A stretch of 64,000 nt of DNA from Paraglaciecola arctica BSs20135 (GTDB taxonomy: Bacteria; Pseudomonadota; Gammaproteobacteria; Enterobacterales; Alteromonadaceae): assembly GCF_000314995.1 (NCBI RefSeq), contig NZ_BAEO01000031.1, positions 124,001 to 188,000 of the forward strand, given 5' to 3'. Under the pieces are notes generated by a model. It was not told where the DNA came from and made no database searches. It saw only the letters and a list, made by a program, of their open reading frames with translations. The position numbers and the translations under genes are program-made. Position 1 is the stretch's first letter; each line of letters opens with the position of its first letter. Positions 1-64,000 of this stretch are shown piece by piece.

Positions 1-878
1 TTCAAAAGTACGTCTTCTATAGGAATATCGATGTCTTTATCATCCCTGATAACTCTGGCCGTTTTTGCCTGAAGGCCAATCAAACGTTTGATAGCCTCAG
101 AGGTTTTTCCTCTTGCCTTTACTTCAAGCGCCAAACCTAAATTAATCAAACCAATAATCATGGCAGTGGCTTCAAAATAGACATGCCGAGCCATTAAAGG
201 AACAATTTCTGGAGCAAACACCACCACCATGGAATATAACCAGGCAGTACCGGTACCCAATGCAATCAATGTGTCCATATTAGCGGAATGATTTTTAAAT
301 GAATTCCAAGCTCCGTTGTAAAAATGTTTACCCGCAAACACCATAACACCCAGTGTAAGCAAGCCAATTATCAGCCAGACTAACCTCTCTGTGTCAGTAT
401 TCACGGTCATTTCACCGACAACCAAACTGTAAATCATTAAAGGCACACCAAGCACCAAAGCAAGCGTCATATCTCGCATTAGCTTTTTATAATACTGCCA
501 ATCGGCTTGCTCTTTTTCATCTAACGCTTCCTCTTCGGACCCGCTAGTTGATACCTTGGCGTTATAGCCAGCCTTTTCTACCGCTTGAATTAATGTGGTT
601 ACATCCACATTTGTTTTGACTTGCACGGTTCGTTGAGCGAAGTTCATCTCTGCTGAATGCACGCCAGACACTGACAGCAAAGCTTTTTCAATTTTACTCA
701 CACAACTAGCACAACTAGCACCGTCAATTATTAACTCATGTTCGATCATTTCGTTTCCTGTCGCAGTCGATTCCAAGGTCTTAGAGTGACTAGCCGTTTT
801 AACGTTGGGCTGTTCTGATTCGGTTTGGCAACATTTGTGGGGACTTCCCGCACCTTCTTTGTGGCTATCAGTATTCAT
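1..878 (-). CDS. copA: Cu(I)-translocating P1B-type ATPase, N-terminal part (runs off the left edge)
   Basis: The open frame starts at an ATG 22 bp downstream of the merR-type gene stop and continues out of the window after about 292 codons. The first 50 residues are hydrophilic and include a CC pair. A heavy-metal-associated domain follows with the metal site GASCASC (Cys56 and Cys59). Then come transmembrane segments including MDTLIALGTGTAW and YFEATAMIIGL, which are typical of the TM2-TM4 region of CopA-type copper pumps. The CPC, DKTGT and HP signatures would lie beyond the edge and cannot be checked. It is probably co-transcribed with the upstream regulator and would export Cu(I) from the cytoplasm to the periplasm. 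Ag(I) as a substrate is possible. Zn/Cd pumps are less likely because of the HMA motif and TM sequence. Confidence 0.88.
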   Translation of the reverse strand, partial: MNTDSHKEGAGSPHKCCQTESEQPNVKTASHSKTLESTATGNEMIEHELIIDGASCASCVSKIEKALLSVSGVHSAEMNFAQRTVQVKTNVDVTTLIQAVEKAGYNAKVSTSGSEEEALDEKEQADWQYYKKLMRDMTLALVLGVPLMIYSLVVGEMTVNTDTERLVWLIIGLLTLGVMVFAGKHFYNGAWNSFKNHSANMDTLIALGTGTAWLYSMVVVFAPEIVPLMARHVYFEATAMIIGLINLGLALEVKARGKTSEAIKRLIGLQAKTARVIRDDKDIDIPIEDVLL

Positions 879-900
879 AAATCCTCATATTTAAAAACAT

Positions 901-1314
901 TCACTCTGGCATCTTGTTGAAATCATCTATCAAGTGACAAATAACATTTCCACTTGGTCGTTTATCTGGTTTATCACCCCAACTTTCGACTGCGACGTGC
1001 ATTCTTGCTCTGAGTCTCAATGTATCTTGAAAACGTTGTTCAGTTTCATGTAGGCGGTTGTCTATTAATCGCCTAACCGTTGGACAAGGAGACTCTCCCT
1101 CGTCCGCTTTATGAAAAATCTGCTTAATGTCATCTACTGAAAAACCTAAATCCCTTGCGCTCAAGATAAAACGCAGACGGTTTTGATCGTTTGGGCTATA
1201 AAATTTGTAACCATTGTCAATCGACTTTTTCGGTTCTAACAAGCCAATTCGTGTGTAGTACCGCACCGTATCGGGGCTTACACCGAGCATTTCCGCTAAT
1301 TGTCTGACCTGCAT
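901..1314 (-). CDS. MerR-family heavy-metal-responsive regulator (CueR/CadR-like)
   Basis: This 137-residue protein has the MerR winged helix-turn-helix at residues 1-70 (MQVRQLAEMLGVSPDTVRYY, then GLLEP), followed by the dimerisation helix. It has Cys77 in ESPCPTV at the start of the dimerisation helix and Cys126 (ICHLID) near the C-terminus. E. coli CueR uses two closely spaced C-terminal cysteines, so the metal site here is organised differently and resembles the ZntR/CadR arrangement. The gene lies directly upstream of the P-type ATPase and behind a promoter with the over-long 19-bp spacer that MerR proteins untwist. It is therefore likely an autoregulated activator of its own operon. Cu/Ag as inducer is inferred from the neighbour, not from the ligands. 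Confidence 0.85.
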   Translation of the reverse strand: MQVRQLAEMLGVSPDTVRYYTRIGLLEPKKSIDNGYKFYSPNDQNRLRFILSARDLGFSVDDIKQIFHKADEGESPCPTVRRLIDNRLHETEQRFQDTLRLRARMHVAVESWGDKPDKRPSGNVICHLIDDFNKMPE

Positions 1315-1389
1315 TTATTGGTCCTCCTCACTTCTAGCTAATCATGTAACCGTACCGATCCTATGACTAAATCCTAGGTATTGAACCTA

Positions 1390-1420
1390 ACTGTAAACCT
1401 GTGAGCTGGACACAGGTCAA
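1390..1420 (-). promoter_or_regulatory. MerR-type promoter/operator with 19-bp spacer
   Basis: Read leftward, a -35 box TTGACC (1415-1420) and a -10 box TACAGT (1390-1395) are separated by exactly 19 bp. The spacer holds the dyad ACCTGTG-7 bp-CACAGGT (1397-1417). A 19-20-bp spacer with a dyad between the boxes is the hallmark of promoters activated by MerR-family DNA distortion. It reads into the regulator gene and the copper ATPase. Confidence 0.82.
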
Positions 1421-1680
1421 GCGATTTTTGTTTACTTAAATATGTAGTTAAGATGAGTAAATAGAGAAGAGAAAATATGGTTCTTGACGCTAAAGGCTAT
1501 AAAGGAGTTTTCTAATTCTTCTCCATGCTCAATTGGAATGGCATTTAAACTAGACACCTCAATTAATGGTGCGACAAATCACTTTCTCACTTGAAACTAA
1601 CCCTCTTTGTTTTGTGTAATGACATACTAGTATTTACACAAATATATTAATTGACCTTGATCAATATTTCACGGCAATTG

Positions 1681-1725
1681 GATTACAAGTTGATTACATT
1701 TTTGTAATGTAATCAATAGATTACA
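1681..1725. promoter_or_regulatory. Orphan CopR/CusR-type box cluster
   Basis: The core ATTACA-TTTT-TGTAAT (1693-1708) is a perfect 6-4-6 palindrome. It shares 19 consecutive bases (1690-1708) with the box upstream of cusR. Further GATTACA/TAATC half-sites flank it on both sides, giving at least four copies in 45 bp. CopR/CusR-family response regulators bind TTACA-N4-TGTAA-type repeats. No intact gene follows within 300 bp on either side, which is why it is called orphan. Confidence 0.6.
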
Positions 1726-1742
1726 TATTAGAAGGGACTTGA

Positions 1743-1793
1743 ATGACTGTACTTCCCAGAAGATTATCTAGAATTTATGCATTTCCATATTGA
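1743..1793 (+). CDS. Micro-ORF (16 codons) behind the orphan copper box
   Basis: An ATG lies about 7 nt after AGAAGG, a good ribosome site, and only about 20 bp downstream of the copper-box cluster. The frame closes after 16 residues (MTVLPRRLSRIYAFPY). It may be the surviving start of a deleted copper-inducible gene, a leader peptide, or chance. Only the ribosome site and its placement after the operator support it. Confidence 0.25.
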   Translation: MTVLPRRLSRIYAFPY

Positions 1794-1939
1794 ATAATCT
1801 ATGTCAATCAGCATGTTAGATCGTGCAAGCAGTATGCTGCTTCCTTTGAGGTTAAAATTCGTTATGATATTTAACGCACAAAATTTGTTTATTGTTGACT
1901 ATCCGCAAAAATATCGTGTTTTGACTGACCGATGTTTAG

Positions 1940-2051
1940 CTCAAATAATTGTGCGAGTCCTCCAAAATATAGACGACACTAAAAATACCTTAGTGTAACC
2001 CAACGCATCGATCAGGCCGTCGATATCACCGGCGAGTTTATCCAGTGTATA
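1940..2051 (-). pseudogene. Alpha/beta-hydrolase fragment with a frameshift
   Basis: Read leftward from 2051, the frame encodes YTLDKLAGDIDGLIDALGY followed by TKVFLV, matching the helix and strand before the nucleophile elbow of epoxide-hydrolase/haloalkane-dehalogenase-like enzymes. The expected GHDWGG elbow is damaged. The continuation FGGLAQLFE appears in another frame at 1940-1966. No start or C-terminal part is visible. It is a remnant of an inactivated gene, and its origin is unknown. Confidence 0.5.
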
Positions 2052-2101
2052 AGCACCAGTAATATAACTAAGAAGGTAAGCATATGGTTCTCCTGACCTA
2101 A

Positions 2102-2968
2102 TCATTCAACAATTTTTTCTTCAGGCGATCGGGACCAAAAAGGCTCAATAAGTTGGCTTAGGTAAGCGATTGGATAATTAGGCTGCGTTGAGATCCCAAT
2201 ATCTTCTGAACCGATAGTTCTATCTTCGTCAAAGTAGCAAGTGCCCAGCAGACGATCCGTTAAACTAGTAAAGAGACCAAAGTTGACATCCCCCTCTTTG
2301 GCTGTGCCTAAATGATGAAAGCGGTGCACAACATTGATGGCCAGCATCTTTTTTAGGGGGCCGCTGAAATAGGCCACATTGGAGTGTTGCAGCAATAATT
2401 GCAGCACTACTGCCACTACGAGCAGAATCAATACCTGCTGTGGCACCCCCAAAAGTAATAGCGGTGAAGTTCCGGCGAGGGTTTCAATGCTCTGATGTAA
2501 GGGATGTTTCATTAATCCATTTAAGCCATACATACGTTTTACACTATGATGTACCGCGTGCAATCGCCAAAGGGTATTTATTCGGTGACTGGCATAATGG
2601 GCCAAGGTGATACCCACATCAGCTATGAAGATTGCTATAACCACTTGTAACCAAAGAGGGAAGTTCACAGGCCAAATGGGCGGCAGAACAATGAAACTGG
2701 CGATTGCAGGAACACTCAATATTCCTATTACGCTTAAGGATTCATTGACCAACGCATGGATCACATCGCGCTTAACATCCCCCTGAGGCTGATTAAATGC
2801 ATTATCATAGGGTGCCAAATACTCCAGTAGAAATGATAAACCTATAAATAAGGCTAAGAGGGCAAACAAATAAAATGTTGGGTAGCCAGACTGAACAAGG
2901 TATATAGCCAAACCATTTCCCACAATTAGGAATAAGGGTAAATAGATTAAACGAATGAAATACTGCAT
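2102..2968 (-). CDS. Sterol desaturase / fatty-acid hydroxylase family membrane protein
   Basis: This 288-residue protein has hydrophobic segments at roughly residues 5-50, 75-95 and 105-125. It carries the three histidine clusters of the FA_hydroxylase di-iron family: HYASH, then RLHAVHHS, then HRFHHLG. These would bind two irons at the cytoplasmic membrane face and hydroxylate or desaturate a lipid C-H bond. The substrate cannot be told from sequence. The gene lies 117 bp downstream of the AraC-type regulator on the same strand and may be its target. A role in membrane remodelling under copper or oxidative stress is only a guess from context. Confidence 0.82.
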   Translation of the reverse strand: MQYFIRLIYLPLFLIVGNGLAIYLVQSGYPTFYLFALLALFIGLSFLLEYLAPYDNAFNQPQGDVKRDVIHALVNESLSVIGILSVPAIASFIVLPPIWPVNFPLWLQVVIAIFIADVGITLAHYASHRINTLWRLHAVHHSVKRMYGLNGLMKHPLHQSIETLAGTSPLLLLGVPQQVLILLVVAVVLQLLLQHSNVAYFSGPLKKMLAINVVHRFHHLGTAKEGDVNFGLFTSLTDRLLGTCYFDEDRTIGSEDIGISTQPNYPIAYLSQLIEPFWSRSPEEKIVE

Positions 2969-3085
2969 GGTAGAAACCTCAAATACAAAGTAACCGGCGT
3001 GACTTTCTTCGCCAATTTTGTACTAATATTGTATTTGCAAAACAGAATCGACTATTGAACGAAACAGCTGTATTCCTGATTTTTT

Positions 3086-3838
3086 TTATGTATTGCTAGC
3101 TGCCATATGTACTAGTTGTTTAGGTGTTAGCCCAAACATCTGTTTAAAGGTTCGACTAAAATGGGCCTGATCAGAAAAAAGGCTTTCCTGGGTGGCTTCA
3201 CTTAAGGGTTTTCCAGCTGCAATTAATCTGACGCCTGCCAATAAACGTAGCCACTTTCGATAACTTCTTAAAGGCAAGCCGGTGTGCTCGGTAAACCAAT
3301 GGGAAAATCGACTTTGACTTAGTTCAGCGGCATGGGCGAGCTGAGTAAGTGACAGTAGTTGTTGTTCAATAAGCTCATTTTTCAACATTGTCAGTACCAC
3401 TTCGAGTCGCTTATCTGCACGGAAGTTTGGCTGAAATTGGTCGGCGAATTGGCTTAATGTTTGCTGAAGATCCGCCTCAACTGTCACCAGACCACGGATC
3501 GTAAATTCTAACTTACTCGGCAATTGGCTGACATTTTCAGGGTTAGAAAAACTGGTCAGTAACTGTTTTGCCATGGTAGAAGTGGCATCTACATACAGGG
3601 ATATAACCCGTCCTGGGTTAAGTTGGTGATGACAACCAGCTGGAATAAACAGGCTAGTACTGCTCATCACTCCCATGTCTGTTTTTATCTCTACCGTTTT
3701 GTCCAATGCCACACTAAGTTGGTGGGCATAGTGTGTGTGTGGACAATTGTCACCCGCATTACCGATAAATAAGCCGGTTCCTTGGGCAAGGGCGAAACGC
3801 CCTGTCCAGAATTGTTTGCCAACGGCCTCAATTTGCAT
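3086..3838 (-). CDS. AraC-family transcriptional regulator
   Basis: The protein has about 250 residues from the ATG at 3838, which overlaps the stop of the preceding micro-ORF as TGATG. A TTG 15 nt further upstream is the alternative start. The N-terminal half is a cupin-like effector domain with a conserved-looking FIPAGCHHQL strand. The C-terminal 100 residues carry the two AraC helix-turn-helices: ELSQSRFSHWFTEHTGLPLR, and the second ending in HFSRTFKQMFGLTP. The effector is unknown. The gene follows the NTF2-like gene and precedes the desaturase-like gene in the same direction, so these may form one transcription unit. Confidence 0.82.
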   Translation of the reverse strand: MQIEAVGKQFWTGRFALAQGTGLFIGNAGDNCPHTHYAHQLSVALDKTVEIKTDMGVMSSTSLFIPAGCHHQLNPGRVISLYVDATSTMAKQLLTSFSNPENVSQLPSKLEFTIRGLVTVEADLQQTLSQFADQFQPNFRADKRLEVVLTMLKNELIEQQLLSLTQLAHAAELSQSRFSHWFTEHTGLPLRSYRKWLRLLAGVRLIAAGKPLSEATQESLFSDQAHFSRTFKQMFGLTPKQLVHMAASNT

Positions 3839-3915
3839 CAATCCATCAGACAAGGTGCAGCGCCATCATGGAGCGACGATTTAACACCCCAGCACTTAAT
3901 GATGAGACTTTTCAT
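3838..3915 (-). CDS. 25-residue leader ORF coupled to the AraC gene
   Basis: The strongest ribosome site of this stretch, AAGGAG with 7 nt spacing, sits in front of this short ORF and not in front of the regulator. The ORF ends TGA, with its last base shared with the regulator ATG (TGATG), the classic arrangement for translational coupling. The peptide MKSLIIKCWGVKSSL plus ten residues resembles no family I recognise. It starts 21 bp after the NTF2-like gene stop. It is either a regulatory leader or the shortened remains of a larger gene. Confidence 0.45.
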   Translation of the reverse strand: MKSLIIKCWGVKSSLHDGAAPCLMD

Positions 3916-3936
3916 CTTATATCTCCTTAAACTCAA

Positions 3937-4446
3937 TTATCGTGACCAATGGATATGAGTGATCTTCCACTCGTCGTCACTTAGTTTTAGCACCATGGTC
4001 TCCAAACCTTCGTAATCCACATTTTTATCTTTGTAGTTTCCAGTCGTTTTACTGCGTGACATGGACAAAGCCATGTTCCCGTTTATATCCACTTGATGCT
4101 CGAGCGTTGTTGTTTCAACCACAGCCAGATATTTCATGTCGGCCAGCATATGGTGGTTGGCGTATTGGTCTGCTGAGCGTTCAACGCCCCCTTCAAAAAT
4201 TAACACATCGTCGGCCAGTAATGCACGAGCCTTGGCTTTGTCGCCACTCTCCAGTGCCTGATGAAAGGCACTTACCACCTTAGCGGGTGCAGTGTCGATG
4301 TTCACAAAAAATGGTGATGAGTCGGAGTGTTTTTCTTCGCCATGTGCCCAGGAAAAAGATGTAAAACACAGTCCAACTAAAGTAATAAATACCAAAGCAA
4401 AAGCGTTTGATTTTATTTTCACGATTATTTCCTTTGTTTTAAACAT
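3937..4446 (-). CDS. Exported NTF2/SnoaL-like (DUF4440-type) protein
   Basis: This 169-residue protein starts with a Sec signal peptide (lysines, a hydrophobic core, then SFSWAHGEE). A single cone-shaped NTF2-like domain follows: FHQALESGDKAKARALLADD, the FEGG and SADQYANHHMLADM segments, and a final strand ending WKITHIHWSR. Such domains bind small ligands or act as unspecific isomerases, and no catalytic set is diagnostic here. Homologues often sit in metal or redox operons. It is the next complete gene downstream of the haloperoxidase-like gene on the same strand, with only the truncated cytochrome between them. The function is unknown. Confidence 0.7.
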   Translation of the reverse strand: MFKTKEIIVKIKSNAFALVFITLVGLCFTSFSWAHGEEKHSDSSPFFVNIDTAPAKVVSAFHQALESGDKAKARALLADDVLIFEGGVERSADQYANHHMLADMKYLAVVETTTLEHQVDINGNMALSMSRSKTTGNYKDKNVDYEGLETMVLKLSDDEWKITHIHWSR

Positions 4447-4477
4447 TAAAAGCTGTTTTGGTCTTCAATTGGGCTCA

Positions 4478-4690
4478 TTAATGCGCCATTTCCTGATTGA
4501 CGTTGGGATCAAGCGCAGTCAATATTTGGTACTGATCTGCCGTTAACTCCGGTAGTCTTTGTAAAAAAGCCACCATTGCCCAAATCCGTTGGTCATCATG
4601 GGTTTTACCCCAAGCTGGCATACCAGACGCTTTGATTCCATGTTTGATTACCCAAAAGTTTTTACGAGCACTTTGTGCAACATCTTCCAT
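4478..4690 (-). pseudogene. C-terminal fragment of a cytochrome c (duplicate of the gene at 6843-7376)
   Basis: The 70-codon frame matches the last third of the intact cytochrome c upstream (ARKNFWVIKHGIKASGMPAW, then RIWAMVAF and LPELTADQYQI). It keeps the axial-methionine segment SGMPAWG but lacks the signal peptide and the CXXCH haem site. It therefore cannot bind haem covalently. The underlying DNA is nearly identical to the intact gene over 114 bp. It lies directly downstream of the haloperoxidase-like gene and looks like one half of a duplication. Confidence 0.75.
4570..4683. repeat. 114-bp direct repeat, copy A (cytochrome c 3' region)
   Basis: This copy aligns without gaps to 6908-7021, with about 107 of 114 bases identical by hand count. 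The two copies are in direct orientation and bracket the haloperoxidase-like gene. Direct repeats of this kind are what a tandem duplication or a gene insertion between duplicated ends leaves behind, and recombination between them could delete the intervening gene. Confidence 0.85.
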
Positions 4691-4741
4691 TTTGAAAAAG
4701 GATTACAGATGAATTAAGGGATGAATTATCCATCCAAACCT

Positions 4742-6715
4742 TTACTGCGCAAAAAACGACTGTACATATTCGAAACTATCGACGGCGATTTTTGTACCAA
4801 TTTTTCTGCCAGGCATATCATCAGCCGGAGGATGGATCCCACCCCAAATTCGCGACAAACTGCACTGGTCAGATGCATCTTGATATGTCGCCCATTGCAA
4901 GGTCATATTCACACTAGGCCCTTCTTCAAACACCAAAAAGTCATTTGCTTTCACTTCAAATTCACTCATCCCGCCAGGGAAATATTCTGAGCCTGTCATG
5001 GCTGTCATCAGGTCAGCAGCAGCCCTAGAAAAGGTTGAATGCCCAGATACATAACCTGCGAAAGGAGGAGTAACAAAAGATGGTCTCTGATAGGGCCACC
5101 AGTACTCAGCCAATATCCAGCCCACTCCGGCTTGGTCAACCAAGGGATCGGCTATGTAGCCTGGTCCCTTCCATGCGTAAACTTTTATTTTACCGATATT
5201 TTGAGGATAACCGATGGCTATGGGGTCATTTTCTGTTACCACTTCAATAAAGCCATCAACCAAAGGTAAACCATTAACACTATAAGAACTTAACGAAGGG
5301 TCGCTGCTTTGCCCAGTAGCCATAGCACGAATAGCTGATACAGGCCTAATAGAGTCATACCATCCTTTTATCCCCCATGAAACAACAGCCGCATCGTGCA
5401 TCGTGCCTCCCATAGCAAAATAAGATTTAATATCCCATTCAAGCGCCCCTAAAATGTCGCCTTCACCTGCCCAGCGTTTTTCTAAAAGTTCATGGTCACT
5501 CACTGTATTTAAGACAACGAACCAGTGCCCAGGAGGAGTCTCAGACTCTGGACCATCGGCCCAAAACTCAGCTAATACACGAGTGTAATCACCACGTGGC
5601 ACTATTTGCTCTTCATAGGGCTGATTAGTGATAGGGTTCAGGGCATAACCCATACTTGGATCGCCACCTTCAAGTTTTTTATAAAATTCATTAAATTCTG
5701 TAAATGAGTTCGGAAACGAATCAATATTACCAATACTGTTAGGCGAAATATCCCACATCACTCCATCATTTTGATCTAGATGTGACGACCAAATTGACAC
5801 TAATGAGAATCCCCATTTATATTCGTCACTTAAAGGACCTTCTACCAATGGTGGCGCTCCTGGATCATGATATACCTGATAATCAAAACCATCACGTGTA
5901 TAAACCGTTTTATCATTATCCGACAAAGAAAAAGGGACAACAGAACCCCATTCGGGTCCTAAAAAGCTAGGTGCATCATCAATTGGATTACCAGCTTGAT
6001 CAATAAATCCATCAATTAACAAAGGTTGCCAGCGATCTAAATCAGTAATTGATGAATTACCAAAAGAACCACTATTTAAGATTAATGGTGAATTAACTGG
6101 TTGGTAACTGGTGTTTGCGTAGAAATTTTGCTCATTGGCTCCATCTTGCAATCCAAATTGAATATAACAATCAGCGATATAATTACCTAAGGCAGCAGCT
6201 GACCCTTGAGAATAATCCAATGACTCTTCATCAATGTTAAAGCCTAAGTTCTGCATTAATGCGTCGGCGGCATCCATTATTTCAAATGAGCCAGGTGATA
6301 ATCTAAAACGATGTTGAATTATCCGATAGGCTGCATAACTAATTGCAAGCTCTTGTTGTGGCAACACATCCTCTGGTAAATCAATAGTATCAGCAGAACA
6401 AGCAAAACCCGCGACCTCATTACCTAATAAAAAACCATGAGTATCGGGTTTGTATACCGACCATGCATCATACATCGCAGAGGAAATATGAAATAAGTTT
6501 CTCGCGTGCACAGTGGGCCGTGCGAAATCATTGCGAATTGCATGCAATAGCACTTCATTCCACATACGGGCGACAGATTGACCTTCTCGCTCAGGAGTTA
6601 AAACAACGGTTTCTTTTTTAGAGCTATCCCCACACGCGGTTAAAATCACCATAATCGAAATTACTATGCTCAGACATTTGAGCATTTTTCTTATACAAAT
6701 TTTATTCATTTTCAT
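4742..6715 (-). CDS. Vanadium-dependent haloperoxidase / PAP2-like lipoprotein
   Basis: This 657-residue protein begins with a lipoprotein signal whose lipobox LTAC places Cys28 at the mature N-terminus, so it is probably anchored outside the inner membrane. The N-terminal ARNLFHISSAMYDAW block is typical of large bacterial vanadium-haloperoxidase relatives. All three motifs of the vanadate/phosphate pocket are intact: KX6RP (Lys450, Arg457, Pro458), SGH (557-559, His559 the likely general acid/base) and SRX5HX3D (Arg622, His628, Asp632). It could oxidise halides with H2O2 or be an acid phosphatase; sequence alone does not decide. It is encoded after the cytochrome c on the same strand and is flanked by a 114-bp direct repeat. 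Confidence 0.83.
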   Translation of the reverse strand: MKMNKICIRKMLKCLSIVISIMVILTACGDSSKKETVVLTPEREGQSVARMWNEVLLHAIRNDFARPTVHARNLFHISSAMYDAWSVYKPDTHGFLLGNEVAGFACSADTIDLPEDVLPQQELAISYAAYRIIQHRFRLSPGSFEIMDAADALMQNLGFNIDEESLDYSQGSAAALGNYIADCYIQFGLQDGANEQNFYANTSYQPVNSPLILNSGSFGNSSITDLDRWQPLLIDGFIDQAGNPIDDAPSFLGPEWGSVVPFSLSDNDKTVYTRDGFDYQVYHDPGAPPLVEGPLSDEYKWGFSLVSIWSSHLDQNDGVMWDISPNSIGNIDSFPNSFTEFNEFYKKLEGGDPSMGYALNPITNQPYEEQIVPRGDYTRVLAEFWADGPESETPPGHWFVVLNTVSDHELLEKRWAGEGDILGALEWDIKSYFAMGGTMHDAAVVSWGIKGWYDSIRPVSAIRAMATGQSSDPSLSSYSVNGLPLVDGFIEVVTENDPIAIGYPQNIGKIKVYAWKGPGYIADPLVDQAGVGWILAEYWWPYQRPSFVTPPFAGYVSGHSTFSRAAADLMTAMTGSEYFPGGMSEFEVKANDFLVFEEGPSVNMTLQWATYQDASDQCSLSRIWGGIHPPADDMPGRKIGTKIAVDSFEYVQSFFAQ

Positions 6716-6805
6716 ATCTCAATATCTAGTATAGATTGGCCATCCAACGGCCAGTTATTTGTGAAACTTCAATTTCTTAGTAAAAAAAGTACATTACTAA
6801 AGCCT

Positions 6806-6833
6806 CGTATTAAAAATAATTATTTTTAATACG
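6806..6833. repeat. 28-bp perfect AT-rich palindrome downstream of the cytochrome c gene
   Basis: CGTATTAAAAATAA is followed immediately by its exact reverse complement (14-bp arms, no spacer). It lies 10 bp past the cytochrome c stop and about 90 bp before the haloperoxidase-like start. It could be a weak terminator, but there is no uridine run on the leftward transcript. A protein-binding dyad is the alternative. Confidence 0.6.
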
Positions 6834-6842
6834 TAATATTTT

Positions 6843-7376
6843 TTATTCTATTGCTGTGATTATTTGATATTGCTCTGGTGTTAAAGTCGGTAACCTGTTT
6901 ATAAATGCCACCATGGCCCAAATCCGTTTATCATCATGGGTTTTACCCCAAGCTGGCATACCAGACGCTTTGATACCATGTTTGATTACCCAAAAGTTTT
7001 TACGAGCTTTTTGTGCATCATCCCCGTGCTCATGACCTTCATGGCTTTCAGCAGAAATGGTTAAATTTGGCGGTGCTGGGTATAGACCCACACTCATGTC
7101 GCTTTCTTTTTGTCCTGGTTTTAAATGGCAACTTGCACACATAAAGTTATAGTCAACACCGCCACTAAGGAGCAATTCAGGATCGACTAGATCTGGCACT
7201 TCAATATCTTCCGCTGCCTTTTTTATGGACGTTTCTCTTGTTTCTTCTAAAAGCCAATAAACTAGGTCACTGTGAGGTTCATCGGCTGCCACATTAACAA
7301 TGCCTGAGTAAATAACGGTTGTAGCGGCTGCTATGCCTAACACAACAAGTAGCAGTAATAATTTAAGTATCTTCAT
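6843..7376 (-). CDS. Exported class I monohaem cytochrome c
   Basis: This 177-residue protein has an N-terminal hydrophobic segment (residues 4-26) that acts as signal peptide or membrane anchor. It has one haem site CASCH (Cys80, Cys83, His84) and a probable axial methionine at Met140 in SGMPAWG. A His/Glu-rich linker (SHEGHEHGDD) lies between them and could bind metal. It would act in the periplasm as a one-electron carrier. It lies downstream of the Met/His-rich protein and upstream of the haloperoxidase-like gene on the same strand, suggesting a redox function within the copper module. Its 3' third is duplicated at 4478-4690. Confidence 0.85.
   Translation of the reverse strand: MKILKLLLLLVVLGIAAATTVIYSGIVNVAADEPHSDLVYWLLEETRETSIKKAAEDIEVPDLVDPELLLSGGVDYNFMCASCHLKPGQKESDMSVGLYPAPPNLTISAESHEGHEHGDDAQKARKNFWVIKHGIKASGMPAWGKTHDDKRIWAMVAFINRLPTLTPEQYQIITAIE
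6908..7021. repeat. 114-bp direct repeat, copy B
   Basis: This copy lies inside the intact cytochrome c gene and matches 4570-4683 in the same orientation and at the same length. Confidence 0.85.
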
Positions 7377-7444
7377 AGCCTTTTCCTACTTAGGTTAAAA
7401 GACACCTAGCCCATTACGTTGGGCTAAGTGTTATCTCTCATTAA

Positions 7445-7768
7445 TTAATGATTGTCGTGCTCATCCTTTTTCATATCTTTTTTCATATCCTTATCATCCA
7501 TTTTGTCATCCATCATTTTGCTGTGATCCATCTTTCCGTCCATTTTGTCACTCGAAGCTTCTGCTTGTTTCATGCATTTTTTCATCATGGCCATAGCGAC
7601 AGGATCTTTCATATCCATCTTGCTGTGATCCATTTTGCTGCAATCAGCTTTTTCAGGCTTTTTTGCGTGCAACTTGGGGTCATGTGCCGAAGCTGTCATG
7701 GATAAAGTAAGTGTTGGTATTAATACCAAAGCGATTTTACTGATTGTTTTAATTAAGTTTGTTTTCAT
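7445..7768 (-). CDS. Periplasmic Met/His/Asp-rich metal-binding protein
   Basis: This 107-residue protein has a clear signal peptide ending TASAHDP. The mature part is low-complexity and built from DHSKMD/KMDDK-type units, with about 17 methionines, several histidines and two cysteines. Methionine-rich repeats of this sort bind Cu(I)/Ag(I) in the periplasm, as in CopC/PcoE/SilE-like proteins, although the sequence is not a close SilE match. It is placed 49 bp after cusA on the same strand. A copper buffer or chaperone role is inferred from composition and location. Confidence 0.75.
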   Translation of the reverse strand: MKTNLIKTISKIALVLIPTLTLSMTASAHDPKLHAKKPEKADCSKMDHSKMDMKDPVAMAMMKKCMKQAEASSDKMDGKMDHSKMMDDKMDDKDMKKDMKKDEHDNH

Positions 7769-7817
7769 GGTTTATTCCTATATTAGTCATTAAGGTTTTC
7801 TAGTTAAATTCATACAA

Positions 7818-10800
7818 TTATACTTTTGACGCTGTACTCTTTATTGATGACGAGCGCCATAAATAAAATAAGGCTGGTAACACAAGTAGCGTCAGAATGA
7901 CTGCACTCGACATCCCACCGACCATTGGCGCAGCAATACGACTCATGACCTCAGATCCAGTACCCGTACCGTACAAAATAGGTAATAAGCCAACAATAAT
8001 CGCTGCGGCTGTCATCATCACAGGGCGAACACGCATACCCGCGCCGTGTAAAACGGCCTGGAGTACATCTTCTTTTGTTGTCGAAACATTATTTAAATGG
8101 TGTTCGCTGAGCATTTCTTTGTAAGCTTGATTTAAATACACCAGCATGATGACGCCAATTTCTACAGCCACTCCTGCTAGCGCGATAAAACCCACTCCAA
8201 CCGCCACTGAGAAGTTGTAACCTTCTAAATACATCAACCATATGCTACCGACCATGGCTAGCGGCAAAGTACCCATAATCATCGCAACTTCAATCACGTT
8301 ACGAAAATTAAGATAAAGTAATATAACGATGATAAATAAGGTTAATGGCACAACGTAAGTCAGCTTAGCTTTTGCACGCTGCATGTATTCATATTGCCCA
8401 GCCCAAGAGATAGAGTAACCAGCGGGTAAATCTAATTTATCTGCCACCACTTTCTGTGCAGCTTCAACATAGGTCCCTACATCAACGCCGTCGATATCCA
8501 CGAATGCCCAACCATTTAGACGTGCATTTTCGGATTTAATACCCGGAGGTCCATCTTCTACGATGACATTAGCCACATCTCCTAATGAAATTCGTTGTCC
8601 ATTAGGCGTCACAATAGGCAGCAATGATAGCTGTTCAGGCGAATCACGATAATCTTGTGGATAACGTAAACTCACGGGATAGCGCTCTAAACCTTCAACT
8701 GTTTGAGTAACATTCATACCACCAATAGCGGTAGCTACAACTTGCTGTATTTCAGCGATATTTAATCCATAACGCGCCGCTTTTGCCCGTTGGATGTCCA
8801 CTTTTATGTATCGACCACCGGCAACACGCTCAGAGTAAACTGAGGATGTACCAGGAACGTCTGCTAAAATTTCTTCTATTTGTTTACCTATATCTTGTAT
8901 AACGTCTAGTTTAGGACCGGCAATTTTTATTCCTACAGGTGTCTTAATACCAGTTGCCAACATATCAATACGGGTTTTAATTGGCATTACCCAGGCGTTA
9001 GTTACCCCTGGAAGTTTGACTAATGCATCCAGTTCTTTTTTCAAGCTTTCTGTGGTTACTCCTTCTCGCCACTCATCATGAGGCTTTAACTGGATGAAGG
9101 TTTCTATCATGGTTAGAGGTGCTGGGTCGGTTGCTGTTTCAGCACGACCGACTTTACCAAACACGGTTTTTACTTCTGGAACTGTCTTAATCAACTTGTC
9201 CGTTTGTTGCAGAAGTTGGCGAGCCTGACCAATAGAAATACCGGGGTAAGTCGTGGGCATATACATCAAATCCCCCTCATCAAGGGGTGGAATGAACTCA
9301 CTGCCTATTTTATCCAGTGGATATATGCCAATGGCAAGCACTGCTAATGCAGCTACTATTGTCATTTTTGGGAAGCGTAAAACGGTTTTCAACGCTGGCA
9401 TATAAATAAAGGTTAAAAATCTATTTACCGGGTTTTTATGTTCAGGTAACACTTTACCTCGAATAAAATACCCCATTAGCACTGGCACTAAGGTAATGGC
9501 CAATGCAGCAGAAGCAGCCATGGCATAAGTTTTAGTAAATGCTAGCGGCGCAAACATTCGACCTTCTTGGGCTTCTAAAGTAAATACAGGAACAAAGCTC
9601 ACCGTAATAATTAATAAACTAAAGAATAATGCTGGGCCTACTTCACTCGCCGATTCTGTGACGATTTGCCATCGATTCTCATTCGTTAAGGGTGTTTTTT
9701 CCATATGCTTATGCATGTTTTCTATCATGACGATCGCACCATCTATCATCGCGCCAATAGCAATAGCAATACCTCCTAGCGACATGATATTGGCGTTAAG
9801 CCCCTGTAAATGCATAATTATAAAGGCAGTTAAAATACCTACTGGCAAACTAATAATCGCGACTAAAGATGAACGAACGTGGAATAAGAAAATGATGCAA
9901 ACTAAGGCTACCACACCAAACTCTTCCAGCAACTTATAGGCTAAGTTATCGACAGCCCGTTCAATCAAGGCAGAACGGTCATAAACAGGCACTATCTCTA
10001 CGCCTTCGGGCAGTCCTTTTTTAAGCTTTTCGAGTTTTTCTTTGACACTTTTAATCACTTGTTGAGCGTTTTCTCCAAAACGCATGACAACTATGCCACC
10101 AACTGTTTCTCCTTCGCCATTAAGCTCTGCAATGCCCCGACGCATCTGTGGGCCAGTGCCAATATCTGCCACATCCTTTAACAATAAAGGCGTACCATTT
10201 TCGTTGACTCCCAAAGGAATGTTTTCTAAATCATCGACACTTTTGATGTATCCCGTCGCTCTGACCATGTACTCAGCTTCGGCCATCTCAACTACTGATG
10301 CGCCTATTTCCTGATTACCTTGTTTAATGGCCATTTGAATGTGAGAAAGTGGAATACCAAACGCTCGTAATTTATCAGGGTCAACTCTTACCTGATATTG
10401 CTTGACCATACCGCCAAGGGCCGATACTTCTGAAACGCCAGGTACTGTTTGTAATTCAAACTTTAAAAACCAATCTTGTATACTGCGCAATTGACTTAAA
10501 TCATGTTGGCCAGTGGTATCTGTTAGGGCGTATAAGTATACCCAGCCAACACCGGTTGCATCCGGGCCTAATTGAGGACGTGCAGCAGAAGGTAGATTGG
10601 GAGCCACTTGACTTAAGTACTCAAGTACCCGTGAACGTGCCCAATAAAGGTCGGTATCTTCATCGAAAATAACGTAAACATAGGAGTCGCCAAAGAATGA
10701 GTAACCGCGTACGGTAACGGCACCTGGCACCGACAACATGGCAGTGGTCATTGGGTAAGTGACCTGATCCTCGACTACTTGTGGTGCTTGCCCAGGGTAG

Positions 10801-10958
10801 CTTGTTTTAATTATCACTTGTACATCTGATAAATCAGGAAGTGCGTCAATGGGTGTTCTGTTGACGGAGTATAATCCAACGCCAACCAATAAAAATGTCG
10901 CTAATAATACGAAAAATCGATTGCTAACAGACCAACGAATAATCGACGTAATCATCAT
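7818..10958 (-). CDS. cusA: CusA-type heavy-metal RND efflux pump (Cu/Ag)
   Basis: This 1046-residue protein is of normal length for the HME branch of RND transporters. It starts with a TM1 cap ([20 protein letters not shown]) and [15 protein letters not shown]. It has the TM4 segment with [20 protein letters not shown] and the HME-specific stretch [18 protein letters not shown], which in E. coli CusA lies in the periplasmic metal-binding cleft. The final TM bundle closes normally. It pumps Cu(I)/Ag(I) from periplasm or inner membrane into the CusBC tunnel, driven by protons. Its ATG shares one base with the cusB stop (TAATG), so translation is coupled. Co/Zn/Cd (CzcA) specificity is less likely. 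Confidence 0.93.
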
Positions 10959-12523
10959 TACTCTCCTTTGTCGCTAGCAGCATCTTTGATTGCAGGCTCT
11001 GTTTTTGGCATATCCATTGCCATCGCGCTGACAATAATAAAATTACCGTCTCTAATTTCAAAGGTGAACATCACATAAGCAGCATTTGAAAATAAGGCCA
11101 TATCAACATTTTCTTCAACAATAAAATCAACTCTGTCTGCCTCACGCCCCCACTTTAAGATGGCTTCTCGGTCGATGGTGACCATTCGATGATCAACCAT
11201 TGCCGACACCACAGTACCGTTCACTGTGGCTGAGGAAACACTATCGTTGTTCTCACTCATATCCATTTGTGTTGACTCATTTTGGGAAGAGTCATGATTC
11301 ATACGTTTAAAATCAGATGATTTGCTTGATTCTGAATCGAGTAAAAATTGCGCCGAACTGACGACTCTTTCTCCCTCGCTTAATCCTTGAAGTATTTCAA
11401 CGCTTTCGCTGTCATAACGACCCACAGAAACCTCAACAGATTTAAAGCTACCTTCACCTAGTGCCAACACAACTCTATCTTGATTACCTGTTCTAATGAG
11501 GGCCTCTTTTGGAATAAGTAGTGCTTGTTCATCACCTGTCGCATGAATGGCAATTTGTGCAAACATATTAGGTTTAAATTCCCCCTCTTCATTATCGAAG
11601 CGCAATCGTACTTTCACCGTACGTGTTTTAGCATCAAGGGTTGGGTAGATATAATCGACTTGACCTTCCCATGTTTTACCGGGTAAATAATCTAGTGTCA
11701 TAGTCACGGGCGTAGAAGTTTTAACTTGGCCGGCCTGTCTTTCGAATACTTCTGCCTCGACCCACACATCGGATAGATCACCAATAGCCATCAAGGTTGA
11801 GCCAGGTTTTACATAGAAGCCTTCGCGTATGTTAAGGTTTTCAACCACGCCATTTTGCGGGGAATAAAACGTAATGTTTTGCTGCACTTTTCTGGTTTTT
11901 TTGAGTTTTTCAATAGCCGACTTAGGTAACTGTAGTGCTGATAATCTATTTTCAGAAGCCGTTATTAATCGACTGTTTTTTCTATCTAACGCCAATAATA
12001 ACTCCTCTTGAGCATTAACTAACTCAGGGGAATAAATATCGTATAATGGCTGGTTTTTTACAACAGGATCACCGGTAGCCTTAACATAGAGCTTCTCGAT
12101 CCATCCTTGAACTCGAGGGTGAATATGCACAAGTTTATCTTCATTGTAAGTCACATAACCCACTGTGTTTATTTCAGTATGCAGTGATTTGAAACCTGCT
12201 GTTGTGGTACGTACCCCTAAGTTATTCACAACATCAGGTGAGATACGAATTGTACCGGGACCTTCATCAGGTCCTTTTCCGTCATCGTCATAAACAGCCA
12301 CTAAATCCATTCCCATTGGCGATTTACCCGGCTTGTCTCTCTTATAATTTGCATCCATGGGGGCGACCCAATAGATCGGCTTCTTTTCGTCAGTGGTTTT
12401 GCTGGTTATTGGATCACCTTCTGAAGGAGCGATAAAATAAGTTGCCGTAAAAGTGATAATGCCACCTAAGATCATGCCAATAACTATGGGGCTAATGTGT
12501 TTCTTTGAGATATTTGGGCTCAT
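10958..12523 (-). CDS. cusB: CusB-type periplasmic adaptor with a degenerate C-terminal CusF-like domain
   Basis: This 521-residue membrane-fusion protein has an N-terminal anchor (residues 12-31). A heavy-metal-binding segment follows ([20 protein letters not shown], then GMDLV, about residues 50-76), then the hairpin/lipoyl/beta-barrel core. A Met/Asn/Ser-rich linker and a final domain (about 430-500) read like Cus[21 protein letters not shown], then ILKWG. CusF binds Cu(I) with His36, Met47, Met49 and Trp44. Here the tryptophan is kept but both methionine positions appear to be non-ligands ([10 protein letters not shown] in place of WPEMTMRF). Its start overlaps the channel gene stop as ATGA. 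The metal-site loss is my hand alignment. Confidence 0.9.
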
Positions 12524-13980
12524 TGTTTTTCTCCCGAAATTGCAGCATATTGGTGGCTGTTAGGTAAATTCATATCATTTCTTGTAGTGACAGTATCGCG
12601 GCTGTCGATAAACAGATAATTAAGCTCTAGCCGTATTTTCTGCTCTTCTACGTTGAGTGTTAGTTCGTCTATTTCGGCATTTAACACCGCAATACGTGAA
12701 CGAACAACTTCTGAAAAATCGCCATCATCATTGGTATAGGCAGTCAAAGAGGCTTCTGCTTGGTCATATATTTGTGGTAATAATTTGGTTTTATATAAAT
12801 TCTGCCTGTCGATTAGGCGCAATAACCTGCCTTTTGCGCTCGAATAAGTACCTAACAATTGTCTAAGTAAGAGTAACTTTTCGGTTTTAACAGCTTCTGT
12901 TTCAGATATCGCTGATTGCACCTCTTTATCTTGTCTGTTTTCAGTAAAGAGTGGTAAATCAAAGGTCACACCAACCGAAAATAAATCAGCTCGACTTGCG
13001 CCCATAGGATCATCCCCGCGATAGCCATAACTTGCGTTTACAGCCCATTCAGGTTTGTATTTTTGCTTTGCCAATTTAATGCCTGCTTTAGAAGCCTTTA
13101 CTTTTTTTTCTATAGCGACAACCGAGGGATGATTTGAGAAATGTGAGACCAACTCTTCTGTCTTATGCCAATTTTCTTTGTAAACTAAATCACTATTAAG
13201 TAACTCTATTTGAGGTAGCACTTGGTTAAGAACGATATTATGTAAAATAAAATCAGACGCTAATGGTGCTGCATATTCAGCACTATTTTCATTAGAAAAC
13301 GTGGTTAGCCATTGTGCAAGCATGCCTTCATAGCTGTTTTTCTGTTGCTCTAGTTGATCTAATCTGTCTTCTAAACGTGTTAGCTCTAGCTGTGCTCGAA
13401 CAATATCTTGCTGTCGAGTTTTACCTAAAGCTGATGAATAGCTTGCCTCTGCTACATCTGCTAACTGTTCAAATAACGACCTGTTACTTTCAATTAATGC
13501 GATACTTTGCTGGACCCTATAAGTGTCCAACCATAAGCTTCCTACTGTAACGGCTACTTTTGATTCTCTGTCCTTTCGTTGATATGGGAATGCTTCACTT
13601 TGAGTTTTTAGCTGTTGGCTTTTAATATCTAAGGTATCGCCGCGAGGAAACATTTGTGTAATGCCTACTTTTGCCTGTGTCATGCCTTCCTGACCAAAAT
13701 CGAAACCGTTAGTGGGCAAGTTTGCCAGACCAATCGACACCTTAGGATCTGGTAATGTATTTACTGCAATACTCATCGATTCGATGGCTCTTTGTTTATG
13801 AACATTCCCAGTTAACCAAGGATCATTTATTTGGGCCGCCCTGATAGCCTTTTCGAAAGATAAAGGGGTATTGGCGTTCATCAATGGAAACTCAGTGGCA
13901 CTAGCAGATAAAAGAGTAAAAGCGAAAATCCCTACTCCGAATTTTATGTGGAATTTACGAATTTCATTGAGTTTATTCAT
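12520..13980 (-). CDS. CusC-like TolC-family outer-membrane channel
   Basis: This 486-residue protein has an N-terminal hydrophobic signal (FGVGIFAFTLLSASATEF). The rest is rich in long amphipathic helices with two internal repeats (LEDRLDQLEQQKNSYEGMLA; VLNAEIDELTLNVEEQKI), as in trimeric TolC-type exit ducts. The VSYG-like strand AVNASYGYRGDD fits an outer-membrane beta strand. No lipobox is apparent, unlike E. coli CusC. Position between the DUF411 gene and cusB, with TAATG and ATGA overlaps, makes it the outer-membrane part of the tripartite copper pump. Confidence 0.87.
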   Translation of the reverse strand: MNKLNEIRKFHIKFGVGIFAFTLLSASATEFPLMNANTPLSFEKAIRAAQINDPWLTGNVHKQRAIESMSIAVNTLPDPKVSIGLANLPTNGFDFGQEGMTQAKVGITQMFPRGDTLDIKSQQLKTQSEAFPYQRKDRESKVAVTVGSLWLDTYRVQQSIALIESNRSLFEQLADVAEASYSSALGKTRQQDIVRAQLELTRLEDRLDQLEQQKNSYEGMLAQWLTTFSNENSAEYAAPLASDFILHNIVLNQVLPQIELLNSDLVYKENWHKTEELVSHFSNHPSVVAIEKKVKASKAGIKLAKQKYKPEWAVNASYGYRGDDPMGASRADLFSVGVTFDLPLFTENRQDKEVQSAISETEAVKTEKLLLLRQLLGTYSSAKGRLLRLIDRQNLYKTKLLPQIYDQAEASLTAYTNDDGDFSEVVRSRIAVLNAEIDELTLNVEEQKIRLELNYLFIDSRDTVTTRNDMNLPNSHQYAAISGEKQ

Positions 13981-14507
13981 TAAAACTGTTCCTCATAAGT
14001 CATCACTTGCTTATATTCAGTCACAGTGCCGTCTGCATTAAGAAGTAAGATGTTGTAAGGCATGAATCGATCCCCAACCTCCATGCCAGGCGTTCCAACT
14101 GGCATGGCTGGTACAGAAAGACCGATTGACCCCTCTGGTACATTGGCTAAATACTGTTTAATAAATTTGGCAGGCACATGCCCTTCAAAAAGGTATCCAT
14201 CATTTGATTCAGCGGTATGGCAAGAACGATAGTTGGCAGGAATGCCTTTATTGTCTTTCAGCTTAGACAAAAGCGTAATGTTGTTTACTTCAGTCTCAAA
14301 GCCATGCTCCTCGACATGTGTTACCCACTTTTGACAGCATTTGCATGAACGACTTTTGTAAACCGTGAGTTCTATGGCCTCGTTCATTTTGGGTTCTTTA
14401 CCTGCTTTTGCATTCGCTTCTAATGTTGATGCATCAGAACAAGCAACCACAAACAAAACAGATAAGATGGACAGTGTTTTTACTGGAAATATATTTATTA
14501 ATTTCAT
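13980..14507 (-). CDS. DUF411 metal-binding lipoprotein
   Basis: The ATG start at 14507 is chosen (175 residues), preceded by AAAGAGAA. A GTG 36 nt upstream gives a longer form without a better ribosome site. The signal peptide ends in the lipobox VVACSD. The domain contains SRSCKCCQKW and YRSCHTAE, the conserved cysteines of DUF411 proteins, followed by GHVPA and VPAMPVGTPGMEVGD. DUF411 proteins recur in copper-resistance loci and are thought to bind Cu(I) in the periplasm. The stop shares one base with the channel gene start. Confidence 0.85.
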   Translation of the reverse strand: MKLINIFPVKTLSILSVLFVVACSDASTLEANAKAGKEPKMNEAIELTVYKSRSCKCCQKWVTHVEEHGFETEVNNITLLSKLKDNKGIPANYRSCHTAESNDGYLFEGHVPAKFIKQYLANVPEGSIGLSVPAMPVGTPGMEVGDRFMPYNILLLNADGTVTEYKQVMTYEEQF

Positions 14508-14606
14508 TTTAATATTCTCTTTCTTTTTGACATTGCGTAACACAAGGTCGAAACAAATCAGTTCCAGCTACTCTGGAAAGTCAAATTTCAAGCAGATCTA
14601 CCCTGC

Positions 14607-14969
14607 TTAAGAAAAAGTTGTTTTTGGGGGGCGTTGAGGGAGAGCTAAGAATATATTGTGTATAGTAGAATGACTCATAATCAATTGAGTTGTTTTGTAG
14701 TCAATTGGCGTATCAATATTGGGTTCACTAGGCACGGCAACAGTCATCAAACCCATTGGACAACAACAGTCTTTTTGACAGCAATCTTTATCAGAAGTCA
14801 TGCTAGATTTATCCATGGCCATGGAGTGTTTAGAATGATCCATATTTTTATCGTTCATCACCATTATGCCATTATCGGCGCACGGCATAAATGAAAGAGC
14901 AAAAGACTCCCCGATTTGCGCTGTGAGCATGATAAATATCATAATTATTTTGGTGATTTTGTATAACAC
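14607..14969 (-). CDS. Small exported Met/His/Cys-rich protein, first gene of the cus operon
   Basis: I start it at a GTG preceded by AAGG with 6 nt spacing (120 residues). An upstream GTG at 15065 would give 152 residues without a ribosome site. A hydrophobic N-terminus (IIMIFIMLTAQIGESFALS) is followed by a metal-ligand-rich part with DKNMDHSKHSMAMDKSSM and DCCQKDCCCPMG. The C-terminal 40 residues look like a membrane-distal tail. Proteins of this make-up head many copper-efflux operons in Alteromonadales and Shewanella. A copper sensor or chaperone role is inferred. It is the gene nearest the CopR-type box on the leftward side. Confidence 0.65.
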   Translation of the reverse strand: MLYKITKIIMIFIMLTAQIGESFALSFMPCADNGIMVMNDKNMDHSKHSMAMDKSSMTSDKDCCQKDCCCPMGLMTVAVPSEPNIDTPIDYKTTQLIMSHSTIHNIFLALPQRPPKTTFS

Positions 14970-15089
14970 TTGAAACCTTAAACTTAAAAAACCAAGTTCA
15001 CTAAAAAATGTGTACGTCTTAACTTGGAGAAGTGTTGAGTTAAAATACACTTTTATAATACTCACCTAACATGTCACGGCCATTACGCA

Positions 15090-15111
15090 TTGATTACATT
15101 TTTGTAATCAA
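15090..15111. promoter_or_regulatory. CusR/CopR operator palindrome
   Basis: TTGATTACA-TTTT-TGTAATCAA is a perfect 22-bp inverted repeat (9-4-9) in the divergent intergenic region between the cus operon and cusRS. Its centre matches the TTACA-N4-TGTAA consensus of CopR/CusR-type response regulators. It is about 130 bp upstream of cusR and 120 bp upstream of the chosen start of the leftward operon, so it could serve both. Confidence 0.8.
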
Positions 15112-15243
15112 CACCTATTACACTGATTTATATTTTATATTGGTTGTTAGTCACTGATTATGAGGTAAATTGGTATGCAGTTAAAAGTTCCTGCTTTGAC
15201 CGATTGAATACAAAACACCTTTCCATAACTAACGAGGTTAATA

Positions 15244-15924
15244 ATGAAGATCCTTGTCGTCGAAGACGAAACTAAAACCGGAGATTATATCAAGCAGGGT
15301 TTAACTGAATCAGGCTTCGTAGTGGAGTTAGTAAGAACCGGGCTTGATGGTCACCACAAGGCTATGACCGGCAGCTTTGAACTAGTGATACTTGACGTTA
15401 TGCTGCCAGATATTGATGGATGGAGAATTTTAAGCTCTATGAGGGAGAAAAGTAATCACACACCAGTGTTGTTTTTAACTGCTAGAGATAGTGTAAAAGA
15501 CAGAGTGAAAGGTCTTGAACTCGGAGCAGATGATTATCTGGTCAAGCCATTCGCTTTTGCTGAATTACTTGCAAGAGTCAGAACGCTGCTAAGAAGAGGC
15601 ACATCCGTGCCGTCAAATACTATTAATATTGCTGATCTTGAATTAGATATTCCGTCCCGCGTGGCAACACGTTCAGGTAAACCTATAAGCCTTACGACTA
15701 AGGAGTTTATGCTTCTAGAACTCATGGTTCGAAGACAGGGGGAAGTGTTACCTCGCTCGCTAATAGCATCACAAGTTTGGGACATGAACTTTGATAGTGA
15801 TACCAATGTAATCGACGTGGCAATTAGGAGGCTAAGAGCCAAAATAGATGATTCGTTTACACCTAAACTGATCCAAACTGTCAGAGGTATGGGCTATAAG
15901 TTGGCGATAGATGAGCGAGAGTAA
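15244..15924 (+). CDS. cusR: CusR/CopR heavy-metal response regulator
   Basis: This 226-residue OmpR-family regulator begins with the phospho-acceptor domain: acidic pocket VEDE and phosphorylation Asp in [14 protein letters not shown] conserved Lys is in [15 protein letters not shown]. The DNA-binding winged helix follows ([14 protein letters not shown], then [18 protein letters not shown], then TVRGMGYKL), as in CusR/CopR/PcoR. A GAGG ribosome site precedes the ATG by 6 nt. It overlaps the kinase gene by 14 bp, so the two are co-translated. It should bind the 22-bp palindrome upstream. Confidence 0.92.
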
Positions 15925-17365
15925 CGTGCTAAAGAAACCCAATTCTCTTGCATTTAGAGTCACAGTATTAGTTGGGGTTACCATTTTTATATGTCTGAGC
16001 ATCATGAACCTAATTGTTATTGAATCCATAGATCAGCATTTTATAGAGCAGGATGCGGACGAGCTAAATGAGGTGTTCGAAGCGGTTCAAAGTAAGCTCG
16101 GTGAAGCTCATGAATTGAATGTATTGCCATCTAGTATCCTCTTTCAAGCAGTGTCCGGTCATCACGGCGTTTACTATCACGTCAAAGACAAAAATGAAAA
16201 TACGATATTCACCAGTCAAGGTGCTGACTTATCTACATTTCCGACAAAGTTTAAAGCCCATAACCAAGTTATTCCCTCGAACTTAATTCTATTTAACGAT
16301 GGAAAGCATATGTTGAGAGGTACAAAAATAACCTTTGAATTACCCACCAAGTTGGGACCAGAAAGGTACACAGTGACAGTTGCATCCAACATGGAATTCC
16401 ACATGAGTTACATGCAGAACTTTAAGAGTACACTGTGGGGAATTGTATTTTTAGCTGGTGTGATTACCGTTTTTGCGGCACGTTTTGCAGTATACAGAGG
16501 ACACTCCCCGTTAAGGCAATTAAGCAGGGAAATTGAGTCCATCACTGCTGATAAGCTTGATATTAGGCTGGACCCTTTAAATGTACCAGTCGAACTCACC
16601 ACATTAGTGGATTCTTTTAATACCATGTTAAAGCGTCTCGAAGACGGCTTTGAAAGGCTTTCTCACTTTTCAGCAGATATCGCACACGAATTACGCACCC
16701 CAATCACAAATTTAACAACACAGACACAGGTAATGCTCAGCAAATCGAGAGATAGTGAAGCATATATTGAAATTCTATATTCGAATCTTGAAGAATATGA
16801 TCGCATGACCAAAATGGTAAGTGACATGCTTCTACTTGCACAAGCCGAGCAGGGCTTAATTAAACCAAATAAAGATACTGTAGTAGTAAATAAGGAAATA
16901 AAGGGGCTGTTCGATTATTTTGAGTTGCTCGCTGATGAGAAAAATATACAACTTATATTAGACGGTTCAAATTTAGAGTTAGTTTGTGATAAAACTATGT
17001 TGCGACAAGCGCTGAGCAATTTAATTTCTAACGCAATTCGTTACTCACCTAAAAATGACAAAATCATAATTAAAACAAAAACGTCATCTGATGTAGTCTC
17101 AATTGCTATTATAAATCATGGCGATGTAATTCCTAAAGAACATTTGAGTCGTTTGTTTGATCGCTTTTACAGAGCAGACTTCTCGCGTAATCGAGATGGT
17201 CATGGCGCTGGTCTCGGGTTGACGATTGCAAAATCTATAGTAAATATTAACGGAGGCGATATCGTTGCTGAATCCTCAGAAAAAAACACCTGTTTTACCA
17301 TTATATTCAAGAAAGATAAGGTAGCTAAATTTGACGACTCCACAAATGAAACTATGAAAACGTGA
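15911..17365 (+). CDS. cusS: CusS/CopS heavy-metal sensor histidine kinase
   Basis: This 484-residue protein has TM1 at about residues 15-35, a periplasmic sensor of about 140 residues, TM2 at about 175-195 and a HAMP linker. The phosphorylation box is [16 protein letters not shown]. The ATP-binding N box ([14 protein letters not shown]), F box ([19 protein letters not shown]) and G box ([11 protein letters not shown]) are all present. The layout is that of CusS/CopS kinases, which sense periplasmic Cu(I)/Ag(I). The sensor domain is poor in Met/His clusters, so its metal site is not obvious. Confidence 0.9.
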
Positions 17366-17490
17366 TGTTTTATTAGCGAACTAAAAGAAGAAGAATAAGG
17401 ATAAGGATAGCAAAAGGTAATAAGACTTTCCGGATTTGGTTAGACTCTTCTCGCAGTTATTATTTACTCAACAATTTCTGCGATATTTGT

Positions 17491-18501
17491 TTATTTACCA
17501 TGTTGATGCCAAAGTACAGCCATTTTATCCATCAACGTCAACGATGCATTTTCCGTAAACTGCTGACCTTCCTCAATGTATCCCCTCACCGTTCCATCAC
17601 TCTTCCAACCACCCTGCTTTTTTATTAAGGCAAAATCTACCCTCTCTCTCGCCGCGGACGTTGACAATCCCCGACGAAAACTGTGACTACTCAGTTCTGG
17701 CACAAAATCAAACAGACATTTATCGCCTAAGTCTTTCAAAAAGCCATTAATGGCCCCGGGACTCAGCGACTTATCCTGAATCTGATCCCAGCGATTAACA
17801 GGCTTAAAGACCGCCCCTTGTGTGATACCCGCCCTATTCAGCCAATCCCTTAACGCTTTTACAGGACAGATGGATTCATTTCCATACGGTAGTGCGCGGG
17901 TCAATCCCGCAAGCTCTTGATCTGTTTTCGATTTAGGCAGGCTGATCAACACGCCTTCCTGCTCCCAAGATAAATCTTCAACGGTGATAGCGACCAATTC
18001 ACTGCGCCGAAACGCACCAAAAAAACCGACTAACAGCAACGCCCTGTCCCGCGCTTTCTTATTGCCGTCAGGTAAGGCGTGAAGGGTCGACAGCATGGAA
18101 ACGAGGTGCTCGAGACGCAAGGCTTTTGCTTTTGACTTGGGCTTGCCATGCGTACGCCGGATCCCATCCATCGTTTTACGAACCAACGGGGTACGAGACG
18201 GATCAGGTATGAGTTGTAGGTGATGCCACTGACTGATCGCAGTGAGATGCAATGCTAGGGTGCGCGGATTCAGCTGCCCTGCTCGCTCGATAAGGTAGCG
18301 TACCAACACACTTGAGTCGGTAGGTAAACGGCCACCCCATTTTTCGAATTGACGGATGGCACTACGATAGGCCTTACGGGTGTTATCAGACGTTCCCGCC
18401 GTGATGTAAAGTTGCAATGCAGTTTGACTGTTGTCCATCAACGAAGCTGTCTGCGTAGCTTCGTTCTTTAACGATGCGGACTCAGCTTGTTTAAGTTCCA
18501 C
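17491..18501 (-). CDS. Tyrosine recombinase / integrase
   Basis: This 336-residue protein has an N-terminal core-binding domain (residues 28-120) and a catalytic domain with the full set: Arg166 (GAFRRSELVA), His273 and Arg276 (SSHSFRRG), Trp299 (QGGWK) and Tyr308 (VRGYIE). It should be active. It is divergent from the KfrA-like gene, with a 36-bp inverted repeat in the shared region. DNA sampled around this pair is richer in G+C (about 50% in a 60-bp line at 18841) than the recombinase operon to the right (about 32% in a line at 25501), suggesting a separate origin. No phage structural genes are nearby. Confidence 0.9.
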   Translation of the reverse strand: MELKQAESASLKNEATQTASLMDNSQTALQLYITAGTSDNTRKAYRSAIRQFEKWGGRLPTDSSVLVRYLIERAGQLNPRTLALHLTAISQWHHLQLIPDPSRTPLVRKTMDGIRRTHGKPKSKAKALRLEHLVSMLSTLHALPDGNKKARDRALLLVGFFGAFRRSELVAITVEDLSWEQEGVLISLPKSKTDQELAGLTRALPYGNESICPVKALRDWLNRAGITQGAVFKPVNRWDQIQDKSLSPGAINGFLKDLGDKCLFDFVPELSSHSFRRGLSTSAARERVDFALIKKQGGWKSDGTVRGYIEEGQQFTENASLTLMDKMAVLWHQHGK

Positions 18502-18577
18502 TTTTAGCTCCCATTGATATCATGTTGGAATCCCCGTTTTGTAACAGGAACACAGAAATTGTATTTTTTAAGAAAAC

Positions 18578-18613
18578 TATAACCTACGATAAGCAACATT
18601 ATCGTTAGTTATA
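18578..18613. repeat. 36-bp inverted repeat between the integrase and the KfrA-like gene
   Basis: The arms TATAACCTACGATAA (18578-18592) and TTATCGTTAGTTATA (18599-18613) pair at 14 of 15 positions around the 6-bp centre GCAACA. A pair of inverted ~11-15-bp arms with a 6-8-bp centre is the shape of a tyrosine-recombinase crossover site. It also fits an operator for KfrA, whose plasmid relatives bind a palindrome in their own promoter. The sequence decides only that the repeat is there. Confidence 0.75.
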
Positions 18614-18701
18614 AATGAAATATCAATGTTCACATTGAATTCTAATTCATATGTAATATTATGTAATACATAATACAGTACGAAATAAACAGGAGACCGT
18701 A

Positions 18702-19754
18702 GTGGCACGTGCAGGCGTCAACGCTAGTCATATTATTCAAGCCGCAGAATCTATTCAGGCCGACGGGCATACGCCCACAGTCGATCGCGTCAGGGACTAT
18801 CTCGGCACTGGCAGTAAAAGCACCATCGCGCCCCTGCTCAAACAATGGCGCGCATCCAACGAGTCCAAAAATGTGGACCATGGTTTGCCCGCTGATCTTA
18901 TGGACGTCGTGAAATCGTTGCATGCACGCGTGCACCAACATGCTGATGGTAAAATCGAACAGATCCAGGATGAGTGTAATAGCATTACAGATACGCTTAG
19001 CCAACGGCTAGCTGATGCATCCGCCCAAATCGCTCAATTGTCTGAGGACAATGCGACTATCAAACAGACGTTGCGGGACAGCCAGATTGAAAACAAGACA
19101 ATCACGCAGTCTCATCAGGTGCTGCTAAGTAGACATGATAAATCGGTGTATGAGCTGGAAGGAGCGCACACGAGGATTAACGAATTAAAGGCCGTTAACA
19201 CGGAGATTAAGCAGGAATCTAAAGACATCCGCGCCCACTTTGAGCACTATCAAGTGCGCACCGCACAAGATAGACAACATGAGCGTGAACAGTTTCAATC
19301 CACACAATTTCGTGACCAAGCACAGATCACATCATTGACCGAGCAAGTTCGAGATATCACCGCGCAACTTGCTACATGCGTGACCAAACAAACACAACTC
19401 GAGAAAAAATACGGGGAAATGAGGGATGACAATCAATCGTTGAGTCAGCGCCTGGCCGCAAAAAGTACGCAATGCTCAACCTTGCAACAGGATCTTATCG
19501 CCAAGAAACAAGACAACTCAGTGCTAATGCAGGAAATTGATACCCTGCAAGATCAGAAAGACGCGTTAACACTTCAATGTGTGGAGGCGGACAAAACACG
19601 GGGATTATTAACACAATCTCATGAGGGCATAGCGGCAGAGCTGGAAAAGATAAAAATCACTCACCACAATTTACAGAGCGAATATCAGCTTGCTCTGCAA
19701 GAAAAAGCACAACTGCAGGGACAGTATAAACAATTGGCGATGTCACTCCCCTAA
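18702..19754 (+). CDS. KfrA-like coiled-coil DNA-binding protein
   Basis: This 350-residue protein starts at a GTG preceded by AGGAG with 6 nt spacing. Residues 1-55 form the KfrA N-terminal helix-turn-helix region (ADGHTPTVDRVRDYLGTGSK, then STIAPLLKQW). The remaining 290 residues are a nearly continuous coiled coil (for example QDQKDALTLQCVEADKTRG). Plasmid KfrA is a nucleoid-associated, self-regulating protein that helps partition. Chromosomal copies beside an integrase are known in integrative elements, where the role may be to control or structure the element. Confidence 0.85.
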   Translation: MARAGVNASHIIQAAESIQADGHTPTVDRVRDYLGTGSKSTIAPLLKQWRASNESKNVDHGLPADLMDVVKSLHARVHQHADGKIEQIQDECNSITDTLSQRLADASAQIAQLSEDNATIKQTLRDSQIENKTITQSHQVLLSRHDKSVYELEGAHTRINELKAVNTEIKQESKDIRAHFEHYQVRTAQDRQHEREQFQSTQFRDQAQITSLTEQVRDITAQLATCVTKQTQLEKKYGEMRDDNQSLSQRLAAKSTQCSTLQQDLIAKKQDNSVLMQEIDTLQDQKDALTLQCVEADKTRGLLTQSHEGIAAELEKIKITHHNLQSEYQLALQEKAQLQGQYKQLAMSLP

Positions 19755-20000
19755 CCTACGCTGCGTAATAGACAACGTGATACGTGAAATCATACGTATT
19801 TCTAAAACGTGTTGGCAAATTTGACTCATGACGCACTGAAACCCGTCTTGTTAGTGTAAAGCCACACAGCGTTTCTGATAATTTGGGATGGATTGCGATA
19901 TCCTACATAAATATTAGTATTTTTCATGCCCTGATTATTGCATATTAACATCCAACCCGATCACCTAATATTGACTGATCGGTTTCATGTTATTACGCAA

Positions 20001-20434
20001 TTATCGCACGTTTTTAAGTCTGCTTGTTAACTTGACATGTGTTGCGATAGTGGTGAAACTGGATAAACGTTTTGCAACTAGGTCGCCCATACTATGTGCA
20101 ATAATATCCACTCTTTTGTCACCCACTCGCTGGTGTAATTCTTCTACTAAATTGGCGAGTACTTTGTCTTAGGCCTCTAAACTAAAACCCAATAGATAGT
20201 GAAATAATAATACTTGCCGTTGATTCAAAACCAAACTTTTAGTGACTAGCAGCCATGATTTTGGCGAGTCAGTAATAACGTGAACGAGTATTAATACACC
20301 CTTATCAGTTTGCCAAGGCACTAGTAAATAGAACCAAAACCTATTTCATTCGCAAGTCTTAAGGGTTCCCATAATCCAAGCTCAATTGCGTCCGGGCCAA
20401 AATATGGGATGTCATAATCAGCGATTTTACCAAC
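20001..20434 (-). pseudogene. Decayed alpha/beta-hydrolase (lipase-like) gene
   Basis: Read leftward across at least two frameshifts and a stop, segments spell a recognisable esterase: DYDIPYFGPDAIELGLWEPL, then EIGFG, then YLVPWQTDKGVLILVHVITD followed by SPKSW (oxyanion-hole strand). After that come FHYLLGFSLEA, a TAA, LANLVEELHQRVGDKR and VDIIAHSMGDLVAK (nucleophile elbow, normally HSMGGL). It lacks most of its C-terminal half and any good start. It lies between the two mobile modules and is clearly dead. Confidence 0.65.
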
Positions 20435-20700
20435 ATTTTTTACATTACCATCATTGTTATATTCCCTATATTACTTGGGTTTATGTAGATTTAGGATACA
20501 CAGGATAAGTTAGGAGATAATAATGTATACGTCTAGACATGGTAGGGGCGGTGAATCGATTCAGTTAAAATGAAATTTTTGCTTATTTTCAAAGAATAAT
20601 TCTTACAATGATTGTAAGTCTTTTATTATATTACTATTAAAAGTGTGGCTTTTTGATTGATATATATGAGTACAGTTTACTTTAAATATCCAAACTGCGT
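20435..20700. other. Non-coding stretch downstream of ginD
   Basis: This stretch holds a 17-bp palindrome CTTACAAT-G-ATTGTAAG (20602-20618), which may end the leftward gin transcript or be a binding site. It also has a 16-codon rightward micro-ORF (20523-20573) with an AGGAGA ribosome site. I see no other gene, tRNA or repeat here. Confidence 0.4.
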
Positions 20701-21213
20701 TCACAATCCCAGTTTTCGTTTAACATCAAGGGGCATATTACTTAATAAGCGTGCATATAATTTTTCGCAGTTTGACTGCTTTATCAATTTTAATTCTTCT
20801 GTTGAGCTTCTTGTTTTTGATTTAAGTTCTTCCTTGGATAAATGTTGAAGACCATGAGCTTTTCGTTCTAGCTTTTTATCTTTAGCCTTTGCCAGCTTTT
20901 CATTCACATCATCTAAGCAGCGTCTCAACTCAGATGAATATGAAGATGCATGAAATATTGACTGCGCAGTTTTATCAATTTTTTTGGCAACCTCAGCTTT
21001 ATTAATTTCATAATTTGATTTCTTGTTGTAATCAGTTTTCTTCCCATGCCCTTGTATAAAACGAAATTTTTCCTGTTTTAGCGTGTGTATCATTTTATAA
21101 GCTGGAAAAGATGCGTTACTTTTATCAACCCAGCTAGGCAAAACTTCCGAAGTCTCTATATAATCCTTCGTTATTTCGTCACCTAAAAATCTATTTAGAT
21201 AGTCATCAGCCAT
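20701..21213 (-). CDS. ginD: GinD-like small helper protein of the GInt recombination module
   Basis: This 170-residue basic protein follows three tyrosine-recombinase genes and overlaps the last by 8 bp. The centre has a helix-turn-helix-like stretch (NKAEVAKKIDKTAQSIFHAS) followed by a charged coiled coil (LDDVNEKLAKAKDKKLERKA). Its position and character match GinD of GInt islands and, more loosely, TnpC of Tn554, both small accessory proteins required alongside the recombinases. The family was assigned mainly from context. Confidence 0.65.
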   Translation of the reverse strand: MADDYLNRFLGDEITKDYIETSEVLPSWVDKSNASFPAYKMIHTLKQEKFRFIQGHGKKTDYNKKSNYEINKAEVAKKIDKTAQSIFHASSYSSELRRCLDDVNEKLAKAKDKKLERKAHGLQHLSKEELKSKTRSSTEELKLIKQSNCEKLYARLLSNMPLDVKRKLGL

Positions 21214-24019
21214 TTAAATGTCCTTCTTTATCGACGTCACTTATCACTCCTTCCAAGTGTGTAATAAAGTCATCATACGAACTGCTCTTTTCATTCACTT
21301 TGAGCTCTGCAATTCGTAACAATGCTTTTCGTAGCGTTGCAACATGAAATTCCTTTATTGATAAAGGTAAATTTGGGTTTTTACAGACTTCAACATCATT
21401 CTGTGTGTAAATGACAATACCAGCAAAGTTACTGTTAATAATATCTGCATTAATACAACCCAAACAAAGCTTAGGCGAAGCATTATGACGCTGTGGGATT
21501 CCATCAACAGAGCACTTCGCATGACTTTCAGTCCCCGCCCTTAATATGCAGGTTGCCCAAGCGTTGGATTTAATATCAATAACTCGCTCTTTTGCTATCT
21601 TGTTAGCAATAACAACGTATTCTTCATTTGTAACAACCTTCGTGAGATTCACCGCTTTTGACACAAAACGGTCAAAACCACCTGAATAGGATCTCCGCTC
21701 ATCTTTAAGGCTTGCTACGTGCTTTTGAACTACCGAGTTAATCGTCGTTCTTTTTGCTACATCATATATAGACTTTACCTCTTTATTTCGCAGGTAGGCC
21801 ATGAAAAACCGTTCATCTATATGCTTAAAATTTGCACGAATAAATCGGCCTACATCTCCTCTATAACGTTGCAGTATTGCCTCTGCCCAAATGTGTCGAA
21901 ACGCGTGCGGCGTTACTTTTAGGACATCATGGACAAATTCCTCTCTTATCCCCCTAACCGTTTCCGAACGGAAAACACTCTCATTGCCATTGTCATTGTC
22001 ATTGTCATTTGAAAAAATATGCGACTTCGTTTTCTCGCTGAGGCTTTCATTAAGTAAATTCGTACTTGTAGTATCTAGAGTACCTTGTTTATAACGCCTT
22101 AACGTTTCAGAAAATCTTGCGGTCGATCGGTTTTCCTTTTGATAACTACGTTTTGATAACTCTAATTTAGCAACACCATGTCGTAACTGATTGCGGAGTT
22201 TTATTACTTCCTGCGCGAGACTATTTTTGATATCGTACTTTTTATTAAGCCGCATGTACGATATCCGCTTGTCGGCAGATAGTGCACCTTTCACTGCATT
22301 CAAAGCTTCAAGTTCATCAAGTTCTTTAAACAATGCATATTCAAATGGAAATCGTAACCACATCTTTTCGACTCTAGTCGCTAAGTTATTTTTATTCGAA
22401 ATCGTTACTGAAATAAGTGCAGGATCTTCAGCTCCTGCACAGTTAAGCTGGCTAATCTGATTTGCAACCATTGCAGTTGATTGTGTAATTTCACGTCGTA
22501 GGGCTGTATCACCGCTGGTCTTCGATGCTGTCCAGTTCACATAAAAACGAAATGGGGTATATGATGAGTCGACAATATCTTTATTAATTTCAACTGAAAT
22601 TGCAGATAAAGGAAAGCCGAATTCGCTAGCGCGCCAGCCAGTATATGCTGCAAATAATGTTATACCAGCAGCTTCGACATCAGAGAGAAAAGCTTTTAAA
22701 CCGTTATTATTCTTTATTGAATTGTTTGAGGTAGAAAATTTTTTGCATAAGTCGCTAACTTCATTCTGTTCAATGGTGAAGCCCGCAATGTATTTATCAC
22801 AAACCTGATCAAATTCATCAAGCTGCCACTTGAAGGCACCATTTGCGAAATCGCTTGTAAGAATTACTGACTTATATTCTTCACAGATACTCTTCCTCGA
22901 TTTTATATCACCGTCAACAAATCGCGTATACAGCATTGCACGAATGAATTCGTGCGTATCGAGACGAAATTCCTTGACCCCTAAATCGGCTGCCACTGCA
23001 TTTAACACATCCAATGAATACGCTTTATTGTGAATCACACATTCATTGTACGCCTGCTGAAATACCGTTAATGCCTTGTTAAGTACCATTAACTCTAGTT
23101 CATAAACTTTTTCATGTTCTAACCGGCCATTTCTGTATTTTTTTGGTTGTTGTCCCAATTGCAGCATATTCGCGACGACTCTTATTAACCTACTTATCGT
23201 CCCAGATTTTAAACCACCTATTCCTTCAATATAGGTTTTCATTTGCTTTAGTGTCTTACTTACAGCCGTAGCAAAAGTAATATTTTGTTCAAAAAATTCA
23301 GCACAGTAATCTATGTAATGCCTACCAATATCAAGACCTAAAAAGTCAAACGAACCACCGGCCTTATAGTCAGTTAAGGTCATACCGGTCTGACTTAAAC
23401 AAGCTTCATTCAATGCCTTGTTTTGACTCGTTATGTCTATTTGGTTTAATAAAACTCTAACTCTATGACGAGTAAGTAATTTATAGATTGATCTAAGAGT
23501 GAACAATTTAATTCGACTTCCATAGGCTGGTATAGAAAATCGCTTTACAAAACGGTTATTATCAAAGTCGTGGGTTAATAATAGGGAAAAAAAGTCTGGT
23601 AATTGAGCCTCCGTCAGAACTATTAATTTTTCTACTTTTAAGTAATGAAACAACATTTTCAATAAATCTAACAACCACACACAACGATAATCGACTGATT
23701 GGTCTTGAACTAGCTCAAGAAAAAGCCACTTAGCAAAAACAACAGGCGATAACTCTATCGCTTGATCGGTTTCCCACAATACTTTAACTGTTTTAGCAAA
23801 TGCCAACTCACTTTGACAAAATGGCGCGAAATCAAGTACCACCTTACTATTTTTATATCGGTGGTGTGTAAATGAAACCTCCCATACTAAGTCATCTAAA
23901 TTTGTGTTTTCAACTTGGCTTATTTGCTGAAGTAATGTTAAACATCTATTCCTAAGCCCAGCTTCTTTTGGGCTAACTGAAAGTAATTCAGTAGATTGTT
24001 CACTGATATTAGTTACCAA
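21206..24019 (-). CDS. ginC: GinC-like large tyrosine recombinase
   Basis: I place the start at a TTG at 24019 preceded by GGGAGGG, giving about 937 residues and an 11-bp overlap with ginB. A TTG at 24043 gives 945. The N-terminal 400 residues are of unknown fold. The C-terminal half is a tyrosine-recombinase domain: box I Arg in FAAYTGWRASEFG, box II HAFRH, and a late FKHIDERFFMAYLRN segment with His and the likely nucleophile Tyr. The size is far beyond ordinary integrases and fits the third recombinase of GInt islands. Confidence 0.75.
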   Translation of the reverse strand: MVTNISEQSTELLSVSPKEAGLRNRCLTLLQQISQVENTNLDDLVWEVSFTHHRYKNSKVVLDFAPFCQSELAFAKTVKVLWETDQAIELSPVVFAKWLFLELVQDQSVDYRCVWLLDLLKMLFHYLKVEKLIVLTEAQLPDFFSLLLTHDFDNNRFVKRFSIPAYGSRIKLFTLRSIYKLLTRHRVRVLLNQIDITSQNKALNEACLSQTGMTLTDYKAGGSFDFLGLDIGRHYIDYCAEFFEQNITFATAVSKTLKQMKTYIEGIGGLKSGTISRLIRVVANMLQLGQQPKKYRNGRLEHEKVYELELMVLNKALTVFQQAYNECVIHNKAYSLDVLNAVAADLGVKEFRLDTHEFIRAMLYTRFVDGDIKSRKSICEEYKSVILTSDFANGAFKWQLDEFDQVCDKYIAGFTIEQNEVSDLCKKFSTSNNSIKNNNGLKAFLSDVEAAGITLFAAYTGWRASEFGFPLSAISVEINKDIVDSSYTPFRFYVNWTASKTSGDTALRREITQSTAMVANQISQLNCAGAEDPALISVTISNKNNLATRVEKMWLRFPFEYALFKELDELEALNAVKGALSADKRISYMRLNKKYDIKNSLAQEVIKLRNQLRHGVAKLELSKRSYQKENRSTARFSETLRRYKQGTLDTTSTNLLNESLSEKTKSHIFSNDNDNDNGNESVFRSETVRGIREEFVHDVLKVTPHAFRHIWAEAILQRYRGDVGRFIRANFKHIDERFFMAYLRNKEVKSIYDVAKRTTINSVVQKHVASLKDERRSYSGGFDRFVSKAVNLTKVVTNEEYVVIANKIAKERVIDIKSNAWATCILRAGTESHAKCSVDGIPQRHNASPKLCLGCINADIINSNFAGIVIYTQNDVEVCKNPNLPLSIKEFHVATLRKALLRIAELKVNEKSSSYDDFITHLEGVISDVDKEGHLNG

Positions 24020-26363
24020 CAGAATTCCCTCCCGTCTGAGCAAAAAACAATTGAGGAAGGTGTTCCTTATACTTCTTATACATTACTTCCCCTTGATTCA
24101 CAGTTTCACGGTTAAACAATCGAATTGAAAATACAGTTTCAATCCATTCAGCCGTAGGTAAAGCGGTATAAAACAAAAAATCTGGGTTACATTTTGCAAG
24201 TTGCTCATGCGTCCGGTGTAACTCGTCGAGATAATGTCTTAACTTCATCACTGTTTCAGGACTTTCAACTAAATACAGACTGTCCGGCAACTCCCCTTCA
24301 ATATGCCCATCAGCCTTACTAAAACCTAATTCATCAACCCTACCATTCTTTTTTTCCGTGATAATTTTCAGGCGAGATAATACATCGGATTTTCGTTGCT
24401 CAACGTACCGTAAAGCTTTCGTAAAATCACTTTGGAATAGGACCTTATCACCTTTAGACGGTCTAAATACGTTGCACTGCAAATCATGCATTACTGCTCT
24501 GGTAATACGCCCACAGTTGTTCAACCATACCTCATTCTCCTTATTTAAATAGTGATGTCGCTCTGTCTCCATAGTATGAGAACGGTAGTTCATTAATCTT
24601 GACGCATCAAAGTCGTCAGAAGCTGCATGCACGCTGGAATTCTTAATATTTTCCAAACCGAACAATCGCCCTTTACACGGAGTTTGACATTCCATCAACC
24701 AATCATCATGGCCGGACTTGGATTGCCGATTGAAAGCTTCTTTCTTTACACCATGATCAAGAACCCTATTCAAAGTATCTAAAAAAACTGGCGAACTATT
24801 TGATCTTTTAATTTCATTATCAATTTTTAGTCGAACTGTAGAGTACGATAAAAACCTAAAAAGTGTAGATGCTGAAGAAAAAGCACCTGTTTTTAACTTA
24901 GTGATTCCCGTATCACATACCAGTGCACCGCAATCCTGTGACATTTCAGCTGTTCTGTCATTAATAAACGCTAATATTGCATTACCAAGTTGGGAATTGG
25001 CGTTAATCATATTTGTACTGTGAACTGAGTTGGCTCTTGACTTAAAATATGCACAATCAATATGTGTGACTTTACCGTTTTGTTTCTTAAGGAATTTAAA
25101 ATTCGAACGCCTAAGTCGATAAATATCAGTTACAGCAACAGTTTGATAGGCCATTAAAACTGAAAACAAATAGTTCTCAGCTTTACATGTAGGCACAATG
25201 ACACTTTTAGCTTTAGCCCCTACATAGTCGACAAGTTCAAGGATAAATTCTATGGTAAATAATAGGCATTGTGGGGTTTGCTGCTTGAATACAGTTTCAA
25301 TTTTACCTTGTAAGGTTGTCTGTTGATTAATGTTGCCATTTTTTTCAATTCTATCCCTGACATAAGCAATAACATTTTTTGTACATTGAGAATATATTAA
25401 AGCATCTATTGCAACTCTAATTGAAAATGCTCTCTCATCAGACGTACAAGATAATATTTCAGCCAAGCGCTCAAAAAAAGTTCGTTTATAATTAAGTGTG
25501 TTCTTTTTATACTGGGCTATATCTTTTATATATTGAGGGTCTACTGATCCATTCGCATAAAGCGATGCATCCGGGTAAGAAGGGGGCATAGGAAAATAAT
25601 TACGTTTAACAGCTTTAACAATAAACAAATTTATCAATGAATGCTTAGCATTGTGCAACTCGATTAAGGCTGTAGCACAAGTAATTTGTAATGAATTAGT
25701 TAGCAACTTAGGCGACACAACTCGATTAAAAAGTTCACTCCCAACCCCAACTTCATCTAACCGTAGCCAGGAATGGAAACCAAACCATTCAGTTAAAGTG
25801 TTTTGTTCACTTTCATCTTTAGCTGCAAGTTTCGTTTTTGATAACTGATCTAAATACCGGTATTCGTCATTCGACAAATATTCAATACCAAAAGGTATGT
25901 ATGACAGCGCTTTATTTAATGCTGTGATTAATTCTCGCAATCCAGTACTCTGCGTTTTAACTTGATCATTTTTAACGCGAAATGTTTCAAATCCTTTTAA
26001 TATATTTCCTTTGTTGTTTGACGTTATATCAAGCTGATTGAGATACTCAACAAACCGTGGGAATATATCTGAAACCAAAGAGCGTAACGCATTGTCGGAA
26101 TTACAAACAAATGCCAAGTAATACGCGGTATACAGAGCTGAAAACACAAGCCTTTTTTCGTGACATGAATTATCCTTCAAGATAATAGTGCGAATAGCTC
26201 GGTTAAGACTAGCTGGTACAATAAAACGACGTGTTTCAGGTTTAAATTCGATAGGTACGACATCTATTCCTTTTCGGTACTCCGTCAGCATACCCTTCTC
26301 TTGTCTGATTAGATCCAACTCAGTCTGAGCACCATCACCACGATGGGAACGATCATTTTTCAC
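24009..26363 (-). CDS. ginB: GinB-like tyrosine recombinase, non-standard active site
   Basis: This 784-residue protein overlaps both ginA and ginC by 11 bp. The fold is recognisable mainly at the end: ENIKNSSVHAASDD followed by MNYRSHTMETERHHYLN, matching the box II and H...Y block of integrases. I find no HxxR pair. The box II arginine seems to be replaced by lysine in IKNSS, and box I is unclear (VAVTDIYRLRRSNFKF). It may be an accessory subunit of the three-recombinase complex rather than a full enzyme. Downstream of the catalytic region it carries another 140 residues. Confidence 0.7.
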   Translation of the reverse strand: MKNDRSHRGDGAQTELDLIRQEKGMLTEYRKGIDVVPIEFKPETRRFIVPASLNRAIRTIILKDNSCHEKRLVFSALYTAYYLAFVCNSDNALRSLVSDIFPRFVEYLNQLDITSNNKGNILKGFETFRVKNDQVKTQSTGLRELITALNKALSYIPFGIEYLSNDEYRYLDQLSKTKLAAKDESEQNTLTEWFGFHSWLRLDEVGVGSELFNRVVSPKLLTNSLQITCATALIELHNAKHSLINLFIVKAVKRNYFPMPPSYPDASLYANGSVDPQYIKDIAQYKKNTLNYKRTFFERLAEILSCTSDERAFSIRVAIDALIYSQCTKNVIAYVRDRIEKNGNINQQTTLQGKIETVFKQQTPQCLLFTIEFILELVDYVGAKAKSVIVPTCKAENYLFSVLMAYQTVAVTDIYRLRRSNFKFLKKQNGKVTHIDCAYFKSRANSVHSTNMINANSQLGNAILAFINDRTAEMSQDCGALVCDTGITKLKTGAFSSASTLFRFLSYSTVRLKIDNEIKRSNSSPVFLDTLNRVLDHGVKKEAFNRQSKSGHDDWLMECQTPCKGRLFGLENIKNSSVHAASDDFDASRLMNYRSHTMETERHHYLNKENEVWLNNCGRITRAVMHDLQCNVFRPSKGDKVLFQSDFTKALRYVEQRKSDVLSRLKIITEKKNGRVDELGFSKADGHIEGELPDSLYLVESPETVMKLRHYLDELHRTHEQLAKCNPDFLFYTALPTAEWIETVFSIRLFNRETVNQGEVMYKKYKEHLPQLFFAQTGGNSVGN

Positions 26364-27585
26364 GATGATTAAAATTATTTAATTCAATTTTCAGATGACA
26401 AGAGCGGATATATTCCTTGGTTGTTGCAGGGGCCCCTCTTCCATTTACCACATGCCCCAGTAGAGCTGCTGTAACCAAATACGGCTGGGACGTCGGTGTA
26501 ACATTGTCCACTCTCAATCCATTAATTAGTAGGGCATCATAGAATGTATCGGTACCAAAAGAATGCCTTAAAATATGATATGTTTGTTTTTCCTGTAACT
26601 GATCTAAATGGTCTGGTAATAACCCCTCTTTTTGTTTCAGAAGAATTTTCTTTCGCGCATGTTTAAATAGAACTTGCACACAAGCTGGCGATATAGCTTT
26701 TAAATAACCCGAACTCGGCTCTGTAACAAATAAGTTGTCAATATCACAATTAGGCCGTTCTTTGTCGTAATATTGCTTAAACCTGTGTAATGTATCTCGT
26801 GGGATATAAAGCTTCCTCGACTTACCTCCTGCTCCTCTGTGTCCTTTTGAGTACTTGCCCTGCAACCAAAACTCAAATTGTTCCTGTTCAGGACTCTGCT
26901 CTAACTGCTGAAATAACGACAACAGGCCCATATATTTCTTATTACCGACAACAAAGTCATTTAACAAAAATCCGATGTTTTCTTTTGCCCTAACGCCAGT
27001 TGTCCCAGCGGCACGCAAAATACACTCATCCCTTAGGCAACGAGCATTTGCATATAATTGTGCTCTCAATCCGGGAGAAAAATATTTAATGACGCCTCGA
27101 TGATTCGTATTTTCACGTGCAATGGCCTGTGAATCTTTCGTTATTTCTAAATTTTTTAATTCCGTAAAACCGTGGAATGCCAGAAAGTTATAATACGCCC
27201 TTAGTGCAATAAGCGCTTTTTTTGCCATTTCCAAACTTTTGCCTTTAATTTGGATTAGCACATTATTTAAGTAATGATTCAACAGCTCAGCAGGAAAATT
27301 ATGATGCTTATCGAAAGAGATTAGTTTCTTATCAAGACAATAAACCTCTGCCCACAGTAAAAAGTTTTTTAATTCGTTAATAATTTCACTAGTATTTTCT
27401 GAAATATTTATTTTTACCAGCTCAGCTCCTTTGATTCTTCGGTAACCATCATTCGTATAATTCAACTTATATATGGCTCTGTTATTAGCAAGTGCATGAC
27501 AGAAAATACATGGAAATATCAAAGGTATTCCCTCTTCGTTAGAAAAAAGCTTCGCATCAAAGCGTTTACTTTTGAACCAATACAC
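26353..27585 (-). CDS. ginA: GinA-like tyrosine recombinase
   Basis: This 410-residue protein starts at a GTG behind AGAAGGGG and is the first gene of the four-gene recombination operon. The catalytic residues are complete: Arg in TTGVRAKENIGFLL, HILRHS (HxxRH), LLGH, and Tyr in TTKEYIRSCH. An N-terminal Cys pair (FPCIFCHAL) is unusual for integrases. Its start is about 95 bp from the point where sequence homologous to a dGTPase gene begins, so it sits at the very end of the element. RIT elements also have three recombinases, but those are all about 320-420 residues, unlike this set. Confidence 0.78.
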   Translation of the reverse strand: MYWFKSKRFDAKLFSNEEGIPLIFPCIFCHALANNRAIYKLNYTNDGYRRIKGAELVKINISENTSEIINELKNFLLWAEVYCLDKKLISFDKHHNFPAELLNHYLNNVLIQIKGKSLEMAKKALIALRAYYNFLAFHGFTELKNLEITKDSQAIARENTNHRGVIKYFSPGLRAQLYANARCLRDECILRAAGTTGVRAKENIGFLLNDFVVGNKKYMGLLSLFQQLEQSPEQEQFEFWLQGKYSKGHRGAGGKSRKLYIPRDTLHRFKQYYDKERPNCDIDNLFVTEPSSGYLKAISPACVQVLFKHARKKILLKQKEGLLPDHLDQLQEKQTYHILRHSFGTDTFYDALLINGLRVDNVTPTSQPYLVTAALLGHVVNGRGAPATTKEYIRSCHLKIELNNFNHREK

Positions 27586-27677
27586 AAATATAACCCCTTC
27601 TAAAAGATACTTGACAATAGCACAATGATCTTAAAACAACATACGTTTTTACATATTAAGGTGGGTGTGTATTTTCT

Positions 27678-28685
27678 TACGGTCATGGTGGCGAGGTAGC
27701 ACTGCATTATATGATGCGCAATCATGGTGGATTCGAAGGCAATGGCCAAACCTTTAGAATAGTTACTAAACTCGAACCTTATACCGCCGAACATGGTATG
27801 AACCTTAGCAGGCGCACCTTGTTAGGTTTAATCAAATACCCTAACTATCTGCCGCAACTTAATCAGCCGCCACAAGGTCAAGAGTCAGTGCCTCACAGAG
27901 AAGTTAAAGCATCCCTTTGGCATCCACCTAAAGGGTTATATGAGTGTGATCAAGCTTCTTTTGAATGGTTACTTGAAGGCTTTTCTAGCCAAGACACTCA
28001 GCGATTTATGCAATTTAACAGCAATGGCAAAAACCATTACAAAACCCTATATAAATCTTTTGACTGTTCTATTATGGAGCTGGCCGATGATATTGCTTAC
28101 GCTATCCATGATCTCGAAGATGCCATTGTTATGGGTATAGTCAATCAGTCACAATTTAATCAAGAAGTGGCAGATCCGCTACTTAAATTAGACATTGATT
28201 GGATGAACCAAAACATAGTGGCACTCAGTGAAAAACTATTTAGCCAACACCATCATGAACGTAAAGACGCCATTGGTGCTTTGGTTAATTGTTTTATTAC
28301 TAATATTGAAATAATCGAAATTGCAGCAGAGTTTGAAGATGATTTATTAAAATACAATGCAGTTTTCCCTGCTCACTTCCATCAGGCACTGGGTATATTT
28401 AAGGCTTATGTTTTTAATCGGGTGATCAGAAAACCAGAGATACAAATGCTCGAGTACAAAGGCCAACAAATAGTCATGGAATTATTTCAGGCTTTTGCAT
28501 CCGATCCTCAACGATTATTACCTGACAACACCTGTCAACGTTGGTTAGAAGCTAATGATGCAGGTAACGGTCATAGAGTGATTGCCGATTATATATCGGG
28601 TATGACAGATGGTTTTGCTTCTAAATTGTATGGCAGTTTATTTCTTCCTTCCTCAGGCATTGTTGGAGAAAAAATCGGTTCATAA
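27678..28685 (+). pseudogene. dGTPase-like gene (dgt type), 3' two-thirds only
   Basis: From the GHGGEVALHYMMRNHGGFEG block onward, the frame follows the dNTP triphosphohydrolase family for about 334 codons, including the ADDIAYAIHDLEDAI metal segment, to a normal stop. Everything before the PPFGHGGE motif is missing, including the HD metal ligands. The frame runs only 18 nt further upstream before a TAA. Family members are about 440-450 residues, so roughly 115-120 codons were lost. The break coincides with the end of the ginABCD operon, so the gene was split by that island. The product cannot be active. Confidence 0.82.
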
Positions 28686-28800
28686 ATCGTTACAGAACAA
28701 TTGGCCGTATTTATCGTGATAAAAATGTGAAGAAATTATTGTGCTGAATTAGCTGTCTATACGTATATACCTTTAGCTGAATCAAAGTAATGAGACAAAT

Positions 28801-29805
28801 ATGTTAATTCGCACGCCTAAACCCAGTGAGATAAAAGAAAATCAGGTAACTGATGAAAGTGTCTACCAAAATAGGCGGCAACTATTAAAGTCTATGGGAT
28901 TTTTAGGGGCTTCAGCCTTAATGGTCAGTCCACATGCTAAGGCAGTAAACTGGTTTGGCGGTGATGAAAACAAAACCTTTGAAACCACCCCACTTGAATT
29001 TTCCCAACCACAAGTTTATCACTCAGAAGATCTCTTGACGCCAGAGCAGAAAATCATCAGTCACAATAATTTTTATGAATTTGGCTCTGGAAAATCTGAC
29101 CCCCTTGCACAGTCACAGTCTTTCAAAGTTGACCCATGGTCACTAAAAATTGATGGATTAGTAGAAAAATCTCTGACATTAGATTATGACGACTTATATA
29201 AAAGTTTTGAATTGCAAGAGCGGATCTATCGACTACGCTGCGTTGAGGCTTGGTCTATGGTTGTACCTTGGATTGGTTTTTCTTTGGCCGCTTTGATTAA
29301 AAAAGCTAAACCTTTGAGTTCTGCAAAATATGTAGTGTTTGAAACGCTATACGATCCTGATCAAATGCCTGGTCAGAAAAATCGCTTTACAGGTGGAGGA
29401 ATTGACTACCCATACGTTGAAGGTTTAAGGATTGACGAGGCCATGCACCCTCTAGCGTTAATGTCAGTTGGCTTATATGGCAAAACTCTACCACCACAAA
29501 ACGGTGCCCCAATAAGGCTAGTGGTACCTTGGAAATACGGTTTTAAGAGTATTAAGTCTGTGGTGCGTATTCGCTTAACGGATAAAAAACCCCAGACCAC
29601 TTGGGAGAAACTGGCTGCTAGCGAATACGGATTTTATGCCAATGTTAACCCTCAAGTTGACCACCCACGATGGACTCAAGCCAGTGAGCGTCGCATAACG
29701 TCAGGCGGATTGTTTACTCGTAACCGTATTGAGACCCAAATGTTTAACGGATATCCTGAAGCTGCTTCTATGTATGCGGATATGGATCTCAGAAAATTCT
29801 ATTAA
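28801..29805 (+). CDS. msrP: Protein-methionine-sulfoxide reductase catalytic subunit MsrP
   Basis: This 334-residue protein has a twin-arginine signal ([19 protein letters not shown], cleaved after HAKA) and the sulfite-oxidase-type molybdopterin fold. The Mo-ligating cysteine is in RLRCVEAW, in the usual spacing before the MVVPWIGF loop. It repairs oxidised methionines in periplasmic proteins, receiving electrons from MsrQ. It is immediately followed by msrQ. The length matches E. coli MsrP. Confidence 0.95.
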
Positions 29806-29817
29806 GTGGAAATTGTA

Positions 29818-30477
29818 ATGATTAAATCTGTGCGCATTACAGCTGCTCATACTTTTTGGATCAAAGTAACGCTACATCTAGTGGCTTTGTCCCTCTTGTT
29901 ATTCACCTACTATCAAGCTTTCAGCGACCAATTAGGTGCAGATCCAGTCAAAGCCATATTACATTTTAGCGGTATAGGTGCATTCAATTTGTTACTGCTG
30001 TCATTATTAATATCACCTTTGGCTAAGTATCTACGTCAAGGGCAATTAGTAACGCTTAGAAGGCCCATAGGTCTTTATGCATTTGTATACGCGATATGTC
30101 ATTTCAGTAGTTATTTGTTGTTTGAGTTACAACTTGAATGGTCGCTATTATTATCTGAAATACTAAAACGTCCTTATATTAGTGTTGGTTTTATCGCGTT
30201 GCTCATTTTGAGTATCTTAGCTGCCACCTCAACCAAACCAATACAAAGACGTATGGGAAGAACTTGGCAAAAAACCCATAACTGGGTGTATGTGGCAAGT
30301 TTATTGGTTGCTTTACATTATATATGGTCAGTAAAATCCGAGCTCATTCAGCCAATAATATACGCCCTAGTATTACTGGCTTTGTTAGTGGCACGAAGGA
30401 CCAAGTTTTTAAAACCGATACAATCACGCTTCAATAAACGAACAAAAACCCAACAAAGTAAAAAAAAGCTTGCATGA
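29818..30477 (+). CDS. msrQ: MsrQ haem-binding membrane subunit
   Basis: The ATG at 29818 (219 residues) is preferred over a GTG directly after the msrP stop, because GTGGA precedes it as ribosome site. It has six hydrophobic segments and the ferric-reductase-like histidines in YAICHFSSYLLFEL and KTHNWVYVASLLVALHYIW. It passes electrons from the respiratory chain or cytosolic flavins through haem to MsrP. It is co-transcribed with msrP. Confidence 0.93.
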   Translation: MIKSVRITAAHTFWIKVTLHLVALSLLLFTYYQAFSDQLGADPVKAILHFSGIGAFNLLLLSLLISPLAKYLRQGQLVTLRRPIGLYAFVYAICHFSSYLLFELQLEWSLLLSEILKRPYISVGFIALLILSILAATSTKPIQRRMGRTWQKTHNWVYVASLLVALHYIWSVKSELIQPIIYALVLLALLVARRTKFLKPIQSRFNKRTKTQQSKKKLA

Positions 30478-30494
30478 TGATTTATACAGTACTA

Positions 30495-30525
30495 CTGTAT
30501 ATCCAACCACTGTATATAACATCAC
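30495..30525. promoter_or_regulatory. Tandem LexA-like half-conserved boxes
   Basis: Two abutting sequences, CTGTATATCCAACCAC and CTGTATATAACATCAC, each have the perfect left half CTGTATAT of a gammaproteobacterial SOS box but end CAC instead of CAG. They lie 16-46 bp upstream of the SulA-like start, where a LexA operator is expected. Confidence 0.5.
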
Positions 30526-30540
30526 TACTTGGAAATCATT

Positions 30541-30918
30541 ATGGCAAGTTTACATGCATTTACTAACAGCTCGACTCCACTAGTCACCATGCAAGTGCCA
30601 GCGGATCATAAGCATAGCAACAATATAAATGTTAACCATGACCACAAGTGGACTTTTTTGGTGGCCAATAAAATTCGTTTTGCTGAAAAACAAACCTATT
30701 GCATTCGTCTAACTAAACCTAAACAACAGAGTTTGTCACTGTGGCTCGAAAAAATTGTCACTGGCGGTCAATGTTCAAATTTGTTTGTTGAACAATTAAC
30801 ATTAGATGAAATAAGTTTTGAGCGACTAAAACAACTATGTATTGATTACAAAGTTGCGTTAGTAAACCTAATGCCCAACAGCCTACAAAAAGATAACGTA
30901 GTAAAAGGACCTTGGTAA
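30541..30918 (+). CDS. SulA-like cell-division inhibitor (probable)
   Basis: This 125-residue protein starts at the ATG preceded by GGA. The C-terminal part (VTGGQCSNLFVEQLTLDEIS, then FERLKQLC and KVALVNLMP) follows the SulA pattern of a TGxCxxxxV strand, an acidic helix and a last strand. The N-terminal part is divergent. SulA blocks FtsZ during DNA damage, and the tandem LexA-like boxes in front of the gene support this. No lexA gene is adjacent. The similarity was judged by eye. Confidence 0.55.
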   Translation: MASLHAFTNSSTPLVTMQVPADHKHSNNINVNHDHKWTFLVANKIRFAEKQTYCIRLTKPKQQSLSLWLEKIVTGGQCSNLFVEQLTLDEISFERLKQLCIDYKVALVNLMPNSLQKDNVVKGPW

Positions 30919-31024
30919 GTAACCTGAACTCGGGACACTTAGTTAAATTTAGCCTCGTTTGATATTGACTCTACTAAGTACAATCGCCTAGTCTTCACTA
31001 TCTGCTTCCTTAAGTATTAAAACT

Positions 31025-31504
31025 TTGACTACGTCTATTAAAAACTGCTTTTGCGGTAACGAGTTCACATTTGAACAATGCTGCCAGCCTATTATTGCTG
31101 GTAAAGTGAATGCGAAAAATGCCGAAGAGTTAATGCGTTCGCGTTTTACGGCTTATGTAATAAAAAACTATCAATATATTTTGCAAACCTACGCATCAGC
31201 TCAACGTGCTAAATTAACAGTTAGCGAATTAACAGAAAGTTCTCAAGATACCCGATGGTTATCCCTACAAGTCCTAACCCATTTCTCTCAAAAAAATACT
31301 GCTCAGGTTGAATTCAAAGCCTTCTATCAAGTCGACAGCTGCTATTACGTGATGCATGAACTATCAGATTTTGTGTTTGAAGCAGGACGGTGGCTGTATA
31401 CCGAAGGAGTAATGCAAAAAGGCTCTGGTAAATTTTCACCAGAACGTAACAGCCAATGTTTGTGCGCTAGCAGTAAAAAATTTAAGAAATGTTGTGCAAG
31501 ATAG
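31025..31504 (+). CDS. ychJ: YchJ family protein (SEC-C zinc motifs)
   Basis: The TTG start is the only candidate before the conserved CFCGNEFTFEQCC motif (159 residues). The protein has a SEC-C-like zinc motif at each end: CFCGNEFTFEQCC and CLCASSKKFKKCC. Between them is an NTF2-like domain with the MRSRFTAY signature. This is the standard YchJ layout. The function is not established. An ATG is absent in-frame nearby. Confidence 0.88.
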   Translation: MTTSIKNCFCGNEFTFEQCCQPIIAGKVNAKNAEELMRSRFTAYVIKNYQYILQTYASAQRAKLTVSELTESSQDTRWLSLQVLTHFSQKNTAQVEFKAFYQVDSCYYVMHELSDFVFEAGRWLYTEGVMQKGSGKFSPERNSQCLCASSKKFKKCCAR

Positions 31505-31677
31505 GAAATTGGAGATCTACTTAGATTTTAGCCAAGCAAATATACAATATAGCCTAGATTTGATCTGCCTCAATCATTCAGTATTTTGTTACTTAAAATT
31601 CAGATAGGATTGTTCACTTATTCTGATGGGATCCCCGTTTCAACTTAACACCTTGACTAAGTATAAGCGTATAAATA

Positions 31678-32352
31678 ATGACATCTTTTAATACAAACCA
31701 GGTTCCACCCACATTATGGCATTGCTATAATACTAGATCTTTACGTCCATTATGGGCTTTAGAAGAGATGGGGATAGAATATCGATTAAATGTTATGCCA
31801 TTCCCACCTCGCTTTACCCAAAGTGAGTATTTAGAAACCAATCCCCTTGGCACTATTCCTTTTTTTGACGATGGCATAAGCCAAATGACTGAATCATCAG
31901 CAATATGCCAATATTTAGTCGACGTTTACAACAAACCTGAATTTGGTATTGCAGTTAACGCTCCCGATTATGGTCATTACTTAAATTTTTTGCATCAAAG
32001 CGATACAACCCTGACATTCCCATTAGCAATTATTTTAAGATATCGACATTTAGAACCCGATGACCGTAAGTTGCCACAAGTTGCAGAAGGTTATATTCGA
32101 TGGTTTTCGGCGCGTCTACGTTGGTTAGAACAACACTTATCAACGGGTCGATTATTTTTATGTGGTAACAAATTCACTGTTGCTGATATCGCTGTAGGTT
32201 ATGCGCTACATTTTGCTACCATTATTGGTTTGAAGGAGCATTTTAATTCTGATGTATCTTCCTACCTAACAAGATTAACAGCTAGAACTGCTTTTAAAAG
32301 AGCAATGAAAAAAGGTGTTGAATTAGACCCTTTTAAATCGCTAGTATTATGA
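31678..32352 (+). CDS. Glutathione S-transferase
   Basis: This 224-residue protein has an N-terminal thioredoxin-like domain with the NTRSLRPLWALEEMGIEY helix, the cis-proline LGTIPFF and the ESSAICQYL glutathione-binding motif. The C-terminal helical domain has the FTVADIAVGYAL N-cap box. It is likely a cytosolic detoxification enzyme. Class and substrate are not determined. It converges with tatD, the stops being 18 bp apart. Confidence 0.9.
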   Translation: MTSFNTNQVPPTLWHCYNTRSLRPLWALEEMGIEYRLNVMPFPPRFTQSEYLETNPLGTIPFFDDGISQMTESSAICQYLVDVYNKPEFGIAVNAPDYGHYLNFLHQSDTTLTFPLAIILRYRHLEPDDRKLPQVAEGYIRWFSARLRWLEQHLSTGRLFLCGNKFTVADIAVGYALHFATIIGLKEHFNSDVSSYLTRLTARTAFKRAMKKGVELDPFKSLVL

Positions 32353-32369
32353 GTTTTAAAAGTACTATA

Positions 32370-33140
32370 TTACGTTCTTACAATCCCAAACAACTCATAA
32401 AAATTGTCCGTTGTGATTTTAGCTAGCTCTTCCACACTTACCCCCTTTATTTCTGCAATAAACTCTCCAACTTCTCTTACAAATCCCGGTTGATTGGGTT
32501 TACCTCTGTAAGGAACTGGTGCTAACCAAGGTGAATCTGTTTCAATGAGTAATTTGTCTAGTGGAATTTTTTTAACGACTTCTTGCAATTCTGTAGCAGT
32601 TTTAAATGTGACTATGCCAGATATTGAGATATACATGCCTAATTCTATTGCTGCCTGAGCCATCTCCCAAGTCTCGGTAAAACAGTGCAGCACACCTCTG
32701 GTGGATGGGTCTTTGTGTTGCTTAAGTAAGTCAATGGTATCTTCACGGGCATCTCTAGTATGGATAATCAAAGGTTTGTTTAGCTTATTGGCTACTTTAA
32801 TATGATCAACAAAAGAAGTTAATTGCACAGACTTTGTTTCGGCACTATAAAAATAATCTAAGCCAGTTTCACCTATGGCGACTACTTCATCATTATCAGC
32901 CATGTTAAGGAGCTCATCATAACTACACGCATCCTCTTGATGTAATGGGTGGACACCACAAGAAACAGACACATCTTTGAAATGTTTAACCGTATCTAAC
33001 ATCGCAGGAAAATCTTTAACCGACACCGACACACATAAAAAGTGTTCAATACCGCGACTTCTAGCAAAATTGAGTATATCTGACAGTTCTTCTGGGGTTT
33101 TATCTAATCGGTCTAGGTGGCAATGTGAATCAACAAACAC
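32370..33140 (-). CDS. TatD-family metal-dependent deoxyribonuclease (YcfH-like)
   Basis: This 256-residue TIM-barrel hydrolase has the metal ligands in VDSHCHLDRL, the glutamate in AIGETGLDYFYS, IIHTRDA, LHCFTE and ETDSPWL. It ends the leftward cluster after holB, the usual position of ycfH in gammaproteobacteria. Such proteins are 3'-5' DNA exonucleases or phosphoesterases. No pilZ gene lies between holB and this gene. Confidence 0.92.
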   Translation of the reverse strand: MFVDSHCHLDRLDKTPEELSDILNFARSRGIEHFLCVSVSVKDFPAMLDTVKHFKDVSVSCGVHPLHQEDACSYDELLNMADNDEVVAIGETGLDYFYSAETKSVQLTSFVDHIKVANKLNKPLIIHTRDAREDTIDLLKQHKDPSTRGVLHCFTETWEMAQAAIELGMYISISGIVTFKTATELQEVVKKIPLDKLLIETDSPWLAPVPYRGKPNQPGFVREVGEFIAEIKGVSVEELAKITTDNFYELFGIVRT

Positions 33141-33169
33141 GTAATTTTTCCATTTTTAAAGAGTTAGGT

Positions 33170-34057
33170 TTAAGCGGCTTTTACTAAGGCAAGTTTATCT
33201 AATAGCGCGGTTAACACTAAGGTTTTATTGACCCCAGGGTTGCGTAATTGTCGGATGACTTTAGTCGCTTGTAGATTTAGCTGCCAAAGTGTTTCAGAAA
33301 GCTGTTCGGTACATTGCTGTCTTGCCCAATATTGCGTCCATTTAAGTACTTTATCGGCATTATCTTGCCAATCCATTGCCAGTTGTGTGGCACTCGTTTT
33401 ACCTTGCAACAAAGACTCTAGCCCGGTGCTATAGGTTTCATAAGTGAAACTCTGTTCTTCTTGCAGTTCGGCAAATAAGGCCAAAGGGCGGGCACTAAAC
33501 AACTTGGCAAAATTAATATCGATTTCAGCATCATATTGGGTTTTCACCCAAGCAATAGTGGTATCTAAATCAGGTAAAGGTAGAGCCAACTTTTCACAGC
33601 GGCTTCTGATTGTTGGTAATATGCGCTCCGGCTTATCCGTGGTAAGTAATAAAAACGTGTTGGCAGTTGGCTCTTCTAAGGTTTTAAGTAAAGCGTTAGC
33701 ACTTGATTCAGTCATAGTGTGTGCATGATAGATAATCAAAACCTTGGCCCCTGACATGTGAGCAGAGCTGACTAAGGTTTTAATGGCATCGCGAATTTGA
33801 TCAACACCTATTTGTTTATCTGATTCCACCACATGTAAATCAGGGTGATTGTTTGCAGCATTTAATAGGCAAGACTGGCAAAAACCACACACTTCATCCC
33901 CTTTTCTAGCTTTACATAGCAGTAACTGAGCTAACTCTAGGGCAAAGTTTGATTTACCTAATCCAGAGGGACCTTGAATAAGCAGAGCATGATGCAACTT
34001 ATCTGCTGCAATTCTGTTGCTCAACTTTTTAAAAGTCCCATCTAACCAAGGAAACAC
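33170..34057 (-). CDS. holB: DNA polymerase III delta' subunit
   Basis: This 295-residue clamp-loader subunit has a Walker A-like GPSGLGKSNFA and a four-cysteine zinc module (CKARKGDEVCGFCQSC). The sensor region is EEPTANTFLLLTTDKPERIL with RSRCEKL. It abuts tmk with no gap, so the two are co-translated. It opens the beta sliding clamp together with the gamma/tau and delta subunits. Confidence 0.95.
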   Translation of the reverse strand: MFPWLDGTFKKLSNRIAADKLHHALLIQGPSGLGKSNFALELAQLLLCKARKGDEVCGFCQSCLLNAANNHPDLHVVESDKQIGVDQIRDAIKTLVSSAHMSGAKVLIIYHAHTMTESSANALLKTLEEPTANTFLLLTTDKPERILPTIRSRCEKLALPLPDLDTTIAWVKTQYDAEIDINFAKLFSARPLALFAELQEEQSFTYETYSTGLESLLQGKTSATQLAMDWQDNADKVLKWTQYWARQQCTEQLSETLWQLNLQATKVIRQLRNPGVNKTLVLTALLDKLALVKAA

Positions 34058-34687
34058 TCAATTCTCCAAAAATTGTTTAATCGCTAGCTCAACATCTTGA
34101 TGCACCGCCTGGATACTCTGCATGGTATCGATCACCACACAATTATGATCCTGCTGGGCCAATAATAAATAACGCGCTCGGGTTCGTTCAAAAAAGCTTA
34201 GATCTTCTTGTTCAATACGGTCTAGTTCACCACGTCCTTTGGCGCGTTTAAGCCCTTCTTTGGGCTCAACATCCATATATAAGGTAAAATCTGGTTTAAA
34301 GTTTTTTAAGGTGATAACTCTTAGGCTTTCGATCATATTCTGATCAATCTGACGACCACCACCTTGATATGCTTGTGAGGACATATCGTGCCTGTCCCCT
34401 AGTACCCAGTTGCCTTTTTCTAAATTAGGCAAAATAACGTTTTGCACTAATTGCGCTCTTGCGGCATACATTAACAACAACTCAGCTTCTACTGTGACTT
34501 TTTCATCAACCCAGTCATGTTTGACTACATCTCTTATCGCTTCAGCCATAGCAGTACCACCTGGCTCTCTGGTATTAACCACAGTATGACCGGCAGCTTG
34601 AATGGTTTGAGTCAATATAGCTACAGCGCTACTCTTTCCAGCACCTTCCAAACCTTCAATAACAATAAATTTGCCTAATGTTTGCAA
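34058..34687 (-). CDS. tmk: Thymidylate kinase
   Basis: This 209-residue enzyme has the P-loop EGLEGAGKSSA, the DRX-type REPGGT and GDRHDMSSQAYQGGGR motifs, and a lid with KGRGELDRIE. It phosphorylates dTMP to dTDP in the cytosol. It sits between mltG and holB in the conserved gammaproteobacterial order. Confidence 0.96.
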   Translation of the reverse strand: MQTLGKFIVIEGLEGAGKSSAVAILTQTIQAAGHTVVNTREPGGTAMAEAIRDVVKHDWVDEKVTVEAELLLMYAARAQLVQNVILPNLEKGNWVLGDRHDMSSQAYQGGGRQIDQNMIESLRVITLKNFKPDFTLYMDVEPKEGLKRAKGRGELDRIEQEDLSFFERTRARYLLLAQQDHNCVVIDTMQSIQAVHQDVELAIKQFLEN

Positions 34688-34698
34688 CTAATACTCAC

Positions 34699-35694
34699 TT
34701 ATCTTTTTAATTGATATTGACGCACTGCAAGATTGTGCTCTTGCAAAGTGGTTGAAAACTTGTGACTGCCATCACCCTTGGATACAAAGTACAATTCATC
34801 CGTTATCATAGGGTTAAACGCAGCATCAATGGCCAATTTACTCGGCATAGCTATAGGCGTTGGCGGTAACCCTTTAATGACATAAGTATTATAAGGTGTC
34901 GGAGTTTTCAAATCTTTACGCCTGATATCGCCATCAAAACTTTCACCTATGCCATAAATTACAGTAGGATCGGTTTGTAAGCGCATATTTAGGTTAAGTC
35001 TGTTAACAAATACCCCAGAAATTCGTGGACGTTCATCTGCCACCCCTGTCTCTTTTTCAATGATCGACGCCATAGTCAAGCCTTCGTAAGCCGAATCATA
35101 GGGCAAACCTTGGGCACGATCTTGCCATGCCATGTTTAAATATTGTTGCATACTAAGATGAGCACGTTTAACCAAGTCAATCGCCGCCGTTTGCGCTACA
35201 AAGTGATAGGTATCGGGTAATAGATATCCTTCAATGGACTGTTCAGGCAATTCAGCGGTTAACGTCTCAAGCTGTTGATAAAAATTATCATTAAATTTAA
35301 TTTGTGGATGAGACTTGATCGCTACTAACCACTCCCGCCAATTTAGTCCTTCGATTAAACTGATTGAAAATTGAAATTCTTTGCCGCTAGATAATAACTC
35401 TAACAAATCTAGTGCACTCATTGACGGCAATAATTCGTAGGTACCTACTTTGATATTAGCTAGTTCTGGCACAAGCTTTAACCTGATTTTGAGGCCAATA
35501 TTATCCTTGATGATCCCCTGCTCTTTTAATCTATTGAGTATGCCTTTTGCAGATTGTCCGGCTTTAACTTGATACAGAGTTGCCTCAGTAAGGTTAAGTG
35601 GCTGATGTACTTTTTTGTCAAAATGAAATAAAGCTGCGACAAAAACAAAACCTAATATAATCCCAAAGATAAACAACCATTTTACAATTTTCAT
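34699..35694 (-). CDS. mltG: Endolytic murein transglycosylase MltG
   Basis: This 331-residue protein has a single N-terminal membrane anchor (residues 5-24), a LysM-like region and the YceG catalytic domain. The domain contains GYLLPDTYHF, the catalytic glutamate in MASIIEKETG, RLQTDPTVIYG and NTYVIKGLPPTPI. It cleaves nascent glycan strands in the periplasm and sets their length. It overlaps pabC by 4 bp. Confidence 0.95.
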   Translation of the reverse strand: MKIVKWLFIFGIILGFVFVAALFHFDKKVHQPLNLTEATLYQVKAGQSAKGILNRLKEQGIIKDNIGLKIRLKLVPELANIKVGTYELLPSMSALDLLELLSSGKEFQFSISLIEGLNWREWLVAIKSHPQIKFNDNFYQQLETLTAELPEQSIEGYLLPDTYHFVAQTAAIDLVKRAHLSMQQYLNMAWQDRAQGLPYDSAYEGLTMASIIEKETGVADERPRISGVFVNRLNLNMRLQTDPTVIYGIGESFDGDIRRKDLKTPTPYNTYVIKGLPPTPIAMPSKLAIDAAFNPMITDELYFVSKGDGSHKFSTTLQEHNLAVRQYQLKR

Positions 35695-36536
35695 GACACT
35701 TTTATCGCTTTGAGATTAATTGTAGGTTGCAGATAATGTTGTAATTGTTTTGTCTGCTCTACAACATAATTTTTAGTTCGCTGATTAATTGGATTAAACA
35801 AACTCAGCACCGGAACCACCATCATTAACGAGTTACAAACAAACAACTCTTGAGCGCTAAACAAAACGCTGACATCCTGCTTGACCACCTGACATTCTAT
35901 CCCTTTTTGTTGCATAACTTCCAGAACATGGTTACGCATAACCCCTTCAACCCCTGATTTTGAAAGGTCTGCGGTATACCAGACATTATCCTTGTACCAA
36001 AACAAATTAGCTACAGAGGTTTCAATTATTTGTTGCTGAATGTCACAAACAATCGCATCATCATAACCAGTTTGTACTAATGCTTGCTTGACTAAAACCT
36101 GTTCTAGACGGTTAAGATGTTTAATACCTGCAAGCAAAGGTTGGCTAGCTAAAGTGATGGGACTAATAGTTAACTTTATGCCCTTGGTATGCCAAAGAGT
36201 GTAATGTGCTGGGATTGTATGCAGGGTAATAATATAATTAGGGCTTAAGGCGCCTTCTGGACTATATCCTCTGCCACCTTCGCCCCGGGTAATCATGACT
36301 TTGACTACGCAGTCAGAAGTAGACTTTAACGAATCGAATATACAACTTGTCAACTCTGACCATTTATCAAAATCTAGGTATAAAGTATTACACGCCAATT
36401 TTAGACGTTCAATATGGGCATCAAAAAATTCAAGATGACCATTTCTAAACGCCATAGTGGTAAAGCAGCCATCACCATACTGAAAAGCTCTATCTGCAAT
36501 TTCTATATGTTGTTGCTGCCTTCCGTTAACAATCAT
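35691..36536 (-). CDS. pabC: Aminodeoxychorismate lyase
   Basis: This 281-residue fold-type IV PLP enzyme has DRAFQYGDGCFTTMAF at the N-terminus, the lysine in LAGIKHLNRLEQ and the GVEGVMRNHVLE phosphate-binding loop. It releases pyruvate from 4-amino-4-deoxychorismate to give p-aminobenzoate for folate. A D-amino-acid or branched-chain aminotransferase is excluded mainly by the conserved location between fabF and mltG. Confidence 0.92.
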   Translation of the reverse strand: MIVNGRQQQHIEIADRAFQYGDGCFTTMAFRNGHLEFFDAHIERLKLACNTLYLDFDKWSELTSCIFDSLKSTSDCVVKVMITRGEGGRGYSPEGALSPNYIITLHTIPAHYTLWHTKGIKLTISPITLASQPLLAGIKHLNRLEQVLVKQALVQTGYDDAIVCDIQQQIIETSVANLFWYKDNVWYTADLSKSGVEGVMRNHVLEVMQQKGIECQVVKQDVSVLFSAQELFVCNSLMMVVPVLSLFNPINQRTKNYVVEQTKQLQHYLQPTINLKAIKVS

Positions 36537-36599
36537 TATTTTTTGTATCTAGATGCCGTAATAGAACTTCAATATTACCCAAAAGTTAAATGTTGCCTA

Positions 36600-37835
36600 T
36601 TATTTTTTAAATAATAATGAGCCATTAGTGCCGCCAAAACCAAATGAATTACATAAAGCATAATCCATCTTCACAGGTCTGGATGTATGAGCAACAAAAT
36701 CAAGATCGCAGCCTTCACCCGGATTATCTAAATTAATAGTGGGTGGTGCTATTTGGTCACGTAGTGCCAAAATAGTAAATATGGCTTCAACCGAGCCTGC
36801 GGCTCCAAGAAGATGTCCGATCATCGATTTAGTTGAACTAACCAAAACACTGTTGGCATGTTCACCAAAGACACGTTTAATCGCAGCCACTTCAGCCATA
36901 TCCCCTACCTGGGTAGAAGTACCATGAGCATTGATGTAACCAATTTCGCTAACGTCAATCTTGGCATCGTTAATAGCATTGACCATAGCAGTTGCAGCAC
37001 CTTCACCGTCAGCTGGCGGCGAGGTCATATGATAAGCATCGCCACTCATGCCAAAACCAACCAATTCAGCATATATTGTTGCACCACGAGCGACAGCTGA
37101 GTCATAGTCTTCCAACATCACAACACCAGCCCCCTCACCCATTACAAAACCATCCCGATCTTTATCCCAAGGACGGCTAGCCGCTTCAGGGTTATCATTA
37201 TGAGTAGATAAAGCACGGGCTGCAGCAAAACCACCAATACCGAGCGCACAAACGGTCGACTCAGCACCACCGGCAATCATCGCATCAGCGTCTCCGTAAG
37301 CAATAATACGGGCTGCGATACCAATATTATGAACTCCAGTAGTACATGCGGTGACAACATTAATATTTGGACCCTTGAGCCCCTCAAATATCGAAAAGAA
37401 TCCTGAGATCATATTAGTAATAGTCGCTGGAACAAAAAATGGTGATATTTTGCGCGGACCTGATTCAAGCATTCTACGATGATTTTCTTCAATTAAACCC
37501 AAACCGCCAATCCCAGAACCAATAGCAACACCAACTCGCGATGCATTTTGTGCTGTGACTTTAAAGCCTGAATTTTCTAGGGCTTGTTTACCCGCTGCAA
37601 TACCTAGTTGGATAAACCTATCCATCTTCTTGGTTTCTTTTTTGGGGATATACTTCTCAACATCAAAATCTTTGACTTCACCAGCGAACTGAGTGGTTAA
37701 CAAAGAAGGATCAAAAGAAGTAATAGGGGCAATGCCACTTTTACCGGCAAGAATGTTTTTCCAAGTAGAATCTACAGTATTGCCAACAGGGGAAAGCATG
37801 CCAAGACCGGTCACAACTACGCGACGTTTAGACAC
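36600..37835 (-). CDS. fabF: 3-oxoacyl-ACP synthase II (KAS II)
   Basis: This 411-residue condensing enzyme has the catalytic triad visible as Cys in [12 protein letters not shown], His in [11 protein letters not shown] and His in [12 protein letters not shown], plus the closing GFGGTNGSL. It elongates acyl-ACP, including the cis-vaccenate step that is temperature-controlled in E. coli. It is separated from acpP by a hairpin terminator, so its expression is partly uncoupled from acpP. Confidence 0.96.
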
Positions 37836-37874
37836 ATTGGCCTCCGCTTATCTATGAATGGTTGTTTATTTTTG

Positions 37875-37903
37875 AAAAAAAAACGGCCCTGAGAGGACCG
37901 TTT
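37875..37903 (-). terminator. Rho-independent terminator between acpP and fabF
   Basis: Read leftward, AAACGGTCC-TCTCA-GGGCCGTTT forms a 9-bp stem with one G-U pair, followed directly by a run of T. It starts 9 bp after the acpP stop and probably lets a share of transcripts end here, giving an excess of acpP mRNA. Confidence 0.85.
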
Positions 37904-37911
37904 ATAATACA

Positions 37912-38151
37912 TTACGCGTCTTTATTAGCGTTAACGTAGTCAATAGCAGACTGAACAGTAGTAATTTTTTCAGCTTCTTCATCAGGGATTTCAGTATCAA
38001 ACTCTTCTTCAAGAGCCATTACCAATTCAACAGTGTCTAATGAATCCGCACCTAAATCATCTACGAACGAGGCTTCTGGTTTAACTTCTTCTTCTTTAAC
38101 ACCAAGTTGTTCAATGACGATTTTTTTTACACGTTCTTCGATAGTACTCAT
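37912..38151 (-). CDS. acpP: Acyl carrier protein
   Basis: This 79-residue acidic four-helix protein has the phosphopantetheine serine in [12 protein letters not shown]. It carries growing acyl chains for all Fab enzymes encoded around it. It has its own 169-bp upstream region and a terminator behind it, as expected for a very abundant protein. Confidence 0.98.
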
Positions 38152-38320
38152 AATTCTAGTTATCCTTTAAGTCGCTAGATATAAATTTGCGAGTAGTGTA
38201 TTCAGCTAAGTGAGCCCTTGCAAGCAACAGGTTCAACTTTTTATCTGGTCTAACCACTCGCTGATTAGTAATTATTCATTTATTCAATAAAGCATCAATA
38301 ATTGAAAACTTTAACACATC

Positions 38321-39058
38321 TTACCCCATATACATGCCACCATTGACATGTATTGTTTCACCAGTGATATATGCTGCATCATCACTGGCTAAAAATCCAA
38401 CAGTCGCGGCTATTTCTTTTGGGTCACCTAAACGGTTTGCTGGAATATCTTTAAATATACTTTCTTTTTGGTCATCAGTTAATGATTTTGTCATATCAGT
38501 ATCAATAAAGCCCGGAGCAACAACATTAACGGTAATACCTCTAGATGCAACTTCACGAGCCATAGACTTACTAAAACCAATCACACCAGCCTTTGCAGCA
38601 GCATAATTAGCTTGCCCCGCATTACCTGTAGAGCCAACTACTGAACCTATATTAATAATACGTCCTTTGCGTTTTTTCATCATGCCACGCAGCACAGCTT
38701 TAGACATTTTAAAAATAGAGGTCAAATTAGTATCCATAATGCTTTGCCATTCGTCATCTTTCATACGCATCAGTAAATTATCACGAGTGATCCCAGCATT
38801 ATTTATCAATATATCCACAGTGCCGTGTTTTTCTGTGATTTCTGTCAGCAATGTTTGCATCGAATCAGGATCGGCAACATTAAGTACTTTACCTTCACCA
38901 CTACCTTGCAGGTAATCACTGATTGCCTGAGCACCATTTTGGGATGTTGCAGTACCTATAACAGTTGCACCATCAGCCATTAGACGCTCGGCTATCGCTC
39001 TGCCAATTCCTCTACTTGCACCTGTTACTAGTGCAATACTGCCATTTAAATTAGCCAT
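38321..39058 (-). CDS. fabG: 3-oxoacyl-ACP reductase
   Basis: This 245-residue short-chain dehydrogenase has the NADPH-binding GASRGIGRA, the NNAGITRDNLLMRM segment, the YxxxK motif in YAAAKAGVIGF and the GMYMG C-terminus. It reduces 3-oxoacyl-ACP in each elongation cycle. It lies 27 bp downstream of fabD. Confidence 0.97.
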   Translation of the reverse strand: MANLNGSIALVTGASRGIGRAIAERLMADGATVIGTATSQNGAQAISDYLQGSGEGKVLNVADPDSMQTLLTEITEKHGTVDILINNAGITRDNLLMRMKDDEWQSIMDTNLTSIFKMSKAVLRGMMKKRKGRIINIGSVVGSTGNAGQANYAAAKAGVIGFSKSMAREVASRGITVNVVAPGFIDTDMTKSLTDDQKESIFKDIPANRLGDPKEIAATVGFLASDDAAYITGETIHVNGGMYMG

Positions 39059-39085
39059 ACATTCTCTCTACAAACAATAATTAAA

Positions 39086-40012
39086 TTAAATCAATGAATT
39101 TACAGATTCAACTGTATTAATCGCAACACAACTTAAACGTTTATCAATACGCTTAGTTAATCCAGTTAAGACTTTCCCTGGCCCCACTTCGAATAAAGCT
39201 TCAACACCAAGTTCTGCTAATTTATTGACTGTTTCTGTCCATCGAACTGGGCTATACAATTGCTCAACTAATGCCTGCTTTATTGCTTCTGGATCATTAG
39301 GGTAAGCCACATCAACATTATTGATAACCGGCACTTTAGGTGCGTGGAACTGAATGTCTTTAAGTAAACTAGCCAGTTGTTCTGCTGCTGGTTTCATCAA
39401 AGCACAATGAGACGGCACACTAACGGCCAATGGTAATGCTCGTTTTGCACCTTGTTCTTTACATAAATTTGCGGCGACTTCTGTGGCGTTTTTATTCCCA
39501 GCGATCACTATTTGTCCTGGTGAATTAAAATTTACTGCAGCCACAACTTCATTGGTTTGCCCTTGTGCCTGCTCGCAACTAGCAACAACCTTATCGTCAT
39601 CCAAACCTATTATTGCATACATAGCTCCGACGCCAGCTGGCACAGCTTGTTGCATAAATTGACCGCGAGCCTCAACCAACTTTAGAGCATCAGCAAAGTC
39701 GATTACCCCAGCACACACCAAAGCGGAGTATTCTCCTAAACTATGACCTGCCATATATGCCGGTTGACTGAGCTCTTTTTCGAGCAACAGTTTATATATT
39801 GCATAACTCGCCGCTAATAAAGCCGGTTGAGTAATATGGGTTTGATTAAGTTGTTGTTCATCATTTTGTACCACATCCCACAAGTCATAACCTAAGACTT
39901 CGCTAGCCTGGGCAAAGGTATCTTGAATGCTGCTAAATTCGGCAGCTAAATCACTTAACATGCCTAAAGTCTGTGATCCTTGACCAGGAAAAATCCACGC
40001 TTGTTTACTCAT
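39086..40012 (-). CDS. fabD: Malonyl-CoA:ACP transacylase
   Basis: This 308-residue enzyme has FPGQGSQ, the nucleophile serine in AGHSLGEYSALV, and the histidine in VPSHCALM. It supplies malonyl-ACP. It follows fabH with a 24-bp gap. Confidence 0.97.
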   Translation of the reverse strand: MSKQAWIFPGQGSQTLGMLSDLAAEFSSIQDTFAQASEVLGYDLWDVVQNDEQQLNQTHITQPALLAASYAIYKLLLEKELSQPAYMAGHSLGEYSALVCAGVIDFADALKLVEARGQFMQQAVPAGVGAMYAIIGLDDDKVVASCEQAQGQTNEVVAAVNFNSPGQIVIAGNKNATEVAANLCKEQGAKRALPLAVSVPSHCALMKPAAEQLASLLKDIQFHAPKVPVINNVDVAYPNDPEAIKQALVEQLYSPVRWTETVNKLAELGVEALFEVGPGKVLTGLTKRIDKRLSCVAINTVESVNSLI

Positions 40013-40036
40013 ATTTAATTCTCTAAAAATTGTATT

Positions 40037-40996
40037 TTAATAACGTACTAACGCTGATGCCCATGCAAAACCGCCACCAAAAGCTTCTAAAAGTAGATTC
40101 TGTCCGCGTTTAATTCTGCCATCTCGAATAGCAGTATCAAGGGCCGTTGGCACTGTAGCTGCAGATGTATTACCGTATTGTTCAAGTGTCATCACCACTC
40201 GTTCGAGTGGCATATCCAGTTTTTTTGCCGTCGCTTTAATAATCCGAAAATTTGCTTGGTGTGGCACTAACCAATCTAAATCTGATTTTTTCATATTGTT
40301 GGCAGCTAACGTTTGTTCAACTACCTCACTTAACTTAGTGACGGCAACTTTAAATACTTCGTTGCCTTTCATGCTTCCCCAGTTTTCATGCACAGATTGT
40401 TCATTACCGTGTTGCGGGTTGCCTATAGTTAATAAATCACCATAGGAGCCAGCAGCATTAATATGTGTGGATAAAATACCAGGCTCTTCACTTGCTTCAA
40501 TAATAGTGGCACCTGCAGCATCGCCAAATAAGATCACCATAGTGCGATCCTCAGGGCTAATCATACGGCTTAAGCAATCTGTGCCTACTACTAATATTCG
40601 TTTAGCCATACCACTTTTTATATACTGATCAGCCACACTAAGGGCGTAGCAATAACCAGCGCAGGCAGCCGCCACATCAAATGCAGGTATACCATCAACA
40701 TCTAGAGCTTTTTGGATTTCACAGGCGGTACTAGGCAACGCATACCGACCACTAGTAGTAGCACAAACAATCATGTCTAAAGATTTAGCATCAATACCTG
40801 CCGCTTCTAACGCCTTTTTACTGGCTTCAAAACCCATAGTAGCAGCAGTTTCGTTAGCTCCAATGATACGCCTTTCTTTGATCCCGGTGCGATCGGTGAT
40901 CCAATCGTCTGAGGTATCAACCATAGTTGACAGGTGTTCATTGGTTCGTATCTCACTTGGATAATAACTACCTGTGCCAATTATTCTGGAATTCAT
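40037..40996 (-). CDS. fabH: 3-oxoacyl-ACP synthase III
   Basis: This 319-residue enzyme has the active cysteine in [11 protein letters not shown], the histidine in VPHQANFRI and the asparagine in [10 protein letters not shown]. It starts fatty-acid synthesis from acetyl-CoA and malonyl-ACP. It is 3 bp downstream of plsX, indicating tight co-translation. Confidence 0.97.
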
Positions 40997-40999
40997 TTG

Positions 41000-42025
41000 T
41001 TAGTGACGCTCCATTAAAACAGCTTCAATCTTATCTTTTATCTTGTCAGGGACTTGCATTTCGACTTGTTGTATCGCCTCACGGATCGCATACAAAAAAG
41101 CCTCTGACGAGGCATTACCATGGCTCTTTACCACAATTCCGCGCAATCCTATCAGACTAGCGCCGTTATACTGGTCGGGTTTCATCCGTAAATAAATACC
41201 ACGAAACAAAGGCATGGCTATTTTTGCCACAATTTTAGACAACCAATTATGCTGTGATGCTTTTTTAACTTCTTGAATGACAAAATTCACTAAACCTTCC
41301 CAAGATTTCACGGCAATATTACCGACAAAACCATCTGTAACTATCACATCTGCTTTCTGGGAAAAGATATCGTTACCTTCAACATAACCAATATAGTTAA
41401 TGTTCTTGGAGTCAGTTAATAATTTGGCAGTTTGTTTAACTTGGTCGTTACCTTTGATTTCTTCTGAACCAACATTGAGCAACGCCACCTTTGGCTGTTT
41501 GATATTGGCAATATGTTCGGCCAATACAGAGCCCATCACGGCATATTGGAATAACACCTCTGAATCAGAATTAATATTTGCGCCTAAATCCAAAAAATAC
41601 ACTTTGCCGTTATTAATGGTAGGCACCAAAGTAATAAGAGCGGGACGATCTATGCCAGGTAAGGTTTTCAACACGTAATACGCCATACTGAGCAAAGCGC
41701 CAGTATTACCGCCACTGACACACGCATCGGCTTCATTGTTATGAACTAAATCGAGTATACGTCGCATCGAAGAATTTTTTTTGTGCCGTAAGGCATGAGC
41801 TGGCGCTTCATCCATAGCTACGGCTTGGGGGCAGTCGGATAAGGTAATACGAGCTTGGATATCTGGTTGCTGTTTGCTCAACCACAGTGACATAAGTGCT
41901 AAAGGACCACAAAATATAAAATGTAAATGGGGAGTTTGTTGAAGTGCTGTTAATGCAGCAGGAAAAATAATATGGGGGCCGTGATCGCCCCCCATGATAT
42001 CTAACGCTAAGGTCAGACGACTCAA
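41000..42025 (-). CDS. plsX: Phosphate acyltransferase PlsX
   Basis: This 341-residue protein starts with LALDIMGGDHGP and contains SGGNTGALLSMAYYVL, GNDIFSQKADVIVTDGFVGN and GLRGIVVKSHG, all PlsX signatures. It converts acyl-ACP to acyl-phosphate for phospholipid synthesis. It lies 17 bp after rpmF. Confidence 0.96.
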   Translation of the reverse strand: MSRLTLALDIMGGDHGPHIIFPAALTALQQTPHLHFIFCGPLALMSLWLSKQQPDIQARITLSDCPQAVAMDEAPAHALRHKKNSSMRRILDLVHNNEADACVSGGNTGALLSMAYYVLKTLPGIDRPALITLVPTINNGKVYFLDLGANINSDSEVLFQYAVMGSVLAEHIANIKQPKVALLNVGSEEIKGNDQVKQTAKLLTDSKNINYIGYVEGNDIFSQKADVIVTDGFVGNIAVKSWEGLVNFVIQEVKKASQHNWLSKIVAKIAMPLFRGIYLRMKPDQYNGASLIGLRGIVVKSHGNASSEAFLYAIREAIQQVEMQVPDKIKDKIEAVLMERH

Positions 42026-42042
42026 AGTTCTGTCACTTTAAA

Positions 42043-42213
42043 TTAAAGAGATAAAACTTTTTTGCCTTTGTAGTAACCATCAGCGGTCACGTGATGACGA
42101 ATATGCGTCTCACCTGACGTTGAATCTACAGACAAAGTCGCAGAACCTAGTGCATCGTGTGAACGACGCATTCCACGTCTTGAACGAGTTTTCTTACTCT
42201 TCTGTACAGCCAT
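42043..42213 (-). CDS. rpmF: 50S ribosomal protein L32
   Basis: The 56-codon frame translates to [20 protein letters not shown] and continues in the L32 pattern to a C-terminal GYYKGKKVL. It is the usual size and lies in its usual place between yceD and plsX. It belongs to the Zn-free class, having no CxxC pairs. An AGGAG site precedes the ATG. Confidence 0.97.
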
Positions 42214-42223
42214 TACTTTACTC

Positions 42224-42751
42224 CTAGTCTCGCTTAAGTTCTTTCAAAACCGCGAACGGGTTTGGACGTTCATCGGCCGGTTCAATTTTTCCGAAGCTCA
42301 TTTTATCACGCTTTTGTTTGCAATCCTCCTCTGCATGAAGGGCTACAATCGGTAGTGATAAAATCAGTTCGTCTTCAAGAGTTTGAAATAAATTGATTTC
42401 TCCTTGGTCATCGACCTCAACCGGTTCGTAAACATCCGGTAATTCATCTTCGGTTTCTTCTTTAGCACTCTGCACTGGGCTAAAACAAAAAAACACATCC
42501 AAAGGATGATCGAAGACTTCATTACATCTCTCACAGATAAGTGATGTTGAACATGCCATATGACCTTGAAAATAAGTAAGACCCTGCTCGTCTTTTGCAA
42601 ACTTAACTTCAACATCAACTTCTTTGGCAATATCAGCAACTGCTCCAAGTAATCTGGGCATCTCAGACGACAAAATAACTCCCCGATAATCGGAGCGTAA
42701 TGTGGCGTTTTTAACTGGGTCAACCAGCTTGGGTAGTTTCACTTTCTGCAT
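42224..42751 (-). CDS. yceD: YceD-family (DUF177) 23S rRNA accumulation protein
   Basis: This 175-residue protein has the DUF177 pattern: CERC after LICE in the middle, an acidic region, and the C-terminal [10 protein letters not shown]. It lies immediately upstream of rpmF as in most gammaproteobacteria, where it affects 23S rRNA levels. It is divergent from maf. Confidence 0.92.
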
Positions 42752-42871
42752 AGCGCGCGCATATTATAGTTTCATCGCGGTTTAGTCAAAGAATAAATCA
42801 TAGTTAATGACACCCAGCGCTGCATTTTATATGCTTTAACTAATATTAATAAGATGTAGTAATCACCATTT

Positions 42872-43477
42872 ATGAAAATCATTCTGGCTTCGAGTTCCCC
42901 TTACCGCCAATCTATTTTAAAAAAACTCCATATCCCGTTCTCTAGTGTCGCGCCTAATGTCGATGAATCATCGATAGAGACTGAGTCAATATCGGACAAG
43001 GTACAACGACTTGCTAAAGATAAAGCCTTAATCATCGCCACACAAAAGGCTCACGTTGATAGTTATGTTATTGGCTCAGATCAATTGGCTAGTTTTAATG
43101 GGCAAGTATTAGGTAAACCGGGAGACTTTATTAAAGCTAAACAACAACTGTTAATGTTCAGTGGTCAGACTGTCAGGTTTTACACAGGGTTATGTCTAGT
43201 GCATTCAGCTAACAAACAAATATCACAGCTAGTAGAAACCTTTGATGTGACATTTAAGACCTTAACTGAGGATCAAATTTCTACTTACTTACAAATTGAA
43301 GAACCATACGACTGTGCAGGTAGTTTTAAATGTGAAGGTTTAGGCATTGCCTTATTTGAATCTCTCCATGGCAGAGATCCCAATACATTAATTGGTTTAC
43401 CACTGATTGCCTTAATGGATTTATTTAATTCTATGGATGTGGACTTGTTTGATTATATGCAAAAAGATACCGATTAA
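42872..43477 (+). CDS. Maf-family nucleotide pyrophosphatase (YceF-like)
   Basis: This 201-residue protein has the Maf signature ASSSPYRQSIL, GSDQLASFNGQVLGKP and DCAGSFKCEGLGIALFE. Neighbourhood with yceD/rpmF and the SPYRQ motif point to the YceF subgroup, which hydrolyses 7-methyl-GTP. It is convergent with the HAD gene at its 3' end. Confidence 0.92.
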   Translation: MKIILASSSPYRQSILKKLHIPFSSVAPNVDESSIETESISDKVQRLAKDKALIIATQKAHVDSYVIGSDQLASFNGQVLGKPGDFIKAKQQLLMFSGQTVRFYTGLCLVHSANKQISQLVETFDVTFKTLTEDQISTYLQIEEPYDCAGSFKCEGLGIALFESLHGRDPNTLIGLPLIALMDLFNSMDVDLFDYMQKDTD

Positions 43478-43482
43478 TGGTA

Positions 43483-44124
43483 TTAAACGTGCAGTAATAA
43501 TTCTTCTAAGGTATCAATCACAGCTAAAGGTTTATGTTGTTGTAAAGTGTCAGCACTATGCACACCAAAACTCACACCAATGCGATCCATGTTAATCGCT
43601 TCGGCCATTGCCATGTCATAACTAGTGTCGCCAACCATCAAAACCTGATCTGCCGACAAATTTAATTCAGACAGAATTTGCTGCAACATATCTGGAGAGG
43701 GTTTACTTTGGGCATCATCTGCGGTTCTGGAAGCACTAAAATAGTGTTTAGTATTGGAATGATGCCAATTGTGATCTAAACCTTGCCGAGCTTTCCCTGT
43801 CGCCACCGCTAATATGTAGCCTCGTTGCTTCAACTCTTCTAATAAAGCTATCGCACCATTAAACAGCGGACTACTTATTGTTGCATGATCTTTAAAGTGT
43901 TCTTTATAAGTATGAAAAAGATCCATTGCGGCTTTTTCATCATCGATATTAAAGAGTTTTTGTAACGCAGGTAACAAACTAATACCGATCACGTTTTTTG
44001 CTTGGTCATAATCTGGTACTGGAAAACCCAGTTGTTGAGCGCTGGTTTGCATACTTTCAACAATTTTACTGATGGAGTCCATCAGTGTGCCATCCCAATC
44101 AAACACTATGGCTTTATACTTCAC
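43483..44124 (-). CDS. HAD-superfamily phosphatase (phosphoglycolate-phosphatase-like)
   Basis: This 213-residue enzyme has the nucleophile motif VFDWDGTLMDS, the motif II/III region (AVATGKARQGL; KPSPDMLQQIL) and MVGDTSYDMAMA. The helical cap type is class IA. It overlaps rluC by 11 bp, a common arrangement. The substrate is unknown. Confidence 0.9.
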   Translation of the reverse strand: MKYKAIVFDWDGTLMDSISKIVESMQTSAQQLGFPVPDYDQAKNVIGISLLPALQKLFNIDDEKAAMDLFHTYKEHFKDHATISSPLFNGAIALLEELKQRGYILAVATGKARQGLDHNWHHSNTKHYFSASRTADDAQSKPSPDMLQQILSELNLSADQVLMVGDTSYDMAMAEAINMDRIGVSFGVHSADTLQQHKPLAVIDTLEELLLHV

Positions 44125-45067
44125 TTCTAAGTCTCTTCAACACACTGACTAAACTTGGCTCAAGAGGTGCTTTATAACTCACTCGTTCATCGGTATTAGG
44201 ATGAATAAAAGCCAATGAGTGTGCATGTAAAAATAATCTTTTAAGACCTAACTTATAGGTTCTTTGGTCAAAGTCTTTATCGCCGTATCTATTATCAGCC
44301 GCAATAGGGTGACCCGCATGCAAACAATGTACGCGGATTTGATGGGTACGACCGGTAATAGGTGAGGCTTCAACTAAGGTTGCTTGGTTGAAGGACTCCA
44401 AAATACGATAACGGGTTTCCGATGGTTTGCCTTCATCATCAACTAATACTATACGTTCGCCAGATTTTAAGGTGTTCTTTAATAGTGGCGCTTTTACCTT
44501 AAAGCGATTAGCTGGCCATTCTCCCGCCACTAAGGCTTGATAACGTTTATCTACTTTTCTATCTCTGAGCTGTTCGTGGAGATTTTTTAACGCAGAGCGT
44601 TTTTTAGCGATTAATAAACAACCCGAGGTATCGCGATCTAGTCGATGCACCAACTCTAAAAACTTTTGTTGAGGGCGCAATGCTCTTAGAGCTTCAATCA
44701 CCCCAAAACTTAAACCACTGCCACCATGTACTGCGGTACCTGAAGGTTTATTCAATACAATTAGCCAATCATCTTCATATAGTATGTGATTTTCTAAACT
44801 CGATACTTTGTTGAGCTTAGTAGAAGGCAAATCAGTTGGCTCAGATACTCGCACAGGCGGAATACGTAGCTCGTCATTGGGCTGCAATTTATATTCGGGC
44901 TTAACCCGTTTTTTGTTCACTCGCACTTCGCCCTTACGCAAAATGCGATAAATAAGGCTTTTAGGCACTCCTTTTAAGAAAGTGCGTAAATAGTTATCTA
45001 TCCTTTGCCCTTCCAGGTCAGGATCGATAGTAACAAATTGAACTTTTTGAAATGATAGGTCTGTCAT
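44114..45067 (-). CDS. rluC: 23S rRNA pseudouridine synthase RluC
   Basis: This 317-residue protein has an N-terminal S4 RNA-binding domain (QRIDNYLRTFLKGVPKSLIY). The pseudouridine synthase domain carries the catalytic aspartate in HRLDRDTSGCLLIAKK and the RTHQIRVH motif. It modifies 23S rRNA (955, 2504 and 2580 in E. coli). It is divergent from rne, exactly as in E. coli. Confidence 0.95.
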   Translation of the reverse strand: MTDLSFQKVQFVTIDPDLEGQRIDNYLRTFLKGVPKSLIYRILRKGEVRVNKKRVKPEYKLQPNDELRIPPVRVSEPTDLPSTKLNKVSSLENHILYEDDWLIVLNKPSGTAVHGGSGLSFGVIEALRALRPQQKFLELVHRLDRDTSGCLLIAKKRSALKNLHEQLRDRKVDKRYQALVAGEWPANRFKVKAPLLKNTLKSGERIVLVDDEGKPSETRYRILESFNQATLVEASPITGRTHQIRVHCLHAGHPIAADNRYGDKDFDQRTYKLGLKRLFLHAHSLAFIHPNTDERVSYKAPLEPSLVSVLKRLRSEV

Positions 45068-45666
45068 AAGCCGCGCATTGTAACCGAATTGCTCTAGTAG
45101 TTGTCCAGTATTTTAATGTCTTGCTAGTGTTAGTGCTTTAATGTGATAATACGCCGGTTTTCAAACATATAATAAATGTTTTAAACAAACAGATGGATTA
45201 ATCAGTTCTGTATGCAAAAACGACCAATTTGTCGTAACCCGTTTATCATAACGTGACTTGCAAGCCTAATACGGCTAATCAACTGTGAAGCGAGTAACTT
45301 TTCACAAGCTTGATTAAACAGAACCCTTACATCAGCGATATAAATATCCTATTGATCGCCATAGGTGTAAAGAATACAAAAGAATTGACAAGATATTTGA
45401 ATAACAAAATAGCCAGACAAGCATTTGTTATTCGAATACCACTAAGTTTTAAATGATAAATAAGTAGCTAAACATACCGTCTTGTTTAGCGCCTATGAAA
45501 TATAGGTAAAGTGTTTAAAAAACAATACATTGAATAATTAATGCAAATAACACTTAGGCGCAAAAACTTAACCATTAGTATACAGTCGTGAGGCTGCATT
45601 GAAAAATTGTCACATTACAGCGTAGTTCTTTACTTGTGGTGATCGGTACTTTACCGAGCAACAAGA
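45068..45666. promoter_or_regulatory. 600-bp rluC-rne divergent region with the probable long rne 5' leader
   Basis: No gene is seen. RNase E genes of this group have long, structured untranslated leaders through which the enzyme degrades its own mRNA. Here the last 35 nt before the rne ATG can fold (CTTGT...ACAAG outside, CGGT-ACTTT-ACCG inside). No Shine-Dalgarno sequence is visible, so the start region itself may be structured. Exact promoters were not resolved. Confidence 0.5.
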
Positions 45667-48582
45667 ATGAAAAGAATGTTAATCAATGCTACTCAGCAAG
45701 AAGAATTGCGAGTGGCACTTGTAGATGGTCAAAAATTGTATGACTTGGACATAGAAAGTCCAGGCCACGAACAGAAAAAAGCCAATATTTACAAAGGTAC
45801 AATTACCCGCGTAGAACCTAGTTTAGAAGCTGCATTTGTCGATTATGGCGCCGACAGACATGGGTTCCTACCTCTAAAAGAAATTGCCAGAACTTACTTC
45901 CCTCAAGGTTATAGATTTGAAGGTCGCCCCAATATTAAAGAGGTGATCAGAGAAGGCCAAGAAGTCATTATTCAAATTGATAAAGAAGAACGTGGCCAAA
46001 AAGGCGCAGCCTTAACCACCTTTATCAGTCTAGCTGGCAGCTACTTAGTGTTAATGCCAAACAACCCTCGCGCTGGTGGTGTGTCTCGTCGTATTGAAGG
46101 CGATGAGCGTACTGAATTAAAAGCAGCTTTAGGTGGTTTAGATCTACCAGATGGTATGGGCTTAATCGTCCGAACCGCTGGTGTAGGTAAAACAACTGAA
46201 GAACTTGCATACGATTTGGATTACCTAGTATCAGGTTGGGGCCGAATTAAAGAAATGGCCGACTCTCGCCCTGCCCCATTCCTTATACACCAAGAAAGTG
46301 ATGTAGTAGTACGTGCGATCCGCGATTACCTTAGACGGGACATCGGTGAAATTCTTATCGATAATGCCGTAGTGCACGAAAGAGCATTAAAACACGTTGA
46401 ACAAATGCGTCCAGACTACGCAAACCGCGTAAAACTATATAGCGGTGATGTACCTTTATTCAGCCATTATCAAATTGAAAGCCAAATCGAATCAGCTTTC
46501 CAACGTGAAGTGAGACTGCCTTCAGGCGGCTCAATTGTGATTGACCCTACTGAAGCCTTGATTTCAATCGATATTAACTCTGCCCGTGCCACTAAAGGTA
46601 GTGATATCGAAGAAACTGCTTTTAATACTAACCTTGAAGCCGCAGACGAAATTGCTCGTCAATTACGCTTACGTGATGCTGGTGGTTTAGTGGTCATTGA
46701 CTTTATCGATATGACCCCAGTGCGTCATCAACGTGAAGTTGAAAACCGTATGAAAGATGCAGTCCGAGGTGACAGAGCACGAGTACAACTAGGCCGTATT
46801 TCACGCTTTGGTTTACTAGAAATGTCACGTCAGCGTTTACGTCCTTCATTAGGTGATTCAGCCAATAACGTGTGTCCAAGATGTAGTGGTCACGGTTCAG
46901 TTCGTGGCACAGAGTCATTAGCATTATCTGTACTTCGCATCATGGAAGAAGAAAGCATTAAAGATAATACTGGGCAAATCGAAGCTCAGTTACCTGTTAA
47001 TGTGGCGACTTATTTATTAAACGAAAAACGCAGTTCAGTTCAGGGTGTTGAAAAACGTCATAGTGTTCAGTTAGTTATTATCCCTAACCCAAACATGGAA
47101 ACGCCACAATACAGCGTAGCCCGCAGACGTCCAGACGATGCAGTGCAGGAAATGAGTTATAACTTGCCATTAATTGAGCAAGAAGAAAACATAACTGATA
47201 AAACCGTAGCACCTGCAATGGCTAAAGAACAACCAGCCCTACAAAGCCTTATTGCACCTGAACAGAAAAAAGTAGCTCCTGCTAAAGTCGCAGTTAAATC
47301 AGAAAGTTTATTAGATAAAGCCAGCAAGTGGATTTCTGGTTTATTTAAAGCTGAAGAAAAAGTGGTTCCTAAGAAAACTACTCATACCCGTAATCAAGGT
47401 ACTAATCAGCGTCAAAATAGAAATGCTCGCCCTGATAGAAATAAACGTAACGGCAAAAATAACGAGCGTAAAGAACAAGGTGAACAATCTGCTAATCGCA
47501 ATGCGCGCCCAGATAGAAACGAACGTTCAGAGCGCAAGCCAAGAAATGATAACCGTAAGCCTCGTCGCGATGACAAACCAGTAGAAGCGAAGCAAGACAC
47601 TGCTGCGGTTGCGAAGAGCAATACTCCTGCAGCTGCATCTACACCGGCACCAGCCAAGAAAAAAGAGCAAGTAGCAGAACGTAGAAAACGCCGCGATACC
47701 AGACGTAGTGTTAGAGTTGACGATGATAATACTGAGCAAAAGACCCCAGTTACAGCGGTTCAAGAAACTCAGGCAGCCGTCATTGCGCAACCAGATACTG
47801 TGGTTCAAAATGATGCGGTAGTCGCTAGTCAAACAACTAATGAGCAAAAAGTCACCGAAACTGCAGCAGCAGTTGTAGCGCCAGAGCCGGCAGTTGCAAC
47901 GACTGACACTCAAGCCGCTAGCGAAGTAAAAGCCGTTAGCGAGACAGAAGCCGTTAGCGAAACAAAAGCCCTTAGCAAAGTAAACAAAGATGAAGAATCA
48001 ACATCTCGTACTCGCAGTCGTCGTTCTCCTAGACACATTCGCGCTGCAGGTCAAAAACGCCGTAAAGAAGGTGACGAGAAAGACGAAGCGGTAAAAGCTG
48101 AAGCAGCAGAAGTCACACAGGATGAACTACAGTTTGATGAACCTGTAGCTGCGCCTAAAGTTGAAACAACACCTGAAGTGATTATTGCTGAAGAAGCGCC
48201 AGCTCAAGTGGCAATGGAATTAGCAACTGAGTCTGCACCGGTTGTTGATACGCCTGAGCCAGTTGCACAATCTGCCAGTGCAGATACAAGTGACGTTGCG
48301 GTTGATGGATCTGAAAAGCCAGTGAAAAAAGCGCCAGCTAAAAAACCGGCAAAAAAGGCAACACCTTTGAAAGTTGCGGCTAAGCCAGTCAAAAAAGAAT
48401 CAGTTTCAGCCCCAATGGCTCGACCTGCTTCTATTGATGAAGCATTTGTCGATGTTAAAATTGGTTCACTTGATGACGCTGCCAGACCGGAAGTTAAACG
48501 CTCTGGTAAGTCAGCTGCTTTTTCAAGTTCATCAAACGCATCAACTGCACCAGCAACACGCCCTGGTTCACAAAGCGAATAA
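45667..48582 (+). CDS. rne: Ribonuclease E
   Basis: This 971-residue endoribonuclease begins with the exact [11 protein letters not shown]-terminus. Next come the S1 domain (about 35-125), the 5'-sensor, the DNase I-like catalytic part with [12 protein letters not shown] and VIDFIDM, and the Zn-link CPRCSGHG (about 404). The C-terminal 450 residues are disordered. They include Arg-rich RNA-binding repeats with NRNARPDRN twice, four 6-residue repeats and a Lys/Ala/Pro tail likely to recruit degradosome partners. It is the scaffold and main endonuclease of mRNA decay. Confidence 0.97.
47917..47988 (+). repeat. Four degenerate 18-bp tandem repeats inside rne
   Basis: Units like GTTAGCGAAACAAAAGCC occur four times in a row and encode AVSETK-like hexapeptides in the disordered part of RNase E. 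The copy number may vary between strains. Confidence 0.8.
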
Positions 48583-48607
48583 AGCTATACTCGAAAGAGT
48601 TTAGAAT

Positions 48608-48643
48608 AATGCCGCAAGACTTCTAGTCTTGCGGCATTTTATT
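48608..48643 (+). terminator. Rho-independent terminator of rne
   Basis: GCCGCAAGACT-TCT-AGTCTTGCGGC gives an 11-bp perfect stem (14 bp with the flanking AAT/ATT) followed by ATTTTATT. It begins 26 bp after the rne stop. Confidence 0.92.
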
Positions 48644-48781
48644 AATAGTCTAAGTGCTATTGTGTGTTGATTACTGTATCCTCCCGCGACTATTTTAAAG
48701 TGTTTAAAATTTAAGCTATGTTTGGCAAGGTCTAAGACTTTGTTTGACAAATAAGCTAATCACCCTATTTGAGAAATATCT

Positions 48782-50098
48782 ATGAGTTTTGCCGACCTAG
48801 GCCTATCACCAAAAATTTTATCTGCAGTAGCTAGTAAAGGCTATACCACACCTTCCCCCATTCAAGCTAAAGCCATACCAGCGGTATTGCAAGGTAGTGA
48901 CGTAATGGCTGCAGCCCAAACTGGAACAGGTAAAACTGCTGGTTTTACTTTACCAATTTTACATTTACTAAGCCAAGGACAATCAGCTAGGCCTAATCAA
49001 GCACGAGCTTTGATACTCACCCCAACCCGAGAGTTGGCAGCACAAATAGCCGAAAGTGTGCAAACTTATGGAAAAGACTTATCCTTAAAATCAGCCGTGG
49101 TATTTGGCGGCGTGGGTATTAATCCACAAATGCTTAAATTGCGTAAAGGTGTGGATATATTAGTTGCCACTCCTGGTCGACTGCTTGATTTATACAACCA
49201 AAATGCAGTGAAATTTTCTGAATTAGAAATTCTTGTAATGGATGAAGCCGATCGTATGTTGGATATGGGTTTTATTCATGACATCAAAAAAATCATTAAG
49301 TTGTTACCGAAAAAACGCCAAAACTTGATGTTTTCAGCCACCTTTTCTGACGACATTCGAAAACTGGCTAAAGGTTTAGTGAATAATCCTGTAGAGATAT
49401 CTGTATCCCCAGCTAATACAACAGTCGATTTAGTTGAGCAATGGGTGTATCCCGTAGACAAAAGTAAAAAATCGCAACTGCTTACCCATTTAATCAAAGA
49501 CAATGATTGGCAACAGGTATTAGTTTTTAGTCGTACAAAACACGGTGCTAACCGCATTGTAAAACAGCTTGAAGCTCAAGGTGTAAGTGCTGCTGCCATT
49601 CACGGTAACAAGAGTCAAGGTGCAAGAACTAAAGCCCTAGCAGACTTCAAACAAGGTAAAGTGAAAGCTTTGATAGCGACTGATATTGCTGCCCGAGGTT
49701 TGGATATTGATCAATTACCCCAAGTAGTCAATTTTGATTTACCCAATGTACCAGAAGATTATGTGCATAGGATTGGACGTACCGGTCGCGCAGGATCAAC
49801 AGGTCAAGCTATATCCATGGTGACACAAGATGAATTCAAGGAATTAGTCGATATAGAAATATTGATCAAACAACTTATTCAGCGCAAAGTGACTGCAGGC
49901 TTTGAACCCACTCAGCCGCTACCAGAATCAACGCTTGGTCAAAAACCCATTAAAGCCAAAAAACCAAAGCAAGCTCAATCAGGTCATAGAGATGGGCAAC
50001 GTTCTGGTCGTAATTCATCTGGTGGACAACCCCCTAAAAGCAATCATTCACGGAATAGAAATAGAAGCCAATCCAGTGGTAACACTGGCAATCGTTAA
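48782..50098 (+). CDS. DEAD-box RNA helicase, RhlE type
   Basis: This 438-residue helicase has the Q motif ([13 protein letters not shown]), motif [31 protein letters not shown], and motif [12 protein letters not shown]. After about residue 375 comes a basic Gln/Asn/Ser/Arg tail typical of RhlE-like proteins in ribosome assembly or mRNA decay. Its position behind rne may be functionally relevant, but it has its own terminator and gap. Confidence 0.92.
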
Positions 50099-50115
50099 TA
50101 TTCTAAGATAAGCCT

Positions 50116-50154
50116 AAAGCCAGTACTCATTATTGATGGGTACTGGCTTTTTTT
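50116..50154 (+). terminator. Rho-independent terminator of the helicase gene
   Basis: AAAGCCAGTAC (50116-50126) pairs exactly with GTACTGGCTTT (50140-50150) around a 13-nt loop and is followed by a T run. Confidence 0.9.
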
Positions 50155-50259
50155 ATATGCCCCAAAAATCGCTTAATAAATCACCTTTTCAAAAAACAAA
50201 ATTTAGTAGTTAAATTTCGTATAATTGAATCTCTTGCAATCTGGTTTGCAAAGCCTATT

Positions 50260-51534
50260 ATGCGGCGAAATTTTCTAGAATTACTTATCATGTTATTAAA
50301 CTATATATTAATAGCCTTAGCATTTTTGGCGCTAGCCGGTGTTATTTTCGAAGAAGTTATTCATATAAATAAAGCCAAAATCACCTTATTGTTTGGCACC
50401 CTATCTTGGATTTTACTTTTTGTATTTGCCGCAACAGGCGCTGACCGTCAACTAATAGATCATAGCCTGCGGGAGAATCTCGCTGATATTTCATCATTAT
50501 GGTTATTTCTAGTAGCTGCCATGACGTTTGTCGCTTATTTAAATAAAAAAGGCTTAATTGCCAATTTATTACACCGCGCGATGCCAGAGTCCATCAGCGA
50601 ACGTAAATTATTATTTTTCACAGCTATTTTTAGTTTTATCTTTTCATCCTTGGCTGACAACATTACCGCTACGTTAGTCTCTATCGCCTTAATACTGTCT
50701 TTATCATTACCCCCTAATAAGACCATACGTTTTGCGGTGTTAGTGGTATTTGCTGTCAACTCTGGTGGTGTATCACTAATTACCGGTGATGTGACAACCT
50801 TAATGATTTTTTTAGCTGACAAGGTCAGTATTTTAAATTTGTTATGGTTATCTTTACCTTCCTTTACTGCCGTGATGGCTTTGACCTTAATGATGAGTAT
50901 TGGCATGAACGGCAAAGTCAGAATAAAGCAGCAAAAACTTGAAATACGTAAAATAGACTATGCCATTGCCGCTATTTTTCTATGCACCATATTATTTACC
51001 ATAGTGGGTAATGTTTTATTTGAAATCCCTCCGGTACTGAGCTTTTTAGCGGGTCTTTCGATTATGTTTATTGTCGCTAGGTTATGTAATGACGACGACG
51101 AACACGATCCTATTATGGAATACATTCGCTATATTGAATTTGATACTTTGTTGTTTTTCTTAGGAATACTGTTGTTAGTCGGAATGTTAGAACAAATTCA
51201 TGCATTAGACTTTTTGGTTACCCTTTATCAATATGTACCACCCTTATATGCCAATTATATTATGGGTATTACCTCAGCCACTGTAGACAATGTGCCCCTC
51301 ACTGCGGCATTACTAAAAACAGGCATAGAAATGGACTTAGCCTCTTGGCTAGGACTGACTTACGCAGTAGGTGTTGGCGGTTCATTACTAGTGATTGGTT
51401 CGGCCGCCGGTATAGTGACCATGAGCAAAGTACCTGGATTAAGTTTTGCTCGTTATGCCAAGTACGGCCTATTGTTATTACTAGCCTATACCTTAGGTTA
51501 TGTCTTAGTGATCGGTTTAGGCCAAGTCATTTAA
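50260..51534 (+). CDS. nhaD: NhaD-type Na+/H+ antiporter
   Basis: This 424-residue membrane protein has about 12 hydrophobic segments. The N-terminal FEEVIHINKAKITLLFGTLS and the SSLADNITATLVS and SATVDNVPLTAALLK motifs contain the conserved ion-pathway residues of the NhaD family. It exchanges Na+ (or Li+) for H+, suiting a marine organism. An ATG 30 nt downstream (MLLNYILI) is an equally plausible start, as neither has a clear ribosome site. Confidence 0.93.
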   Translation: MRRNFLELLIMLLNYILIALAFLALAGVIFEEVIHINKAKITLLFGTLSWILLFVFAATGADRQLIDHSLRENLADISSLWLFLVAAMTFVAYLNKKGLIANLLHRAMPESISERKLLFFTAIFSFIFSSLADNITATLVSIALILSLSLPPNKTIRFAVLVVFAVNSGGVSLITGDVTTLMIFLADKVSILNLLWLSLPSFTAVMALTLMMSIGMNGKVRIKQQKLEIRKIDYAIAAIFLCTILFTIVGNVLFEIPPVLSFLAGLSIMFIVARLCNDDDEHDPIMEYIRYIEFDTLLFFLGILLLVGMLEQIHALDFLVTLYQYVPPLYANYIMGITSATVDNVPLTAALLKTGIEMDLASWLGLTYAVGVGGSLLVIGSAAGIVTMSKVPGLSFARYAKYGLLLLLAYTLGYVLVIGLGQVI

Positions 51535-51583
51535 AATCGCGATATTTGAAATAGCGTCATTTGATATAGTGGTAACGCAGCAA

Positions 51584-52030
51584 TTAAACGTTTGCTGTGA
51601 GTATTCTATCTAAGTGATTGGCAAAATTCTGTCTATCACTTTGGTTCAATGGTGGAGGCCCGCCAGATTGTTCACCGCTGGCACGCATAGTGTCCATAAA
51701 GTCACGGATATTAAGGCGAGCACGGATGTTTTCAGTAGTGAACAGTTCACCTCTTGAGCTTAATACCTGGCCACCTTTTTCAATCACTTCTGCCGCTAAG
51801 GGAATATCACTGGTGATCACCAAATCATTTAGTTCGACTTGTCTGACTATTTCGTCATCAGCCACATCAAACCCAGCGCTGACTTGCATGGAGCGGATAA
51901 ATTTTGATGGTGGTGTACGAATATATTGGTTAGCCACAAATATGGTTTCAACTTTTTTACGCTCTGCGGCACGAATTAAAATATCCTTTATCACCACTGG
52001 ACATGCATCTGCATCTACCCAAATTTTCAA
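51584..52030 (-). CDS. YaiI/YqxD family protein (DUF188)
   Basis: This 148-residue protein has the characteristic [15 protein letters not shown] start and the [19 protein letters not shown] motif of a PIN-like nuclease fold. The conserved aspartates are present. It is a possible RNase, and the function is not established. It is convergent with nhaD. Confidence 0.9.
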
Positions 52031-52054
52031 TGTAACACTCTCTTTTATGAATAA

Positions 52055-52915
52055 TTAATTATTTGAATCGGCTTTAGAAGCCATTGATTGTAATTGTTCT
52101 ACTTGTTCTTCTGTCAGTACGTTTAAGTATTTTTCAGGTATTTTAAAATCCTTATGACTTTTTTGGTATTGAGCCAAATGTTCAAACAAGCTTTGTTGCA
52201 TCTTAATACTTGAAGCACTTGACCCTAGCTCTGACATATTTTGTTTAGACAACTGCTGTCTTAATAATTCTGCCAGTTTCGACATATCAGGCAATGACAT
52301 AGCTGCTATTTTCGCAGAATTAACTTCGAGCTGCGACCTATCCAACATCTGTTCTTTTATCTGTTCGTTTAACACTTTAGGTGTTTTGCTGATTGACATT
52401 CTTTTACTAGCGACTAAGGCCGACTCTTCATTTAATAGTACTTCAGCTTTGTGCGTCGAAGCCGTCATTGGCATTGCATCAAAAGACGATCCAGACGTTA
52501 TAGCCTTTTTCTCTTCAGCAGATTGGCTAATATCAGGTACTAGCGAAACGGGTTCATTCAATATACCAGCATCCCCAGCAACAATATTAGTGGGGTGAAT
52601 AAAATAGTCTCGCTGAGTTATAAACAATAACCCTAGAATTCCCACAGAAGCCACTAATGAAAACGGCCATTGCCACAAATTTTTGGAGTTTCTTTTTTTA
52701 TTTGTATTGGCAGACGCTTCTAAGTTAAGTGTTTGCTCTTTGTCCAATAATTGAGAATTTTCTGAAAGTTGTCGTTTGGCCATCGCCATTATATCAGAGT
52801 CTATCTGAGCACTAGGCGCTTCACCTTGACGTTTTTTATCATTCTGATAAAGCTCGCTGAGTTTTTTTTCATGGGCTAATAAGTCAAAAGATCCATTTTT
52901 ATTATCATTGCTCAT
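52055..52915 (-). CDS. Membrane protein downstream of the ECF sigma gene (possible anti-sigma factor)
   Basis: The ATG at 52915 overlaps the sigma stop as ATGA and gives 286 residues. It has a soluble N-terminal part (about 85 residues), one transmembrane segment (PFSLVASVGILGLLFI) and a periplasmic Ser/Met/Gln-rich part with a C-terminal helical region. The one-TM layout and the operon position fit an anti-sigma factor, but I see no zinc-binding ZAS motif (HxxxCxxC). The function is inferred only from context. Confidence 0.6.
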   Translation of the reverse strand: MSNDNKNGSFDLLAHEKKLSELYQNDKKRQGEAPSAQIDSDIMAMAKRQLSENSQLLDKEQTLNLEASANTNKKRNSKNLWQWPFSLVASVGILGLLFITQRDYFIHPTNIVAGDAGILNEPVSLVPDISQSAEEKKAITSGSSFDAMPMTASTHKAEVLLNEESALVASKRMSISKTPKVLNEQIKEQMLDRSQLEVNSAKIAAMSLPDMSKLAELLRQQLSKQNMSELGSSASSIKMQQSLFEHLAQYQKSHKDFKIPEKYLNVLTEEQVEQLQSMASKADSNN

Positions 52916-53571
52916 AATATCGCCCTCCCCGATTTCACTTGCAAACATTGTCTTAGGTTTTCATAGGCATAACGCAAACGGCTTTTGCTGGCTTCAAAGC
53001 TGGTATTAAGTACCATTGAGATCTCTTTAACTGACAGACCTGCCTCTTCTTTTAACAAAAAGCTGTCTTTTTGTGCCTGAGGCAATTGTGCAATGCATAG
53101 TTGCAAAGATTCGGCGACTCTAGCGCTGCTCAATTCACTCTCTGGATCGTTGTGCATTGGTTGGGGGTTTAATTCTATAGGTGACTCACTCTCTTCATCG
53201 CAATGACTGCGCACCACCACTTTATTCACGACAGACAAATGCCGCACATGATCCACTAACTTGTTATGGGCTAAGGTATATAACCAAGTTGTGAATTTTG
53301 CCTCTGGTTTGTAGTGATCTGCCTGCACTATTACCTTGTTCCATATTTCCTGATACAAATCTTCCGCCAAACTTGACTCAGGAATATGCCGCATAAAATA
53401 GCGATACAAGCCGCCTTTGTGCCTATTATACAAGGTTTCAAACGCCCGAAGATCACCTGATGCATACTGCTGCATCAGGATAGTATCTGTTTGTTGTTGA
53501 TAATCAGCTGAGTCAGTAATATTTTGCACTGACTCAGCATTGTTAGCGTTAGGAACCAAGGGTTGTTTCAA
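52912..53571 (-). CDS. ECF-family RNA polymerase sigma factor
   Basis: This 219-residue protein has sigma region 2 (YNRHKGGLYRYFMRHIPESS, then LAEDLYQEIWNKVI) and region 4 (LPQAQKDSFLLKEEAGLSVK, then SMVLNTSFEASKSRLRYA). An acidic linker of about 35 residues separates them. It overlaps the upstream VWA gene by 4 bp and the membrane-protein gene by 4 bp, forming a three-gene operon. It likely activates its own operon and a stress or envelope regulon. Confidence 0.9.
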   Translation of the reverse strand: MKQPLVPNANNAESVQNITDSADYQQQTDTILMQQYASGDLRAFETLYNRHKGGLYRYFMRHIPESSLAEDLYQEIWNKVIVQADHYKPEAKFTTWLYTLAHNKLVDHVRHLSVVNKVVVRSHCDEESESPIELNPQPMHNDPESELSSARVAESLQLCIAQLPQAQKDSFLLKEEAGLSVKEISMVLNTSFEASKSRLRYAYENLRQCLQVKSGRAIL

Positions 53572-55424
53572 TGGGCAGTCAACAAAGTTGCTTTAGCTTC
53601 AATACTGCGGGTAAAACCTTGAATATTCAATTCTGCTGACTGTAATTTTGACTCTGTTTTAGACTCTATTTTTGACGGATCCGGCATATTGACTTGTAAA
53701 GAGGCGCTGCTACGCACTAAGTTAATAAACTCGGCTCGATAACCAAACTCATCTTTACCTTTAGACTGCTGTGCGATATCGATTATTTGTTGGTAACTCA
53801 TATCTTGCCAATAATCACTCTGTTTTAATAAATGGGCAAAGCCAGCTACGCTAGTGGCAAACCTAAAATCGTTAGACTGTTTTGTGAAATCAGTAATTTG
53901 ACTGATCATCACAGCTCGTTTGATCAAGTGACTTTTTTCGTTACTTTTATCGCCAATATTTCCTTCACTATTTACCGCTTTGTAACGCAACTTAACCAAG
54001 GCTAACTCATTAGAAAATTGGTTGTTTTGTTCTTGAACTTCGTTCTTAACTTGAGTTTTCTGATAACGTAAAGGGTCAAGATAACGATTCTCAGAGGTAT
54101 TTAGGGTTATCTCATACAAAGCCGTGACTGTATGGCCAGCGCCAATCTCACCAGCATCCACCTTATCATTGTTAAAGTCTTCTCTGTTTAGCGCACGATT
54201 TTCGTACCCTAACAAACGATATTCAGCCACTAAATTAGGATTAAATTCTACTTGGATTTTGACATCTTTAGCTATGGTTAATAATGTCCCATTCATTTCA
54301 TCTACTAATACTTTTCTAGCTTCATTAATATTATCAATGTAGGCGTAGTTACCATTACCTGCATCAGCTAATTGTTCCATAAGATGATCGTTGTAGTTAC
54401 CTTGCCCAAAACCCAAAGTTGTTAAGGCAATGCCTTTGTGGCGTTTGTGTTTTATCAATTCGATTAATTGTTGATGATTGCTCATACCCACATTAAAATC
54501 ACCGTCTGTAGCTAAAATAACTCGGTTAACACCACCTTTGATAAAGGCCTGTTCTGCCATATTGTAAGCGAGTTCGATCCCCGCCTGACCATTGGTCGAG
54601 CCCCCCGCCGATAAACTTGTAAGTGCCTGTTTAATTTTAGCTTTTTGATCACCTTGAGTCGGCTCTAAGACCACCCCAGATGCCCCAGCATATACAACAA
54701 TGGAAACACTGTCATTTTCATTCAACTGCGCGGTAAGTAACTCCAGTGAACGAGTTAACAAAGGTAATTTATTAGGGTGATTCATCGAACCTGATACATC
54801 CAATAAAAACACTAAATTTCTACCAGTAATTTGATCTACATCTGGGCTAAAACCTTTTAGGCCAATACGCATAATATGCCGTTGTTCTGCCCAAGGTGAA
54901 GTGGATATCGCAGTATCAATACTAAAAGGGGTATCAGATCCCGTTGTACTTTGCTGGGGATAGTTGTAATCAAAATAGTTAATAAACTCTTCTATTCTTA
55001 TGGCATCTGCAGGTGGCAGCACGCCTTGATTGATCATTCGTCGAATATTCGTATAGCTACCCGTATCTACATCTATTGAAAAAGTTGAAACAGGATCCTG
55101 CAACACCGACTTGATACCATTTTCAGGATAGTGTTGGTAGTTTTCTGTATTCACAATGGGGCTAACAGCTCTGAAATTCTGGGGTAAATGGTAAGCAGAA
55201 CCCTTAGCTTGAATATGTACATCGGCCATAGACTCTCTTAGCAAATCCCCTTCAACTCGACGCTTAACAACCACCACTGGTTTGGGTTGTTCTTTGGTTG
55301 CCTCGGATGTCTTAATTTCTTTGGTGCCAGAACTACAGGCTAACGTTAACGCCACCAAGGTTCCACTGATCACTAAGGTCTTGATACTTGAAATTTTATT
55401 GCTTTGTTTATTGAAATTTTTCAT
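53568..55424 (-). CDS. VWA-domain lipoprotein (YfbK-like, DUF3520)
   Basis: This 618-residue protein has a lipobox (TLACSSG, Cys about 30). The N-terminal region has FSIDVDTGSYTNIRRMINQG, a common YfbK motif. The von Willebrand A domain carries the MIDAS motif DVSGSMNHPNK (about residues 210-220), followed by ATDGDFNVG. The C-terminal DUF3520 domain begins near the KDVKIQVEFNP stretch. The MIDAS site suggests metal-dependent binding of a partner at the outer face of the envelope. It is first in an operon with an ECF sigma factor. Confidence 0.88.
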   Translation of the reverse strand: MKNFNKQSNKISSIKTLVISGTLVALTLACSSGTKEIKTSEATKEQPKPVVVVKRRVEGDLLRESMADVHIQAKGSAYHLPQNFRAVSPIVNTENYQHYPENGIKSVLQDPVSTFSIDVDTGSYTNIRRMINQGVLPPADAIRIEEFINYFDYNYPQQSTTGSDTPFSIDTAISTSPWAEQRHIMRIGLKGFSPDVDQITGRNLVFLLDVSGSMNHPNKLPLLTRSLELLTAQLNENDSVSIVVYAGASGVVLEPTQGDQKAKIKQALTSLSAGGSTNGQAGIELAYNMAEQAFIKGGVNRVILATDGDFNVGMSNHQQLIELIKHKRHKGIALTTLGFGQGNYNDHLMEQLADAGNGNYAYIDNINEARKVLVDEMNGTLLTIAKDVKIQVEFNPNLVAEYRLLGYENRALNREDFNNDKVDAGEIGAGHTVTALYEITLNTSENRYLDPLRYQKTQVKNEVQEQNNQFSNELALVKLRYKAVNSEGNIGDKSNEKSHLIKRAVMISQITDFTKQSNDFRFATSVAGFAHLLKQSDYWQDMSYQQIIDIAQQSKGKDEFGYRAEFINLVRSSASLQVNMPDPSKIESKTESKLQSAELNIQGFTRSIEAKATLLTAH

Positions 55425-55729
55425 AAAATTACTCTGTTATTAACTTATTAAAGTTGCTGTGTTTGCCTTACCAACGGCTCAGTTAATAAAAAGGGTTATT
55501 TATTCTGCAAATTTTTAAGTTAATCATTTAAACCAACAAATGGTGAATATCGCTAACACTGAAAATATATAACAATCAATTTATTTCCTATTTACTACTA
55601 TCCAATTGTTTTATATGGCTTTTATTGGGTTGGCATAGTCAATGCTATCTATCTAACAACAAGCTCTGACAATACGTCAGATACACATTTTCACTATTAA
55701 CTTTAAACTTGCTTTTCAGGGAACCAAAA

Positions 55730-56857
55730 ATGGAAACAATAATAAATAAAAAGGTTGGCCTCAAATTACTAATGATATTGCCAATTCTACTATCCGTTAG
55801 CCTACTTAGTAGCTGTGGTGAAGCCGAAGCCTTAGACGACCAAGAAACACTAGTGATATCGGTTCCTGTAGAAGTTGCCCCACTGTCGCTAGGTAATATT
55901 TCTTCAAATTACGCGACTACTGCTATTTTGGAAGCAAAAGAAGAGGCATTTGTAGTACCAAGAGCTTCCGGGATCATCGAACATATTTATGTTGAAGAAG
56001 GGGATTATGTTGAAAAAGGCCAAGTGCTTGCGCAAATTGAGCCCCGTCGTTACCACTTAAATTTAGATCGAGCAAAGGCTGATTTAGTTGGGGTTGAAAA
56101 AGAATTAGCAAAAATTAATAAGGTATATAATAAAAAATTGGTCAGTGACGATACCTACGATAAGCTCACAGCTCAATATGAATCAGCCAAAGCAACTCTG
56201 TCTTTAGCTGAATTAGACTTACAAGAAGCCACGATCACTGCACCTATATCTGGCTTTATCGCTGAGCGAAATGCCAAAGTAGGTAATCTAAGTGAATCTT
56301 TTCAACGTGAAAGAATGTTTCATATAGTTCAGCAAAAAGAACTCTATGGAATAGTATATTTACCTGAGAAAGAATTATCTAAAGTACATAAAGAACAACA
56401 GGCCTCTCTTAATCTAGCCGCTTTTGATGGTAGTGAGAGCCATGCTTTTGTTGAACGTATTAGCCCAGTAATTGATGCTAAGACGGGGACTTTTAAAGTC
56501 ACATTACGAGTGCCTAATCCAGAAAACTTACTCAAATCAGGTATGTTTGCCCAGGTTAAATTGAATTACGACACTAAACAAAACGTGGTATTGCTTCCAC
56601 GTAAAGCCTTACTTGCCATAGACGATAGCGTCAATGTATTTGTAGTTAAAGACGGTATTGCAAGTAAAAAGGCCGTGACTGTGGGTTATCAAGAAGGCGA
56701 ATTTGTGGAGATATTAAGCGGTTTATTAGGTACAGAACAAGTAGTGATTACTGGCCATCAAAACCTTAGGGATGAAGCACCAGTTGAAATAATTAATGAT
56801 GAGGTTGAGCCTTTAGAACTCGCACAGAAACCCTCAAGTCATGCAGCTAAAGGTTAA
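55730..56857 (+). CDS. RND efflux periplasmic adaptor (lipoprotein)
   Basis: The ATG at 55730 (375 residues) is preceded by CAGGGA. A TTG 21 nt upstream is not needed. The lipobox LLSSCGE anchors it. Lipoyl half-motifs (IIEHIYVEEGDYVEKGQVLA and ATITAPISGFIAERNAKVG) flank a short hairpin, followed by beta-barrel and membrane-proximal domains. It is the single membrane-fusion partner for the two permeases encoded downstream. Confidence 0.93.
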   Translation: METIINKKVGLKLLMILPILLSVSLLSSCGEAEALDDQETLVISVPVEVAPLSLGNISSNYATTAILEAKEEAFVVPRASGIIEHIYVEEGDYVEKGQVLAQIEPRRYHLNLDRAKADLVGVEKELAKINKVYNKKLVSDDTYDKLTAQYESAKATLSLAELDLQEATITAPISGFIAERNAKVGNLSESFQRERMFHIVQQKELYGIVYLPEKELSKVHKEQQASLNLAAFDGSESHAFVERISPVIDAKTGTFKVTLRVPNPENLLKSGMFAQVKLNYDTKQNVVLLPRKALLAIDDSVNVFVVKDGIASKKAVTVGYQEGEFVEILSGLLGTEQVVITGHQNLRDEAPVEIINDEVEPLELAQKPSSHAAKG

Positions 56858-56865
56858 GGTGCGTT

Positions 56866-59800
56866 ATGAATATTGTTGATATTGCTGTAAAACGGCCCGT
56901 TACCGTATGGATGTTTACTTTCGCTATTATTTTATTTGGTATGGTTTCACTGTCCCGTTTGGCGATAAACTTGTTACCAGAATTGTCCTACCCTACCCTG
57001 ACTATTCGCACCGATTATGTTGGCGCAGCACCGGGAGAAATTGAACAACTAGTATCCAAACCCATTGAAGAAACTATAGGTGTAGTCAAAGGTGTGCGCA
57101 CCGTAATATCAACCTCTAAAGCGGGTCAATCTGATGTGTTACTCGAGTTTGAGTGGGGCACAGACATGGACTTAGCCAGTCTTGAAGTACGTGAAAAACT
57201 AGACACTTTACAATTGCCTTTAGATATCAAAAAGCCATTATTGTTACGCTTTAATCCTAGCTTAGATCCGGTTATGCGATTTGGCTTAGGAGGCGCAAAA
57301 CCCATAACAACTGAAGATCCCGGCAAAACAAAAAATAACCAGCAAGTAGCATTAAGCGACCAAGGTATTAAGGCCTTGCGGATCTACGCTGAAGAGCAAG
57401 TCAAGCGGCAACTCGAATCTGTGGAAGGCGTGGCTTCAGTCAAAGTAGGTGGCGGTTTAGAAAATGAAATTCAGGTATTAGTAGATCAACAAAAAACCAG
57501 CCAACTGAACATTTCAGTTAATGAAGTTATTAAACGTTTAAAAGACGAAAATGTAAATTCCTCTGGTGGCCGAGTAAAAGATGGTTCACAAGAGTATTTG
57601 GTACGCACCTTAAACCAATTTCAAAGTTTAGACGATATACGCAATTTATTTATCGCTAATCGCGAAGGTAGAAATATTCGTTTAGGCGACATTGCAACAG
57701 TGCAAGATTCTCACAAAGAACCTACCTCTATGAACCGTTTTAATGGATATGAAGGTGTAGAAATAGCGATTTATAAAGAAGGTGATGCAAATACAGTGCA
57801 AGTTGCTGAAAACATACAGTTTCGTATTGCACAGATGCAAGAAAACATTCCTAGCCAATACCAGTTACAGTTGGTCTATGATCAGTCTAGGTTTATCGCT
57901 AATGCTATTAATGAGGTAAAAACTGCAGCCATTATCGGTGGTTTGCTGGCTATGGTGGTGTTGTATCTATTTTTAAAAAATATTTGGCCAACCTTAATAA
58001 TTTCTATCTCAATTCCAGTCTCGATTATTGCTACCTTTAATCTTATGTATGGCAATAATATTAGTTTAAATATCATGAGTTTAGGGGGGATTGCGCTAGC
58101 CATTGGACTACTTGTAGATAACAGCATAGTAGTGTTAGAAAACATAGCTCGCCATAAAGCGACCACTAAAGATTATAAACAGGCCGCAGTTATAGGCACC
58201 AAAGAAGTATCTATGGCCATCATCGCCTCAACATTAACAACTATGGCAGTATTTTTTCCATTAGTTTTTGTAGAAGGGATTGCAGGCCAGTTGTTTAGTG
58301 ATCAGGCCTTAACTGTGACCTTTGCATTGGCTGCATCCTTAGTTGTGGCACTAACTTTAATACCTATGTTGGCCGCAAGAGAAAAATCAACTGATGCACC
58401 AAACAATAAACCAAACCTAGACTTAGGTGAAAGCCCCGAAAAAACACTTCCAACCACAAAAATGGGCTGGTTTTTTCATTATGTAACTCTGCCGCTTTAT
58501 TGGTTAGTTCAATTGCTTTTCCATTTTATTCCCTTTGTTATCAGCTCCATCATTATTTTGTTATTCAGACTGTTAAGCAAAGTCTTGGGAACCTTATTTC
58601 GACCATTATTATGGGTGTTCGATAAAAGTTTCAAACAAATCGAAAAGGCTTACTTGGCAGCACTCAAACAAGCGTTAGGTATTCGTATCTTGGTTTTAAC
58701 AGCAGTAGTAACCGTTTCATTAGCTTCAGTGTTGTTATTACCAAAACTTGGCATGGAACTGATCCCCGATATGTCGCAAGGTGAGTTTTTTGTAGAGATC
58801 ACTTTACCCACAGGTTCACAATTAGAAAATACCGACCACGTGATTGCAGACTTAGGCATTTTTACTGCTGAGTTAGAAGGCGTAGAGCGCACTTATGCCT
58901 TAGCTGGAACCGGGAGTTTAATGAACGTATCAGCCAGTCAAGGTGGTGAATATTGGGGCAAGCTAAATGTAGTGATGCAAACCACTAGTTCGGCTCAGGC
59001 AACTCAAATAGTGATGGACAAAATGCGCACTTATTTGTCAAAACAAGCGGGGGTTCAGAGTAAGTTTGGTAAACCAGCATTGTTTACTTTTGCGACCCCA
59101 TTAGCGGTACAAATCATAGGTTTTGATCTTGAAGACTTGACTAAATATAGCCAAAAATTACAGGCCATTATGCAAGGTGATAAACGCTTCGCCGATGTAA
59201 AGTCCTCATTACAATCAGGTAATCCAGAACTCAAAATTAAATTCGACCATGGAAAACTGGCACAACTTGGTATCAATGCTCCAGATGTATCTAAACTTCT
59301 GTCTGCAGAAATTGGCGGTGAAGTAGCAACTAAATACAGTATTGAAGACAGAAAAGTCGATATTTTAGTGAGAACCATGGAATCGCAACGGGATTCCATT
59401 GCTGACATTGGACAAATGATCGTTAATCCTGGGGCTAGCCAAGCTATTCCTTTGGCAGCCGTAGCAGATATAAGTATGTCAATTGGTCCAAGTGAAATCA
59501 CCCGAATAGGTCAGGAGCGTGTTGCTGTGGTCTCGGCCAATTTGAATTATGGAGATCTAAATGAAGCAGTAGCAGCAGTGCAACAACATATCGACTCTTT
59601 GAAATTACCTCTTAACATGCAAGCTAAAATAGCCGGACAGAATGAAGAAATGCAAAACAGTTTTCAGTCTTTACAGTTTGCTTTAGCCCTGGCGATATTT
59701 TTAGTGTATCTAGTTATGGCTTCACAATTTGAGTCATTGTTACACCCTTTGCTGATTTTATTAACTGTGCCTTTGGCTTGTGCCGGTTCTATCTATGGAT

Positions 59801-60213
59801 TGTACTTATCGGGCACTAATATTAGCGTAGTGGTATTTATAGGGTTAATTATGTTGGCGGGAATTGTAGTGAATAATGCCATAGTGTTAATTGATCGAAT
59901 TAACCAGTTGCGTGCATCAGGAATTGAAAAAACCACAGCTATTATCGAAGCAGCACAAAGTCGCTTACGTCCAATTCTTATGACCACACTGACTACCTCA
60001 TTAGGTTTATTACCTATGGCAATAGGGTTAGGCGAAGGCGCTGAAATTCGCACGCCTATGGCAATCACTGTTATTTATGGCTTGCTCTTTGCCACTTTAC
60101 TTACGTTATTTTTTATCCCTGTGATCTACAGTTTATTTGACCGCAAGCAGTTTGAAAATCAAGCATATGCTTTGCCGACAAAAACTGATGATGGGGAGAC
60201 AGTTCATGGATAA
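56866..60213 (+). CDS. RND efflux permease 1 (HAE1-type) with an extended central loop
   Basis: This 1115-residue pump starts with IVDIAVKRPVTVWMFTFAI. It carries the TM4 proton-relay aspartates in GGIALAIGLLVDNSIVVLEN and the symmetrical second half. It is about 80 residues longer than usual. The extra part lies between TM6 and TM7 (about 500-600) and includes added hydrophobic segments (LYWLVQLLFHFIPFVISSII). It starts 8 bp after the adaptor. The substrate is unknown; the HAE1 branch exports hydrophobic/amphiphilic compounds, not metals. Confidence 0.92.
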   Translation: MNIVDIAVKRPVTVWMFTFAIILFGMVSLSRLAINLLPELSYPTLTIRTDYVGAAPGEIEQLVSKPIEETIGVVKGVRTVISTSKAGQSDVLLEFEWGTDMDLASLEVREKLDTLQLPLDIKKPLLLRFNPSLDPVMRFGLGGAKPITTEDPGKTKNNQQVALSDQGIKALRIYAEEQVKRQLESVEGVASVKVGGGLENEIQVLVDQQKTSQLNISVNEVIKRLKDENVNSSGGRVKDGSQEYLVRTLNQFQSLDDIRNLFIANREGRNIRLGDIATVQDSHKEPTSMNRFNGYEGVEIAIYKEGDANTVQVAENIQFRIAQMQENIPSQYQLQLVYDQSRFIANAINEVKTAAIIGGLLAMVVLYLFLKNIWPTLIISISIPVSIIATFNLMYGNNISLNIMSLGGIALAIGLLVDNSIVVLENIARHKATTKDYKQAAVIGTKEVSMAIIASTLTTMAVFFPLVFVEGIAGQLFSDQALTVTFALAASLVVALTLIPMLAAREKSTDAPNNKPNLDLGESPEKTLPTTKMGWFFHYVTLPLYWLVQLLFHFIPFVISSIIILLFRLLSKVLGTLFRPLLWVFDKSFKQIEKAYLAALKQALGIRILVLTAVVTVSLASVLLLPKLGMELIPDMSQGEFFVEITLPTGSQLENTDHVIADLGIFTAELEGVERTYALAGTGSLMNVSASQGGEYWGKLNVVMQTTSSAQATQIVMDKMRTYLSKQAGVQSKFGKPALFTFATPLAVQIIGFDLEDLTKYSQKLQAIMQGDKRFADVKSSLQSGNPELKIKFDHGKLAQLGINAPDVSKLLSAEIGGEVATKYSIEDRKVDILVRTMESQRDSIADIGQMIVNPGASQAIPLAAVADISMSIGPSEITRIGQERVAVVSANLNYGDLNEAVAAVQQHIDSLKLPLNMQAKIAGQNEEMQNSFQSLQFALALAIFLVYLVMASQFESLLHPLLILLTVPLACAGSIYGLYLSGTNISVVVFIGLIMLAGIVVNNAIVLIDRINQLRASGIEKTTAIIEAAQSRLRPILMTTLTTSLGLLPMAIGLGEGAEIRTPMAITVIYGLLFATLLTLFFIPVIYSLFDRKQFENQAYALPTKTDDGETVHG

Positions 60214-63200
60214 GTTCCAAAGCGCAGGTTCTGCATTAGCGGATTTTGCGATACGACGCCCAGTCACCATTATGATGTTGTTTATATCGATGTTGGTATT
60301 TGGCATTTTATCTAGCCAGTTATTGCCCCTAGAAAAATTTCCCAGCATTGATATCCCAGAAATCGCTATTCGTATTCCTTATAATGATGCCACGCCAGTG
60401 GAAGTTGAAAAAATGATCACCCGGCCAGTGGAAGAAGCATTAGCAACTATGTCTGGTATCAAACGATTACGTTCACGTTCCTCTGAGGATGGTGCTGAAA
60501 TCCAGTTGCAATTTGCCTGGGATGAAAACCTCAAAGCCAAAGGCATAGAGGCTCGAGAAAAAATAGACGCTATACGAGCTGAATTACCCTCTGATGTAGA
60601 ACGAGTGTTGGTTTATCAATTTAACACCAATGATATGCCAATTTTTTCTATGCGAGTATCCAGTGATCGAGACTTATCAAGCGCCTACGATTTACTTGAT
60701 CGTAATTTAAAACGCCCCATCGAAAGAGTGGCAGGTGTGTCTAAAGTCGAACTATACGGCGTTACAAAAAAACAAATATCCATTCGTTTAGACCAACAAC
60801 TGATGGCAGCACTACAAGTCAACACCAACGAATTAGCCAATTCTTTAAGTAACGCCAACTTTTCACTTGCTGCAGGCAGTTTTATTGACTCAGATATTCA
60901 GCAAAAAATCACAGTTAACCCTCAGGGAGAGTTTACTAGCTTGCAGGAAATTCGCGACATGATGGTTAAAAAAGGTGTACGCCTTAGCGATATTGCCTTG
61001 GTTCAATACGAAAAACCACAACGTACTGAAGGGCGTCATCTGGATCAGTCCTTTGCAGTTGGGTTTAACATTTATCGCGAGTCGACCAGTAATATGGTTG
61101 AAGTATCCAGCGAAGTGTTAAAAGTTATTGATGATGCGAATTCAAATCCAGCTTTTAACGGGATCCACTTATTTATTATGCAAAACGAAGCAGAGAGTGT
61201 AACCAAGTCTCTTTCTGATTTACTTAATGCAGGATTAATTGGCGCGTTATTGTCGCTATTGGTGCTTTACGCCTTTTTACGCAATGTCACTAGTACTCTA
61301 TTGGTAGTGTTATCTGTACCTTTTAGTATTTGTATTACCCTAGGCTGCATGTACATGATGGGTTATACCATTAATATTTTATCCATGATGGGGCTGATGT
61401 TAGCGGTAGGTATGTTGGTGGATAATGCTGTTGTGGTCACAGAAAGTATCGAACAGGAAAAAGAAAATAACCCTGATGTGATTGCCGCTACAAAAGCAGG
61501 AGTAGGCAAAGTAAGTTTGGCGGTTATCGCTGGAACGATCACTACTGCTATTGTTTTTTTACCTAATATTGTTGGAGCCAAGGTTAACGTCACTGTTTTT
61601 CTAGAGCATGTTGCTATTGCCATTTGTATATCATTGTTTGCTTCGTTATTGATCTCTCAAACTTTGATCCCCCTGCTCTCTACCAAAATCAAATCTAAGG
61701 CAACTAAAAACGTTAGCAACAATCAACCAAAAGCTCTCGGTAAAATTGCAACTTGGTATAAAGGTATTCTTTCTTGGTCTCTTAAAAACCAAGGAAAAAC
61801 CAGCCTAATTGCAATTTTAATCTTAGCGAGTACCGCGCTGCCGATGCAGTACGTTACTAGTGATGATGATAACGACAACGATCAAAATCGAGTATGGATG
61901 AACTACGACATTCAAGGTAGTTTTAGTTTGGAAGAAGTAGAAAAAACCGTTACTAAAATGGAAAAGTACCTCTACGCCAATCAAGAGAAATTTCATATCA
62001 AACAGGTATATACCTATTACACAGCTGGGTTTGCTGTTTCGGGTATTACCCTTATAGATGATTTACCCGTGTCACAATCAGAAGTGAAAAAACTAATCAG
62101 CGAAAGCCTACCCAGCTTTGTAAGGGCTAAACCTTCGTTCCAATGGGATCAAGGCAATGGTGGTGGCATCCAAATGACCATAATGGGCGACTCTTCAGAA
62201 AGACTTGCCCAAATCGCTAAACAAATAGTTCCGATTCTGACTAATGTTGAAGGGCTGTCAGACGTCAAAACTGATACCAGTCGACAAAAGCAGGAATTAC
62301 AAGTAGTTATAGATAGGGAAAAAGCGTTTCGTTTTGGGCTAAATACCAAAGATATTTCGCAAGTTGTTGCTACCGCATTACGGGGTGCTAATCTACGCAC
62401 GTTTCGTCACGGTGACACTGGCGAAGTGGGTATACGTCTAATGTACGATCAAGCACTCCAAAATTCAGTAGAGGCACTAAAAAACTTAACTATCACACGT
62501 ATCTCAGGCCAAAATGTCACACTAGATATGATTGCTGAATTAACCGTTAAACCAAGACTTTCAGAAATTAACCGCAGCTATCGTCAAACCTCCATAACTA
62601 TTGGCGGCAATTTACAAGATGGCTTTACCCTAGAAGATGCCCAAAAAAGTATTGAAGGTGTGATGCAACACATAAAATTGCCTACAGGTTACGATTGGAC
62701 ATTTGATGGCAGTATTGAACGCCAAAATCAAAACGAAAGTGCCATGCAAACCAATATGTTATTGGCCTTAATTATGATTTACATTGTAATGGCGGCCTTG
62801 TTTGAGTCATTACTGTTGCCAACAGCTGTGATAACTTCATTGCTATTTTCTATGACCGGAGTGTTTTGGGCGTTGTTTGCAGCCGGCTTACCTATGTCCA
62901 TTATGAGTATGATTGGCATGTTAATACTCATGGGCATAGTGGTGAACAATGGCATTGTGCTGGTGGACAGGATAAACCAACTGATCAATATAGGGTACGC
63001 GGTGCAACCGGCCATCATCGAAGCTTGCTTAAACCGAGTCAGACCTATACTGATGACGGTAGCTACTACTGTATTAGGTTTAGTACCCCTTGCTTTTGGT
63101 AGTACCCGTTTAGGAGGTGATGGTCCACCCTATTCACCTATGGCAATTTCGATTATAGGGGGGTTGATATTTTCTACCTTAACCAGTTTAGTGTTAGTGC

Positions 63201-63295
63201 CTCTTGCCTACTTGCTACTGCTTAAACTCAGAGCAAAAACCACCGATATGATCACTAACAGCAAACGTATGATCAGCCGTGTCATCAGCATCTAG
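60206..63295 (+). CDS. RND efflux permease 2
   Basis: The ATG at 60206 (1029 residues) overlaps the end of permease 1 by 8 bp and is preceded by GGGGAGA. An open frame reaches back to 60137 but only within permease 1. It has FAIRRPVTIMMLFISMLVF at TM1 and the TM4 motif GLMLAVGMLVDNAVVVTESI with both aspartate-region features. It differs clearly from permease 1, so the pair may form a mixed trimer as MdtBC does. No outer-membrane channel gene is in this operon. Confidence 0.92.
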   Translation: MDKFQSAGSALADFAIRRPVTIMMLFISMLVFGILSSQLLPLEKFPSIDIPEIAIRIPYNDATPVEVEKMITRPVEEALATMSGIKRLRSRSSEDGAEIQLQFAWDENLKAKGIEAREKIDAIRAELPSDVERVLVYQFNTNDMPIFSMRVSSDRDLSSAYDLLDRNLKRPIERVAGVSKVELYGVTKKQISIRLDQQLMAALQVNTNELANSLSNANFSLAAGSFIDSDIQQKITVNPQGEFTSLQEIRDMMVKKGVRLSDIALVQYEKPQRTEGRHLDQSFAVGFNIYRESTSNMVEVSSEVLKVIDDANSNPAFNGIHLFIMQNEAESVTKSLSDLLNAGLIGALLSLLVLYAFLRNVTSTLLVVLSVPFSICITLGCMYMMGYTINILSMMGLMLAVGMLVDNAVVVTESIEQEKENNPDVIAATKAGVGKVSLAVIAGTITTAIVFLPNIVGAKVNVTVFLEHVAIAICISLFASLLISQTLIPLLSTKIKSKATKNVSNNQPKALGKIATWYKGILSWSLKNQGKTSLIAILILASTALPMQYVTSDDDNDNDQNRVWMNYDIQGSFSLEEVEKTVTKMEKYLYANQEKFHIKQVYTYYTAGFAVSGITLIDDLPVSQSEVKKLISESLPSFVRAKPSFQWDQGNGGGIQMTIMGDSSERLAQIAKQIVPILTNVEGLSDVKTDTSRQKQELQVVIDREKAFRFGLNTKDISQVVATALRGANLRTFRHGDTGEVGIRLMYDQALQNSVEALKNLTITRISGQNVTLDMIAELTVKPRLSEINRSYRQTSITIGGNLQDGFTLEDAQKSIEGVMQHIKLPTGYDWTFDGSIERQNQNESAMQTNMLLALIMIYIVMAALFESLLLPTAVITSLLFSMTGVFWALFAAGLPMSIMSMIGMLILMGIVVNNGIVLVDRINQLINIGYAVQPAIIEACLNRVRPILMTVATTVLGLVPLAFGSTRLGGDGPPYSPMAISIIGGLIFSTLTSLVLVPLAYLLLLKLRAKTTDMITNSKRMISRVISI

Positions 63296-63312
63296 AAAAA
63301 TGGAGACTACAA

Positions 63313-63439
63313 ATGATTAAGTCGATGGGTTGTTTTACCTCTATTAGCCATAGCCGCCATTTTCTTTTTCAGCATTGGCAACACTTCAACATTAATTGTA
63401 TTTTTGATCATGGGTTTTATGTTTGAGTTAGCCTTTTGA
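63313..63439 (+). pseudogene. Small membrane-protein gene with a one-base frameshift
   Basis: An ATG behind GGAGA starts ATGATTAAGTCG. One base out of frame, the sequence then reads WVVLPLLAIAAIFFFSIGN followed by TSTLIVFLIMGFMFELAF to a stop, about 37 codons of two hydrophobic helices. In the hydrophobic frame the only upstream codons are a TGA and no start. A single missing or extra base around 63316-63326 would join the two frames. It is either a true frameshift or a sequencing error. Confidence 0.5.
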
Positions 63440-63492
63440 AGGCTTTCCCTAGAAAAAACAACAAGCGTTAAATTTTGGTCAATAAATTAACG

Positions 63493-63864
63493 TTATTTCT
63501 CTAGTAGCTCAGACAATAGGTCAATCGCCTGTTGTTCTGCAGCATCTAGTTCATCATCGGCGATAGCAACGTCTCTTACTAACTGCATTGCTTGTTGTTT
63601 CATATCATTATCAATCAACAATTTGGCTCTGTGGGTTAGATAATCTTCTACCGTGTCAGTTTTAATTGCGGCATAACATTTTAACAATGTGGTGGTGTAA
63701 TATTCTTCTTTACTTACATCTGCATTCCACTCAATGGTATCGAGCCATTTGTGCATAAACTCAGATTCTTGCTCGGTGATCACGCCATCAGCAACAATCA
63801 AAAATAATACTAAATCAAACAATGCTTCACGTTGCTTTTGATCATGGCAGTGTCCCATATCCAT
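63493..63864 (-). CDS. TerB-like protein
   Basis: This 123-residue acidic helical protein has two TerB-type repeats: LFLIVADGVITEQESEFM and VAIADDELDAAEQQAIDLL. Each contains the A-DG/DE acidic metal-binding turn. TerB domains bind divalent metals and appear in tellurite-resistance and envelope-stress contexts, but short solo copies like this have no known role. The frame is open for 14 further codons upstream of the chosen ATG. Confidence 0.6.
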   Translation of the reverse strand: MDMGHCHDQKQREALFDLVLFLIVADGVITEQESEFMHKWLDTIEWNADVSKEEYYTTTLLKCYAAIKTDTVEDYLTHRAKLLIDNDMKQQAMQLVRDVAIADDELDAAEQQAIDLLSELLEK

Positions 63865-63903
63865 CGACTTGAGAAATAGATCAATAGGGTCAGAGACGTT
63901 AAT

Positions 63904-64000
63904 TTAGATTGTACCTTTAAAACTCTTGGATTTCCTATCACCACCTCTAGCTAGTGGCACTGCTCTTCTACCCGTTTGCTGCTCAATCTGTTGTTTGAAT
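63904..64000 (-). CDS. C-terminus of a possible REP-associated transposase (cut by the right edge)
   Basis: The last 31 codons read FKQQIEQQTGRRAVPLARGG and DRKSKSFKGTI before a TAA. The GRR...RGG(D)RKS basic tail resembles the C-terminal tails of Y1-type REP-associated transposases. The catalytic part is outside the window, so the assignment is weak. Confidence 0.3.
   Translation of the reverse strand, partial: FKQQIEQQTGRRAVPLARGGDRKSKSFKGTI

Follow-up and report, generated by a model that had tools for sequence, protein, structure and literature searches.

The island and its target gene

Which element has split the dGTPase gene (dgt) of Paraglaciecola arctica BSs20135, and to what family does the recombinase operon beside the break belong? 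In this genome, dgt is the target of a site-specific island of 72,213 bp, inserted at the codons HPP|YG. Its right-hand 27.7 kb take up positions 1-27675 of the window (the whole 64,000-nt stretch analysed here), and it extends leftward beyond the window as far as G000:C42:79463 (-44537 in window coordinates); both junctions were read, and both dgt halves lie on contig C42. The C-terminal part runs on the plus strand from the first ATG past the break (27711-28685), with homologous reading beginning at 27676, and matches NF003701 (E 1.5e-129), the anti-phage dGTPase subfamily model, starting at position 116 of its 426. An earlier, sequence-only reading had predicted that dgt homology would break at 27675-27680, which is where it does, and had described an abrupt switch into dgt about 95 bp beyond the recombinase start; the break is indeed abrupt, the distance being 90 bp past the start codon. 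That reading also took the first 115-120 or so codons to be gone. Instead, about 105-107 codons are still present on the other side of the island (G000:C42:79141-79462), on the same contig and strand as the C-half and 72.2 kb from it. The flanks, when joined by script, give an open dgt of 441 codons, and the same CTTACG stands at both junctions. Therefore, window positions 1-27675 are the interior of one single island, and both of its ends are now located, with dgt confirmed as the target.

In the host's own genome, the search returned a single C-half and a single N-half of dgt and, at the E limit applied, no further copy. A dgt frame free of interruption and at least 441 codons long is present in 17 of the 21 same-genus genomes searched, while the remaining four show an internal TGA (G020), a short frame close to where its contig begins (G012), a broken dgt (G009) and a split dgt that adjoins a related operon (G003). 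Neither a dgt that starts at GHGGE nor the operon beside a complete dgt, both named earlier as counter-evidence, was seen among these 21 genomes.

Five further elements, one from the same genus and four from outside it, sit at the identical dgt codons. Four of them have the other dgt half as well, on two contigs in P. algarum, and about 49, 17 and 24 kb apart in Thalassotalea algicola, Alteromonas KUL106 and Vibrio salinus, respectively; for the fifth (L064), attL only was found. The six dgt operons form one clade with a support of 100/100, and 0 of 500 label shuffles came out as low. This bears on the plainest objection, namely that ordinary rearrangement or misassembly parted the dgt halves and that the operon is merely nearby. 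While this is a single assembly of 72 contigs, and the P. algarum halves do lie on different contigs, five strains have dgt broken at the identical codon and element ends that resemble each other, on single contigs in three of them in addition to the window's own; together with the one clade of dgt operons, this leaves that explanation next to no credence.

The four-gene recombinase operon

The operon lies at one end of the island with the cargo behind gene 4, and all of its genes are on the minus strand with overlaps of 8-35 bp. The four ORFs of 410, 784, about 937 and 170 aa noted earlier hold in both size and coordinates. Gene 1 (26353-27585, minus strand) encodes an IntA-like tyrosine recombinase of 410 aa with catalytic R199, K247, H337, R340, H378 and Y392, and it matches NF040815 at E 1.4e-11, under that model's cut-off. 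Gene 2 (24009-26363, minus strand) encodes a Tfp-like, degenerate recombinase-fold protein of 784 aa that lacks the box-I Arg and keeps K441, H596 and Y605; an invariant D413 takes the place of the box-I Arg, and K574 that of the box-II Arg. Its AlphaFold model has a pLDDT of 82, and Cre and FLP top its Foldseek list at E 0.9-1.3, no match being significant. Gene 3 (21206-24019, minus strand) encodes a large IntB-like tyrosine recombinase of 937 aa (945 from the TTG at 24043) with R463, K500, H705, R708, H733 and Y742, whereas gene 4 (20701-21213, minus strand) encodes a Srap-like helper of 170 aa. The helper's model is all-helical (pLDDT 85), and its fold search gave 16 PDB matches, none at E 0.001. 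No Pfam match was returned for any of the four proteins.

How well are these features kept within the family? Operon loci were found in genome contigs 42 times; in 39 of them, each of the four genes is matched and stands in order, with full single frames in 36; the exceptions are two broken operons (L096 and L097) and one cut by the end of its sequence (L100). The other three fall short of four genes, one being cut by its contig (L063), one a fragment (L103) and one having genes 1 and 3 only (L104). L103 and L104, the duplicates L065, L087 and L092, and frames shorter than 380, 640, 850 and 150 aa (genes 1-4) were left out of the profiles. The R/K/H/R/H/Y residues of protein 1 are kept in 41, 41, 38, 40, 40 and 40 of 41 members, and all six catalytic residues of protein 3 in 42/42. 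Protein 3 also has four C-terminal cysteines (C824, C836, C852 and C855), invariant in 42/42 members as counted within the window family alone. For protein 2, no member (0/42) has an Arg at either aligned position.

Comparison with GInt, SE and other multi-recombinase elements

The operon had at first been labelled as GInt (ginABCD), and part of the likeness is genuine. As described in PMC5385486, GInts have a four-gene operon at one end, with recombinase-like first genes and large cargo behind gene 4, and insert site-specifically; their metal-resistance cargo resembles the metal-resistance and defence-like cargo found here. Furthermore, gene 1 is clearly homologous, its profile matching GinA at 96.6%. 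However, proteins 2-4 have no BLAST or HMM link to GInt, and gene 3 matches GinC at 1.5% as against 80.8% for SE IntB. Protein 2 is without either arginine, the one of box I being absent in 42/42 members, whereas 3/5 GinB proteins carry the G.RPIQ pattern, and the window's 784 and 937 aa compare with 512 and 677 aa in the E. coli GInt. GInt flanks are imperfect direct repeats of 10-17 nt according to PMC5385486; the repeat read in the window element is an exact one of 6 bp. In tblastn searches of 72,556 plasmids, genes 2 and 3 found the same three records, each with the window family's own operon, and gene 1 found those three plus two weak matches (E 0.05 and 0.1), whereas a real GinC as query gave 93 matches. 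Judged by these protein comparisons, the GInt reading is refuted as it stands, and we consider it highly improbable that the island is a GInt in any form. We dropped the printed argument that protein 3 is the degenerate one in GInts, as the five GInts used keep box-I R, H..R and Y there; protein 2 of these five is without the first box-II His.

Could the island instead be a true SE, a distant member of that described family? The order of an ordinary catalytic recombinase, a degenerate recombinase fold, a long catalytic (RHRY) recombinase and a small helper is the one given for SEs in PMC9345347 and PMC10214605, and overlapping genes, a 6-bp spacer, few selected targets and hosts among marine Gammaproteobacteria are likewise shared with SEs as described. 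SE-6283 carries a copy of its target gene bcp (PMC9345347), just as four dgt elements here carry dgt. Moreover, the gene-3 profile has short matches in four frames of 670-720 codons from the host family, which may be SE IntB. In hhalign comparisons, the window family is nearer to SE than to GInt at each of the four positions: besides the gene-3 values above, SE scores 97.9 against 96.6 for GInt at the IntA position, 15.0 (Srap) against 0.7 for gene 4, and 0.6 (Tfp) against 0.2 for gene 2, the last pair being no evidence by itself. The best GInt match of protein 3 is the catalytic part of GinA (50.2).

From the SE side, however, SEs lie closer to GInts than to the window family at three of four positions, with 98.5 against 98.2 for IntA, 34.2 against 4.6 for Tfp and 90.3 against 84.4 for IntB; Srap is the sole SE protein that prefers the window family (71.0 against 1.3 for GInt). 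As such, a placement of the window family as sister of the SEs was rejected. Proteins 2-4 are without a BLAST or HMM link to SE: HMMs of SE and GInt proteins 2-4 reported no window-family member below 0.05, and the family's Tfp and Srap fall outside the SE clusters by BLAST and HMM. Protein 2 measures 567-682 aa in six SEs and 680-784 aa in seven family members, protein 3 620-720 and 895-937 aa, respectively, and the inverted end motifs of SEs are weak in the window family. The largest SE listed in PMC10214605 is 58.5 kb, below the island's 72 kb. Taken together, true SE membership seems rather unlikely.

Elements of the Tn554 and RIT types also have several recombinase genes in a row, but three rather than four, and are set apart by the description in PMC10214605, where RIT recombinases measure 315-410 aa and all have the catalytic tyrosine; the window operon differs from them in sizes and residues. 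We also considered the gamma-mobile-trio elements. These are multi-recombinase islands with defence cargo, and in that they are alike. Their identity with the present family is not supported, since none of seven protein-3 members matched an NCBIfam model so named at E 1, such models presumably being present.

By sequence, the operon is then best described as related to, yet distinct from, both SE and GInt, a putative third family. Our preferred reading, which we hold to be quite probable, is that of a 72,213-bp mobile island in the native dgt, with an operon of a third family that is colinear with SE and GInt, more SE- than GInt-like in anatomy, and perhaps SE-like in its movement. Such a family, which counts about forty members with several natural targets and has exact ends and spacers established for five, would offer a comparative set for the roles of protein 2 and the helper, and for the generality of a 6-bp donor footprint.

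Ends, spacers and movement

At the intA-proximal junction (attL), the 6-bp spacer CTTACG occupies 27676-27681, and an identical 6 bp stands at the far junction (C42:79457-79462). It borders terminal motif C (27656-27675, minus strand), which reads inward as AAAATACACACCCACCTTAA and whose core (A)C(A/G)CCCA is common to the other dgt elements; upstream of gene 1 at the 39 loci, this core was found at five dgt loci and at 1/34 others (L098, in an unlike context). Allowing up to 4 mismatches in 20, no further copy of C was found in the 72-kb island. SE ends, as described in PMC9345347 and PMC10214605, are imperfect inverted repeats C and C' of 13-19 bp, with the host's 6 bp at attL and the donor's at attR. 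Here, C and C' match as inverted repeats in 6-8 of the first 12 bases in five elements (6/12 in the window element), best at register 0, a marginal match at p 0.04 over five related elements. Read at its junctions, the direct repeat of the P. algarum element measures 9 bp, and that of the window element is an exact 6 bp.

In all five dgt elements with both ends found, the 6-bp spacers at both ends derive from dgt. The two are identical in 3/5, and such pairs are uninformative on direction; they differ in Alteromonas KUL106 and Vibrio salinus, as predicted by 6 carried-over bp. The Tyr codon at the intA end of the V. salinus element is the one seen in 24/28 Vibrio genes, and the Phe codon at its far end is that of 4/28, which makes it the one element that speaks to direction; the KUL106 spacer does not distinguish native from donor. 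SE-style movement, in which the intA end retains 6 bases of the host and 6 former-host bases are placed at the far end, may be what V. salinus records.

The likely mechanism is four-protein, SE-like recombination across the 6-bp spacer. By analogy with printed SE and GInt work, proteins 1 and 3 would carry out strand nicking and exchange at core sites separated by 6 bp, protein 2, the degenerate one, would hold the sites or the complex, and protein 4 would help; a circle would form and then insert into dgt in another host. For SEs, which form a strand-biased circle and leave no empty site, copying out appears to take the place of excision, and an empty site is likewise lacking in some GInts.

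Cargo and loss of the target gene

Within the island lie an ordinary Phage_integrase protein (17491-18501, minus strand; PF00589, E 5.2e-16) and a KfrA_N protein (18702-19754, plus strand; PF11740, E 8.7e-24). A CusA/CzcA-like RND pump (7818-10958) with adjoining partner genes (together 7818-15065, minus strand) was named by eye from its ORFs, the profile scan having been run on the sister pump at C42:92605-95745 alone. By eye, the cargo comprises two czc-like sets, mer and cus, and has a layered look. Could the operon and the far end then come from two separate elements, accreted at dgt, in which case the 72 kb would not be one mobile unit? The second integrase with its KfrA neighbour (17491-19754) and the layering would fit. 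Against this, the 72 kb hold no second C, C' or spacer-plus-end with up to 4 mismatches allowed in 18-20, bar one match with 4 mismatches. A C'-like end closes the far side, where 3/5 dgt elements also have the same YfbR at the edge. Accretion is on these grounds improbable. On the preferred reading, a 72-kb metal-resistance and defence-like island would be bounded as one four-gene recombinase unit.

Dgt, YfbR or both are present in every one of the five dgt elements for which the two ends are known; the window element has YfbR only (C42:79621-80253) and no Dgt. The putative stand-in Dgt of the dgt clade (cargo Dgt at L037:1400-2878) is 492 aa long and belongs to another subfamily than the broken dgt. 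Going by these sequences, island-borne Dgt or YfbR could replace the enzyme broken by insertion. As islands of this clade disrupt a dGTPase gene of the anti-phage type while supplying their own deoxynucleotide hydrolases, they provide a testable case of target-gene replacement. Tentatively, the third family may be spread thinly over marine Gammaproteobacteria, each of its clades being directed to a conserved part of the coding sequence of some housekeeping gene (dgt, dinB, dimeric dUTPase, comM-like and others). In the dgt clade, if not in more, a stand-in deoxynucleotide hydrolase at an island edge would let the host live on without its target gene and make it dependent on the island. A blastp search for target copies behind gene 4 at the 39 loci found four, all dgt; at L098, the same search turned up a short repeat of 75 aa.

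Limits of the island in dgt

The dgt (dGTPase) gene beside the four-gene operon lies in two parts. Across the break from the operon, its reading starts at window position 27676, with NF003701, an anti-phage dGTPase subfamily, as top NCBIfam model, and this C-terminal part runs from C42:151676 onward, C42 being the contig of which the window covers 124001-188000. Searched with 106 N-terminal residues of a relative's Dgt, the genome gave a single match, on the same strand, at C42:79141-79458. The left junction reads ...GGACATCCTC CTTACG CAATAAATCACG..., and the right one ...GTGTGTATTTT CTTACG GTCATGGTGGC. The common 6-bp spacer CTTACG covers the dgt codons for P-Y-G, and 72,213 bp of DNA separate its two copies. 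Joining the flanks by script gives an open dgt of 441 codons; no further dgt copy was found in this genome. Given both dgt halves, the common spacer and the open gene on joining, window positions 1-27675 are therefore island and those from 27682 onward chromosome.

The search for dgt covered 21 genomes of the genus, and in 17 of them its frame is unbroken over 441 or more codons. In P. algarum dgt is split, and the remaining three genes are one broken, one short near a contig start and one with an internal stop. Scanning genome contigs with a gene-3 alignment yielded 42 loci. By HMM checks, 39 of these carry all four genes in order; in 36 each gene is one full frame, L096 and L097 have broken frames, and L100 is truncated at its own end. 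Of the other three loci, L063 is truncated by its contig, L103 amounts to a fragment, and L104 has matches to genes 1 and 3 only. Five of the 42 adjoin dgt at GHGGE, namely L064, L065 (P. algarum, the same element as in the genus search), L066 (Alteromonas KUL106), L067 (Vibrio salinus) and L068 (Thalassotalea algicola). All four of these hosts whose genome was searched have a separate dgt N-half frame of 127-150 codons, in three of them on one contig with the operon, and there subtraction of coordinates puts the element sizes at about 17, 24 and 49 kb. Both ends are thus known for five elements, the window's included. In the gene-3 tree (42 rows) the six dgt elements form one clade (100/100), from which the window's branches first.

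The operon and its proteins

Genes 1-4 occupy window positions 27585-20701 on the minus strand, with overlaps of 8-35 bases between neighbours. Their products have 410, 784, 937 and 170 residues, the third 945 if read from an upstream TTG. Pfam gave no family match for any of them, and gene 1 alone was recognised by NCBIfam as a tyrosine recombinase, with a score under the model cut-offs. In gene 1, an IntA-like recombinase, R, K, H, R, H and Y are present in 41, 41, 38, 40, 40 and 40 of 41 aligned members, and in every one of 42 members the IntB-like gene 3 keeps all six catalytic residues, together with four C-terminal cysteines. In the degenerate, Tfp-like gene 2, the residue where the box-I Arg would be expected (correspondence by eye) is S, T, N, E or Y, with an invariant D after it, K574 replaces the box-II Arg in 42/42 members, and the box-II His is absent, while K441, H596 and Y605 are retained (41-42 members aligned). 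Its AlphaFold model (pLDDT 82) has Cre and FLP ranking first in the Foldseek list, no match being significant. The Srap-like gene 4 protein is modelled as all-helical (pLDDT 85), with no significant fold match in the PDB.

The gene-3 profile, at 1e-10, has matches in 17 of 196 host-family genomes, this one included; 13 extend across most of the profile, and four cover some 180-230 positions, in 672-717-codon frames that may be IntB of SEs, one of two published kinds of four-gene tyrosine-recombinase element. Among 229 genomes drawn from across the class, this genome was the only match. GinC of five GInts, the other published kind (L106, L115, L117-L119), aligns with SE IntB (90-92%) and retains the box-I R, H..R and Y. 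PMC10214605 pairs GinC with Tfp, and judging from these alignments that correspondence may need a second look. At L104:3424-9186 (Pseudoalteromonas atlantica) lies an operon of SE-like sizes (369/739/622 aa), genes 1 and 3 of which match the window-family models at 5.8e-20 and 2.4e-9; gene 1 also matches SE and GInt models, making this operon a possible bridge. A literature search for dgt as target of such elements found nothing relevant, and neither PMC10214605 nor PMC5385486 mentions dgt in its main text. For a third four-gene family, no paper was found by title or start of abstract, in a search with most subscription journals and preprints outside its range.

Element ends and spacers

All six dgt elements have in common, at the operon-side (intA) end about 69-84 bp before gene 1, a core (C/T/G)(A/G)CCCA, which occurs in one of 34 other loci. 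The far end reads GAA.AAAACACC in P. algarum, T. algicola and KUL106, and looser forms of it in V. salinus and the window. Compared inward, the two ends match at 6-8 of 12 bases, best in register 0; since column permutation gives p 0.04, their character as an inverted repeat is only suggestive.

Three elements each have the same spacer at their two ends: CTTACG in the window, CCTTCG in P. algarum and CCTTTG in T. algicola. The two spacers differ in KUL106 (CCTTCG at the intA end, CTTTCG at the far end) and V. salinus (CATACG and CTTTTG). In SEs, the bases retained at the intA end are reportedly those of the host, and those placed at the far end come from the donor (PMC9345347, PMC10214605). 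In Vibrio, the codon at the spacer is Tyr in 24 and Phe in 4 of 28 dgt genes (loci were prepared for 30 of 61 genomes searched, and 29 were looked at). V. salinus has the Tyr codon at its intA end and the Phe codon at its far end, an arrangement that is as the SE rule would predict. The two spacers of KUL106 occur in 4 and 3 of the 29 Alteromonas dgt genes looked at (59 genomes searched), and do not tell host from donor bases.

Dgt and YfbR as cargo

Just inside the far end of the window's island, at C42:79621-80253, lies a YfbR 5'-deoxynucleotidase (NF003009, 226 bits vs a cut-off of 122). Further inward follow a protein with a WYL match, a CARF6 match, an ATPase and a phosphoesterase that match defence models weakly, an AbiH match, then metal-resistance genes (CzcA and MerA by NCBIfam, others named by eye) and, to their right, an ordinary integrase, KfrA and the operon. 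At their far edge, P. algarum and KUL106 have a counterpart of this YfbR with 68-69% identity; none was found in V. salinus or T. algicola. Directly behind gene 4, P. algarum, T. algicola, V. salinus and L064 carry a 492-aa Dgt of another subfamily, the latter three copies being 69-80% identical to the first, and L063 has a 92-aa piece of such a Dgt. No cargo Dgt was found in the window's genome. About 950 bp directly behind gene 4 (window 19755-20700) hold no ORF of at least 80 aa and gave no match to the cargo Dgt protein, which sits there in four other dgt elements.

The five elements with both ends thus carry Dgt (two), YfbR (two, the window included) or both (one). In the native order of a relative (L191), yfbR stands between an alaA-like gene (by eye) and dgt. 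We infer that cargo Dgt or YfbR may replace the function of the broken dgt. PMC9345347 offers a parallel in SE-6283, which carries bcp, a copy of its target gene. Since the dgt elements form a single clade, the pattern may reflect common descent and not repeated gain.

This genome also has a yfbR behind an alaA-like gene (C42:67356-67955), 54% identical to the island-borne copy, above the 38-40% of the genus's native YfbRs; the dgt N-half lies 11 kb beyond it, not adjacent. In another genome (G006:C1:2457194-2476958), native yfbR seems to be split, its two partial matches lying about 19 kb from each other; a further yfbR, 55% identical to the island's, stands at the edge. This may be one more island that replaces its target, as a neighbour of dgt.

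Other members and targets

A second window-family operon in this genome (C46:143686-149775, or L040:5686-11775), near nqr/apbE-like genes by eye, has gene 1 shortened to 231 aa and is likely a dead element. At L072 (3922-4452 and 11211-11819), as at L073 and L076, the operon adjoins a dimeric dUTPase near its C-terminus, and a NUDIX protein lies directly behind gene 4 (Pfam on L072 only), the same theme as Dgt and YfbR in the dgt elements. L041 (737-5432), L087 and L090 adjoin dinB, confirmed as target by Pfam in L087, and have QatABCD-like defence genes (by eye) behind gene 4. At L084, where no dinB frame was found on the intA side, a full-length DinB (Pfam) lies directly behind gene 4, at 10890-11972.
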